Below are positions 1-42,095 of a stretch of DNA of 42,095 nt, piece after piece; position 1 is the first letter of the stretch; each line of letters starts with the position of its first letter. The position numbers and the translations under genes are program-made. Source of the DNA: Streptosporangiales bacterium (GTDB lineage Bacteria > Actinomycetota > Actinomycetes > Streptosporangiales > WHST01); contig WHST01000050.1 of assembly GCA_009379955.1 (NCBI GenBank), positions 1-42,095 on the forward strand, given 5' to 3'. Under the pieces are notes generated by a model. The model saw nothing but the letters and a program-made list of their open reading frames with translations. It did no database searches and was not told the origin of the DNA.

Positions 1-2
1 CC

Positions 3-110
3 GTCAACGCACCCCACCTCGTCGCCCTCGTCCGAACAGGAGCGACCTTCAAGAAAGGCAAACTCGTCGAACGACCCGACGACCAACCGAGTCAGCAGCA
101 AGCTGCATGA
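3..110 (+). CDS. C-terminal tail of a probable transposase (partial)
   Basis: An open frame enters the window from the left and stops with TGA at 108-110, giving 35 residues (VNAPHLVALVRTG at the start, QQQAA at the end). The tail resembles the ends of actinobacterial IS transposases, but I cannot assign a family from 35 residues. The DNA after the stop, up to about 143, reads as the end of an insertion element, because the HTH gene on the other strand loses family-like sequence exactly there. The rest of the element lies outside the window. Confidence 0.4.
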   Translation, partial: VNAPHLVALVRTGATFKKGKLVERPDDQPSQQQAA

Positions 111-669
111 CACACCTATCCACAGGTATTGACAATTGCTCATGGAGCAGCGGCGCGTAGTGCATCAACGCGACGCGGCAGCGGCTTTCGATCCCATCTC
201 CGTACCTCTCCTCACGGCCCCGTTCGCCGATGATCGGGGCGTCCGGATCGCCAAGCAGGATCCGCACCCGGCAGCCGCTGCCGGCCTTGCCTCGGAGCAC
301 GTCGGTGAAGCCGGGCCACTGCTCGTGCAGGAATGCGCCCGCGTAGACGAGGACACCGATCTCCCGCTCGGCCTTCTCGAACAGGGCGCGCCACAGGTCG
401 AACGGTGCGTCGGCGCGTGTCGGGTGGACGGCGACGAGATCGGGGTGCGCACCGCGACGCCGGCGGCCCCTCTCGATCGAGGGCCATAGGTGACTCAGGT
501 CCTCGCGGAGCACAATCGCGGCACGATGCGCCTTCGCGCGGTGCGGGGTTCGTCCGGTGCTCACCCACCGCTCGACGGTCTTGGCGTCGACTTCGACTGC
601 CTCGGCGAGGTCCTGGTAGGTCAGGCCCACACGTACGAGCGCGGCGCGAAGCCGCTCGTTCACAGCCAT
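49..669 (-). CDS. XRE-type HTH protein with a PLD-like sensor region, 3' end replaced by IS sequence
   Basis: The product has 206 residues. Residues 1-60 form a helix-turn-helix domain (LTYQDLAEAVEVDAKTVERW) of the kind found in actinobacterial XRE-like regulators. Residues 90-175 look like the first part of the phospholipase-D-like region such proteins carry (FDLWRALFEKAEREIGVLVY, then RVRILLGDPDAP). Relatives normally continue for roughly another 70 residues after the MHYAPLL stretch. Here the frame runs into unrelated sequence at about position 143, where the neighbouring transposase tail ends, so the last 30 residues are IS-encoded. The protein is probably truncated and may be non-functional. 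The ATG at 669 follows a TATAAA box by seven bases, which supports this start and suggests a leaderless transcript. Function beyond DNA binding is not known. Confidence 0.7.
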   Translation of the reverse strand: MAVNERLRAALVRVGLTYQDLAEAVEVDAKTVERWVSTGRTPHRAKAHRAAIVLREDLSHLWPSIERGRRRRGAHPDLVAVHPTRADAPFDLWRALFEKAEREIGVLVYAGAFLHEQWPGFTDVLRGKAGSGCRVRILLGDPDAPIIGERGREERYGDGIESRCRVALMHYAPLLHEQLSIPVDRCVMQLAADSVGRRVVRRVCLS

Positions 670-671
670 AG

Positions 672-699
672 GGACGTTTATACGCTACATAAGACGTCC
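672..699 (-). promoter_or_regulatory. Leaderless promoter with dyad operator for the HTH gene
   Basis: On the minus strand TATAAA (682 down to 677) lies seven bases before the ATG at 669, so transcription would start at or next to the start codon. The arms GGACGT (672-677) and ACGTCC (694-699) form a dyad with a 16-bp centre that overlaps the -10 box, as expected for an autoregulated XRE gene. No convincing -35 box is visible. Confidence 0.5.
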
Positions 700-748
700 T
701 CGCGTCGTCCCGGTCCGTGGTTCAACCGTCCTTGATCCGTGGCTAAGG

Positions 749-753
749 CTTAG
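749..753. repeat. Target site duplication, left copy (CTTAG)
   Basis: CTTAG sits immediately outside the left inverted repeat of the IS1380-family element, and the same five bases follow its right end at 4596-4600. Confidence 0.75.
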
Positions 754-891
754 CCTCGATCCGTGTAGCCGCTGAGGTGATGGCTTGGTCGCGGGCAGGT
801 GGTGGTAGTTGCCGGTTGGGCAGGTCGTGGCTGCTGGTCTGCCCAGCTTTCCATTTGGTTCTCCGGTCGGGCCTGTGCGGCGGTGGTCAGG

Positions 892-2298
892 TCAGGCGGC
901 TCGTGGTGGTCCGGTGGCGTGGCCGAACACGTTGTGCCAGAAGGTGTTCCAGTGATCGGCCCATGGCCAGTGGGCCGGGAGGTGCAGCATGGGGCGGCGT
1001 TGTGGTCGGGCGATCCGGGCGGGGACGGTGACGATCTGGCGGCGCAGGGTCGCGCCGCGGGCGCGTGCATGCTGGTCGCTGGTGAGGGTGCCGGCGGCGC
1101 GCAGCAGGTTGTGGGTGATCGCGGCGCAGATCGCCCACGCGCTGTTCGCGGCGAACCGGCCAGACGGCAGGTGCGCCAGCGGTCCGTCGATCAGGTCGGC
1201 GAACACGGTCTCGATGATCGCGTGGCGGCGGTGGGTGATGTCGGCCTGCGCGGTCGGCTCGACGCTGTTGGTGAAGAACGGGTGGTACCGCCAGACCGGG
1301 AACAGCTCGGCTGCCTTGGCGCGGTCGCGGACTCGGCGCACCACCAGCCGCGCGGTGACCGGGTGGCGGGTGGAGGCGAACGCGGTGAACTCGACTTCGG
1401 CGACCTCGGCGTCGGAGATCAACTCGCCGATGTCTGGGTCGACGACGGCACCGGGATAGTGCACCGGTGTCCACTCGGTCTCGGCGATGGTGCCGATCGC
1501 CCGGTTCACCGGGCGGTTCTTGGTCAGCACGACCGAGAATCGCGCCCCTGCTTTGATGCAGGCGCGCACGATGGCGTTGGTGCCATATGCCGAGTCGCCA
1601 CGCACCAGGATCTGCCCGCTGGCCCCGGCGACACGGGCGACGCCGATCGCCTCGCGCACCATCGACGCCGCGCCCTTGCCGGAGCCGGCGCGCCCGGCGC
1701 GTAACCGGATCCCGGCGACCACCGGCGCACCCTCGCTCGTGCTGATCGTGGTCGCCAACGGCGACAGGCCCTTACGGAGCACCTGCCGCCCGGCGATCTT
1801 CGTGTGTCCATAGCTGGCGCCCTGCTTGGCGTGTCCGAACACCGGACGCAGCAGCGAGTCGACGTCGATGAACGCCTGTTCGGCCAAGCCGGGCAGCAGG
1901 TTACTGTGCTCGACGAGGTTCACCAGGTGCGCCCGGGCGACCGACGCCAACTGCAGGCCATGGCCGTGCGTGAACTCGCGCAGGAACTGCCCCACCGTGG
2001 CCGGCGCATACACCTGGTCGAACAGCCGCGACATGCCACCGGAACGGACCACGTCCAGATCATCGATGCAGTCCGCACCCGCGGCCATCCCCGCGACGAC
2101 CGAGGTGAGCTTGCCCGCCGGGTTCACCGCCGCCGACTTCACCCTCGTCGCCCTGATCGCAACCCTGTCCGAGACCAGCTCCGACAGGCCCGCCCGCTCG
2201 GCCAGCGCCATCACCGGCACCAACCCCGCGCACGACACCAGACGCTCGTCATCGAAGATCGGCGTGCCATGTGACCACCCATGCGATAGTTTCACCAT
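892..2298 (-). CDS. IS1380-family DDE transposase
   Basis: This 468-residue protein would cut and join the ends of the surrounding insertion sequence. Its length is that of a complete IS1380 transposase, with no stop or frameshift. Visible family features are FIDVDSLLRPVFG (first catalytic Asp near residue 145), LVRGDSAYGTNAIV (second Asp near 235), the conserved HRRHAIIETVFADLIDGPLA segment carrying the catalytic Glu near residue 385, and the HNLLRAAGTL helix close to the C-terminus. The ATG at 2298 is preceded by a strong inverted repeat (2300-2365) rather than a clear ribosome binding site. The gene reads inward from the end that the group II intron has split, so the protein may still be made although its own element has lost one intact end. 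Confidence 0.93.
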   Translation of the reverse strand: MVKLSHGWSHGTPIFDDERLVSCAGLVPVMALAERAGLSELVSDRVAIRATRVKSAAVNPAGKLTSVVAGMAAGADCIDDLDVVRSGGMSRLFDQVYAPATVGQFLREFTHGHGLQLASVARAHLVNLVEHSNLLPGLAEQAFIDVDSLLRPVFGHAKQGASYGHTKIAGRQVLRKGLSPLATTISTSEGAPVVAGIRLRAGRAGSGKGAASMVREAIGVARVAGASGQILVRGDSAYGTNAIVRACIKAGARFSVVLTKNRPVNRAIGTIAETEWTPVHYPGAVVDPDIGELISDAEVAEVEFTAFASTRHPVTARLVVRRVRDRAKAAELFPVWRYHPFFTNSVEPTAQADITHRRHAIIETVFADLIDGPLAHLPSGRFAANSAWAICAAITHNLLRAAGTLTSDQHARARGATLRRQIVTVPARIARPQRRPMLHLPAHWPWADHWNTFWHNVFGHATGPPRAA

Positions 2299-2299
2299 C

Positions 2300-2365
2300 A
2301 GTGCCTTCTGGATCGGGCCGGATCAGGACATCAACACTCCAGATTCTCCCGACCCAGAAGGCACT
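2300..2365. repeat. 18-bp inverted repeat upstream of the transposase
   Basis: AGTGCCTTCTGGATCGGG (2300-2317) pairs with 2348-2365 in inverted orientation with one mismatch and a 30-bp loop. It lies between the transposase start and the IS end. It could be a hairpin limiting transposase expression or a subterminal transposase-binding site; the sequence does not decide. Confidence 0.7.
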
Positions 2366-2466
2366 TCCTCCATCACCGCGCCGAACGATCAGCTACTCGG
2401 TCCGTCAAGTCGGCCTGGGGCGCGGTGCCGGGGTTGCTCCCGGCCCGTTTCCCCAGGCCGCTCGCC

Positions 2467-2500
2467 GAACCCGGCGTGCGTGTCTCCACGCACCGGGCTC
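2467..2500 (-). ncRNA. Group II intron domain V (catalytic hairpin)
   Basis: On the minus strand this 34-base segment begins GAGCCCGGTGCG and ends CGCACGCCGGGTTC, so its two halves pair into the compact hairpin typical of domain V. A GC-rich hairpin that fits domain VI (GGCCTGGGG pairing with CCCCAGGCC) follows between about 2412 and 2460. Confidence 0.85.
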
Positions 2501-2516
2501 TCCACGGATATTGTCG

Positions 2517-3980
2517 TTATGCGGGAGTCAAGGCCCACGGCGATGGGATGTTGTTGCTGCGCCAGCGATAGCGGGTCACGGGGACCGCTTCGAGGTTGAA
2601 CAACGTGGTCCCATTGGCGGACAGCGGTTTCCATGTCCCTTGCGGGGTGGTGAACCGGCGTCGGAAGTCCTTCCATCCCCACCGGTGCAAGGTCCGCAGC
2701 CAGCAGGTCACCCGCCACCAGACGAAGTGGGCCAGCCGACCGAAGGTGTGCTTGCACACGGCATGCCGGAAATAGTTGGACCAACCGCGGATGACCTGGC
2801 CAAGCCGGGTCAGGACGGTCCCTGGGTCCTGCTGTGACGTCCTGTTCGTCAGTGCACGGATCTTCGCCTTCAACGACCGGATGGGCCGGTCAGCGATGAA
2901 GGTGTAGACGTGCCAGGTGTTCGTGCCTGGTTTGCGGCGCCACTGGATGCGGAACCCCAAAAACTCGAACCCCTCGGCCAGGTTCACCACCCGGGTTTTC
3001 TCCTCCGAAAAGGACAGTCCCATGGTGGCCAGCACGGCCGCGACATCTTCGCGCAGGTCATGAACATCGTCCTCGGTGCCATGCACGAGTACGGCGAAGT
3101 CGTCTGCGTACCTTACGATCCGCCAAGTCGGCAGGCCCTTGGAACGACGCCATGCACGCCGTGAACTGGTGGACATTGTCCCGCCCGGTTGCCACGGCCG
3201 GTGAACATGCTCATCGAGCACGCTCAGGGCGATGTTGGCCATCAACGGCGACAGAATCCCGCCCTGCGAGGTGCCGGTGTGGGTGTCCTGAAACCGACCG
3301 GACTCGGTCATGATCCCGGCCTTCAGAAACGCCTTCACCAACGCCACGACGCGTTTGTCCTTGACCCGTGCCCGCACCCGATCCAAAAGAGCGGAGTGTG
3401 AGATCTGGTCAAAACACGCCTCGATGTCCGCGTCCAGCACCCACTGATAGCCGTGGGTGCCGAACTGGTGTATCTCAGCGATCGCGTCCTGAGCCCGCCG
3501 GTTCGGCCGGAACCCATAGGAGACCGGCACGAAGTCGGCCTCAAAGATCGGCTCCAGCACCAGCTTAAGCGCAGCCTGGACCACCCTGTCGGCGATGGTG
3601 GGGATGCCCAAACTTCTCAGTTTCCCCGACCCGCCGCGCTTAAGGATCATCCGCTGACGCACCGGCACCGGACGAAACGATCCGTCCTTGATCGATGCGC
3701 GCAGATCGTCCAGGAACCCCGGGACACCGATGCTCTGCTCCACGGCGGCGGCAGTGAGACCGTCGACCCCGGGAGTGTTCGCACCGGTATTGCCGGCGAC
3801 CCGAGCGAACGCCATCAGCAGCGTCGCCGGGTCGTGCACAAAGTTGAACAGGTCGTCGAACCGGCGACCGGGATCGGCCACCGCCCAACGGTGAAGCTTG
3901 GTCTGCATACCCGATACCCTGTTCCAAGGTTCACGCCCTGGAGCAGGATCGCCAGGATTCCCTGGCGCGTCTTTCGGCAT
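2517..3980 (-). CDS. ltrA: Group II intron reverse transcriptase/maturase
   Basis: The 487-residue protein binds its own intron RNA, helps it splice and copies it into DNA during retrohoming. Reverse transcriptase blocks are in order: LGIPTIADRVVQAALKLVLE (about 125-144), SYGFRPNRRAQDAI (about 154-167), TGTSQGGILSPLMANIAL (about 235-252) and the catalytic RYADDFAVLV (YADD about 291-294). The maturase X region follows, with RLGQVIRGWSNYFRH and a C-terminal RYRWRSNNIPSPWAL. No HNH endonuclease domain is apparent, so insertion would not use second-strand cleavage by this protein. The frame is intact. The stop at 2517 lies only 16 bases before domain V, the normal arrangement. The upstream limit of the ORF is uncertain; the start could be the in-frame ATG at MQTKLHRW, near residue 25. 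Confidence 0.93.
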   Translation of the reverse strand: MPKDAPGNPGDPAPGREPWNRVSGMQTKLHRWAVADPGRRFDDLFNFVHDPATLLMAFARVAGNTGANTPGVDGLTAAAVEQSIGVPGFLDDLRASIKDGSFRPVPVRQRMILKRGGSGKLRSLGIPTIADRVVQAALKLVLEPIFEADFVPVSYGFRPNRRAQDAIAEIHQFGTHGYQWVLDADIEACFDQISHSALLDRVRARVKDKRVVALVKAFLKAGIMTESGRFQDTHTGTSQGGILSPLMANIALSVLDEHVHRPWQPGGTMSTSSRRAWRRSKGLPTWRIVRYADDFAVLVHGTEDDVHDLREDVAAVLATMGLSFSEEKTRVVNLAEGFEFLGFRIQWRRKPGTNTWHVYTFIADRPIRSLKAKIRALTNRTSQQDPGTVLTRLGQVIRGWSNYFRHAVCKHTFGRLAHFVWWRVTCWLRTLHRWGWKDFRRRFTTPQGTWKPLSANGTTLFNLEAVPVTRYRWRSNNIPSPWALTPA

Positions 3981-4595
3981 CGCAGTGTCCTTCCCTTCTC
4001 ATACCCACTGCCGCCCTTCCCCATGTGACCGGCTCTCCCGGCCTCGGAGTACTACGACGGCTCCGCCCCTTCCCGACCCGATCGGTCGACGGTGGACCCA
4101 GCCCGTCCGACCCGCGCTGGCAGCACGGACGGCAGGCAGCATCGGGAAGGTTCCCGTGTTCACTGCTGCTCGCTCGACGAAGGAGGAGCCCAGTTGTGCC
4201 CCTGCGGCATCGCCACGGCTAACCCGCAGCACTTCACCGTGGCCTCCCGGCAGCCATCCACAAGACCACCCAGGAGTTCCCCACCGACCAGACCTTCGGT
4301 CCGACCAACAGGTGCGCACCGCACCCGGCCCATATCCACCAGATTTGAGCCGGCAAGCCTTTAAGGGACGTAGAAACTGGTTCCTGTCCGTACTCCTCTC
4401 CATCACGCTCGCCGGACCCGCACCATCTGGCAGTGCTGACACGTCCCGGCTTTGTCAGGGCTGCTCCCACCCACCCCGGCACCTCCCGGAGCAGGCTGCC
4501 CTCAGCTTCACCGCCCTGCTGCGACAGGGTCAGCGGCGAAGGCCTCTCACCTCCTACACAAAACAGCAGCGCCTCACGGCGCACACGGATCGAGG

Positions 4596-4600
4596 CTTAG
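4596..4600. repeat. Target site duplication, right copy (CTTAG)
   Basis: CTTAG immediately follows the right terminal repeat of the IS1380-family element and matches 749-753. Confidence 0.75.
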
Positions 4601-4628
4601 GCATGCGACGCGATCTGGTGTGGGAGTG

Positions 4629-4829
4629 ATGAGGATGCACGCGATGGACGATCTGGCTACCGACGACGACCTCGATGCCCAGCAGCTCGCGGCGATGCAG
4701 TCTCTCGACGAGGCCCGTCGCGCCGATGAGGTTACGGCATCCGACGCCGTGGTGATCGAGCGAAAGATCCGCATCGGACGAGTCGCCGGAGCGCGTAAGC
4801 GCCTTACGGCGGCAAGGCGCCGCACCTGA
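4629..4829 (+). CDS. Small hypothetical protein
   Basis: The frame encodes 66 residues if the ATG at 4629 is used. GGGAG at 4622-4626 is better spaced for the second in-frame ATG at 4635. The product has an acidic N-terminal half (DDLATDDDLDAQQLAAM) and a strongly basic C-terminus (GARKRLTAARRRT), consistent with a small helical nucleic-acid-binding or partner-binding protein. I do not recognise a family. It begins about 30 bases right of the IS1380 target duplication, so the insertion may have separated it from its original upstream sequence. Real but unassigned is the best statement. Confidence 0.45.
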   Translation: MRMHAMDDLATDDDLDAQQLAAMQSLDEARRADEVTASDAVVIERKIRIGRVAGARKRLTAARRRT

Positions 4830-4898
4830 ACCGGTAGGTCAGCCTCGGGGATGACCGGCCCACCGTAGGGCCGCGGGCGAGGCGGTCCCGGCGGGGGA

Positions 4899-5132
4899 GT
4901 GCCGCAGCGGAACGAACGGGTCGCGGCGATGCTGCAGTGGCTCGTCAGGGCACCGGCAACGCCGCGGCGGTGCTCGGTGACGAGATGCTCGCTGTGGCGC
5001 ATGATTGGTGCAGACCAGGGCGGTCGGCGGGAAGACGTGCGGTGTCGGGCGTGTGGCCGGCCGTGCACGGAGGCGGAGTACTTCCTGGCGGTGAAGCGGC
5101 GGCTCGAAGAGAAGGCGGGGACGGCGTCGTGA
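4899..5132 (+). CDS. Small cysteine-motif protein, unknown function
   Basis: This is a frame of up to 77 residues ending VRCRACGRPCTEAEYFLAVK and then RRLEEKAGTAS. The C-x2-C-x3-C cluster (CRACGRPC) resembles a half zinc-binding knuckle as seen in small actinobacterial regulators. The N-terminal part is less protein-like, and the start may lie downstream of the GTG at 4899, for example at the ATG at 4929. The main support is the coupling: its TGA (5130-5132) overlaps the GTG start of the next gene by the four-base GTGA, a typical operon join. The function is unknown. Confidence 0.45.
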   Translation: MPQRNERVAAMLQWLVRAPATPRRCSVTRCSLWRMIGADQGGRREDVRCRACGRPCTEAEYFLAVKRRLEEKAGTAS

Positions 5133-5791
5133 CCGAGCTCGTGGAGTTCTTGCTGGCCCGTGGGCCCGATGACGGCCTGCCGAATTGGGTCGGTGAAGTC
5201 GGTGGGCTCGTGGGTACCGGTCTCAGCCTCGTCGCGATCATCATCTCCCTGCTTGTTCGCCACGACAACAGACGCCACACGGAAGAAGCACCAGCAAGGC
5301 AGCGGTTGCAGGCCCGGCTCGACGACGTCACGAGGGAGATGGCGGATCTGGTTCCAGCGGTGCAGGCAGCGGGAAGACTCCTCCAGGAGGAGGACGATTT
5401 CGCGGCGGCGGTAACGGGGCTTCGTGAGTCCGCAATGACGATCCGGCGATGCGTGGGGGCAATGAGGGAGTTGACCATCCCCCCTCTCAGCCCTCAATTA
5501 GAGTCTCTCGGCGCTGCGACGGTTGATCGGGGCCCGGACGGTGAGCCCAGCGTCGCGGACGGGCTGGTCTCCGCCGCTGCGTGGATGGAGCGTGTGGTCA
5601 GGTTGCGCAGGGACGTCGAGGACGGCTCGGGCGGCACAGCCAAGGTCCGTGACCTCATGCAGGCGAGTCGAGGCTTGGAGACGACATCACGTCACTTGGG
5701 TGTGAAGGTTGGCCGGGCCGAAGAAGCGGCCCTTGTCGTCAGTGACAGTGTCCGGCAGCTCGAGTCACGCGGAATGGGGAAGCTCCCTTGA
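5129..5791 (+). CDS. Membrane-anchored helical protein, unknown function
   Basis: The frame is open further upstream, but the GTG at 5129 overlaps the stop of the previous small gene, and the sequence from there looks like a natural N-terminus. The product has 220 residues: a short lead, a single transmembrane segment (VGTGLSLVAIIISLLV, about residues 29-44), a basic stop-transfer (RHDNRRH), and a long helical cytoplasmic region rich in Arg, Glu and Ala that may form coiled coils (QRLQARLDDVTREMADLV). No catalytic motif is visible. It lies in a group of small unknown genes inside the presumed integrated element. A structural or sensing role at the membrane is possible, but no function should be assigned. 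Confidence 0.6.
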   Translation: MTELVEFLLARGPDDGLPNWVGEVGGLVGTGLSLVAIIISLLVRHDNRRHTEEAPARQRLQARLDDVTREMADLVPAVQAAGRLLQEEDDFAAAVTGLRESAMTIRRCVGAMRELTIPPLSPQLESLGAATVDRGPDGEPSVADGLVSAAAWMERVVRLRRDVEDGSGGTAKVRDLMQASRGLETTSRHLGVKVGRAEEAALVVSDSVRQLESRGMGKLP

Positions 5792-5914
5792 CCGGTTGAC
5801 CTGCAGCCCGCATGATCCGCGACAGACGGGCAGCACCATTGATGCACAGCCGCATCCGTCGCTTCGTACGATCGTTCACCACCGACTGACAGACCCGAAG
5901 CGGCAGGAGGTCGA

Positions 5915-6433
5915 ATGGGTACCGCGGCGCTGGTAATCGCGATCTTGAGCCTCGTCATCGCCGTGTTCTCGTTGGGCTGGCAGGTCGCCGCCTGGCTCCT
6001 GGAAACCGGACGCGTCCGGGTGAAGTTGCAGCACGGCGTGGTCGGATGGAATGGGATCGTCGTCGGCGACGTCCACCGGGACGGTCGCCCTCGCGACCTA
6101 GCCCCTCTACGCAGTCAGGGCGCCGAGGGCCCCGAGATTCTTGCCATCAAGGTCACGAACGTCGGCCGAAGCCATGTGACCGTCACTCGGTACGGAACCC
6201 GAGCGCCCAAGTCCAAGAACGAACTCGTGCCAGTAGCGGACGTGATGGGACCGTCGTTGCCGCACCGCTTGGAACCAGGCGAGAGCGAGACGTGGTGGAT
6301 GAACATGGACGGGGTGCGCGCACTCGTCCACGCATCTAAGGTCCTCGCGCCACGCGAACGGAGGGTGGACATGTTCGTCGAGACCGGCTTGGGCAGAACG
6401 CTCTACACGTCGCGTCGTATCGTGATCAAGTGA
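5915..6433 (+). CDS. Membrane-anchored protein, unknown function
   Basis: The 172-residue product starts at an ATG preceded by AGGAGG (5905-5910) with good spacing. Residues 3-29 are one transmembrane helix (ALVIAILSLVIAVFSLGWQV), followed by a soluble domain of about 140 residues that looks beta-rich (AIKVTNVGRSHVTVTRYGTR, then LEPGESETWWMNMDG). This pattern of one anchor followed by a beta-sandwich-like domain is common in actinobacterial hypothetical proteins and does not indicate an activity. Its TGA overlaps the GTG of the next gene by four bases, so the two are translationally coupled. Like the preceding membrane-anchored gene, it has an N-terminal anchor and probably a cytoplasmic domain. 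Confidence 0.7.
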   Translation: MGTAALVIAILSLVIAVFSLGWQVAAWLLETGRVRVKLQHGVVGWNGIVVGDVHRDGRPRDLAPLRSQGAEGPEILAIKVTNVGRSHVTVTRYGTRAPKSKNELVPVADVMGPSLPHRLEPGESETWWMNMDGVRALVHASKVLAPRERRVDMFVETGLGRTLYTSRRIVIK

Positions 6434-6648
6434 CCGGAACGACGGCCAGGCTGGGTGTCGATGCGTACGTGCTGGCGGCGTTCCTGTGGCCGGACGAGCA
6501 GCCCGAAGTCGGGGCGGCGCGGATCCGGCAGTGGGCACAGCGCGGACACGTCGAGGTCGTGGACTACGCGAGGGCCGGGCGGACGCGGCGGGCGCTGTTC
6601 GATCCGGCGGCGGTGGCTCGACACGCCGCCCAGAACCGCACTGCTTGA
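6430..6648 (+). CDS. Small winged-HTH-like DNA-binding protein
   Basis: The product has 72 residues and starts with GTG overlapping the upstream stop (GTGA). The sequence ARIRQWAQRGHVEVVDYARAGRTRRALFDPAAVARHAA has the layout of an excisionase/MerR-like winged helix: a helix pair ending in Trp-Ala, a short beta-turn and a wing ending in a Phe-Asp-Pro start of the next helix. Such proteins act as small transcription factors or recombination directionality factors on mobile elements. Coupling to the membrane-anchored gene suggests the two work together. The fold call is from pattern only. Confidence 0.55.
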   Translation: MTGTTARLGVDAYVLAAFLWPDEQPEVGAARIRQWAQRGHVEVVDYARAGRTRRALFDPAAVARHAAQNRTA

Positions 6649-6705
6649 CGATCATGAAACGGGCTGTCACAGTGCGCGTGGATCAGTGCGCCCCGAATCT
6701 GGGCA

Positions 6706-7590
6706 CTAGTCCCGTCGTTTGAGCATATACAGGATCACGGCGTACAACAGCCCCAGGCTTCCGTACACAACCGCTGTCTCGAAGACGTCGATGACGCCGT
6801 GTACTGAGAGTGCCGCGGTTATGAACGGCGTGGCCAGCAGGAGCCACAGAACTGTCTCCTCGATGGGATCGATCCGGCGCTCGCGCTCACCGTCCGCCTC
6901 GTCCCCCGATATCGTGGGGTCCTCGACAACGCGTTCCTGCAGCAGTGGCTCACTCGCGGCCGTCAGCTGGTCGACAAGCTCCTGTACCGCGGTCCCGGTT
7001 TCAGGGTCGGACAGCACGTCCTCAGCGACTTCGTTGAGCAGGTCGACGTCGACGTCCTGCACCAGGGCTTCCAGATCCTCCGCGACATCATCGGCATGGT
7101 CTGCGAGTGTCGAGAGTGTGCTGGGGTCCTCGCGCAGCGCGGTCCCGATCGTGCGGAGGGCGTTCACCCGGTACGTGGTGCTGAAGACGGAGAGCGCCGT
7201 GCCGCTGGAGAGCACCTGGTCGCGGTTGTAGGCGGACATCGCGGTGGAGATGCGGTCCAGTCCAGCGGCGCGCACGGCCATCGAGCTCGTGATCGCCGCA
7301 GCGTGTCGCCCGATCGCCGTGATATCTCGGAACTGCGACTCGAAGATCTTCGTGCTGAACGCCTTGTGCGCCATGCCGGCAGAGGCAATGTTGGTCGCCG
7401 CGAGGGCTTTGACCTCGGGCATGACGGGGCCGACGATGTGGGACCACTTCGCCAGGTCGAAACCCGACGACTTGTATAACCTCGTCGCGTCGATCCCGAG
7501 CATCCGCGCGTATGAATGCCGCCATGGCGCGATGTCGCGTGCGAACTTGCTCGCGATGTCCGCGCCGATCCTCTGGCTGCTTCGGGTCAC
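6706..7590 (-). CDS. Membrane protein, third gene of the toxin-antitoxin operon
   Basis: The frame is open further upstream, but those residues are only a shadow of the antitoxin gene. A GTG at 7590 begins one base after the antitoxin stop and gives 294 residues. Residues 1-150 are helical with no recognisable family (YARMLGIDATRLYK, then FDLAKWSHIVGPVMPEVKAL). Residues 150-240 are acidic (DDVAEDLEALVQDVDVDLLN). The last 50 residues hold two transmembrane segments (TVLWLLLATPFITAAL and AVVYGSLGLLYAVILYML) and end in a basic KRRD. Spacing makes it the third gene of a toxin, antitoxin, membrane protein operon. It could be an effector or a localisation partner of the pair, but there is no motif to show which. 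Confidence 0.7.
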   Translation of the reverse strand: MTRSSQRIGADIASKFARDIAPWRHSYARMLGIDATRLYKSSGFDLAKWSHIVGPVMPEVKALAATNIASAGMAHKAFSTKIFESQFRDITAIGRHAAAITSSMAVRAAGLDRISTAMSAYNRDQVLSSGTALSVFSTTYRVNALRTIGTALREDPSTLSTLADHADDVAEDLEALVQDVDVDLLNEVAEDVLSDPETGTAVQELVDQLTAASEPLLQERVVEDPTISGDEADGERERRIDPIEETVLWLLLATPFITAALSVHGVIDVFETAVVYGSLGLLYAVILYMLKRRD

Positions 7591-7591
7591 G

Positions 7592-7900
7592 TCAGCCGAC
7601 CACGTGTCGTTCGTCGCCGAAGTCCGCGACGACCCGGAGCCGGCCGCCGAGGGCCTGAACGTATGACTGGATCGTCGCGATCTCCGACCGGCTGAGCTGC
7701 CCTCGCTCGATCTGCGACACGCGGCGCTGCGATACGCCCATCTGCTCGGCGACGTCAGTTTGTGTGAGGCCCTGCCGGTTGCGGAGCTCGGCGAGCCGGT
7801 GCAGACGGACCTCGGCGAGCATGCGGTCACGCTCGGCGGCGACGGCGTCCTCGTCGACGTCGAGTTCGGCGCGGATCTCGTCCCAGCTGCGAGTGGTCAT
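7592..7900 (-). CDS. HigA-type XRE antitoxin
   Basis: The 102-residue protein starts at the ATG at 7900, which overlaps the toxin stop by four bases (ATGA). It has an N-terminal helical tail (MTTRSWDEIRAELDVDEDAV) and then an XRE helix-turn-helix domain with the sequence GLTQTDVAEQMGVSQRRVSQ (about residues 50-70) and IERG. In this family the protein neutralises the RelE-like toxin and represses the operon by binding a palindrome at the promoter. The toxin-first order is the HigBA order. The next gene begins one base after its stop. Confidence 0.88.
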   Translation of the reverse strand: MTTRSWDEIRAELDVDEDAVAAERDRMLAEVRLHRLAELRNRQGLTQTDVAEQMGVSQRRVSQIERGQLSRSEIATIQSYVQALGGRLRVVADFGDERHVVG

Positions 7901-8244
7901 CGTGTCCTCCTCAGGTGCTCGTCGTAGCGGTCGTCGGCGATGGGGACGTTCTTGCGGTACCAGCGGTCCCAGTTCCCGGCCTTGTCGCCTGCGACGAGCA
8001 GGACACCTTGGCGGTGTGGGTCGAATGCGAACAGGATCCGCATCTGGGATCGCCCTCCGCTGCCTGGTCGTAGCTCCTTCATGTTGTGGTGGCGGCTCGT
8101 GGTGACGCGGTCGGCGAGCGGGCGGCCGAGCTGCGGGCCCTCGATGCGGAGGACCTCGATCGCAGCGACGACTTGGACGCGCGTCTCGGGGTCGAGGCCG
8201 ACGAGCCACTGCTCGACTTCCTTGACCGCGAGAACCGTCCACAT
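7897..8244 (-). CDS. HigB/RelE-type toxin (Gp49-like family)
   Basis: The product has 115 residues, the usual length for the phage-derived Gp49-like HigB group of RelE-fold toxins, which cleave mRNA. Family features are the N-terminal EVEQWLVGLDPETRVQVVAAI helices, RPLADRVTTSRHHNMKELRP in the middle and the strand RSQMRILFAFDPHRQGVLLV followed by AGDKAGNW. The conserved ELRP and R-x-LFAFDP positions are intact, so the toxin is probably active. The ATG at 8244 lies six bases after a TAGAAT -10 box, suggesting a leaderless message. The stop overlaps the antitoxin start, giving coupled translation. Confidence 0.9.
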   Translation of the reverse strand: MWTVLAVKEVEQWLVGLDPETRVQVVAAIEVLRIEGPQLGRPLADRVTTSRHHNMKELRPGSGGRSQMRILFAFDPHRQGVLLVAGDKAGNWDRWYRKNVPIADDRYDEHLRRTR

Positions 8245-8250
8245 GATCAG

Positions 8251-8280
8251 ATTCTAGAACGTATGCGTAGTAGTAGTCAA
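8251..8280 (-). promoter_or_regulatory. Promoter of the toxin-antitoxin operon
   Basis: On the minus strand TTGACT (8280-8275) and TAGAAT (8256-8251) are 18 bases apart, close to the consensus for a housekeeping sigma factor. TAGAAT ends six bases before the toxin ATG. The palindrome TTCTAGAA overlaps the -10 box and is a candidate operator for the antitoxin. Confidence 0.7.
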
Positions 8281-8380
8281 GCATTCTTAGAGTCTGATGC
8301 AGAACGCCCGGGGCATCGATCACAACTCCACCCAGGAGACCCCCGTGCCGATCACTGACGTCGACATCCTCTACAAGCTG

Positions 8381-8629
8381 TTAGCTCTGTGGCGAGATCG
8401 GGTGCGGCCATGCTGGCTCGTTCTCGTAATCGAAGTCTGCCGAGAATCTGCCATCGCTCGTGAATCGCAGCCTCGCGGTTAGCCACCCTCCCTTACCCGG
8501 TCGGTAGGTGCGTTCGCGGAGCGTCTCCAGCAGGTCATCGAGTTCGAAGCCAGGACTACCGACAGACTCCGCGCGAGCTAAGGCGGACAGCTGGTTACGC
8601 GGTAGCGTCGGTGGACGTGAGTTGCTCAC
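8381..8629 (-). pseudogene. YezG-like immunity protein fragment
   Basis: The 82-residue frame carries LLETLRERTYRPGKGGWLTA and FSADFDYENEPAWP, which resemble the central part of YezG/DUF600-type immunity proteins, where a Met/Tyr-rich helix precedes a GKGTW-like turn and a FDYDNEP-like strand. Relatives continue for about 30 more residues after the NEP motif. Here a TAA (8383-8381) ends the frame just after it. The same frame past the stop reads VEDVDVSDRH, a plausible remnant of the missing tail. The N-terminal part also lacks most of the expected domain. It is probably a broken gene left at the element's edge. No partner toxin is visible nearby. Confidence 0.45.
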
Positions 8630-8733
8630 ACCATGCTCACGGACGCACCAGCACCTATGCGGATCCGGCGGCTTGCCCCAGCACCCAAGTCAGCTTCTGA
8701 CCTGCGGGGATGTCATTTTCCGGCATCGGGAGG

Positions 8734-8758
8734 CACGTCCTGAGACGTCTCAGACGTG
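8734..8758. repeat. Near-perfect palindrome abutting the attachment site
   Basis: CTGAGACGTCTCAG (8740-8753) is a perfect palindrome. It is extended by CACGT on the left (8734-8738) and ACGTG on the right (8754-8758), with one unpaired C at 8739. The last base coincides with the start of the tRNA fragment. It could be a recombinase-binding arm or a terminator-like hairpin at the end of the element. Confidence 0.7.
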
Positions 8759-8803
8759 ACTTTTAATCCGCGGGTTCTGGGTTCGATCCCCAGGCGGCCC
8801 ACC
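8758..8803 (+). other. 3' half of tRNA-Lys(TTT): distal attachment site of an integrated element
   Basis: The segment starts in the anticodon arm (GACTTTTAATCC, anticodon TTT), continues through a complete T arm (CTGGG, TTCGATC, CCCAG) and ends with the acceptor strand GCGGCCC and ACC. The 5' half of a tRNA is absent: the bases before 8758 do not pair with the anticodon stem and are an unrelated palindrome. This is what remains at the far end when an element integrates into the 3' part of a tRNA gene. From the orientation, the element lies to the left and the intact tRNA-Lys should sit beyond the left edge of the window. Confidence 0.8.
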
Positions 8804-8999
8804 CATGACCTGCACAAACGCCTAGGGTTGTTCTTGGGTGTCTTGATTCGCACTGGTGGTGGTGCCGCTCGCCCGGCTCACCTGGGCCGTCACGATCAGT
8901 GGCGCGACCGCGGCTGCGAGAGCGAACGGCACCCTTCCCGTCCAGGTCGTGGCTGTCGTCTGCGTCATCTCCTCGCACGGTTGCTCGTATCCGTGGCCG

Positions 9000-9017
9000 G
9001 CCGGACCATGGTCCGGC
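9000..9017. repeat. 18-bp perfect palindrome
   Basis: GCCGGACCATGGTCCGGC reads the same on both strands. It has no loop and no T run, so it is not an ordinary terminator; a protein-binding site is more likely. It lies five bases before the 11-bp tandem repeats. Confidence 0.8.
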
Positions 9018-9022
9018 GTACT

Positions 9023-9055
9023 GGTTGCCACACGGTTGCCATGTGGTTGCCGGCA
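9023..9055. repeat. Three 11-bp tandem repeats
   Basis: GGTTGCCACAC, GGTTGCCATGT and GGTTGCCGGCA follow one another without gaps. The seven-base core GGTTGCC recurs every 11 bases, about one helical turn, as for a protein binding cooperatively to one face of DNA. Confidence 0.75.
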
Positions 9056-9105
9056 TCGGGGCAGGGTGTCGTGCGGTGACGTCGAGCGCCGGCCGCGCCC
9101 TGTCG

Positions 9106-10269
9106 TCAGACGTGGAAGAGTTTTCGATCCATCCAATCCGCGGCGACCTGGAGCGCGCCGCTGCGGAGGCAGGTCGCTCCGAGATCGGAGTAGACGATCC
9201 TGGTGTCGCTGTGGAGGGCCGGGGCGAGCGCCTTGCGGAACGCGTCCATGAACACGTCGCCGGCGTTGACGACCTCGCCGCCGACGACGATCACCGGTGG
9301 ATCCAGGACCAGCAGCTCGCGGACCAGCTCGGCGATGTCGGCCGCGTAGCGGGTGACCAGTGTGCGGGCGCGTCCGCGCTTGGATCTCGCGGCTGCGAAG
9401 ACGTCGGTGAAGGTCAGCGAGTGCTCCCTGGCATGGCTGCGGATCTCCGCGTTGGTGCCGACCCACGATCTCGTCCGGTCGTCGCCGAAGAACTCGCCGG
9501 CGGCGCCGTGCGCCCCACGGTAGAGCTCCCCGTTGAGCACGAGCCCGCAGCCGATGCTGTCGTCGATCAGCAGTCCGACGACATCGGCCGGTCCGGAGAG
9601 GTTCCTGTGCTCGGCCAGGGTCGCGAGGTTGGCGTCGTTCTCCACCAGGACGGGGCACCCGAACCGTTCCCGCAGCCGATGGTGTACCTCGTCGCCGACG
9701 AGCGAAGGCAGTTCGCCGGAGTTCTGGACCACACCGTCGGCCGACACGACACCGCGCACGCCGGCCACCACGACCTGGAGCTGGTCCGCGGTGAAGGAGA
9801 ACTCGGCCACCGCGCGGTCGACCGCGGCACCCAGGCACTCCACCGGGTCGGGCTCGCGGTTGAAGTCGGCGAGGCTGACCCGCGACTCGCCGACCACCCG
9901 ATCGCGAAGATCGGCGATGACCACGGACAGCTCGTGGCTGGTCAGCGTGACGGCCGCAATGCAGCCGGAGCCGGCGGCGAATCGGAACTCGCGCGCAGGT
10001 CGGCCGCCGCGGGGCGAGCTCGGATTCTGCGCGGTCTCGATCACCAGGCCGCGTTCGGTGAGGTCGCTGAGGGCGAGGTCGACGGTGGGACGGGACAGTT
10101 CGGTCGCCTTGGCGATCGCGGAGATCCCGTGCGCTGCGCCGCTGACTCGGAGGTATCGCAACACCTCGTTGCGGTTGAGGTGCCGCAGCAGGGAGGACTC
10201 GGCGCCGTAGACGTCGATGGCCTGCTTGAGCGTCATGGTCGATTGCGCGATCGGCTTTTCGTCCTTCAT
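9106..10269 (-). CDS. ROK-family transcriptional repressor (NagC/XylR-like, degenerate sugar-kinase domain)
   Basis: The 387-residue protein starts at the ATG at 10269, which overlaps the GH20 stop by four bases. An N-terminal winged helix (RNEVLRYLRVSGAAHGISAI, then ELSRPTVDLALSDL, about residues 30-75) is followed by a ROK domain with VVVAGVRGVVSADGVVQNSG and LVENDANLATLAEH. The sugar-site region reads GLVLNGELYRGAHGAAGEFF, but the usual GEIGH His is replaced and the Cys-rich zinc motif is missing (SWVGTNAEIRSHAR in its place). It should therefore be a regulator and not a kinase, perhaps with altered ligand binding. As the last gene of the glycan operon it probably controls that operon in response to a sugar released by the enzymes. 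Confidence 0.9.
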   Translation of the reverse strand: MKDEKPIAQSTMTLKQAIDVYGAESSLLRHLNRNEVLRYLRVSGAAHGISAIAKATELSRPTVDLALSDLTERGLVIETAQNPSSPRGGRPAREFRFAAGSGCIAAVTLTSHELSVVIADLRDRVVGESRVSLADFNREPDPVECLGAAVDRAVAEFSFTADQLQVVVAGVRGVVSADGVVQNSGELPSLVGDEVHHRLRERFGCPVLVENDANLATLAEHRNLSGPADVVGLLIDDSIGCGLVLNGELYRGAHGAAGEFFGDDRTRSWVGTNAEIRSHAREHSLTFTDVFAAARSKRGRARTLVTRYAADIAELVRELLVLDPPVIVVGGEVVNAGDVFMDAFRKALAPALHSDTRIVYSDLGATCLRSGALQVAADWMDRKLFHV

Positions 10270-12233
10270 GGTCGGCGTGCCTCCAGCAGCGAGAGACAGG
10301 CGATCGACGTGACGAACAGGTTGTCCCAGTCGCTGTCGATGACCAACTTCAGGTATCGAGCCGGAGTGACCGGGAAGGTCACGGTGTGGGCGGGCTGCTC
10401 GTTGGGCAGGATCCCCGACCACACCTGGTGCCAGTCCTGCTGTTCGTCGGCAAGCATGATCCGGATACGTCGAGCCCGCGCCCGGGTGTGGTGGAAGTCC
10501 TCGATCACGCCACCGTCCTGGCGCGGCCAGATCGCCAGACCGGCGAGCGGTCGTGGGCCACCGACGTCGATCACGACATGATGTGGCGCGATCGCCAGGT
10601 CGCGGTGCTGGGTCACCCACTGCGTCTGCGGGTCAGGACTGAGCACATGGTGAACAGACCCGTCCTCGGCCTTGATCTCCTCACTGCTGACCTCGATGAC
10701 GCGGCAGGACCGTGCCGAGACCGCGGTCAGGTTGTCGTCGGCGGCTCCGATCACGTCGGCGCGCTCGTAGAACGTCGCAGCCGACGACGCCGGTGGGCCG
10801 CCCCAGGTTCGATCCGCGAGGACCTGCAGTGGGCGGTGCGAGAAGAAGTGCACCCACCCCGTGGTCCGTGCCTCCGCCTTGTCCATCCATCGGCCCAACC
10901 GGTAACCGAGGAGCAGGTCGTCACTCGGGTAGTCGTCTCGTTCGTAGACGCGCTCGGCGGGCATGTATCCCTCGAAGCCCTGGGGGGACGAGCCGCCCGG
11001 CGTGGTGCTGTAGCCGGGGGTGACGTAGTTGCTACCCCAGTTGACGCCGACGGTCTGGTAGCCCTGACGGGAGAACTCGGCCGGGTCGCCGTCCAGCCAC
11101 TTGCTGATCCTGATGTCCTTGCTCGGTGCGATGCTCACCGGCTGACCGCCGTAGCACCACCACTCCCAGATCTCCGCCCGCTTGCCGCGCTCGCGCAGGG
11201 CCACGGCGAGGTCGTTGACGAAGTCGACCAGCACGTCGCCGGCATAGCGCAGGCCCTTGGAGTGTGCGTACGCGAGCAGCACCGGATCCTGGTTCTCGCT
11301 GGTCTGCAACGGGAGCTCGTCACTGCCGATATGGATGAACTCGCCGCTGAAGACGTCGGCGAGCTCCAGGACGAGCCGCCGGACGAAATCCCGAGCGAAG
11401 TCCGAGGTCATGTCCAGTGTCCAACCGCCGCCCTGACCGCCGGGCCAGCCCGCGTAGTCCATCGCCGGTGACCGCAGCCGGAGCCGCGGCTCGTAGCGGG
11501 TGAGCCAGACGGCGTGACCGGGAAGATCGATCTCCGGGACGATCCGCACGCCCCATTGTGCCGCGTAGGCGTCGAGTTCACGCAGTTCCTGCTGCGTGTA
11601 GTGATCGACCGATGCCAGACCTGGGAACTCGAGGCTCTCGAATCGGAATCCGTTCCACTCGGTCAGGTGAAGATGCAGGCTGTTCAGCTTCATCCAGGCC
11701 ATCCGACGGACCTCGGATCGCAGGTACTCCATCGGCAGGAACTTCCGGCCCACGTCGATCATCTGCCCCCGGACCGTGCAGCGCGGATAGTCGAACGCCT
11801 CACCCTGTGGCAGTGCTCGTCGTTCGGGATCCTGCTTGAGGAGCTGGACGAGCGACTGGCAGCCGTACAGCAGTCCCGACCGGCTGGACGCGACGATCAG
11901 GACCGTGTCGTCGATGTGGAGCCGGTATCCCTCCTCCGGGATGTCGTGGCGCTCGGTGTCGAGGACGATCCGGACGACGCAGCCGGACGTCACCGCGCCG
12001 GAGACGACCCGGGGACGGTGTCCGCACAGCCGTTCGAGATCGCCGGCCAGCAGCCCGGCCACCTCGCGAGCGCTCTCACCGGAGCAGCTGATCGTGAACG
12101 GTGGCTCGAGCAGCAGCCGTCCCGGACGCGGGGTCCAGTGGCGGAGCGACGGTAACGTCGCCGGGCGATCCGGCGGGTCGAGCAGCGGCCCGGGCTCGGT
12201 CCGATCGCCTGTCTTGCCGTCCGAGTGAGACAC
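10266..12233 (-). CDS. GH20 beta-N-acetylhexosaminidase with C-terminal CBM-like domain
   Basis: The GTG at 12233, with GGAG four bases upstream and only eight bases from the preceding stop, gives 655 residues. An N-terminal GH20b-type domain (about 45-135) leads into the catalytic barrel: KLNSLHLHLTEWNGF (about 182-196), PEIDLPGHA (about 233-241) and HIGSDEL (about 301-307). The Asp-Glu pair 305-306 is the expected catalytic pair for substrate-assisted hydrolysis. The last 130 residues resemble an F5/8 or CBM32-like sandwich (TQWVTQHRDLAIAPHHVVID). No signal peptide is present, so it would remove terminal GlcNAc or GalNAc from imported oligosaccharides in the cytoplasm. Its stop overlaps the ROK start. 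Confidence 0.92.
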   Translation of the reverse strand: MSHSDGKTGDRTEPGPLLDPPDRPATLPSLRHWTPRPGRLLLEPPFTISCSGESAREVAGLLAGDLERLCGHRPRVVSGAVTSGCVVRIVLDTERHDIPEEGYRLHIDDTVLIVASSRSGLLYGCQSLVQLLKQDPERRALPQGEAFDYPRCTVRGQMIDVGRKFLPMEYLRSEVRRMAWMKLNSLHLHLTEWNGFRFESLEFPGLASVDHYTQQELRELDAYAAQWGVRIVPEIDLPGHAVWLTRYEPRLRLRSPAMDYAGWPGGQGGGWTLDMTSDFARDFVRRLVLELADVFSGEFIHIGSDELPLQTSENQDPVLLAYAHSKGLRYAGDVLVDFVNDLAVALRERGKRAEIWEWWCYGGQPVSIAPSKDIRISKWLDGDPAEFSRQGYQTVGVNWGSNYVTPGYSTTPGGSSPQGFEGYMPAERVYERDDYPSDDLLLGYRLGRWMDKAEARTTGWVHFFSHRPLQVLADRTWGGPPASSAATFYERADVIGAADDNLTAVSARSCRVIEVSSEEIKAEDGSVHHVLSPDPQTQWVTQHRDLAIAPHHVVIDVGGPRPLAGLAIWPRQDGGVIEDFHHTRARARRIRIMLADEQQDWHQVWSGILPNEQPAHTVTFPVTPARYLKLVIDSDWDNLFVTSIACLSLLEARRP

Positions 12234-12241
12234 ACGACTCC

Positions 12242-14572
12242 TTACTCGATCACTGGATTGCGCAGGTGGATCCACGCTTCGACCAACCCCCACGAAGCCA
12301 TGGAGCGGGCGTAGTGATGACCGCATTCGACTTCGTCGAACGGGTTTCGCCGTCGTCCGTCGTAGCGATCCCGGACATCGACGACCGTGCGGTGCGCGAG
12401 GTCCTGCTCGCCCTCTAGCAGCAGCCCGATCGCCGCGGAGTACTCGAGACCGGTCCACACCTCGGCCCAGTAGGGAAAGGGAAACGGCAGCTCGCGTCCT
12501 CGTGGGTAGCTGGCGTTGACGAGACCGCGTTCGTCGCCCAATGCGTAGCAGCGCCGCGGGTTGACGTGGTCGGCGACGCCATCGAGGCGGTTGTGGTGGG
12601 CGATGCAGCGCAGTGCGGTCGCGATGTGATCGGGATCGAGCGGGATGCCGAGACCGCTGAGCTTGGCCATGGTGACGCCGGCCAGCTGACCGCTGGTGCA
12701 GCCCGTGCCGATCTGATAGTGCGGCTGCAGGGGATCGGAGCCGCCGGGAGTATCGGTCTCCATCCGCAGTCCGTTCGCGATCCGCGAACCCGGGGCGGGT
12801 GGCATGATCGCCTGCTGGTAGTACTCGCCGTTGAAGAGGTGCTCGTCCATCCAGCGGCAGCCCGAGGCCAGCAGTCGCCGGCAGTACGAGGCGAACTCGG
12901 GCTCGGCCATGACGGTGGCGAGCTCGGCGGCCGCGGCGAGTGCGGCCAGGTACCACGACTGCACCTCAGGCGTCGGACCGTAGTACTCGACGTCCATGGT
13001 GTTGTGCTGGCAGCCCTCCATCACGCCGTCCCGGTCGGCGTCCCACCCGCCTTCGACCCAGGCGAACTCGAGGGAGCGGCGGACCGCGGGCCAGAGCTCA
13101 CGGGCACGGGAGTCGTCGCCGGAGCGGCGCCAGGTGCGGTAGAACCGCAGGATCGAACCCATCTGCCCGTCCGCGGCCGCGAATCCCCAGGTCGCTCCCT
13201 CCAAGTGGCGGGGGAGTCCGGCGCGGAACGCCATCAGGCCTTCGTCGTCGAGCGAGTCGACGAACTCTGTCTCGCGCATCGACCACGCCAGGTCGGGGAA
13301 CAGGGCGATGGTGGCGTACTCGTAGTTCCAGACGTGGGTGCAGTTCCCGTGGCAGCTTCCGGCGTCGTCCTCGGTCCCCTCCCAGCCGTAGAAGCGGCCG
13401 TCGGCGCCGCGGAAGACGGTGTTGGACTTGAGCACGGAGAGATTGGAGAGCGCTGCGTCGGCCATGGCCGGCGGCATGCCCAGGGCGATGACGGATCGAA
13501 CGAATCGGACCGACTCGTGCAGGAGATCGGGGAGTGCTCGTCCGAAGTTCCTGGCGCACTCTCCCGCGTCGGCCGCCCGAGTGGCGTAATGGTTGCCGAC
13601 GAGGTGCTGGCTGGGACGGTCGGTCTCCCGCAGTCCGTGCGTCCAGGCACGACGGTACGGGAAGTGCCAGGCGATGACGAAGTCCAGTGACGCTCCGGCC
13701 CCCGGCTCGAGAACGTCGGTCAGGACGAGTGAGCCGACGGGATCACGATCATGGCGTACGTGGTCGCTGACTGCGCCGTCGTGACCGAAGTCCTCCCAGA
13801 ACTCGGCCAGCGCATCGCCGGATGGGGCGTCGAGCCATCGGGTGCGGAACGAGTCTGCCTGCCTGCCCGGCGTATGCAGTGCGATGGTGCCGTCGGCGGG
13901 GGAGCCGTCGCGCCGGGGGTTGCTGCCGAGGAGGACGCTTCCGTCTCGGTGACGGTCGTGCTCGAACCGGGTGCCGGGCCAGGCCGGGGAGTTCAGGGTG
14001 GCGCCGATCAGGTTGGGCATGTTGCCGACGACCGCCACCGTCTGGCGCACACGGGTCGGGTTGGTCAGCCGCACCCGGTAGAGCAGGGCGGGGTGGCCGG
14101 ATGCGTCCGCGTCGCCGGGAACCAGGGGATTGGCGACCTCGACCGCCACTCGGAGCGGAACTGCCGGATCGGCCAGCTCGATGCGTGCGAACGGGTACGC
14201 CGCCGAGAACGTGCAGTCGTGGAAGCGCGGGAGCCCGGGCTGGGGGCTCGGACTGCCGTGCGGTCCTTCGTATTCGTGGTCGAACAGCCGTCCCTCCAGG
14301 ACGCGGGTGTCGACGGTCCCGTCGGCGCCGGCGACGTGGAGCGCGAAGAACAGATGCCTGGGCGTGAACCCGTGGGCTGCCGTGTTGGCGACCTCGACGT
14401 CGACGAGCCGGCCGCGGCCGTCGACACTGATCGCTCCGGTGCCGAGCCCGCCCACCGGGAATCGGATCCGCCGCCGAGCGTCTCCCCGATAGTCCCGGAC
14501 CGTGGGCCAGTCCGAACCGACCCGCCCGGGATCGGCGGGGTACCTGTCAGCGCTGTGCTGTTCGATCGGCAT
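12242..14572 (-). CDS. GH116 family glycosidase (beta-glucosidase/beta-xylosidase/N-acetylglucosaminidase type)
   Basis: The ATG at 14572 lies inside the last codons of the upstream gene (26-base overlap) and gives 776 residues, a normal GH116 length. The N-terminal beta-sandwich has RIRFPVGGLGTGAISVDGRG and EVANTAAHGFTPRHLFFALH. The (alpha/alpha)6 catalytic part shows THVWNYEYATIALFPDLAWS, HNTMDVEYYGPTPEVQSWYL, which should carry the nucleophile Glu, and close to the C-terminus EVECGHHYARSMASWG. GH116 includes human GBA2 and archaeal enzymes active on beta-glucosides, beta-xylosides and GlcNAc; the substrate cannot be chosen from sequence. No signal peptide is present. It is part of the same transcript as GH78 and GH20. 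Confidence 0.88.
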   Translation of the reverse strand: MPIEQHSADRYPADPGRVGSDWPTVRDYRGDARRRIRFPVGGLGTGAISVDGRGRLVDVEVANTAAHGFTPRHLFFALHVAGADGTVDTRVLEGRLFDHEYEGPHGSPSPQPGLPRFHDCTFSAAYPFARIELADPAVPLRVAVEVANPLVPGDADASGHPALLYRVRLTNPTRVRQTVAVVGNMPNLIGATLNSPAWPGTRFEHDRHRDGSVLLGSNPRRDGSPADGTIALHTPGRQADSFRTRWLDAPSGDALAEFWEDFGHDGAVSDHVRHDRDPVGSLVLTDVLEPGAGASLDFVIAWHFPYRRAWTHGLRETDRPSQHLVGNHYATRAADAGECARNFGRALPDLLHESVRFVRSVIALGMPPAMADAALSNLSVLKSNTVFRGADGRFYGWEGTEDDAGSCHGNCTHVWNYEYATIALFPDLAWSMRETEFVDSLDDEGLMAFRAGLPRHLEGATWGFAAADGQMGSILRFYRTWRRSGDDSRARELWPAVRRSLEFAWVEGGWDADRDGVMEGCQHNTMDVEYYGPTPEVQSWYLAALAAAAELATVMAEPEFASYCRRLLASGCRWMDEHLFNGEYYQQAIMPPAPGSRIANGLRMETDTPGGSDPLQPHYQIGTGCTSGQLAGVTMAKLSGLGIPLDPDHIATALRCIAHHNRLDGVADHVNPRRCYALGDERGLVNASYPRGRELPFPFPYWAEVWTGLEYSAAIGLLLEGEQDLAHRTVVDVRDRYDGRRRNPFDEVECGHHYARSMASWGLVEAWIHLRNPVIE

Positions 14573-16790
14573 GGGACTCGGCTTCTGGTATCGGGCGGAT
14601 GATCTCGTGCTGTCCACCGCCGACGATCGTGCGGTGGCCGTCGGGCGTCTCGATCGTGCATCGCGATTGCGGAGGAATCTCCACCTCCAACTGGAAGGTG
14701 TCACCGTCGATCGTCCAGCTGCTGGCGAACGTTCCATGTGCGGTTCGGTAGCTCGCCTGGGCCGCGGTGATGCCGCCGCACGGTTGCGGGCGGACGATCA
14801 GCTCGCGGAAGCCACGGCTGGTCGGAGCCTGTCGCAACCCGGCGACATGGGAGTAGAACCAACCGTCGACGGCGCCGAGCATGAAGTGGTTCTGGCTGAT
14901 GCCGTACGTCGGCCCGTCCCAGGTCTCGGTGAGCGAGGTCGCGCCGTGACGCAACATGTAGCCGTAGCCCGGCCGGTCCGACTGGCACGCGAACCGGTAG
15001 AGCGTCTCGTGGCGATCGTGTGCCGCCAGGACATCGATCAGGGCCGGGAGACCGACCTCGCCGACGTCGACGAAGAACTCGTCGGAGGCGATCCGCTGTT
15101 CGAGCCGGTTCACGACCGCGACCGTCCGGTCCGGTGGCACGATTCCGTACCGCAGCGCGACGGCGATCTCGCCGACCGTGTCCGTGCCGACGGTCGAGTC
15201 GTCGTCGTTCCAGAACTCGGTGCGGACGCGTGCGGCGATGCGGTCGGACTCATCGCGCCAGCGCGCGCTGTCGCCGAGGTGGCCCAGCTCGCCGGCGACC
15301 TGCGACAGGACCGACAGCATCCGTGCCAGCGATGCGGTCGCGACCAGCGGGACGGCGCGCGCCTGCGTCCCGTCCCAGTCGCCGAGGCCGTACCGCACCA
15401 AGCCGTCGACGCGGGAGTCGAGCAGGTGTCGTGCGTATCGGGTCATCGCTTCGTAGTTGTCGTGCAGGACGGAGAGATCGGCGTAGCACAGGTGGAGCTG
15501 CCAGGGCACGTGGACGACGGCGCCGCCCCAGTTCACGTCACCGCGCCAGGGGTCGGGGAACGGGTCCCATTCGGGGACGTACAACGGCAGGTGGCCGTCG
15601 GGTCCTTGGGCCTCCCTGATCAGCAGCATCGTGTTCGTCAGGAGCGCCTGTACGTCGTAGTTCCACTGCAGTACGGGGAACGCGAGGTGGAGCTCCTCGA
15701 GGAAGCAGAGCTTCTCGCGGTGCGGGCAGTCGGTGAAGACCGAGTACATGTTCGAGGTGACGGCCCGGTGCACGATGCGGTGGATCCGGGTGAGGGTGGG
15801 ATCCGAGCACGAGAACTCGCCGGTGGCTCGCGCGTCGGCCGAGATCACGAGCCCACGCACGTCCTCGACGCCGAGCGGCTCGTCCTGGCCGGAGACCTCC
15901 AGGAAACGCATGCCGTTGTAACAGAATCTCGGGTGCCATGTCAGTGGGCGTGGCCCGGATCGGACGGCGTGATACACGGGGTCCCATCCCTCGGTCCGGG
16001 CGTCGATCGTGCCGTCGTCGTGGAGGAGCTCCGCCGGCCGTAACGTGACTCTGGAGCCGGCGGGGAGATCCACCTCGGCCCAACCGGCGAAGTTCACACC
16101 GAAGTCGACGATCTGGGTACCCGCGGCGACGTCACGGATACCGATCGGATCGATCACCTCCCGTACCCGCAGCGGCGGTGTCGTCTTCGCGCTGACCGTG
16201 ATGCCCGCGGGTGTCGCGGCGGCGACGGCTCGCGGCCAGGCGCGCACCCCGGCGACCGAGGTGTCCAGGGGTACGCGCGCGTCGAAGTCCTCGCCGCCGG
16301 TCCAGTTCGACGACCGGGTCTGTCCGAGGGTCGCCCCCCACTCCGTGTCGGTGACGACCTCGCGCGTCGTTCCGTCAGGGTAGGTCAAGGTCAACGAGGC
16401 GCAGGCGGCGAGGTCGCCGTGGTCGCTGATGATCTTGGTCCACCGGTCGTCGTGCCGCTGGGAGCGGTACATCCCGGTGCCGAGCTCGATGACCACGACG
16501 TTCTCGCCCTCGGTGACCAGAGGGGCGATGTCGTAGGTGCAGTACTCGACGCGCTTCGCGTAGTCCGTGTAGCCCGGCTCGAGCAGATCGGCGGATACGG
16601 GATGGCCGTTGACGCAGGCGACGAAGACACCGAGGCCGCTGATGCGGAACGTGGCGGAGCTCGGCTGTCCCGTGCAGGAGAAGCCGGCTCCGAGCACCGG
16701 AAGCGGACCGGCCGGATCGGCCTTCCACTGGGCCGAGGTGATCCAGACGGCTCCGAGCGTCGGCGGACCGTGAGCTTGCGTGTCGCTCAC
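14547..16790 (-). CDS. GH78 alpha-L-rhamnosidase
   Basis: Residues upstream of the GTG at 16790 are only a shadow of the binding-protein gene. The GTG overlaps that gene's TGA by four bases and gives 747 residues. The N-terminal rhamnosidase domain begins VWITSAQWKADPAGP and contains the pattern VNGHPVSADLLEPGYTDYAK. The catalytic (alpha/alpha)6 domain has YSVFTDCPHREKLCFLEELH, where the general acid Glu is expected, and SLTETWDG followed by YGISQNHFMLGAVDGWFYSH, which holds the catalytic base. It would cleave terminal alpha-L-rhamnose from glycans or glycosides by inversion. Without a signal peptide it acts in the cytoplasm on material brought in by the adjacent transporter. Confidence 0.92.
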   Translation of the reverse strand: MSDTQAHGPPTLGAVWITSAQWKADPAGPLPVLGAGFSCTGQPSSATFRISGLGVFVACVNGHPVSADLLEPGYTDYAKRVEYCTYDIAPLVTEGENVVVIELGTGMYRSQRHDDRWTKIISDHGDLAACASLTLTYPDGTTREVVTDTEWGATLGQTRSSNWTGGEDFDARVPLDTSVAGVRAWPRAVAAATPAGITVSAKTTPPLRVREVIDPIGIRDVAAGTQIVDFGVNFAGWAEVDLPAGSRVTLRPAELLHDDGTIDARTEGWDPVYHAVRSGPRPLTWHPRFCYNGMRFLEVSGQDEPLGVEDVRGLVISADARATGEFSCSDPTLTRIHRIVHRAVTSNMYSVFTDCPHREKLCFLEELHLAFPVLQWNYDVQALLTNTMLLIREAQGPDGHLPLYVPEWDPFPDPWRGDVNWGGAVVHVPWQLHLCYADLSVLHDNYEAMTRYARHLLDSRVDGLVRYGLGDWDGTQARAVPLVATASLARMLSVLSQVAGELGHLGDSARWRDESDRIAARVRTEFWNDDDSTVGTDTVGEIAVALRYGIVPPDRTVAVVNRLEQRIASDEFFVDVGEVGLPALIDVLAAHDRHETLYRFACQSDRPGYGYMLRHGATSLTETWDGPTYGISQNHFMLGAVDGWFYSHVAGLRQAPTSRGFRELIVRPQPCGGITAAQASYRTAHGTFASSWTIDGDTFQLEVEIPPQSRCTIETPDGHRTIVGGGQHEIIRPIPEAESHADRTAQR

Positions 16791-18457
16791 AGGTCCGCCT
16801 CGAACTCTTTCCGGATCTTGTCCCCGCCCCTGCTGCGCCAGCGCTTCCGCCATTCGCCGAGCTCCTTGACGGACCGCCGCCCGGTGATGATGCCGTACAA
16901 GTAGTCGTTGTTCAGCTGGTCGAGCGCCGCCGCCTGGCGCACAGCGGTCTGGGAGACCAGGCTGCTGGTCGGGTTCTTGATCGACAGCGGCACGGCCTTC
17001 TCGATGCTCGCCTGCGCCGCAGCCGCGGCCTTGGTGTCGCCAGGAAAGAAGAGGACGCCCTCCAGCGGCTGCACCAGGTACGAAGGGCCGGCGACCTCGG
17101 TCAGCGGTCGGTCGCCGTCCACGGCGGTCGGAGTGCCCCGGTCGTCGTAGGTGAAGTGACGTCCCTCGATCCCGTAGTTGATGAAGGTGTGCTCCTCGCT
17201 GCCGAACGGCGCGCACCAGTAGTCGATGATCCGGAGGAGCTCCTCGAGACGCTTGGTGTTCTTGCCGACGGCCGAGGGAATCGCCGCGATCCCGAAGTAT
17301 CCGGCGGCCTGATGGACGACGGGATCACCACCGTCGTGGCCCGAGAGGGCAAGCGGCGCCACCTCGACGTCGGGATCGTTCTTCCGCAAGGTCGGCAGCA
17401 TGTTGCGGTAATGGGGGGCGATGCCGGCCGGCATCAGACCGATCCGGCCGGACATGAAGAGATCCTGCGCGTCGAGGACGGGATACGTGGCTGCGTCGGG
17501 GTGGAACGCCCCGGCCTTCCACAGCTCGACGAGCCAGGCCACCGCCGCCTCGTACTCGTCGGTCTCGATCTCGTGGGTCAGCCTGCCGTTGTCATCGACG
17601 CGCCAGTCGTTGGGGACCCGGAACATCTGCGTGGCCAGGATGACGCCATGGTCGAGCCTGGCAAGGCCCCAGGTGCGGCCTTCCTTCTTGCCGCGGTGAG
17701 ATCCCTTCGTATAGGCGGCGAGCAGCTCCTTGACCTCGTCGGCATTCTGCGGAGGATCGGTGTATCCCAGGTCCGATGCCCAGTCGGTGCGATACATCTT
17801 CTCCTCGTTGACGAGAGGAAGCACCCGCGGGACACCGAGGATCCGGCCGTTGATGCTGGCGTTGCGCCAGGCGTAGGTCGGGATCCGGGCCAGGTTCGGG
17901 TACGCGTCGACACCCGACCCCGCGAGAGTCTCGCTGAGGTCGGTGAAGGCGTTCTGCTGCATCGTCTTCACGACGCCGGGCGCGATGCTGCGCTCGATCC
18001 ACGCGATGTCGGGAAGATCGCCGCTCGCCATCAGCGTCTGGACCTTCTGCCCGTACGAAGGGCCCGCGGCGTAGGCCGGGCGGAGCTGGACGCCGAGCCG
18101 CTTGTTGAACTCGGCGAGCCACGGGTTGTCCGATGGCGGCGGTGCCTGCTCCAGGACCTGGAAGGTCGAGACCTCCCCTCCGCGCCCCGGCGTCTTCGCG
18201 ACCGACCGAACCTGCTGCCGCGGATACTGGCTGTAGGCCGGCGATACGCCCTCGATGTCGCTGATCCTGGCGCCCGCGATCTTGTCGGGGGGTCGGTAGT
18301 TGGGCGCGGTGAACCTGGAAGTCCCGTTCGAAGCCTCGCCGGTGCCCGGTGCCTGCGTGCGGCACCCACTGACCAGCGAGAGCCCGACGCCGGCGCCGAG
18401 TGCCAGCAGAGTGCGTCGGCTGAGGTCTGCGCTGGATATCGATGTGTGCTTGGTCAT
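16787..18457 (-). CDS. Sugar ABC transporter substrate-binding lipoprotein
   Basis: The 556-residue product starts at the ATG at 18457, with AGGAG five bases upstream. Its signal is of the Tat lipoprotein type: SRRTLLALGAGVGLSLVSGC, with Cys as the lipidation site near residue 32. The mature protein has the pattern of a large CUT1 (LipO/YtcQ-like) binding protein: GQKVQTLMASGDLPDIAWIE, then WLVELWKAGAFHPDAATYP, and GRIGLMPAGIAPHYRNMLP. It would capture an oligosaccharide outside the membrane and hand it to the two permeases encoded just upstream. Its stop overlaps the GH78 start. Confidence 0.92.
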   Translation of the reverse strand: MTKHTSISSADLSRRTLLALGAGVGLSLVSGCRTQAPGTGEASNGTSRFTAPNYRPPDKIAGARISDIEGVSPAYSQYPRQQVRSVAKTPGRGGEVSTFQVLEQAPPPSDNPWLAEFNKRLGVQLRPAYAAGPSYGQKVQTLMASGDLPDIAWIERSIAPGVVKTMQQNAFTDLSETLAGSGVDAYPNLARIPTYAWRNASINGRILGVPRVLPLVNEEKMYRTDWASDLGYTDPPQNADEVKELLAAYTKGSHRGKKEGRTWGLARLDHGVILATQMFRVPNDWRVDDNGRLTHEIETDEYEAAVAWLVELWKAGAFHPDAATYPVLDAQDLFMSGRIGLMPAGIAPHYRNMLPTLRKNDPDVEVAPLALSGHDGGDPVVHQAAGYFGIAAIPSAVGKNTKRLEELLRIIDYWCAPFGSEEHTFINYGIEGRHFTYDDRGTPTAVDGDRPLTEVAGPSYLVQPLEGVLFFPGDTKAAAAAQASIEKAVPLSIKNPTSSLVSQTAVRQAAALDQLNNDYLYGIITGRRSVKELGEWRKRWRSRGGDKIRKEFEADL

Positions 18458-18480
18458 TGCCACTCCTGCTGGTCCGGCGA

Positions 18481-19380
18481 TCAGCCCTTGATCGCTCCGG
18501 TGAGAACGCCCTTGGTGAAGAACCGTTGGAGGAACGGGTAGACGACGAGGATCGGAAGGGTCGCCAGGACGACGACCGCCATCTGTACCGACTTGGCGGG
18601 TGGGGGCGGTGCAGCCGGGTTCTGCAGCTGGGTCAAGGGCGTCCCTTGCAGGACGTACTGGTTGAGCACCAGCTGCACCGGCCACTTGCCGGTGTCGTTG
18701 AGGTAGATCATCGCGTTGAAGAAGTCGTTCCAGTACGCGACGCCGTAGAAGAGGGCGACGACGGCGATCACCCCCTTGGACAGGGGAACCATGATCTGGC
18801 TGAGGATCCGCCAGTCACTGGCCCCGTCGATGCGGGCGCATTCGAGCAGCTCGCGCGGGATGCCCTGGAAGAAGTTGCGGAGGACCACCATGTTGAAGGC
18901 GCTGATGGCTCCGGGGAGGATGAGCGAGGCATAGCTGTCGAGGAGGCCCAACCCCTTGACCAAGAGGTAGTTCGGGATGATGCCGGCACCGAAGAGCATC
19001 GTGAACAGCACCACGTACAAGATGACCTTGCCGCCGGGCACCTCCCTGGTGTTCATCAGCCCGTAAGCCAGCAAGATGGTCAGCACGACGCTGAGGAGCG
19101 TGCCGACGACGGTCACTCCGACACTGACCATCATCGCCCGGAGCACGATCCCACCGGACAGCACCGAGGCGTACGCCTCGAGCGAGAACCCGGACGGGAT
19201 GAGCCCTCCGACACGCGAACGGCCGTGAGCCTCGGCGAAGCTCTGGACGATCACGTACAGGAGCGGATAGACCATCACGACGACGGTCACGGCGAGGACG
19301 ACCGTCTTGAGCACCGTGGATGCCAGCGACGGCTGGTTCCACCTGGGTCGGGTCAGGACCGGCACGCGTCGGGCGCCCAT
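18481..19380 (-). CDS. CUT1 ABC transporter permease (MalG/YtcP-like)
   Basis: The 299-residue membrane protein starts at the ATG at 19380, sharing one base with the stop of the other permease (TGATG). Six transmembrane segments are visible, for example VVLAVTVVVMVYPLLYVIV near the N-terminus and VQMAVVVLATLPILVVYPFL near the end. The EAA loop reads ECARIDGASDWRILSQIMVP, the contact point for the ATPase. The C-terminal FFTKGVLTGAIKG is the standard ending of MalG-type permeases. No ATPase gene is in the operon, so a shared MsiK-like ATPase encoded elsewhere is likely. Confidence 0.93.
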   Translation of the reverse strand: MGARRVPVLTRPRWNQPSLASTVLKTVVLAVTVVVMVYPLLYVIVQSFAEAHGRSRVGGLIPSGFSLEAYASVLSGGIVLRAMMVSVGVTVVGTLLSVVLTILLAYGLMNTREVPGGKVILYVVLFTMLFGAGIIPNYLLVKGLGLLDSYASLILPGAISAFNMVVLRNFFQGIPRELLECARIDGASDWRILSQIMVPLSKGVIAVVALFYGVAYWNDFFNAMIYLNDTGKWPVQLVLNQYVLQGTPLTQLQNPAAPPPPAKSVQMAVVVLATLPILVVYPFLQRFFTKGVLTGAIKG

Positions 19381-20393
19381 CAGAAGGCACCCTCTCCACC
19401 GAGTCGCTTCGCCGCCCAGTTGGCGCCGAGCACCAGTACGGTCCCGACCAGACCCTTGACCAGGCCGGCGGCCGTCGCGAGACCCCAGTCTCCGCCGAGG
19501 ACCCCGCGGTAGTACACGAAGGTGTCGAGGACCTGGGCGACGTCGGCGCCGACGGCGTCCTGCTGCAGGATGATCTGCTCGAATCCGACCGTGAGCACCG
19601 AGCCCAGACGCAGGATGAGCAGGAGGACGATCACGGAGGTGATCCCGGGGAGGGTGATATGCCACATGCGCCGCCACGCTCCGGCCCCGTCCACCGCGGC
19701 TGCCTCGTACCGCTCGACAGGCACCAACGTCATGGCGGCGAGGAAGATGATCGTTCCCCAGCCCACCTCCTTCCAGATGACCTGGGACGTGATCAGCAGC
19801 GCGAAGGTGTCGGGGTTGGTCATCAGGTTGGCGGGGTCTCCTGTCACCCGGGACAGCAGGTCGCTGATCGCACCGGTCCCGCCGAAGAGCGCCTGCCAGA
19901 TGGCGACGACGATCACCCAGCCGATGAAGTGCGGCAGGTAGACGACCGACTGGATGAACCGCTTGACGCGGTCGCTGAGGATGCTGTTGAGCAGCAGGGC
20001 CAGGAGGAGCGGCGCCGGGAAGGCGAAGACGATCTGCAGCACGCTCAGGACGAGGGTGTTGACGAGTGCGTCGGCCACCTCGGGGTCGGTGAGCAGTCGG
20101 GCGAAGTTGTCCCATGCGACCCAGGGACTCCCCCTGATCCCGAGGAAGGGACTGTAGTCCTGCCAGGCGACCGCGTTACCGAGCAGTGGGACGTATCGGA
20201 ACACGACGAAGTAGATGAGCCCGGGCAGGATGAACAGATAACGCCAACGGGCTTGCCAGAGTCGCCGCCTGAGCTCCCGTTTCCGACGCGGTCTCTGCTG
20301 CACGCCCCGCCCGGCCGTCGACGCCCGAGCAGGTGATGGCGCACCGGCATACACGGCAATCCTCTCGGCCGAGGTCTCTCGTGCGTGCCCCAT
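19380..20393 (-). CDS. CUT1 ABC transporter permease (MalF/LplB-like)
   Basis: The 337-residue product begins with a basic cytoplasmic stretch of about 50 residues (RRKRELRRRLWQARWRY) and then six transmembrane segments, the first being LFILPGLIYFVVFRYVPLL. The EAA loop is EAAAVDGAGAWRRMWHITLP. This layout is that of LplB/YtcP-type sugar permeases. It is the first gene of the seven-gene operon. The start is uncertain: the ATG at 20393 lacks a clear ribosome binding site, and an in-frame GTG a few codons downstream is possible. Confidence 0.92.
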   Translation of the reverse strand: MGHARETSAERIAVYAGAPSPARASTAGRGVQQRPRRKRELRRRLWQARWRYLFILPGLIYFVVFRYVPLLGNAVAWQDYSPFLGIRGSPWVAWDNFARLLTDPEVADALVNTLVLSVLQIVFAFPAPLLLALLLNSILSDRVKRFIQSVVYLPHFIGWVIVVAIWQALFGGTGAISDLLSRVTGDPANLMTNPDTFALLITSQVIWKEVGWGTIIFLAAMTLVPVERYEAAAVDGAGAWRRMWHITLPGITSVIVLLLILRLGSVLTVGFEQIILQQDAVGADVAQVLDTFVYYRGVLGGDWGLATAAGLVKGLVGTVLVLGANWAAKRLGGEGAF

Positions 20394-20447
20394 ACAACAG
20401 GTGAGGGGTGAGGATAGTCAAGACGGTTACATATCCGGTCTTCATTT

Positions 20448-20488
20448 CACGGGAGGAGCTCGTCCCGAGAGTTCTCACCACTCCCGTG
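20448..20488. promoter_or_regulatory. Inverted repeat upstream of the glycan operon
   Basis: CACGGGAG (20448-20455) and CTCCCGTG (20481-20488) form an 8-bp dyad with a 25-bp centre, in the 133-base gap before the first permease gene. CGGTTTG also occurs twice at about 20494-20513. Either could be the site of the ROK repressor, but neither matches a site I know. Confidence 0.35.
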
Positions 20489-20526
20489 CCTGCCGGTTTG
20501 AGGTGACGGTTTGCCAGTCGCGCAGA

Positions 20527-20958
20527 TCAGAAGGCCGAACCCTTCAACGAGGTCTCCATCGCGTCCAGCATTCCGTTGACGCCAGCTATCGCCTCGGTGT
20601 GGTCGCCGCCAGTCCCGACGTTGCGGTAGCTGAGCCGGGTATGACCCTCGCCCAGGTCGTCGAGGGTCAGCGTCACCTCCTCGGGCGGGTCGGTGAAGAG
20701 GAACCGCACCATGCGGTCGGGCTCGATGTCGCCGTACCGCGCGGCGAACGGGATCTCGTCACCGTTCTCCGGGGAGACGAGCACGCCGGCGATCGCGCCT
20801 CCCGGCCGGGGGTCGAGGCTGATCTTGGCCGCGGGGGTGTCGAAACCCGGCACCACGAACCAGCGGGCAAATAGCTCCGGCCTGGTGAAATGGACGAACA
20901 CCTCGTCCGGCCCAGCGGGCAGCTCACGGGTCACGACGAAGCCGTCGGCGCTGATCAT
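20527..20958 (-). CDS. SRPBCC/AHSA1-family protein
   Basis: The 143-residue product starts at the ATG at 20958, which overlaps the previous stop (ATGA). It has the helix-grip pattern of AHSA1-like START-fold proteins: VTRELPAGPDEVFVHFTRPE, LFARWFVVPGFDTP, a central GDEIPFAARYGDIEPDRMV and VTLTLDDLGEGHTRLSYRN. These proteins bind small hydrophobic ligands or act on them; the ligand here is unknown. It is the second gene of a two-gene unit with the SnoaL-like protein, read divergently from a MerR-type regulator that probably switches it on. Confidence 0.88.
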   Translation of the reverse strand: MISADGFVVTRELPAGPDEVFVHFTRPELFARWFVVPGFDTPAAKISLDPRPGGAIAGVLVSPENGDEIPFAARYGDIEPDRMVRFLFTDPPEEVTLTLDDLGEGHTRLSYRNVGTGGDHTEAIAGVNGMLDAMETSLKGSAF

Positions 20959-21461
20959 GGTCTGCCCGTGATGACGGTCGGATCTCCGGTGAACCAGACG
21001 CAGTCGATGGAGACCTCGCTCATCCGCCACAGCTTGTCGTCGCGGCGGGCATGGACGGCGTACATGTTCTTGAGCAGGGCGTGACGCGAGTGATCGCCGG
21101 TCGGCAGATGCTGCGCCTCAACGAGTGCGGTAAACGATGCGATGCCGTCGTCGATCTGCACCCGGGTGTTCGTGACGACATGTGTGGTGTCGATGTGAGT
21201 TCCGGGATCCATGATGATCGAGGTGATCATGTCCCTACCGGTCATCAGAGGCACCTCGATGCCGCACTTCGCCGCTGCAGCGCGGAAGTCGAGCACGGCG
21301 TCTTCGGTGAACGCCGACTCGAACAGTTCGCGAGCGCCTGCGTCATACCGACGATCCTGGGCCAAGCCGAATCGCAACAGCGCATCGACCACCGCGCTTG
21401 CCTGGGTGATGTCCGGTCGCGTGGTCGTCGAGGTGGTGATCTCGGGGTCCAGTCGAAACAT
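20955..21461 (-). CDS. SnoaL-like (NTF2-fold) protein
   Basis: This is a 168-residue protein with a SnoaL_4/NTF2-type fold: ASAVVDALLRFGLAQDRRYD at the N-terminus, ELFESAFTEDAVLDFRAAAA, then THVVTNTRVQIDDGIASFTA and a final SEVSIDCVWFTGDPTVI strand. Members act as small-molecule isomerases, hydratases or binding proteins; no activity can be assigned. GGAG stands six bases before the ATG at 21461. It is the first gene after a MerR-type promoter in the divergent intergenic region and is coupled to the SRPBCC gene by a four-base overlap. Confidence 0.85.
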   Translation of the reverse strand: MFRLDPEITTSTTTRPDITQASAVVDALLRFGLAQDRRYDAGARELFESAFTEDAVLDFRAAAAKCGIEVPLMTGRDMITSIIMDPGTHIDTTHVVTNTRVQIDDGIASFTALVEAQHLPTGDHSRHALLKNMYAVHARRDDKLWRMSEVSIDCVWFTGDPTVITGRP

Positions 21462-21506
21462 CGTGACTCCTTCACGTCGATTGGCGATGCCTGTGGTCCG
21501 ATGGCA

Positions 21507-21537
21507 CGATAAAGGTGTGCACCGGTGTCAAGGTCAA
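21507..21537 (-). promoter_or_regulatory. MerR-type promoter for the SnoaL/SRPBCC genes
   Basis: On the minus strand TTGACC (21537-21532) and a weak -10 (TTTATC or TTATCG, 21513-21507) are separated by 18-19 bases. The spacer contains a partial dyad (TTGACACCGGTG). A long spacer with a dyad is the layout MerR proteins correct by twisting the DNA. Confidence 0.5.
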
Positions 21538-21554
21538 CCGATGGCAGGAGGGCT

Positions 21555-21920
21555 ATGCGGGTTCAAGAGCTCGCCGAGCTGACAGGAGCCTCAGCTCGCT
21601 CGGTGCGTCACTACGATCGCGCCGGTCTCCTGGCCTCGCGCCGACTGGCGAACGGGTACCGCGAGTTCGATGGCGCGGCGATCCAGCAGGTTCGCACCAT
21701 CAGACGGCTGATCGCTTCCGGCCTGACCATCGGCGACATCGTGACGCTCCAGCCGTGCCTGACCGCGCGGGGTGAGTTCGACGGCTGCGACGATGCCCGC
21801 CGCATACTGGACTCCCACATCGACCGTCTCGAACGCTCACTCGAACGCGATCGGCGCACCCTGCGGCTACTCGACGAACGCCGGCGGAACATGGCGCCTC
21901 GGCACGTGCTCCAGTCATAG
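21555..21920 (+). CDS. MerR-family transcriptional regulator
   Basis: The ATG at 21555, just after AGGAGG (21546-21551), gives 121 residues. The N-terminal MerR winged helix is clear: MRVQELAELTGASARSVRHY, then DRAGLLASRRLANGYREFD. A dimerisation coiled coil follows (DSHIDRLERSLERDRRTLRL). The effector region is short, with two cysteines (LQPCLTARGEFDGCDDARR) typical of actinobacterial MerR proteins that respond to drugs or small molecules rather than metals. It is transcribed away from the SnoaL/SRPBCC pair and probably binds the long-spacer promoter between them. Confidence 0.9.
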   Translation: MRVQELAELTGASARSVRHYDRAGLLASRRLANGYREFDGAAIQQVRTIRRLIASGLTIGDIVTLQPCLTARGEFDGCDDARRILDSHIDRLERSLERDRRTLRLLDERRRNMAPRHVLQS

Positions 21921-22123
21921 CAACCCCCCGGCCTCGTCACTGGCCTACCCCTTTCCGTCGATGCACTCGCGCAACGCGAAGGGTGCCTGCCCGTCGGAGT
22001 GATGCTCGACGTCGAGGTCGTGGCCGGCGGTCGCGACCGCTGGCGGCAGCAGGGCAGGCATTCATCGGGGCCGCGGTGAGCGCGACACGGCGGCGTCGGA
22101 CTCGTGCTTGGCTGACCGGCCGT

Positions 22124-22600
22124 CTACCGTGCATCAGACCCACGTGGCCGCGTCCCAGGACCGTCGGCGTGGTCGGCGAGGTCGGCGAACGGGAGCGGAC
22201 AGTGTGGACTGTCGGCGCAGGTGATCAGGTCGTCACAGCCGGCGTCCAAGGCGGCGCGTAACCGGTCACCAATGAGCTGCAGGTCGGCGATCTTGGCCTC
22301 GACCTCGGCGAGCTTGTCCCGTGCCCGATCCTGGAGGCCCTCACCGGTTTGGTCGCGGCGGCGGCGATGGTGGTGGTGCATGCCGATGGTGAGCAGGTCG
22401 GCGACCTCGTCGAGGGTGAACCCGAGCCGTTGGGCAGCCTTGATCACCCGCAGCAGAGTCACGGTCTGTGGCGGGTAGTCCCGGTGTCCGCCGATGGTGC
22501 GTTCGGGCGCGGTGAGCAGGCCGCGTCGCTCGTAGTAGCGCAGGGTCTGTCGGTTGATGCCGACCGCCTGGGCGACCTGTCCGCTACGCATCCTCGCCAC
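22124..22600 (-). CDS. Heavy-metal-type MerR regulator
   Basis: The product has 158 residues and starts inside the end of the upstream gene (17-base overlap). The N-terminal winged helix has SGQVAQAVGINRQTLRYYER and RRGLLTAPERTIGGHRDYP. The dimer helix ends in GDRLRAALDAGCDDLITCAD, followed by SPHCPLPFADL. The three Cys residues (GCDD, TCAD, PHCP) and the His-rich MHHHHRRRRD segment point to metal sensing, in the manner of actinobacterial mercury/copper MerR proteins. Its target is probably the promoter in front of the operon it shares with the Cys-Cys protein. No metal pump or reductase is in this window, so the metal remains open. Confidence 0.85.
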   Translation of the reverse strand: MARMRSGQVAQAVGINRQTLRYYERRGLLTAPERTIGGHRDYPPQTVTLLRVIKAAQRLGFTLDEVADLLTIGMHHHHRRRRDQTGEGLQDRARDKLAEVEAKIADLQLIGDRLRAALDAGCDDLITCADSPHCPLPFADLADHADGPGTRPRGSDAR

Positions 22601-22952
22601 CGGCGTCGCGGGCCAGTGTCATTGCTCGGGCGGCGAGCGCGTCGAGCATCTGACGGTGGCCGGCGGCCACGGTGACGTCGAGATGCAGTGTTCCCGCGGC
22701 GGCGGTCAGGGTGAAGGTGAAGAACGAGCAGCACCCGGTCTCGCGGACCGTCAGGTCGGCGACGCGTGCGGCGACCGCTGCCGTGGCGTCCAGTTCGAAC
22801 CGCAACCGGGTGTCGTCGATCTGCTCGAGGTGCTGCACCGCCTGGGCGAACACCTCGTCGAACTCCGCTGTCCGTACTGGCTGTTCGACGGTGGGCAGCG
22901 TGCAGCTGTGCGGGACCCACGATCCGGAGATGTCCAGTTCTGAAGAAGTCAT
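22584..22952 (-). CDS. Small Cys-Cys protein linked to the metal regulator
   Basis: The 122-residue protein starts at the ATG at 22952. It has CTLPTVEQPVRTAEFDEVFA near the N-terminus and the strand VADLTVRETGCCSFFTFTLT, with adjacent cysteines in a GCCSFF motif, near residue 75. I know this motif as a feature of short actinobacterial proteins encoded beside heavy-metal MerR genes; a metal or organometal binding role is inferred, not shown. The gene leads the operon, ends inside the MerR gene and is preceded by a MerR-type promoter, so it is probably metal-induced. Confidence 0.65.
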   Translation of the reverse strand: MTSSELDISGSWVPHSCTLPTVEQPVRTAEFDEVFAQAVQHLEQIDDTRLRFELDATAAVAARVADLTVRETGCCSFFTFTLTAAAGTLHLDVTVAAGHRQMLDALAARAMTLARDAGGEDA

Positions 22953-22960
22953 GTCTCGAC

Positions 22961-22990
22961 GGTAAACGTGTACCCAGGTACCAGATGCAA
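22961..22990 (-). promoter_or_regulatory. MerR-type promoter of the Cys-Cys protein/MerR operon
   Basis: On the minus strand TTGCAT (22990-22985) and TTTACC (22966-22961) are 18 bases apart. The spacer holds the dyad GTACC-TG-GGTAC, a common arrangement for metal-sensing MerR proteins. It ends eight bases before the ATG at 22952. Confidence 0.65.
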
Positions 22991-23077
22991 GTCCCCTGAA
23001 CGCTGCCATGCAGCCTGTCACGCTGCCTGGCCCGGCGGCCCAGGGAATCCACGTCGCTCGTACACGTTGGCAATGAC

Positions 23078-23674
23078 GTGGAGACGGACGGAACTCAGGC
23101 GAGGCTGCATCCGCTGCTACGCAGTCGCTGGAGCCCCATGACATTCGACCTGGCGCACGAAGCCGACCCCGAGGACGTGGAGGTCCTGCTCGAAGCCGCG
23201 CGCTGGGCGCCCTCGGCGGGCAACTCTCAGCCCTGGGCGTTCATCACCGCTCGCCGCGACGATGCCATCCACCGATGCCTCGTCCGCCACCTGGCCAAGA
23301 GCTCCGCACGGTGGGCGCCGTCGGCGAGCATCCTGGTCGTCAACCTCAGCCACCGCTGGGTACAGGACACCGACTGGCCCCACTCAGAGTTCTCCCACTA
23401 CGACCTCGGACAAGCGGTCGCCCACATGACACTCCAAGCACAAGCAATGGGACTCGCCTCCCGCCAGTTCCGCGCCTTCGACCGCGACGCCATCGCCAAC
23501 GAGTACAACGTGCCCGAGCACTGGGAGGTCACAACGATGACCGCGATCGGACGAACACCGCGCGGCATCACACCTCACGCCCCGGTCCTTCCCGACGGGA
23601 GAGGAGGCCCACGAACACGTCGAGGGGCAACCGAACTCGTCTGGCACCGAACGAACACCCCCGGCATCTCCTGA
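23078..23674 (+). CDS. Nitroreductase-family protein
   Basis: The 198-residue protein belongs to the FMN-dependent nitroreductase fold: LLRSRWSPMTFDLAHEADPE at the N-terminus, the flavin-binding LLEAARWAPSAGNSQPWAFI (about 38-57), then HYDLGQAVAHMTLQAQAMGL and a C-terminal MTAIGRTPRGI. The conserved R-S-x-R and APSAGNSQPW positions are present, so the enzyme is probably functional in NAD(P)H-dependent reduction of nitro, quinone or similar substrates. The start is uncertain: the GTG at 23078 lacks a ribosome binding site, and an ATG at 23138 (MTFDLAHE) is the main alternative, although it would lose the first helix. Confidence 0.88.
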   Translation: METDGTQARLHPLLRSRWSPMTFDLAHEADPEDVEVLLEAARWAPSAGNSQPWAFITARRDDAIHRCLVRHLAKSSARWAPSASILVVNLSHRWVQDTDWPHSEFSHYDLGQAVAHMTLQAQAMGLASRQFRAFDRDAIANEYNVPEHWEVTTMTAIGRTPRGITPHAPVLPDGRGGPRTRRGATELVWHRTNTPGIS

Positions 23675-23744
23675 TGTCCGTTGTGGCCGCGAAGGAGGCA
23701 TCATCTAGTGTCCTGCGTCGCGTCCGTATGGGAGAGGAGGACTT

Positions 23745-23800
23745 TCGTCACCGGCGCCACGCACACCACCGACGGCGGGTTCACCGCGAGCCGACCTGTT
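23745..23800 (+). pseudogene. Possible C-terminal remnant of a short-chain dehydrogenase
   Basis: In the frame that leads into the MocR gene the DNA encodes TFVTGATHTTDGGFTASRP, which resembles the standard ending of short-chain dehydrogenases (a VTGATLTVDGGFTA-like sequence). Nothing before 23745 looks like the rest of such an enzyme, and there is no stop before the MocR ATG. It is probably the scar of a deletion that removed a dehydrogenase gene between the nitroreductase and the regulator. Confidence 0.35.
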
Positions 23801-23815
23801 GACGAGGATGCCGGC

Positions 23816-25222
23816 ATGGATCTGCATATGCATCTGGGTGAGGAGGGCGGGCTGGCCGAGCAGATCTACACACAGCTGCACGAGCGAATCAGCACCGGCG
23901 CCTTGCCCGCAGGAACGGTGCTGCCGTCCTCCCGCGAGCTCGCCGCGCGGCTGTCGGTGTCGCGGGCGACGGTGGTAACGGCCTACGAGCGGCTCGCCGC
24001 GCACGGGTTGATCCGCCCGCGCGCCGGGATCGGATCGTTCGTCACAGGGCGACGCGCGGCCGCGGCGGCCGTGCCGGCCGCATCCCCGCTGCGGCCACGG
24101 GCGATCTGGCGCGCCGAGCATCTCGCCGTTCCGGATCTCACCGTGCCGGCCACCGAGTTCAACTTCGCGCCCGGCGTCCCCGCGCGCACCCGGTTCCCGT
24201 TCGCACGGTGGCGAGCGCTGCTCAATGACCAGGTGCGCACCCGCACCGAGGTCAACTACGGCGACCCGGCGGGCTCGGCCCGGCTACGTCACGCGCTCGC
24301 ACGGCATCTCGTCGTGAGTCGCGGTGTCCGAACCGCGCCCGAGCAGCTGGTGATCACGACGGGAGCGCAGCAGGCGTTCGACATCGCCGCGCGCGTTCTG
24401 CTCGAACCGGGCGACACGGTGGCAGTCGAGGATCCCGGTTACCTGCCGGCCTACCGTGCGTTCCTCGCGTACGGAGCCCGCGTCGTCGGCGTGCCCGTCG
24501 ACGGCGAGGGCCTGGTTGTCGACCAGCTTCCGGCCGGGACGCGGATGGTGTACGTGACGCCGTCGCACCAGTTCCCGCTCGGCATGCCGATGTCCGAGTC
24601 GCGCCGCACCGCGCTGCTCGCGTGGGCCGCCCGGCACGACGCGGCGATCGTCGAGGACGACTACGACTCCGAGTACCGCTTCACCGGACGTCCGCTCACG
24701 CCGCTGCAGGCGACCGACAGGGAGGGTCGCGTCCTGTACGTCGGCTCCTTCTCCAAGACGCTGCTGCCGGCGCTGCGGGTCGGGTTCCTCGGCGTCCCGG
24801 CGACGCTGGGTGAAGCCGCGCGCCGCGCGAAGTTCGTCGCCGACTACGGCACAGCCGGGCACGTGCAGGCCGCGCTCGCCGCCTTCATCGAGGAGGGCGA
24901 CTTTGCTCGCTACATCCGGCGGATGCGGCGCTCGTACGAGCGTCGGCACCACCTGCTGGTCGGCACCCTGCGTGAGCTTTTCGCCGGCCTCCTCGAACCG
25001 ATCGAGTCCAGCGGCGGGACGCACATGGCCGCACTGCTCACGCCCGGACAACCGCATGACGCGACACTCGCCGCGCACGCGCTCGCGGAGGGAGTGAACC
25101 TCGGGACGATCTCGCGCTGGGGTATCGAGCGTCCAGGTCCGAACGGGTTCGTGTTCGGCTACGGCGCCATCTCGACCGACCGGATCCCGGACGGACTCGC
25201 CGCGCTGCGTCGCGTTATCTGA
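23816..25222 (+). CDS. MocR-family regulator (GntR HTH fused to aminotransferase fold; PdxR-like)
   Basis: The product has 468 residues from the ATG at 23816, whose coding begins MDLHMHLGEEGG. An N-terminal GntR winged helix (IYTQLHERISTGALPAGTVL, then LAARLSVSRATVVTAYERLA) is joined by a linker rich in Ala to an aminotransferase class I domain. The domain keeps VEDPGYLPAYRAFLAYGARV, IVEDDYDSEYRFTG and the PLP lysine in SFSKTLLPALRVGF. MocR proteins use bound PLP, alone or with an amino acid, as the signal. The target is unknown: no vitamin B6 or GABA gene lies beside it, and the nearest genes are a nitroreductase and a secreted protein. Confidence 0.92.
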   Translation: MDLHMHLGEEGGLAEQIYTQLHERISTGALPAGTVLPSSRELAARLSVSRATVVTAYERLAAHGLIRPRAGIGSFVTGRRAAAAAVPAASPLRPRAIWRAEHLAVPDLTVPATEFNFAPGVPARTRFPFARWRALLNDQVRTRTEVNYGDPAGSARLRHALARHLVVSRGVRTAPEQLVITTGAQQAFDIAARVLLEPGDTVAVEDPGYLPAYRAFLAYGARVVGVPVDGEGLVVDQLPAGTRMVYVTPSHQFPLGMPMSESRRTALLAWAARHDAAIVEDDYDSEYRFTGRPLTPLQATDREGRVLYVGSFSKTLLPALRVGFLGVPATLGEAARRAKFVADYGTAGHVQAALAAFIEEGDFARYIRRMRRSYERRHHLLVGTLRELFAGLLEPIESSGGTHMAALLTPGQPHDATLAAHALAEGVNLGTISRWGIERPGPNGFVFGYGAISTDRIPDGLAALRRVI

Positions 25223-25318
25223 TCGAGATTGGACTGGCGCAGATCACCTCGAATCGGCGCCGCCACCGGGCCGGCACCGTTCCTAGGCTGCCGCGGACAC
25301 CCCTCGACAGGAGGCTCG

Positions 25319-25816
25319 ATGAGATCCCTGCGCATCACCGCGATCGCCGTCGCCTGTGCCGGCGTCGTCGTCGCCGGCCCGTCCCAGGCCTACGCGCACC
25401 CCCGCTGCCAGCCCATCGACGCGACGATCTACGACAAGGTCGTCTCGGAGGGCTGCCCGCCCCCGAACGAGGCCTGCGTGGTGGGCACCGTCCGCGGTAA
25501 GCACGGATTCAAGGGGACGACCGTGTTCGTGCTCGGCTCCCGTGCCGATCCGCCGTCGACGTCACCCGGCTACCGCGCGGTCAGCGGGACGATCACCTAC
25601 ACGTTCAAGGACGGGTCGACGCTCACGGCGCTCGAGACGAGCATCGGCAATGTCGACACCGCCACCGGCCTCGGCCACGCCGGCGGAACCCAGGAGTTCA
25701 CCGGCGGCGTCGGCCGCTACGTTGGCGCGACCGGGTTCACGTACCTCGATCAGCACTTCGAGGTCGACCACTTCGTCACCCAGATCCGGGGCGAGGTCTG
25801 CGGCGCGGAGAGTTAG
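25319..25816 (+). CDS. Secreted protein with allene-oxide-cyclase-like barrel
   Basis: The ATG at 25319, preceded by AGGAGG, gives 165 residues, with a signal peptide (LRITAIAVACAGVVVAGPSQ, cleavage near AYA-HP). The mature part contains AISGTITY-like strands (AVSGTITYTFKDGSTL) and TQEFTGGVGRYVGATGF, a glycine-rich GGxGRYxGAxG loop characteristic of allene oxide cyclase-like and dirigent-type beta barrels found in actinobacteria. Three cysteines (CQP, GCPP, CVVG) near the start and one at the end could form disulphides. No enzyme activity is known for the bacterial proteins. It stands alone between the MocR and GlxA genes. Confidence 0.6.
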   Translation: MRSLRITAIAVACAGVVVAGPSQAYAHPRCQPIDATIYDKVVSEGCPPPNEACVVGTVRGKHGFKGTTVFVLGSRADPPSTSPGYRAVSGTITYTFKDGSTLTALETSIGNVDTATGLGHAGGTQEFTGGVGRYVGATGFTYLDQHFEVDHFVTQIRGEVCGAES

Positions 25817-25883
25817 GCTCCGCGTCATCGGCCGGTCAGCACGCTGTCGTCAGTCCGCCACGGTTGCGTTGACGGCTCAGGTC

Positions 25884-26834
25884 CTATACGTGGGCAGCAC
25901 GGAACCGGTCGCGGTAGTCGGAGGGGGCGATGCCGACAAGACGGTGGAAGGTGCGGCGGAGGGTCTCGGCCGTGCCGAAGCCGTAGCGACGGGCGATGCT
26001 GTCCACCGGGTCGTTGCGTTCGGCGAGTGCCCGTTGTGCGGCTTCGATGCGGACTCTCTCGAGGTAGGCGGCGGGGGACATGCCGATCTCTTGGGTGAAC
26101 CGGCGTTGGAGGTGGCGTGGGCTCAACCCTGCCACTGTCGCCAGTTCGGGGATGCTGTGGCGGTGGCCGGGGTTGGAGTGGATCGCTTCGATTACCTTGC
26201 GAAGTACGTCTGTCTCCGGTTGCGCCGACCAGAGCGGGATGCTGAACTGTGACTGGCTCCCGGGCCGGCGCAGGTACAGCACCAGCTCCCTTGCGACACC
26301 GAGCGCGGCCTCCCACCCAAGGTCGGCCTCGACGAGGGCGAGCGCGAGGTCCATCCCAGCCGTCACGCCGGCTGAGGTCCAGAACCGTTCATCCCGAACG
26401 AAGATCGGCTCGCGGTCGACCTTGATCGACGGGTACTCGCGGGCGAGTCGGTCGGCGTCCCTCCAATGGGTGGCCACCCGCCGTCCGTCCAGCACCCCGG
26501 CCTCGGCGAGCAGGAACGCCCCGCTGCACACCGATGTCGCCCGCCGGGCGGAACCGGCTGCCGCGCCGACCCAGTCCACGAGCTCCCGGTTGGTTCGGGC
26601 CGCGAAGATGCCGTCCCCGCCGGCCACGACCAACGTGTCGATGTCTTTCGGATCCACCTCGCCGATGCTGTGGTCGGCATGAACCCTGAAGCCGCGGCTG
26701 GACCGGGTCCCCTCGGCGTGCGCCGCCACGATCCGACACTGGTAGCCGGCCATGGCGAACACCTCGTACGGTCCAGCCAGGTCGAGCGTCTGGTAGTCGT
26801 CGAAGATCACGAACGTGACAGTGCCGGGTTCCAT
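25884..26834 (-). CDS. GlxA-type AraC regulator with DJ-1/PfpI domain
   Basis: The ATG at 26834, with an AAGGTGAG-like site upstream, gives 316 residues; a GTG at 26843 is an alternative. The N-terminal DJ-1/PfpI domain has VTFVIFDDYQTLDLAGPYEV, then DTLVVAGGDGIF and RRATSVCSGAFLLAEAG, where the Cys sits at the nucleophile elbow. The C-terminal AraC domain shows two HTH units: HSIPELATVAGLSPRHLQRR and DPVDSIARRYGFGTAETLRR. Such proteins usually activate catabolic genes or respond to small nitrogen compounds. It is divergent from the ABC exporter genes across a 227-base gap, but there is no direct sign that it controls them. Confidence 0.92.
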   Translation of the reverse strand: MEPGTVTFVIFDDYQTLDLAGPYEVFAMAGYQCRIVAAHAEGTRSSRGFRVHADHSIGEVDPKDIDTLVVAGGDGIFAARTNRELVDWVGAAAGSARRATSVCSGAFLLAEAGVLDGRRVATHWRDADRLAREYPSIKVDREPIFVRDERFWTSAGVTAGMDLALALVEADLGWEAALGVARELVLYLRRPGSQSQFSIPLWSAQPETDVLRKVIEAIHSNPGHRHSIPELATVAGLSPRHLQRRFTQEIGMSPAAYLERVRIEAAQRALAERNDPVDSIARRYGFGTAETLRRTFHRLVGIAPSDYRDRFRAAHV

Positions 26835-27061
26835 GACACTCACCTTGCCGCCGATCGCGCCGCGTCGTCTACGACAGATTACCCACAGATTGCGACATCA
26901 ACGGCCCCGTCGTCGGCGGTGATCCTCGATGACGCGCGACAGGAGCACCCCTGAACCGCCCAGGCTGGGCATGGTCGGGCTGGGGTTCGGCGGGTCGCGT
27001 GGCGTGATTTGTGGGTTGGCTGTCGTGGACGCCGACAGCGTCTGGTCCGCAGGGTTGACGC

Positions 27062-28831
27062 ATGTCCCACGGAGGCGTCCTCCTTCGAGATCGACCGCCG
27101 TCGCGGCGGCGGCTGATCGCGATGCTGGCGCGAGGTCGGTGGCCGCAGCTGGCCGGGCTGGGCATGTTGCTGCTCGCCGGTTCCGTGCTGCCGCTTGCCG
27201 GACCGCAGCTGCTTCGCTTGTTCATCGATCAGGTGGTGCTTGGTCGGCCGTTGTCGGCGCTGGCCGTGATCGCCGGCGCGTTCCTCGCGGTCTCGTTCGC
27301 CAACCACCTCCTCACCGTCGCGGTCGGATACGCGACCACTCGCCATGCCTGGGTCGCGACGAACGCGCTGCGGGAGGACGTGGCACGTCATGCGCTCGGG
27401 CTGGACCTGTCCTTCCACGAGGGGCATTCGCCCGGGCAGATGATCGAGCGGGTCGACGGCGACGTGTCCGCACTGTCGTCGTTCGTGTCGTCGTTCGTCG
27501 TCCAGGTCGTCGGGAGCACGCTGACGCTGCTCGGTGTGCTCGTCGTGGTCTTCGTCGAGGACTGGCGCATCGGGCTCGGCGCGGTCGGATTCGTGGTCGT
27601 GTCCGCGGCGACGCTCGCGCGCCTGGGCAACTTCGCCGTCCCGCTCGCGACCGAGCGGCGAAGGGCGTCGGCCAGGCTCTTCGGCGAGATCGAGGAGCGG
27701 CTGCACGGCGCGGAGGATCTTCGCGCGAACGGGGGAGGCGCCTATGCCGTGAGAGGGTTCCAGCGCACGCTGGCGTCCTTCATCCGGGCATCGATGCGTG
27801 CCTCGATCGCGACCCGGACGATGTGGGTCGCCACGACCGGGGTCTTCGCCGTCGGCGGGGTGCTGGCCCTGCTGGCCGGGACGCTCATGTTCCAGGCTGG
27901 TGTGGTCAGCCTCGGCACCGTCTACCTGTTGTTCCGCTACACCAGCCTGCTTCAGGAGCCGCTGGAACAGATCTCCGAACACCAACGGGCCGCCCAAGAG
28001 GCGATCGCCGGCTTCGCGCGCATCCAGCAGCTGCTCGACGAGGAACCGTCGATCCGTGACACCGGAAGCGTCGCTCTGCCCGCTGGCCCGCTCCCTGTCG
28101 AGTTGGACGGCGTGCACTTCGCCTATGCCAACGGGGCGGAGGTTCTGCACGGCATCGACGTGCGCCTGCGGCCGGGCACCGTGCTCGGCCTGGTCGGCCG
28201 TACCGGCAGCGGCAAGACCACGATCAGCCGGCTCCTGGTGCGGCTGCTCGATCCGACCGCGGGGGGTTTGCGGATCGGGGACGTCGACGTTCGCGAGGTG
28301 GGTCTGGCCGAGCTCCGACGGCACGTTGCGCTCGTGACTCAGGACGTGCAGCTGTTCGAGGCGGACCTGCGGGACAACCTCACGTTGTTCGGCGCGCACC
28401 CCGCGGACGACGGCAGGCTCGTGGAGGTGCTCGACAGCCTCGGTCTCGGCGCCTGGTACCGCGCCCTGCCGGACGGGCTCGACACGTTGCTCGGTCCCGG
28501 TGGCGCCGGCGTCTCGGCCGGGGAAGCGCAGCTGGTCGCCTTCGCCCGGGTGTTCCTGCGCGACCCGGGTCTGGTGATCCTGGACGAAGCCACCTCACGG
28601 CTCGACCCGGTGAGCGAGGAACGGCTCGAGCACGCGATCGACAGACTCCTCGCCGGCCGGACCGCGATCCTGATCGCACACCGGCTCAGCACGCTGGAGC
28701 GGGTCGACGAGATCGCGGTCATGGAGCGGGGCCGGATAGTCGAGCGGGGCCGCCGCCGTGACCTCGCCGACGACGCGAGCAGTCGTTTCGCCGGGCTGCT
28801 CACCACGGCGTCGGACGGGGTGCTCCGATGA
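27062..28831 (+). CDS. ABC exporter half-transporter, active ATPase subunit
   Basis: The protein has 589 residues, with six transmembrane segments (about 20-310, for example MLLLAGSVLPLAGPQLLRLF) followed by an ATPase domain: Walker A GRTGSGKTT, Q loop VTQDVQLF, signature VSAGEAQLVAFARVF, Walker B LVILDEATS and H loop AHRLS. The Walker B Glu and H-loop His are intact, so this subunit provides the catalytic site; its signature is VSAGE in place of LSGGQ. It exports an unknown compound or drug as a heterodimer with the product of the next gene, whose ATG overlaps its stop by four bases. Confidence 0.92.
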   Translation: MSHGGVLLRDRPPSRRRLIAMLARGRWPQLAGLGMLLLAGSVLPLAGPQLLRLFIDQVVLGRPLSALAVIAGAFLAVSFANHLLTVAVGYATTRHAWVATNALREDVARHALGLDLSFHEGHSPGQMIERVDGDVSALSSFVSSFVVQVVGSTLTLLGVLVVVFVEDWRIGLGAVGFVVVSAATLARLGNFAVPLATERRRASARLFGEIEERLHGAEDLRANGGGAYAVRGFQRTLASFIRASMRASIATRTMWVATTGVFAVGGVLALLAGTLMFQAGVVSLGTVYLLFRYTSLLQEPLEQISEHQRAAQEAIAGFARIQQLLDEEPSIRDTGSVALPAGPLPVELDGVHFAYANGAEVLHGIDVRLRPGTVLGLVGRTGSGKTTISRLLVRLLDPTAGGLRIGDVDVREVGLAELRRHVALVTQDVQLFEADLRDNLTLFGAHPADDGRLVEVLDSLGLGAWYRALPDGLDTLLGPGGAGVSAGEAQLVAFARVFLRDPGLVILDEATSRLDPVSEERLEHAIDRLLAGRTAILIAHRLSTLERVDEIAVMERGRIVERGRRRDLADDASSRFAGLLTTASDGVLR

Positions 28832-30556
28832 ACGTGCGACAGTCGTCGACGTGGCGAATGGCTGGACGCCTCGCCCGCTACCGACCCGGCTTGTTCGCCC
28901 TGTGCGTCCTTCAGGTGGTCGCGTGGAACGGCTCGACACTGCTGATCGGCTGGCTGCTCCAGCTGCTCCTGGACGCCCTGAGCGGCGAGGCCGCGGTCGG
29001 GTTCGGCGTGTACGAGATCCTCGCGGTGCTGGTGGCAGCCGAGGTCACCAACCTCGCCGTCGTCTGGGCCGGCGTGGTCCGGACTCGCTGCTGGGAGTAC
29101 ATGCGCGGCCTGGTGCGGCTCAACCTGCTGCGTGCTCAGCTGCGCAGCGGTGGGCCCGAGGCCGGAGTGCCGGCCGGCTCTCCTGGCGAAGCGGTGAGCC
29201 GGTTCCGAGACGACGTCGATGACTTCCTCGGCTTCGTCGAGACCGGGTTGCACACTGCGGGAAAGGTCGCACTGCTCGATGGTCATCATGGTCTCGATCG
29301 AGCCGGTCATCGCGATCGCGGTCGTGCTTCCCCTGCTCGCGGTCGTCGTCGCCACCAGGCTTGTCACCGGGCGGATCCGCGAGAACCGCGCGACCTTCCG
29401 GCGCGCCTCGGCAGCGGTGACGAGCCTGCTCGGTGAGATGTTCGGCGCGATCGTCGCAGTCAAGTCCGCTCAAGCGGGCTCGGGCATCCTGGAGCGACTG
29501 GCGCGGTCCAACGAAAGCCGTCGTCGTGCCGGGCTGCGGGACGAACTCCTCACGCGCCTGCTGGGCACGTTCAACCGCGCCACCATGGACATGAGCGTCG
29601 GAATCGTCCTGCTGCTCGCGGTGCCGGCCATGCACGGCGGCGACTTCACCGTCGGCGAGCTCGCGTTGTTCGTCACCTACGTGGGCAGGCTCGTCTGGCT
29701 CCCGGTCTACGGCGGTCGGCTGCTCGCCAAGCAGCGACAGGCCGCTGTGGCGGTCGAGCGCATGGCGGCACTGCTCCCGCAGACCTCGCCGACCACCCTG
29801 GTAGCTCACCGACCCATTGGCGTCCCGGAGTCGCCGGCACCCATCGAGCGTCTCGAGAAGCGGGCCATGGAGTGCCTGACCGTGTCCGGCCTCACCGCCA
29901 CGCATCCGAACTCGGGACGAGGTATCCACGACGTAAGCCTTGTCCTGGAACGCGGAACGTTCACCGTCGTCACGGGACCGGCAGGAGCAGGCAAGACCAC
30001 CTTGCTCCGCGCGATCCTTGGGCTGTTGCCCGCGCATGCCGGGATGCTGTCATGGAACGGCGTCGCCGTGGACGACGCTGCGGAGTTCCTCGTCCCGCCG
30101 CGATCGGCGTTCGTGCCCCAGGTGCCGCGGCTGTTCAGTGAGTCGCTGCGCGACAACCTGACACTTGGTGTCCACGATCCGACCGAGCTGACACAGGCAA
30201 CACGAACGGCCGTGCTCGACCAGGACATCGCAGCGATGCCGGACGGCCTGGACACCGAGGTCGGCGCACGTGGTGTACGCCTGTCCGGCGGCCAGGCGCA
30301 GCGGGCGGCGATCGCGCGGGCACTGGTCCCGCTCTCGGAACTACTCGTCCTCGACGACGTCTCCAGTGCGCTCGACGTGGAGACCGAACGCCGCCTGTGG
30401 GACCAGCTGCAGGCCCGCGTCGACCAGACGCTGCTGGTGGTCTCCAACAGGCCCGCGACCATCGCGCGCGCCGACCAGGTCGTCCGCCTGGACCATGGCT
30501 GGGTCCAGCCTCGCTCGCTCGTCCTGCACGCGGCGGCGGACGGTGACGCGGCCTGA
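28828..30556 (+). pseudogene. ABC exporter half-transporter, degenerate subunit with a frameshift
   Basis: Two overlapping frames (28828-29436 and 29219-30556) together make one half-transporter. The first frame is family-like to GLHTAGKVALL and the second from MVIMVSIEPVIAIAV, so one base too many lies near 29277-29282. The gene is otherwise complete: Walker A GPAGAGKTT, Q loop VPQVPRLF, signature RLSGGQAQRAAIARAL. Its Walker B ends LVLDDVSS, with Asp for the catalytic Glu, and the H loop reads SNRPA, with Asn for His. This is the degenerate partner expected in asymmetric exporters. The frameshift disrupts the membrane domain. A sequencing error or a real loss of function cannot be separated here. 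Confidence 0.8.
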
Positions 30557-30578
30557 GCACGCACTCGTCCCGCATGGC

Positions 30579-30590
30579 GCCGGATCCGGC
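30579..30590. repeat. 12-bp palindrome between convergent genes
   Basis: GCCGGATCCGGC is a perfect palindrome in the 34-base gap between the ABC exporter and the convergent membrane protein gene. It has no loop or T run, so a terminator function is doubtful. Confidence 0.4.
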
Positions 30591-31961
30591 TCAGGCGAAG
30601 TCGAACACGAGCGGGAAGGCGAGGACGACTGTCCAGGCCCAGACGGCGTACACGATCAGGTAACGGGTCTGCCAGCGTTCCAGGCGGGCGAAGGGCATGC
30701 GGCCACGGACGAAGCCGAGGAACAGCCACGCCGACCACGCCAGGTTGGTGAGCAGGATGACGTTCTCGCCCAGGGCCGCGGTCTTGTTGGCGCTGAAGCC
30801 CCATTCGGTGATCCGGCCGGTGATCGCCAGCAGCACCATGACGTCGATGACCAAGGCGCTGACGACGAGCACGAGCTGCAGGCGGTCGAAGTGACCGGCC
30901 CGGGCCGTACGGTCACGGGCGGAGATGGCGTACAACAGCAGGCCCAGCACGATGACGAGCAGTAGGTCGAAGAGGATGAGCGCCTCGCGCTCGACGTCGA
31001 TGCCGTTGTCGGTCAAGACGGTGGCGACCAGGAAGGCCAGCAGCGTGGCCGCGAAGAGCGGCGTGAAGACGCGGGTCAGCACCGGCGCCATGTTCTCGAT
31101 GACGCTCTGCTTGGCCTCCACCAGCCATGCCGCGACGATGACCGCGGCCACGGCGCCGCACGGCAGCAGCCACGACTGGATGAATCCCTCGGCGTCGAGG
31201 CCGATCGCGTCGAAGGTGCCGAACATGAAGGCGGTGAGAACCCCGCCGCCCAGGCCGATGAGGACGAAGTAGATCAGCCACTCCCCGGTGAACCGGATGA
31301 AGTCCATCCGCCGCTGCTCGGAACGCCAGTCACCGCCCGTGTAGGCGACGCCGACGACCAGCCACAGTGCGAGCGGGAGGTGGATCGCCGTGAGCAAGAG
31401 GCTCTGCGAGCCATCGGCCAGCGGATACGCGTTCGCGGCGACCGCGCCGAGAACGAACAGCGACGCGAGCACCGCGATGACGCGAAGACGGACCCGGCGT
31501 TGCCAGGCGAAGTAGGCGGCCAGCGCCGGCAGCGCGAAGAGGCTGGCGTTGCGTACGTAGAACACGGCGTCGTCGTCACCCGCGATGTCATACCCGAACC
31601 ACGCCGGCACCTTGATCGCGAGTGCCGCGACGGCCGCACACAGCACCATGACAGGCAGATCGCGGCGGGAACGGGCGGCGGGCGCGTCCGGCTCCCCGGG
31701 CAGCACGAGCTGCTTCCACAGCCGCTCGTAATGCTCGCGGGCGAACTCCCGCGACAGCTCGTCGAGGCTGCCCATGCGTTTGACGGCGATGAGGAACGCC
31801 TCGTCGGCTCGCAGGCCCGCCTCGGTCAGCTCGGTGATCCGGTTGCGAAGGTGGTCCTCCAGCTCCTCGGCATCGGTGTGGTGCAGCTCCCGGCGGCGGT
31901 GCATGTAGGCCCGCCACTCGGCGATCTGGCTCTCCAGATCGTTGTCGCTGCCGACGGTCAC
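30591..31961 (-). CDS. Multi-spanning membrane protein with permease prefix domain (DUF4153-like)
   Basis: The GTG at 31961 overlaps the PadR stop (GTGA) and gives 456 residues. Residues 1-90 form the soluble helical prefix domain often seen next to PadR genes: IAEWRAYMHRRRELHHTDAE, then ELEDHLRNRITELTEAGLRA and DEAFLIAVKRMGSLDELSRE. After residue 105 there are about ten transmembrane segments with no ATPase or transporter signature. The arrangement PadR plus prefix-domain membrane protein is common in actinobacteria, and the membrane partner is thought to be under PadR control. Its substrate or role is unknown. Confidence 0.82.
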   Translation of the reverse strand: MTVGSDNDLESQIAEWRAYMHRRRELHHTDAEELEDHLRNRITELTEAGLRADEAFLIAVKRMGSLDELSREFAREHYERLWKQLVLPGEPDAPAARSRRDLPVMVLCAAVAALAIKVPAWFGYDIAGDDDAVFYVRNASLFALPALAAYFAWQRRVRLRVIAVLASLFVLGAVAANAYPLADGSQSLLLTAIHLPLALWLVVGVAYTGGDWRSEQRRMDFIRFTGEWLIYFVLIGLGGGVLTAFMFGTFDAIGLDAEGFIQSWLLPCGAVAAVIVAAWLVEAKQSVIENMAPVLTRVFTPLFAATLLAFLVATVLTDNGIDVEREALILFDLLLVIVLGLLLYAISARDRTARAGHFDRLQLVLVVSALVIDVMVLLAITGRITEWGFSANKTAALGENVILLTNLAWSAWLFLGFVRGRMPFARLERWQTRYLIVYAVWAWTVVLAFPLVFDFA

Positions 31962-32332
31962 CGTCCCGCCTCCCAGGCCGGTGTCGTGATCGGCTTGATG
32001 GACTGTGACGACCTCCAGACGCCCCGCAGGGCGTCGACGACCGCGGCCCACTGGCGGCGCTGTTCGACGAGCTCGGCCAGGCCCTGGTCGGTGATGCTGT
32101 AGTACTTGCGGCGGCGTCCCCCGGGCGGAGTCTCCCAGGCGGACTCGACGTGACCAAGCCGCTCCAAGCGGTGCAGCAGCGGGTAGAGCAGGCCGTCGGT
32201 CCACTCCAGCTGCCCGCCCGACAGCTCGTTGACCTGCTTGAGGATCGCGTAGCCGTAGCTCTCGCCTTCGGTGAGGATCCCCAGCACGAGCGGCGTCGCC
32301 GAGGCCGCCACGAGGTCTTTCGTGATGTGCAT
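31958..32332 (-). CDS. PadR-family transcriptional regulator
   Basis: The 124-residue protein starts at the ATG at 32332, shortly after an AGGTGG site. It has the PadR winged helix with LVAASATPLVLGILTEGESY, GYAILKQVNELSGGQLEWTD and the wing LYPLLHRLERLGHVESAWET, then GGRRRKYYSITDQGLAELVE. PadR proteins repress adjacent transporter or stress genes and release DNA on binding a small compound. The coupled downstream gene encodes a membrane protein, and a 28-bp dyad overlaps its own promoter, so autoregulation of the pair is likely. Confidence 0.93.
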   Translation of the reverse strand: MHITKDLVAASATPLVLGILTEGESYGYAILKQVNELSGGQLEWTDGLLYPLLHRLERLGHVESAWETPPGGRRRKYYSITDQGLAELVEQRRQWAAVVDALRGVWRSSQSIKPITTPAWEAGR

Positions 32333-32346
32333 GCGACCACCTAACC

Positions 32347-32374
32347 CTAGAACTGCAATGCATGATAGTCCTAG
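32347..32374 (-). promoter_or_regulatory. PadR operator dyad overlapping a -10 box
   Basis: The 28 bp have two-fold symmetry at 20 positions: outer CTAG (32347-32350 and 32371-32374), then ACT and AGT, with ATGCAT at the centre. On the minus strand TATCAT, a five-of-six match to a -10 box, lies within it, so a bound dimer would block transcription of the PadR gene. Confidence 0.65.
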
Positions 32375-32388
32375 GTATGCCGATCGCG

Positions 32389-33570
32389 CTATATCAGGTT
32401 CCTGACGCGAGTCCTCGAGGTGCGGTCAGGCCGTTGCCGGTAGGTGACACGCCGGATCAGCACCTCGAAGGGTCCGCGACGCCCCGTTCTTCGCATCCAG
32501 TCGGCCAGCGCCACGGTGACGAGCCACGTGGTGGCGGCCAGGAGTGCCGTGGTCGTGACGGTCAGGTCGTCCGAGAGATCGAGCAGGAACGGGGTGAAGA
32601 CGACGGCCCAGACCACTGACTGTGCCAGGTAGCAGGTCATCGACCGCTGACCGACGGCGGCGATCGCGTCGACCAGCGGCCGTCGGCGCGCCTGGAGCCG
32701 GGCGGCGATCAGCGACAGCAGGCAGGCGTAGCCGAAGCCGCCCAACGTCCCGGTCGAGTCGTGCAAGGGGCCCAGTAGTTCGAGCGTCTGCTGGCCGGGG
32801 GGAGTGACCACGCCGGCGAGCATCAGCGAGATCGGTTGGGCGCCGAGCACGGCGGCGCCGATCCCGACCGACGCCCCGGCGCGCAGCAGCGTCCGGTGTC
32901 GCTCCGGCTGTTCCAGGATGCGCCGGCGCCCCGCCCACAACCCGACCACGAACGGGCATACGAAGCCGAGGGGGCCCAAGAAGGCGACGAAGGCCGACGC
33001 CTTGGCCCGCGCGACGACCATGGTGCCGACGTCGGGCGGGAGCATCGAGATGTCGGGCGGTTCACTGCTGATGGTCATCGAGCCGTCGCCCGGCAGCGAG
33101 CCGAGAACGAAGAACAGGAGGGCTATCAGCAGCAGCCAGTGGTCCTTCCAGCGCACCAACCACACGCCCACGAACAGCAGCAGGCCGTACGCCGTCAGGA
33201 TGTCGCCCGCGTAGAGCAGCACCGCGTGCAGGACACCCACGAGCACCAGCATCAGGCTGCGTCGCCACAGCAGCCGGCGTACGGCCCGCGGCCCCAACGC
33301 GTCGTGTCGGCGCACGATCTGGGCGACGCCGTACCCGAACAGCAGCCCGAACATCGGGAACGCCCGACCGTCGACGAAGGTCGCGATGAGCCACGTAACG
33401 GCCGAGTCGAGACTCGAGCCGTCCTGCGGGTAGCCGCCGAGCACCGATCGGCCGGGCAGGAAGTAGTGCGAGTTGGCCAGGGCGATGAACAGCAGCATGA
33501 GACCGCGTGCCAGGTCGGGCCCCAGGGCCCGCGCCTCGAGGGTGGTCGGTCGGGGCAGGTTCACCGTCAT
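32389..33570 (-). CDS. DUF418-family membrane protein
   Basis: The ATG at 33570 gives 393 residues; a TTG at 33582 would add four. Ten or so transmembrane segments are visible, including GLMLLFIALANSHYFL at the N-terminus with GPDLARG before it. The DUF418 (YeiB-like) C-terminal pattern is present: GFGYACLLSLIAARLQ, then AVGQRSMTCYLAQSVVWAVV and WMRRTGRRGPFEVLIRRVTY. The family is related to membrane acyltransferases and is often described as an uncharacterised transporter; no substrate is known. It follows the M14 peptidase gene on the same strand after an 83-95 base gap, so it may have its own promoter. Confidence 0.88.
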   Translation of the reverse strand: MTVNLPRPTTLEARALGPDLARGLMLLFIALANSHYFLPGRSVLGGYPQDGSSLDSAVTWLIATFVDGRAFPMFGLLFGYGVAQIVRRHDALGPRAVRRLLWRRSLMLVLVGVLHAVLLYAGDILTAYGLLLFVGVWLVRWKDHWLLLIALLFFVLGSLPGDGSMTISSEPPDISMLPPDVGTMVVARAKASAFVAFLGPLGFVCPFVVGLWAGRRRILEQPERHRTLLRAGASVGIGAAVLGAQPISLMLAGVVTPPGQQTLELLGPLHDSTGTLGGFGYACLLSLIAARLQARRRPLVDAIAAVGQRSMTCYLAQSVVWAVVFTPFLLDLSDDLTVTTTALLAATTWLVTVALADWMRRTGRRGPFEVLIRRVTYRQRPDRTSRTRVRNLI

Positions 33571-33665
33571 CGGATCAGTCAAGCGGCATGCAACCGGTGG
33601 GTCTATCGGCCGAAGGTCGCCCGGCCGTCAACCTTGGTCGCCGGTACGACAGCAGCCGGGACCTG

Positions 33666-35312
33666 CTAGAGATCCCCACAGTCGTCGACCGGGGTGGCTC
33701 GGATGTCGTTGGAGCCCGCGGCCCTGTCGTCCATCATCAGCGGGATCACCGACGACGGCGCCTGCCACATGGGGACGAACGCCTCGTACGCGGCCTCGCT
33801 CGTCGGTTGTGTGCGGACGTCCCACAGCTCGGTCCATACCGCACGGTGCGCCACCTGTGCCTCGGTGAGGAGGTAGCCGCAGGGGACCCGCATGATGTAG
33901 TCGCTCGGGAGCGGTGGGTCCGGCGACTCGGAGTTGCCGGTGAAGAAGTACGGGCCCTGCTGGGTGTAGCCCATGTCGATGTTGCGCCGCTTCGCGTTCG
34001 CCGCGGCCTCGACCATGCGCTCCTTCTGGAACCCCTGCTGGCGCAGGGTCTCGCCGATCGTGATCCGCTGCACCTCGACCCGTCGCAGCTGCGACGTCTG
34101 CGTCGTCTCGCCGGCGAGCACCGACGTGTTGGTCTCCGAGATCACGCCGTTGAGCTCGCGGAACATGGAGGCGTTGGTCAACGTCATGTTCTCGCCCGTG
34201 CCCGGGTTGGCGAGGTAGGGCCCGGTGGAGTAGCCGGCGGCCTCGGTCCGCGGCCGCACCAGGTCGTCACCCCAGGCCTCGCCGAACGCGCGCACCTCCT
34301 CGTCGATGCCGAGGTGCCGCCCCCAGACCACCTCGAGGTCGGGGCGGTCCTGGCCGCCCATCTCGTGGAGGTCGTGGACGGTCTCGGGCCGGGCGTCGCG
34401 CATCACCTCGGCGAGCATCCGGGTCTCCGGCTCCTCCAGTCGCAGGTGGTCGCGGTTGAGGTCGACGCCGTGGGCGTTCTCGCGGGTGTCGGCCATGCTG
34501 CCGTCGGGGTTGGCGGACGGCACGACCAGGACGGTGTTGTCGGCGAGGTAGTCGCGTGTCCGCGTGTCGGAGGTCAGGCTCAGGCGGCGCGCCTCCTGAA
34601 GGCACGCCTCGCGCCCGGACGGCTCGTCGCCGTGTTGCGAGCAGACGAGCAGCACCGCGTCACCCTCGATGTCGGCGAGCGCCGGCGGCGACGGCGACCC
34701 GATCCGCAGCAGGTTGTACGGCAGGCCGTTGACGGACTCGCCGAGGACGGAGACGGCGGCGCGGGGCGACGCGGACTCCAGGTCCGCGATGAACGACTGC
34801 TCCTGCTCGAAGTCCGTCCATGCCGTGCCGTCGCTGGACTCGAAGCCGGTCGGCAGGCCGTGGTCCTCGATCGTGACACCGGACCGTACGCGATCGCGCG
34901 CCACGACCTGGCCGTCGTCCGCGACGAGGCTGACGCGCACGGTGTAGTCGCCGGGCGACGCCTCCACGGGCGGCTCGGCGACCGCGGTGACCGCACCGGG
35001 ACGGACCGCCTGGTTCGGCAGCTCGGTGGCGAGCGTCAGCGGGATCCAGCCACCACCGGACCGGCCGACCGGTCGGATGTCGGCCTTCAGCGTGCCGCTC
35101 CGCGACGCCTCGACGTCGATGTCGAAGCCCTCCTCCACCTGTGCTGCGGCCGGCCCCGACGTGGTCGGGTACGTGACCGCGAACCTCTCGGCTGCCGGCT
35201 CCGCGGCTCCGGCCGCCGAGGCGGGGGCGGTCAGCGAGCCGAGCGTGAGCACTGCGGCGCCGAGGATCGTCAGCGGTCGTCGTCGGGTTGCACGGCTTCC
35301 GATGTCACTCAT
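33666..35312 (-). CDS. Secreted M14-family metallocarboxypeptidase
   Basis: The product has 548 residues from the ATG at 35312. The signal sequence has a twin-arginine-like RRRPLTILGAAVLTLGSLTA and ends AAGAAEPA. After a beta-rich region (about 45-165), the peptidase domain shows the zinc site H-x-x-E (CSQHGDEPSGREACLQEARR), the substrate-side Arg in DLNRDHLRLEEPET, NPDGS and the third ligand His in ETVHDLHEMGGQD. These fit M14 carboxypeptidases of the bacterial type. It would trim peptides or peptidoglycan stems outside the cell. It is divergent from the amino-acid permease gene across about 200 bases, so peptide breakdown and uptake may be linked. Confidence 0.88.
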   Translation of the reverse strand: MSDIGSRATRRRPLTILGAAVLTLGSLTAPASAAGAAEPAAERFAVTYPTTSGPAAAQVEEGFDIDVEASRSGTLKADIRPVGRSGGGWIPLTLATELPNQAVRPGAVTAVAEPPVEASPGDYTVRVSLVADDGQVVARDRVRSGVTIEDHGLPTGFESSDGTAWTDFEQEQSFIADLESASPRAAVSVLGESVNGLPYNLLRIGSPSPPALADIEGDAVLLVCSQHGDEPSGREACLQEARRLSLTSDTRTRDYLADNTVLVVPSANPDGSMADTRENAHGVDLNRDHLRLEEPETRMLAEVMRDARPETVHDLHEMGGQDRPDLEVVWGRHLGIDEEVRAFGEAWGDDLVRPRTEAAGYSTGPYLANPGTGENMTLTNASMFRELNGVISETNTSVLAGETTQTSQLRRVEVQRITIGETLRQQGFQKERMVEAAANAKRRNIDMGYTQQGPYFFTGNSESPDPPLPSDYIMRVPCGYLLTEAQVAHRAVWTELWDVRTQPTSEAAYEAFVPMWQAPSSVIPLMMDDRAAGSNDIRATPVDDCGDL

Positions 35313-35447
35313 CGTGAGCAGGTCCTTCGTGGTCGTGGCGGCGGGCGGTTCCCGGGTCCCGACACCGTCCGTCACCGAGCGGCACGAACCCGGGTGAGGC
35401 ACGGGCGCTGCGCCCCTCACGGAACGTCACGATGACTTTGACGATTC

Positions 35448-35474
35448 TTGACTCAGGTAAAACATTCCTATTAC
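35448..35474 (+). promoter_or_regulatory. Candidate promoter of the amino-acid permease
   Basis: TTGACT (35448-35453) and TATTAC (35469-35474) are 15 bases apart in an AT-richer patch of the divergent region, 45 bases before the permease ATG. The spacing is short, so this is only tentative. Confidence 0.3.
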
Positions 35475-35519
35475 GTCTCTCCTCACTTCCACAAGGACTC
35501 CTACGGTGCGGGGTAACAG

Positions 35520-36869
35520 ATGACCCAGGCGAGCGCTCCTGACACCTCGATGGCCCCGGGCGGCGAGACCCGGCTGCGCCGGACCCTGAGTCAGCGGCAG
35601 CTCGTCTTCATCTGCCTCGGCAACGTCATCGGTGCGGGGATCTACGGCCTGGTCGGCGACATGGCCGGCCAGGTCGGCGGTGCGATCTGGATCCCGTTCC
35701 TGGTGGCACTCGTGCTCGCGGTGCTCACGGTGTTCAGCTACGCGGAGCTGTCGAGCAAGTATCCGCGCGCGGGCGGTGCGGCGACGTACGTCCTGCAGGC
35801 GTTCCGCAACCCGTTCCTCACGTTCATGGTCACGTTCGCGATGGTGGCCTCCGCGATCAACTCCGCGTCGACGCTGTCGCTGGCCGCGGGCGGTTACGTG
35901 GCCGAGATCCTCCCGATCCCCGCCGTCGTCACCGCCGTCGTGCTGGTCGCCGGGCTCGGCGGCGTCACCATCCTGGGCGTGCGGGGGTCGGCGAGGTCCA
36001 ACACCGTCCTGACGTTCGTCGAGCTGGGCGGACTCGCGCTCGTGATCGTCGCGGCCATCGCGGCGATCGCGGTCGGCACCGGCACGACGGCGAACCTCAC
36101 CGACTTCGACGCGACCGGGTCGTCCGCACCCGGAGGCGGTGCGGTGGTGGCGGTGATCGCCGCCACGAGCCTCGCGTTCTTCGCCTTCATCGGGTTCGAG
36201 GACGCGGCCAACATGGCCGAGGAGACCAAGGACCCCGCGCGTGCCTGCGCGCGGGCGCTGGTGATCGCCATCCTGGTGGCGGCCGGCGTCTACCTCACGA
36301 TCTCGGTGCTGACCTCGATCGTCGTCGGTGGCGACGACCTCGCGGGCTCCAACGCTCCGCTGCTCGAGGTGGTGCGTAACAGCCCGCTGGGCGTTCCCGA
36401 CACACTGTTCACCGCCATCGCCGCCATCGCGGTCGGCAACAGCGTCCTCATCAACCTGATGTCGAGCTCGCGGCTGCTCTACGGCATGGCGGACCAGAAG
36501 GTGCTGCACGCCAAGCTGGCGACCGTCCACCCGACCAGGAGGACGCCGTGGGTTGCGTCGCTCGTCGCCATCGGCGCGGCGATGGTCTTCGTCTTCACCG
36601 GTGAGGTCGCGGTGCTCGCGACGACGACGGTGACGCTGCTGCTGGCCATCTTCACCCTCGTCAACGTCTCGGTGCTCGTCCTGCGCAGGGAACGCGTCGA
36701 GCACAAGCACTTCAAGGCGCCGACCGTGCTGCCGGTGCTCGGCGCGCTCGTCTGCGTCGCGCTGCTCACCCAGCAGGAGCCCGCGGTACTCCTGCGGGCG
36801 GGCGTGATGCTCCTGATCGGGGCCGCGCTCTGGGCGGTCAACCACGTCGCGGTGCGCCGACGCCGCTGA
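35520..36869 (+). CDS. APC-family amino-acid permease
   Basis: The 449-residue membrane protein has 12 likely transmembrane segments. Typical APC superfamily features are LVFICLGNVIGAGIYGLVGD in the first helix (the conserved GxGI substrate site), SYAELSSKYPRAGGAATYVL in the second to third and FFAFIGFEDAANMAEETKDP in the sixth. These are the signatures of cationic and neutral amino-acid transporters related to the ethanolamine and YfnA groups. The N-terminus is polar and cytoplasmic. It is read away from the M14 peptidase gene and ends 16 bases before a convergent ZIP gene. Substrate specificity cannot be read from the sequence. Confidence 0.93.
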   Translation: MTQASAPDTSMAPGGETRLRRTLSQRQLVFICLGNVIGAGIYGLVGDMAGQVGGAIWIPFLVALVLAVLTVFSYAELSSKYPRAGGAATYVLQAFRNPFLTFMVTFAMVASAINSASTLSLAAGGYVAEILPIPAVVTAVVLVAGLGGVTILGVRGSARSNTVLTFVELGGLALVIVAAIAAIAVGTGTTANLTDFDATGSSAPGGGAVVAVIAATSLAFFAFIGFEDAANMAEETKDPARACARALVIAILVAAGVYLTISVLTSIVVGGDDLAGSNAPLLEVVRNSPLGVPDTLFTAIAAIAVGNSVLINLMSSSRLLYGMADQKVLHAKLATVHPTRRTPWVASLVAIGAAMVFVFTGEVAVLATTTVTLLLAIFTLVNVSVLVLRRERVEHKHFKAPTVLPVLGALVCVALLTQQEPAVLLRAGVMLLIGAALWAVNHVAVRRRR

Positions 36870-36885
36870 CGGTGGCGTCCGTACG

Positions 36886-37608
36886 TCACGCGAGTGCGGT
36901 GAGGAGGAACGCGGCGAGGAAGCCGAGGGTGGTGACGAGCCCGACGGCGCGGCCGCCGTTGTCGAACGCCTCGGGTGCCATGGTGTCGGCGAGCATGGTC
37001 AGGATCGCGCCGCCGGCGAAGGCGTTGACGAACGCGACGACGCCGCCCGGGGCGGACTCCAGGAGCACGGAGCCGAGCAGCGCGGCGAGACCGCTTGCCA
37101 GCGTCACCGCGACCCACAGGCCGAGCACCGGTGCCGCCTTCCAACGACGGGCGCGCAGGCCGACGGTGGCGGCAACCGCCTCGGGCAGGTTCGACAGGAA
37201 CACCGCGGCCAGGACCGCGAGCCCGACCGTGCCGTTCGTGACCACGGTCAGCCCGAGCACGATCGACTCGGGGACGCCGTCGAGCACGATGCCGAGGACG
37301 ATGGCGGGCGCGGCGGAGTTCGCCGGGTGTCCCGTGGTGCGCTTGCGGTTGTGGCCGCCCATGCGGTCGATGAGCGTGTCGCCGGCGTAGAACGTCACGG
37401 CCCCGCAGAGCAGGCCGAGCCCGACGCCGACGGCCGAGTGCTCGAACGAGTCCTCCACCAGTTCGTACGCCACGGCGCTGGTGAGCACGCCGACGCCGAA
37501 CCCCATCACGAGTCCGAGCAACCGTCGCGGGATCGTGAGCCACTGCGCCAGCAGCCCGCCCACGATCAGGGACGACGCCGCGAGCGTCCCCCACCAGAAC
37601 GCCGCCAC
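36886..37608 (-). CDS. ZIP-family metal transporter
   Basis: The GTG at 37608, with GGAGG seven bases upstream, gives 240 residues; the longer open frame upstream is not protein-like. Eight transmembrane segments are visible. The ZIP metal site is clear in GIVLDGVPESIVLGLTVV (helix 4) and FLSNLPEAVAATVGL (helix 5), with the conserved Asn/Pro-Glu pairs although the usual HN-x3-E His is replaced by LDGVPE. The cytoplasmic loop with histidine is short (MGGHNRKRTTGH). It imports or exports divalent cations such as zinc. It is convergent with the permease gene and divergent from the VOC gene. Confidence 0.85.
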   Translation of the reverse strand: MAAFWWGTLAASSLIVGGLLAQWLTIPRRLLGLVMGFGVGVLTSAVAYELVEDSFEHSAVGVGLGLLCGAVTFYAGDTLIDRMGGHNRKRTTGHPANSAAPAIVLGIVLDGVPESIVLGLTVVTNGTVGLAVLAAVFLSNLPEAVAATVGLRARRWKAAPVLGLWVAVTLASGLAALLGSVLLESAPGGVVAFVNAFAGGAILTMLADTMAPEAFDNGGRAVGLVTTLGFLAAFLLTALA

Positions 37609-37726
37609 TCGCTTCCTCCTCCGTTCACGGGAGCCACCGACCACGATCGCCGGAGAACCTAGCCTAGGAGCGATCGGTCGCCGTCGCCCGTGTCGTGGAG
37701 GCGGCCCGGACGATGAGGAGCTCAGG

Positions 37727-38116
37727 ATGAAAGACGACGGCACCGTGCTCGTCCGCTACATCGTCGACGACGTCGACGCCGCAGTCGCCTTCTACACCGC
37801 ACACCTGGGATTCGGCGTGGTGATGCACCCGGCTCCCACCTTCGCCATGTTGTCCCGTGGTGCGCTGCGGCTCGCACTGTCGGAGCCCAGCGGACAGGGT
37901 GGCGGCGCACAGGTCATGCCCGACGGCCGGCGACCCGAGCCGGGCGGCTGGAACCGCATCTCGTTGCCCGTCGACGACGTCGAGGCCGACGTCGACCGGC
38001 TGCGCGCGGCCGGCGTGCGCTTCCGCAACGACGTCGTCACCGGAGTCGGTGGCAAGCAGGTGCTGTTGGACGACCCCTCCGGCAATCCCGTGGAGCTGTT
38101 CCAGTCCACCCGGTGA
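37727..38116 (+). CDS. VOC-family protein (glyoxalase/dioxygenase superfamily)
   Basis: The product has 129 residues and starts at an ATG with GAGGAG upstream. The VOC beta-alpha-beta-beta-beta units are visible: RYIVDDVDAAVAFYTAHLGF, then RGALRLALSEP and the second unit ISLPVDDVEADVDRLRAAGV ending LLDDPSGNPVELFQ. The final Glu of the PVELF motif is a usual metal ligand. Members include glyoxalases, dioxygenases and antibiotic-binding proteins; which applies here is unknown. Its stop (38116) is one base from the convergent hydrolase stop (38118). Confidence 0.88.
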   Translation: MKDDGTVLVRYIVDDVDAAVAFYTAHLGFGVVMHPAPTFAMLSRGALRLALSEPSGQGGGAQVMPDGRRPEPGGWNRISLPVDDVEADVDRLRAAGVRFRNDVVTGVGGKQVLLDDPSGNPVELFQSTR

Positions 38117-38117
38117 G

Positions 38118-39059
38118 TCAGCTGTGCCCGCCGGGCAGGTGGGCGGCGAGCCAGATCGCGACCTGTTCCAGCAACTGCGGGTCGACCGGGCGGCGGTACT
38201 GCTTGCGGTAGGTCCGCAGCGAGCCGTGGCCTGACACCCGGCGCAGGACGTGGGTGAGGTCGGGGACGGCGCACGCCTCGACCGGGCCGGGGACGACTCG
38301 GGTGATCGTGGCGAGATCGGCGGGATCGACCTGCCGGTCCTTGGTGCCGGTGAGCGCGAGCACCGGCACCCGGATCGCGGCGAGGTCCGGCAGCGGGTCG
38401 TGGCCGAGGTACTCGCGGTAGGAGGGCGGCATCCGGATCCCGTAGACGCGGGTCACCCGGCCCGTGCTCGCCTCGATCCGGTCCGCGATCCGACCTGCGG
38501 TCTGCCGTGGCGATCTGCCCAGCAGCCGCAGGGCCAGTCGGCCGGGCGGCGGGACCTCGTCCTCGTACCACCGCGAGATCGCCCACGCCAGGACGTCCCG
38601 ACCAGTCCGCGCGGGACAGCCGAGCAGGACGACCGCGGCGGCGTCGGCGTGTGCGGCCAGCCACGCGGCGTGCAACGCGGCCTCGCTGTAGCCGATCGCG
38701 CCCACGGTGCTCACCTCGGGACGCGCGGCCACCGCACGCAGCACCGCCGCGGCGTCGTCGCGTTGCCGGTAGAACCCCATCGCCTCCGGGTCTCCCGGCG
38801 TCCGTCCGATGCCACGCCGGTCGAACCGGTAGCACGCGACACCCTGGGCGGCCAGCGCGCCCGCCAGCGCCCGACCCAACGCGGTACGGGCTCTTCGCGA
38901 GTCGCCCTCCCGGTCGAGTGTGCCGGGACACAGCAGCACGACGGCCGGGTGCGGCCCTTCGCCCGCCGGAACGCTCAGTGTCCCCGCGACGAGCAGACCG
39001 TCGTCCGCGGGCACCGCCAACTCGGTCTCCCGCATCGCCTGCGTGACGTCCCGCCGCAT
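38118..39059 (-). CDS. Alpha/beta-fold hydrolase
   Basis: The ATG at 39059, preceded by AGGAAGGAGGAG, gives 313 residues; an upstream ATG at 39086 is less likely. The serine hydrolase features are HPAVVLLCPGT (oxyanion strand), CYRFDRRGIGRTPGDPEAMG and the nucleophile elbow IGYSEAALHAAW (G-Y-S-E-A). The acid is probably in LTGTKDRQVDPADL and the catalytic His in PDLTHVLRRV. The layout resembles dienelactone hydrolase and esterase-type enzymes with an insert in the cap (RWYEDEVPPPGRLALRLLG). No signal peptide is present. Its natural ester or thioester substrate is unknown. Confidence 0.9.
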   Translation of the reverse strand: MRRDVTQAMRETELAVPADDGLLVAGTLSVPAGEGPHPAVVLLCPGTLDREGDSRRARTALGRALAGALAAQGVACYRFDRRGIGRTPGDPEAMGFYRQRDDAAAVLRAVAARPEVSTVGAIGYSEAALHAAWLAAHADAAAVVLLGCPARTGRDVLAWAISRWYEDEVPPPGRLALRLLGRSPRQTAGRIADRIEASTGRVTRVYGIRMPPSYREYLGHDPLPDLAAIRVPVLALTGTKDRQVDPADLATITRVVPGPVEACAVPDLTHVLRRVSGHGSLRTYRKQYRRPVDPQLLEQVAIWLAAHLPGGHS

Positions 39060-39147
39060 CGCTCCTCCTTCCTGGGTACCGATCATCGGCCTCCGGCCGG
39101 CGTCGAGACGGTAGCGTCGACTCCATCCCCCGGAGAGGCCAGCCGAA

Positions 39148-39441
39148 ATGCCCGAGTTGCAAGTGATCGCCCGCTACACGATCTCCGCCGGCAGGGAGGC
39201 GGAGGTTCTGGCGCTGCTGCCGACGATCGCCGCGGCCGCCCGCACCGAGCCGGGATGCCGCGCCTTCGACGCCTTCCGTCAGCTCGACGACGACCGCAGG
39301 ATCGTCCTGCTCGAGCGGTACGTGTCGGGCGACGCCTTCGACGCGCACCGCGAGACGACGCACTTCAAGGAGCTCGTCCTCGACCAACTCGTCCCGTTGC
39401 TGGACAGTCGCGTCATCGAGGTCTACGACGTCGCGGAGTAG
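39148..39441 (+). CDS. Antibiotic biosynthesis monooxygenase (ABM) domain protein
   Basis: The 97-residue product is a single ABM ferredoxin-like domain: LQVIARYTISAGREAEVLAL, then LARTEPGCRAFDAF-like positions (RTEPGCRAFDAFRQLDDD) and VLLERYVSGDAFDAHRETTH, ending VIEVYDVAE. This is the pattern of YgiN-like putative quinol monooxygenases, which work as dimers without bound metal or flavin. The next gene begins six bases after its stop, so the two are cotranscribed. The start has GGAGAGG upstream. Confidence 0.9.
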   Translation: MPELQVIARYTISAGREAEVLALLPTIAAAARTEPGCRAFDAFRQLDDDRRIVLLERYVSGDAFDAHRETTHFKELVLDQLVPLLDSRVIEVYDVAE

Positions 39442-39446
39442 TCGGC

Positions 39447-40229
39447 ATGACGTTTCGTGAGCTCCACGACGGAGAGCTGCCGCTGCTGCTGCCCAACGCC
39501 TGGGACGTCGCGTCGGCGCTCGCGTTCCTCGACGCCGGGTTCCCCGCGATCGGCACGACCAGCTTCGGCGTTGCCGCGAGCGGTGGCCACCCTGACGGTG
39601 GCCGGTCGACCGGGGGCGCGACCCGCGACCTCGCCCGGCTGCTCTCGGCCCTGCCCTGCTACGTCTCGGTGGACGTCGAGGACGGTTACGCCGACGATCC
39701 CGTGCCGGTGGCGGAGTACGTCGCCGGCCTCGGCGTCGCCGGCGTCAACATCGAGGACAGCACGGCGGAGCGGCTGATCGCCCCGCAGGCGCATGCGGCG
39801 AAGATCGCGGCGATCAAGGAGCGCAGCCCCGGCGTGTACGTGAACGCCCGCGTCGACACGTACTGGCTGGGTCACGACGCCACCGTCGCCGCGACGCTCG
39901 ACCGGGCCAGGGCCTACGTCGACGCCGGTGCCGACGGGATCTTCGTTCCCGGTGCGTCCGACCCGGACGAGCTCGGGCAGCTGACGGCGGGCATCCCGGT
40001 TCCGGTCAACGTGCTCGTCGTGCCCGGCCTGTCCCTCACGCAACTCGCGGAGCTCGGCGTGCGGCGGGTGAGCACGGGGTCGTTGCCTTACCGTGCCGCG
40101 ATCGACGCCGCGGTCGAGGTGGCCGCCAACGTCCGCGACGGCCGGGCCGCGCCGTCGGCGACGCCGTATCCGGACATGCAGGCACGGCTGGTCCGGTTTC
40201 ACGAGCTCGTCACGCGGCGAGACGCGTAG
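39447..40229 (+). CDS. Isocitrate lyase/PEP mutase family enzyme
   Basis: The 260-residue protein has the TIM barrel pattern of the PEP mutase/isocitrate lyase superfamily: LPLLLPNAWDVASALAFLDA at the N-terminus, then FPAIGTTSFGVAASGGHPDG, the metal-binding VSVDVEDGYADDP, GVNIEDS, and YVNARVDTYW followed by DAGADGIFVPGASDP. The Asp-Glu-Asp metal site is intact. The catalytic loop lacks the lyase KKCGH motif, so it is not an isocitrate lyase; the closest group is the uncharacterised carboxyphosphonoenolpyruvate-mutase-like or oxaloacetase-like enzymes. Cotranscribed with the ABM gene. Reaction unassigned. Confidence 0.9.
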   Translation: MTFRELHDGELPLLLPNAWDVASALAFLDAGFPAIGTTSFGVAASGGHPDGGRSTGGATRDLARLLSALPCYVSVDVEDGYADDPVPVAEYVAGLGVAGVNIEDSTAERLIAPQAHAAKIAAIKERSPGVYVNARVDTYWLGHDATVAATLDRARAYVDAGADGIFVPGASDPDELGQLTAGIPVPVNVLVVPGLSLTQLAELGVRRVSTGSLPYRAAIDAAVEVAANVRDGRAAPSATPYPDMQARLVRFHELVTRRDA

Positions 40230-40304
40230 GCGGCGACCGGCACCTCACGAACCAGGGCTCACGGGCGTCTACGCAGTGAGGCACCAACGTGAGGAGGACC
40301 GATC

Positions 40305-40841
40305 ATGGCCACACGGCACACCCGGATCGACACCGAGCTGGGGAGGCTCACGCTCGTCGCCGACGGCGGCAGGCTCACCGGCCTGTACTTCCCGCATCAC
40401 CGTCGCAAGACCGCCGGAGGCAGCAGGCACTGGTACCGCCCGTTGGACGAGGCGTTCGGATCGTTCGTGGACGCAGAGACCGATCCGCTGTTCGCGGAGG
40501 TCGCCGCGGAGCTCGGCGACTACCTCGCCGGCCGGCGCACGTCGTTCGACGTGCCGACCGCGGCCGCCGGTGACGCGTTCCAGCAGCGCGTGTGGGCGCT
40601 GCTCGACGAGATCCCCTACGGCACGACCACCACGTACGGCGACCTCGCGGAGCGGCTCGGCGACAGGTCGCTCGCCAGGGACGTCGGGCAGGCCGTCGGA
40701 CGCAACCCGCTGTGCGTGATCGTGCCCTGCCACCGCGTCGTGGGGAAGGGCGGCACACTCACCGGATACGCCGGTGGGCTCCGGCGGAAGTCGTTCCTCC
40801 TCGCGCTCGAGGACGAGGCGGCGGCGAAGGTGATCCGGTGA
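40305..40841 (+). CDS. ogt: Methylated-DNA--protein-cysteine methyltransferase
   Basis: The 178-residue protein repairs O6-alkylguanine by transferring the alkyl group to its own cysteine. It has the N-terminal ribonuclease-like part (TELGRLTLVADGGRLTGLYF) and the C-terminal DNA-binding part: FQQRVWALLDEIPYGTTTTY, then RNPLCVIVPCHRVVGKGG, where Cys of PCHRV is the acceptor, and the GYAGGLRRKSFLLALE ending. All catalytic residues are intact. GAGGAGG lies a few bases before the ATG. Its stop overlaps the GTG of a 2OG-Fe(II) oxygenase gene, forming a two-gene DNA alkylation repair unit. No Ada N-terminal domain is present. Confidence 0.95.
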   Translation: MATRHTRIDTELGRLTLVADGGRLTGLYFPHHRRKTAGGSRHWYRPLDEAFGSFVDAETDPLFAEVAAELGDYLAGRRTSFDVPTAAAGDAFQQRVWALLDEIPYGTTTTYGDLAERLGDRSLARDVGQAVGRNPLCVIVPCHRVVGKGGTLTGYAGGLRRKSFLLALEDEAAAKVIR

Positions 40842-41572
40842 GCGCGCGGACCACGGTCGGCGACACCTGGCGGGAGCGCGTCGACTCCGGCGACTGGGAC
40901 GCCATCACCGACGAGGTGAACGAGTACGGGGGAGCGCTCCTCCCGCGCCTGCTGAGCGACGGGGAGGCGCGCGAGATCCGGGGACTGTACGGCGACTCGC
41001 GCGACGTGTTCCGCACGACCGTCGACATGGGCCGCCACCGCTTCGGGGAGGGCGAGTACCGGTACTTCAACGCCCCGTACCCGGAACCGATCGAGCGGCT
41101 CAAGCAGGCGCTGTACCCGCGCCTGCTCCCGATCGCCAGGGACTGGTGGCGCAGGCTCGGCCGGTCGACCCCGTGGCCGGACACGCTCGACGAGTGGCTC
41201 GAGATGTGCCACGAGGCCGGCCAGACCAAGTCGACCGCGATCCTGCTGAAGTACGGCGAGAAGGACTGGAACGCCCTGCACCGTGACCTGTACGGCGACC
41301 TCGTGTTCCCGCTGCAGGTGGTCGTCAACCTCAACGAGCCCGGTGTCGACCACACGGGCGGGGAGTTCCTGCTCCTGGAGCAGCGGCCCCGCGCCCAGTC
41401 CCGCGGCACCGCTACGTTGCTGCCGTACGGCCACGGCTACGTCTTCACGACGAGGGACCGGCCGGTCGAGTCCAAGCGGGGCTGGTCCGCGGCGCCCGTC
41501 CGGCACGGCGTGTCCGCGATCCGCTCCGGCGAGCGGCACACGCTCGCGCTCGTGTTCCACGACGCCGCCTGA
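40838..41572 (+). CDS. 2OG-Fe(II) oxygenase, partner of Ogt
   Basis: The GTG at 40838 overlaps the ogt stop (GTGA) and gives 244 residues. The double-stranded beta-helix fold shows the iron ligand pair H-x-D in WNALHRDLYGDLVFPLQVVV, DHTGGEFLLLEQRP, and the distal His plus Arg in PVRHGVSAIRSGERHTLALV, which binds iron and 2-oxoglutarate. The N-terminal part (ALLPRLLSDGEAREIRGLYG) matches the usual prefix of this actinobacterial family. The coupling with Ogt suggests an AlkB-like role in alkyl-lesion removal; AlkB homology itself is not obvious, and the substrate is inferred from context. Confidence 0.85.
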   Translation: MSARTTVGDTWRERVDSGDWDAITDEVNEYGGALLPRLLSDGEAREIRGLYGDSRDVFRTTVDMGRHRFGEGEYRYFNAPYPEPIERLKQALYPRLLPIARDWWRRLGRSTPWPDTLDEWLEMCHEAGQTKSTAILLKYGEKDWNALHRDLYGDLVFPLQVVVNLNEPGVDHTGGEFLLLEQRPRAQSRGTATLLPYGHGYVFTTRDRPVESKRGWSAAPVRHGVSAIRSGERHTLALVFHDAA

Positions 41573-41595
41573 GTCCCTCGGGTCATGATGGGTGC

Positions 41596-41961
41596 GTGAC
41601 GTTCCAGACCAAGCGTGTCTACGACGACGCCGATCCCGGCGACGGCTACCGGGTCCTCCTCGACCGGATCTGGCCGAGAGGCGTGTCCAGGGAACGTGCC
41701 GCGGTCGACCGGTGGCTGAAGGACGTGGCCCCGAGTCACGAGCTGCGGACCTGGTTCGACCATCGCGCCGACCGCTTCGCCGAGTTCTCGGACCGGTACG
41801 CGGCGGAGCTCGACGGCAACCCGGCCGTCGACGAGCTGCGGGAGGCCGCGCGCACCCACCCGACCGTGACGCTGCTGTACGGAGCCAGGAGTCCCGAGCT
41901 GAACCAGGCCGTCGTCCTGGCCGCGTACCTGTCGCGTGACCCGGATGCCGGAGAGTCCTAG
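41596..41961 (+). CDS. DUF488-family protein
   Basis: The 121-residue protein starts with GTG at 41596. DUF488 features are KRVYDDADPGDGYRVLLDRI, the WPRGVSRE motif, WFDHRADRFAEFSDRYAAEL and TLLYGARSPELNQAVVLAAY. Family members are small cytoplasmic proteins of unknown role, sometimes grouped with YeaO; a conserved Arg in the WPRG motif is present. The last residues (DPDAGES) lead to TAG at 41959-41961, and the sequence after it looks like the end of an insertion element, so the 3' end may have been adjusted by that insertion. Confidence 0.88.
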   Translation: MTFQTKRVYDDADPGDGYRVLLDRIWPRGVSRERAAVDRWLKDVAPSHELRTWFDHRADRFAEFSDRYAAELDGNPAVDELREAARTHPTVTLLYGARSPELNQAVVLAAYLSRDPDAGES

Positions 41962-41971
41962 TAGTACTTTG

Positions 41972-42095
41972 TTATGTCGAGTCTGCGGGGGTGGGTGGGC
42001 GTGGCAGGACGGGTTGCAGGCAGAGACGGCAAGCGCCGGTCCAGACGCCGAGTAGGGCCTGGAGTTCGCGGAGGACGGCGTAAAGAGTCAGGCCG
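41972..42095 (-). CDS. Probable transposase C-terminus (partial, runs off the window)
   Basis: On the minus strand the frame entering from the right edge reads LTLYAVLRELQALLGVWTG, then a CRLCLQP stretch, and stops with TAA at 41974-41972. This resembles the C-terminal helix and Cys pair of some actinobacterial DDE transposases, but the family cannot be named from 40 residues. The bases up to the DUF488 stop (TAGTACTTTG) would be the end of the element. Confidence 0.4.
   Translation of the reverse strand, partial: GLTLYAVLRELQALLGVWTGACRLCLQPVLPRPPTPADST

Follow-up and report, generated by a model that had tools for sequence, protein, structure and literature searches.

Gene content of the window

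The window analysed here, a stretch of 42,095 bp, is contig C50 of a Streptosporangiales genome in full (WHST01000050.1), and the region "to the left" of it was therefore sought on other contigs. A 45-bp segment on its forward strand corresponds to a tRNA-Lys(TTT) gene of which the 3' part alone is present. This segment separates a region rich in mobile DNA from a cluster of catabolic genes. The features are as follows:

1-141 (+), IS256-family transposase copy of which the 3' end lies at the contig edge; also present at one end of contigs C201 and C38 (identical) and of C158 (99%)
142-669 (-), remnant of an XRE-family regulator, C-terminus cut by the IS; at most 51.5% identity to Streptomyces XRE regulators
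892-2298 (-), DDE transposase (PF13701, 2.1e-28)
2404-3980 (-), group II intron with reverse transcriptase/maturase at 2517-3980 (PF00078, 9.2e-35; PF08388, 2.1e-18) and RF00029 domain at 2404-2502
7592-8244 (-), toxin-antitoxin pair: Gp49/HigB-like toxin at 7897-8244 (PF05973, 3.2e-20), HTH partner just downstream (HTH_3, 5.8e-11)
8623-8641 (+), two TGCTCAC repeats 11 bp apart, putative arm-type integrase sites; counterpart at C138:1302-1320(-)
8758-8802 (+), 3' part of tRNA-Lys(TTT), 45 bp, very probably an attR core; 45/45 identical to C138:1403-1447(-)
9106-20393 (-), glycan-catabolic cluster beyond the fragment: ROK, GH20, GH116, GH78, SBP, two permeases (Pfam)

The RF00029 domain scored 45.5 bits (gathering threshold 40). 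We take the transposase at 892-2298 to be of the IS1380 type, and the pair at 7592-8244 is presumably a HigBA system. A sub-threshold Rfam match to Ms_IGR-7 was seen at 2299-2413 (+; 40.2 bits, gathering threshold 45), where the transposase gene and the intron adjoin.

The first base of the 45-bp segment lies two bases ahead of the anticodon loop, and its last base is one past the discriminator A. CCA is not encoded, and ARAGORN called no tRNA on the window. A previous sequence-only reading had already described a tRNA-Lys 3' fragment lacking its 5' half, and comparison with the intact gene (see below) confirmed this at 45 of 45 positions. That reading had given the repeat as 46 bp, but base 8803 differs and the repeat is therefore 45 bp long. 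Its description of the surroundings proved accurate: a PF13701 transposase, a group II intron and a HigB-like toxin with HTH partner represent the IS, intron and toxin-antitoxin genes placed on the left, and a ROK regulator, GH20, GH116 and GH78 proteins, a solute-binding protein and two permeases make up the catabolic operon placed on the right.

An intact tRNA-Lys gene and a tyrosine integrase on a second contig

When a 161-bp query was compared with the whole genome (6.6 Mb, 225 contigs), the single other match was identical at 45 of 45 positions with E = 1.7e-16, and is therefore not due to chance. No third place was found in the genome at E <= 0.001, and hence no second fragment was listed. 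A query including the whole tRNA gave further full-length matches on C23 (85%), a tRNA-Lys(CTT) gene, and on C169 (76%), a tRNA-Met gene. The 45-bp match, at C138:1403-1447(-), is part of an intact tRNA-Lys(TTT) gene at C138:1403-1476(-). The same contig encodes a tyrosine integrase at 162-1442(+) (PF00589, 1.4e-25; PHROG integrase, 5.8e-72), which points at the 3' end of the tRNA gene and overlaps it: its reading frame enters the tRNA gene in antisense direction and has its stop codon at tRNA positions 35-37. Reading across an att site is known for some integrases (PMC4383910, in excerpt). Other partial integrase-like stretches are present on C172, C175 and C201, contigs that carry no tRNA-Lys. 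With the C138 integrase as query we found no relative in the genome-contig collection, one match of 21 residues in viral contigs and, among the matches listed for phages and plasmids, distant ones only.

Thus the intact tRNA-Lys(TTT), the adjacent integrase and the shared repeat that the sequence-only reading had proposed to look for were all found in the same genome, on C138. They had been expected to the left of the window; the predicted orientation held, and the location is another contig whose connection to the window is unassembled. C138 and the window end in different multi-copy repeats, so their contiguity is unproven. We infer that they carry opposite ends of a single element, in the order tRNA and integrase on the left, then the element, then the fragment, then other DNA on the right. 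As in tDNA islands, a tyrosine integrase (C138:162-1442) lies inside, beside one end. The core and its orientation relative to the element fit an intact tDNA with a displaced 3' fragment, the presumed order of the ends spanning two separate contigs.

Integrases and tRNA-Lys fragments in related genomes

Of 200 genomes of the order, 137, the present one among them, contain relatives of the integrase (E <= 1e-30). A survey of 29 integrase loci from other genomes recorded the tRNA gene beyond the integrase 3' end. It was Lys(TTT) at 8 loci, Met(CAT) at 6, Ser(TGA) and Arg(TCT) at 3 each and SeC at 1; among the remaining 8 loci, the nearest tRNA lay about 0.8 kb away at two, and there was none at six. 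Seven of the eight Lys(TTT) genes overlap the integrase gene or lie within about 110 nt of it (the other is 849 nt off), and one of the six Met(CAT) genes is 373 nt away. Five integrase frames (L085, L086, L090, L095, L098) pass through tRNA-Lys in antisense direction and terminate at tRNA positions 7-19. This is upstream of the usual core start, and the C-terminus may therefore differ between the integrated and the circular form.

Fragments were then searched in all eight Lys(TTT) genomes and in G029, G018 and G027, which were picked because fragments had already been listed for them. Six of the eight contain fragments; G175 has a 21-nt match only, and no tRNA-Lys fragment was found in 35 kb of G062. 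In the nine positive genomes out of eleven, all 16 fragments lie 3' of the tRNA on the same strand; they are 41-54 nt long and start at tRNA positions 21-35. Arrays of two or three fragments at tRNA-Lys(TTT) are present in five of these nine relatives. Counted by eye among the matches listed, at least 18 of 40 relatives carry tRNA-Lys fragments; at least 13 have one on the contig of the full-length match, and 20 of 20 such fragments among the matches listed are on the 3' side. At G029:C11:61099-61138 (L070), 40 nt from the 5' part of tRNA-Lys (positions 2-41, 100% identical) lie 1.8 kb upstream of an intact gene, and a 3' fragment follows 8.8 kb downstream of that gene. Here the 5' side was perhaps displaced by an element.

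Paired repeats on the element side of both cores

At both ends the TGCTCAC pair is on the side facing the element, which at C138 is the integrase side. From each core we took the adjoining 300 bp of the element, compared the two stretches and ran 392 control pairs. The best 24-mer in direct orientation agreed at 20 of 24 positions, which 2 of the 392 controls also reached, and the best 20-mer at 17 of 20 (17 of 392 controls); at these rates the arm match alone is not beyond chance. An inverted match (19/24) was dropped because 24 of 392 controls reach the same score. The pattern TGCTCACACNNTGCTCACG, set after both ends had been seen, occurs once in the window even with two mismatches allowed (shuffle mean 0.02). 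Among 254 loci, exact matches were found in nine overlapping loci, all of which represent the two known places; there was no third. Paired arm repeats are thus present on both sides of the core, as in heterobivalent integrases of the lambda/L5 type, at the level of sequence. Such paired sites flanking the core have been described for mycobacteriophages (PMC3203893 and PMC10865867, in excerpt).

The same comparison was made for the 16 fragments of the nine genomes that have a fragment on the contig of the intact tRNA. The nearest fragment shares an arm pair with the integrase side in five of nine relatives (G091, G034, G186, G049 and G036), at 20-22 of 24 positions and with 0-2 of 189-197 controls each reaching that score. 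The nearest fragments of G155, G029, G018 and G027 showed no arm match (scores 15-17), and none of the seven farther fragments shared the pair (scores 16-18). The arm repeats of the relatives are spaced by 11 or 12 bp and differ in sequence from TGCTCAC. Of the six genomes with an integrase from the order-wide search, five have the arm pair and G155 does not. Three tRNA-Lys fragments, none of them arm-matched, lie within 55 kb on G155:C1 (3336288, 3350059 and 3371722; L123-L125). The matching TGCTCAC pairs are a second line of evidence linking the window fragment to the C138 integrase. The match suggests a simple way of pairing island ends in fragmented assemblies and of separating cognate from non-cognate fragments in arrays.

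DNA to the right of the fragment and the search for an empty site

The glycan-catabolic cluster (9106-20393) stands outside the proposed element. The sequence-only reading implied that native chromosome follows the fragment; this was not borne out, since 22100-42095 lacks the collinear blocks with G001, a genome of the same genus, that two controls have. The comparison covered 8803-12960 and 22100-42095. For 8803-12960 only short matches were obtained (at most 84 bp among the matches listed), and for 22100-42095 a single 1.4-kb block (83%) plus scattered matches, 4.1 kb in total (E <= 1e-10). As controls, two arbitrary 20-kb stretches gave 10.0 kb collinear on two G001 contigs (C30) and 13.0 kb on one (C70). 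Compared with G001, the sequence past the fragment is accessory and therefore either species-specific chromosome or an older island. Given the missing blocks in 22100-42095, position 8758 may be an internal boundary.

The left flank of C138 has collinear counterparts on G001:C7, where the blocks add up to 7.0 kb, and on JAFMQP010000066.1. In G001 it is located at C7:52.3-66.6 kb and tRNA-Lys at 108.6 kb, on the same contig and strand; the distance between flank and tRNA is about 42 kb there and about 2 kb in C138. DNA 3' of the tRNA-Lys on G001:C7 has no match to the right side of the window. It is collinear with contig C112 of G000, a block that, from names given to its translations, seems to include arsenic- and phosphate-related genes. 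We did not accept C112 as the native right flank because this block could itself be mobile. In JAFMQP010000066.1 the left flank is followed by a tRNA-Lys(TTT) gene of 80% identity and then by DNA without clear match to the window, G001 or C112. No empty site was therefore obtained from the same-genus tRNA-Lys loci of G001 and JAFMQP010000066.1, which differ in their 3' flanks. The search of relatives with the query that included the tRNA gave no match in G002, although tRNA-Lys is present there (the coordinates for JAFMQP010000066.1 are those of G002:C89), and such a search can therefore miss loci.

Two further observations concern these loci. A same-genus metagenome-assembled genome (L258, 11442-11516) has a syntenic tRNA-Lys(TTT) with 80% identity and encoded CCA, perhaps replaced by a past integration. 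A gene 12 kb 3' of the G001 tRNA-Lys (C7:121065-122264) has relatives of 61-64% identity near tRNA-Lys at L071, L072 and L075, where they sit on its 5' side; it is perhaps recurrent cargo.

Origin of the fragment

We consider it very probable that 8758-8802 is the displaced 3' fragment, or attR core, of the element of the C138 integrase at tRNA-Lys(TTT), an integration site already known from Actinobacteria. The main claim of the sequence-only reading, that the fragment marks the distal end of an integrated element, is supported because the intact tRNA, integrase and repeat were found and the arm pairs match. The attP would have contained a 3' part of the tRNA gene, and a tyrosine integrase would have recombined it with the tRNA-Lys(TTT) gene of the chromosome; the crossover presumably took place in the anticodon loop or close to it. 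At the integrase end, the 3' part brought in with attP would have made the tRNA gene whole again (C138:1403-1476), and the 3' part that was there before would have been displaced to the far end at 8758-8802. This would place the element to the left of 8758, including 142-8757, which now holds the transposase gene, group II intron and toxin-antitoxin pair. The TGCTCAC pairs at C138:1302-1320 and window 8623-8641 are probably the binding sites of the integrase arms, and the element presumably once moved. A fragment read from raw sequence thus correctly foretold an integrase and an intact tRNA on another contig.

The fragment could instead stem from an older element of a tandem array, with the C138 integrase serving another element that ends outside the window; position 8758 would in that case be only one of several boundaries. 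Arrays of two or three fragments at this tRNA in five of nine relatives with fragments would agree with this, as would the tandem AICEs published for tRNA-Lys in Frankia (PMC3218068, in excerpt) and the accessory nature of 22100-42095. We nevertheless regard it as improbable: the window arm pair corresponds to the arm of the C138 integrase, a correspondence seen in relatives for five of nine nearest and none of seven farther fragments; moreover, core identity is 100% and the genome holds no second fragment at E <= 0.001. From the window alone, a lone fragment might also be read as a tRNA pseudogene left by deletion or random duplication, in the absence of any element. Since an integrase and an intact gene with an identical core exist, the arms match on the side that was predicted and fragments recur in relatives on one side only, such an origin is hardly credible.

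Beyond displacement by the element of the C138 integrase, we raise one tentative, rather doubtful extension: tRNA-Lys(TTT) might be a layered insertion hotspot throughout the order, in which the glycan region is an older island acquired at this same tRNA, with tandem arm repeats coding for the pairing of fragment and integrase. If this were true, the arm code would allow nested or broken islands to be paired even across contig gaps.

Probable state and class of the proposed element

Frame 3-110 of the IS256-family copy at the left contig edge is 69-74% identical to plasmid sequences, four of the eight listed being annotated as IS256 family transposase. Contigs C150, C90 and C89 begin with the sequence of C138:1-140, which gave only two short, weak matches against plasmids. 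The idea of the same IS at both contig ends was rejected, since the two repeats differ: window 1-141 is the end of an IS256-family gene reading outward, and C138:1-140 contains an open frame ending outward. The smallest contig fetched was 3.7 kb, so short IS contigs may be absent from the set. The C138 repeat truncates the integrase 5' end just upstream of the codons for GSWTYVVDVAPDP, and the IS256-family copy truncates the XRE regulator gene (alignments of the remnant end at residue 174-175 in four long matches of five records). Because of these two interruptions, the element is probably defective now. Contig C201 (L239; 6.3 kb) has the IS256 end of the window at 1-141 plus an integrase-like stretch at 5709-6167 running toward its far end, and no tRNA.

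Apart from the XRE remnant, the recognised cargo is common mobile DNA. The protein encoded at 6706-7830 had no plasmid match, and nine window proteins gave weak or generic matches only in PADLOC, the intron protein matching reverse transcriptases. Relatives of the XRE remnant on three Streptomyces plasmids are found in regions with NUDIX, FtsK, DUF2637, GntR, HTH and integrase genes, an AICE-like set. The XRE remnant therefore suggests an AICE-like origin, which we take as a lead only. FtsK, Rep and DUF2637 queries had no match in 63 of the 225 contigs, the middle of the element being unassembled, and NUDIX had none in the window or C138. Weak GntR or NUDIX matches occur on five other contigs, those of NUDIX on C168 and C208, unconnected.

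That the element belongs to a well-known kind, an ordinary genomic island at a tRNA gene, is well supported. Islander-class tDNA islands with anticodon-centred att sites (PMC4383910, in excerpt) share the end with intact tRNA and integrase, the displaced 3' fragment, the orientation and the internal integrase; here, in contrast, the ends are on separate contigs and a repeat truncates the integrase at its 5' end. tRNA-Lys-TTT is also an established mycobacteriophage attB with cores of 43-45 bp. The account of attB-4 (Boilgate, TribleTrouble, Ximenita) in PMC10865867 describes the same tRNA, core length and paired arm-type sites, with a functional tRNA restored at one end as in our case. Unlike in mycobacteriophages, PHROGs revealed no phage structural family among the nine window proteins. 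Phage integrases are 33% identical to the C138 integrase among the 15 of 2554 matches listed; two of the 2554 phage records are in the 60-80% band, outside those 15.

tRNA-Lys hosts AICEs in Frankia as well, and the accounts of Fcci1033 and Fean5534/Fean5518 in PMC3218068 likewise place a tyrosine integrase there. The same source describes an mdp-nud-xre cluster with an XRE regulator for some AICEs. In contrast to AICEs, only the XRE remnant is present here, with no Rep, FtsK or DUF2637 in the 63 of 225 contigs searched. This remnant lies on the presumed integrase strand, whereas its relatives on the Streptomyces plasmids are on the opposite one.
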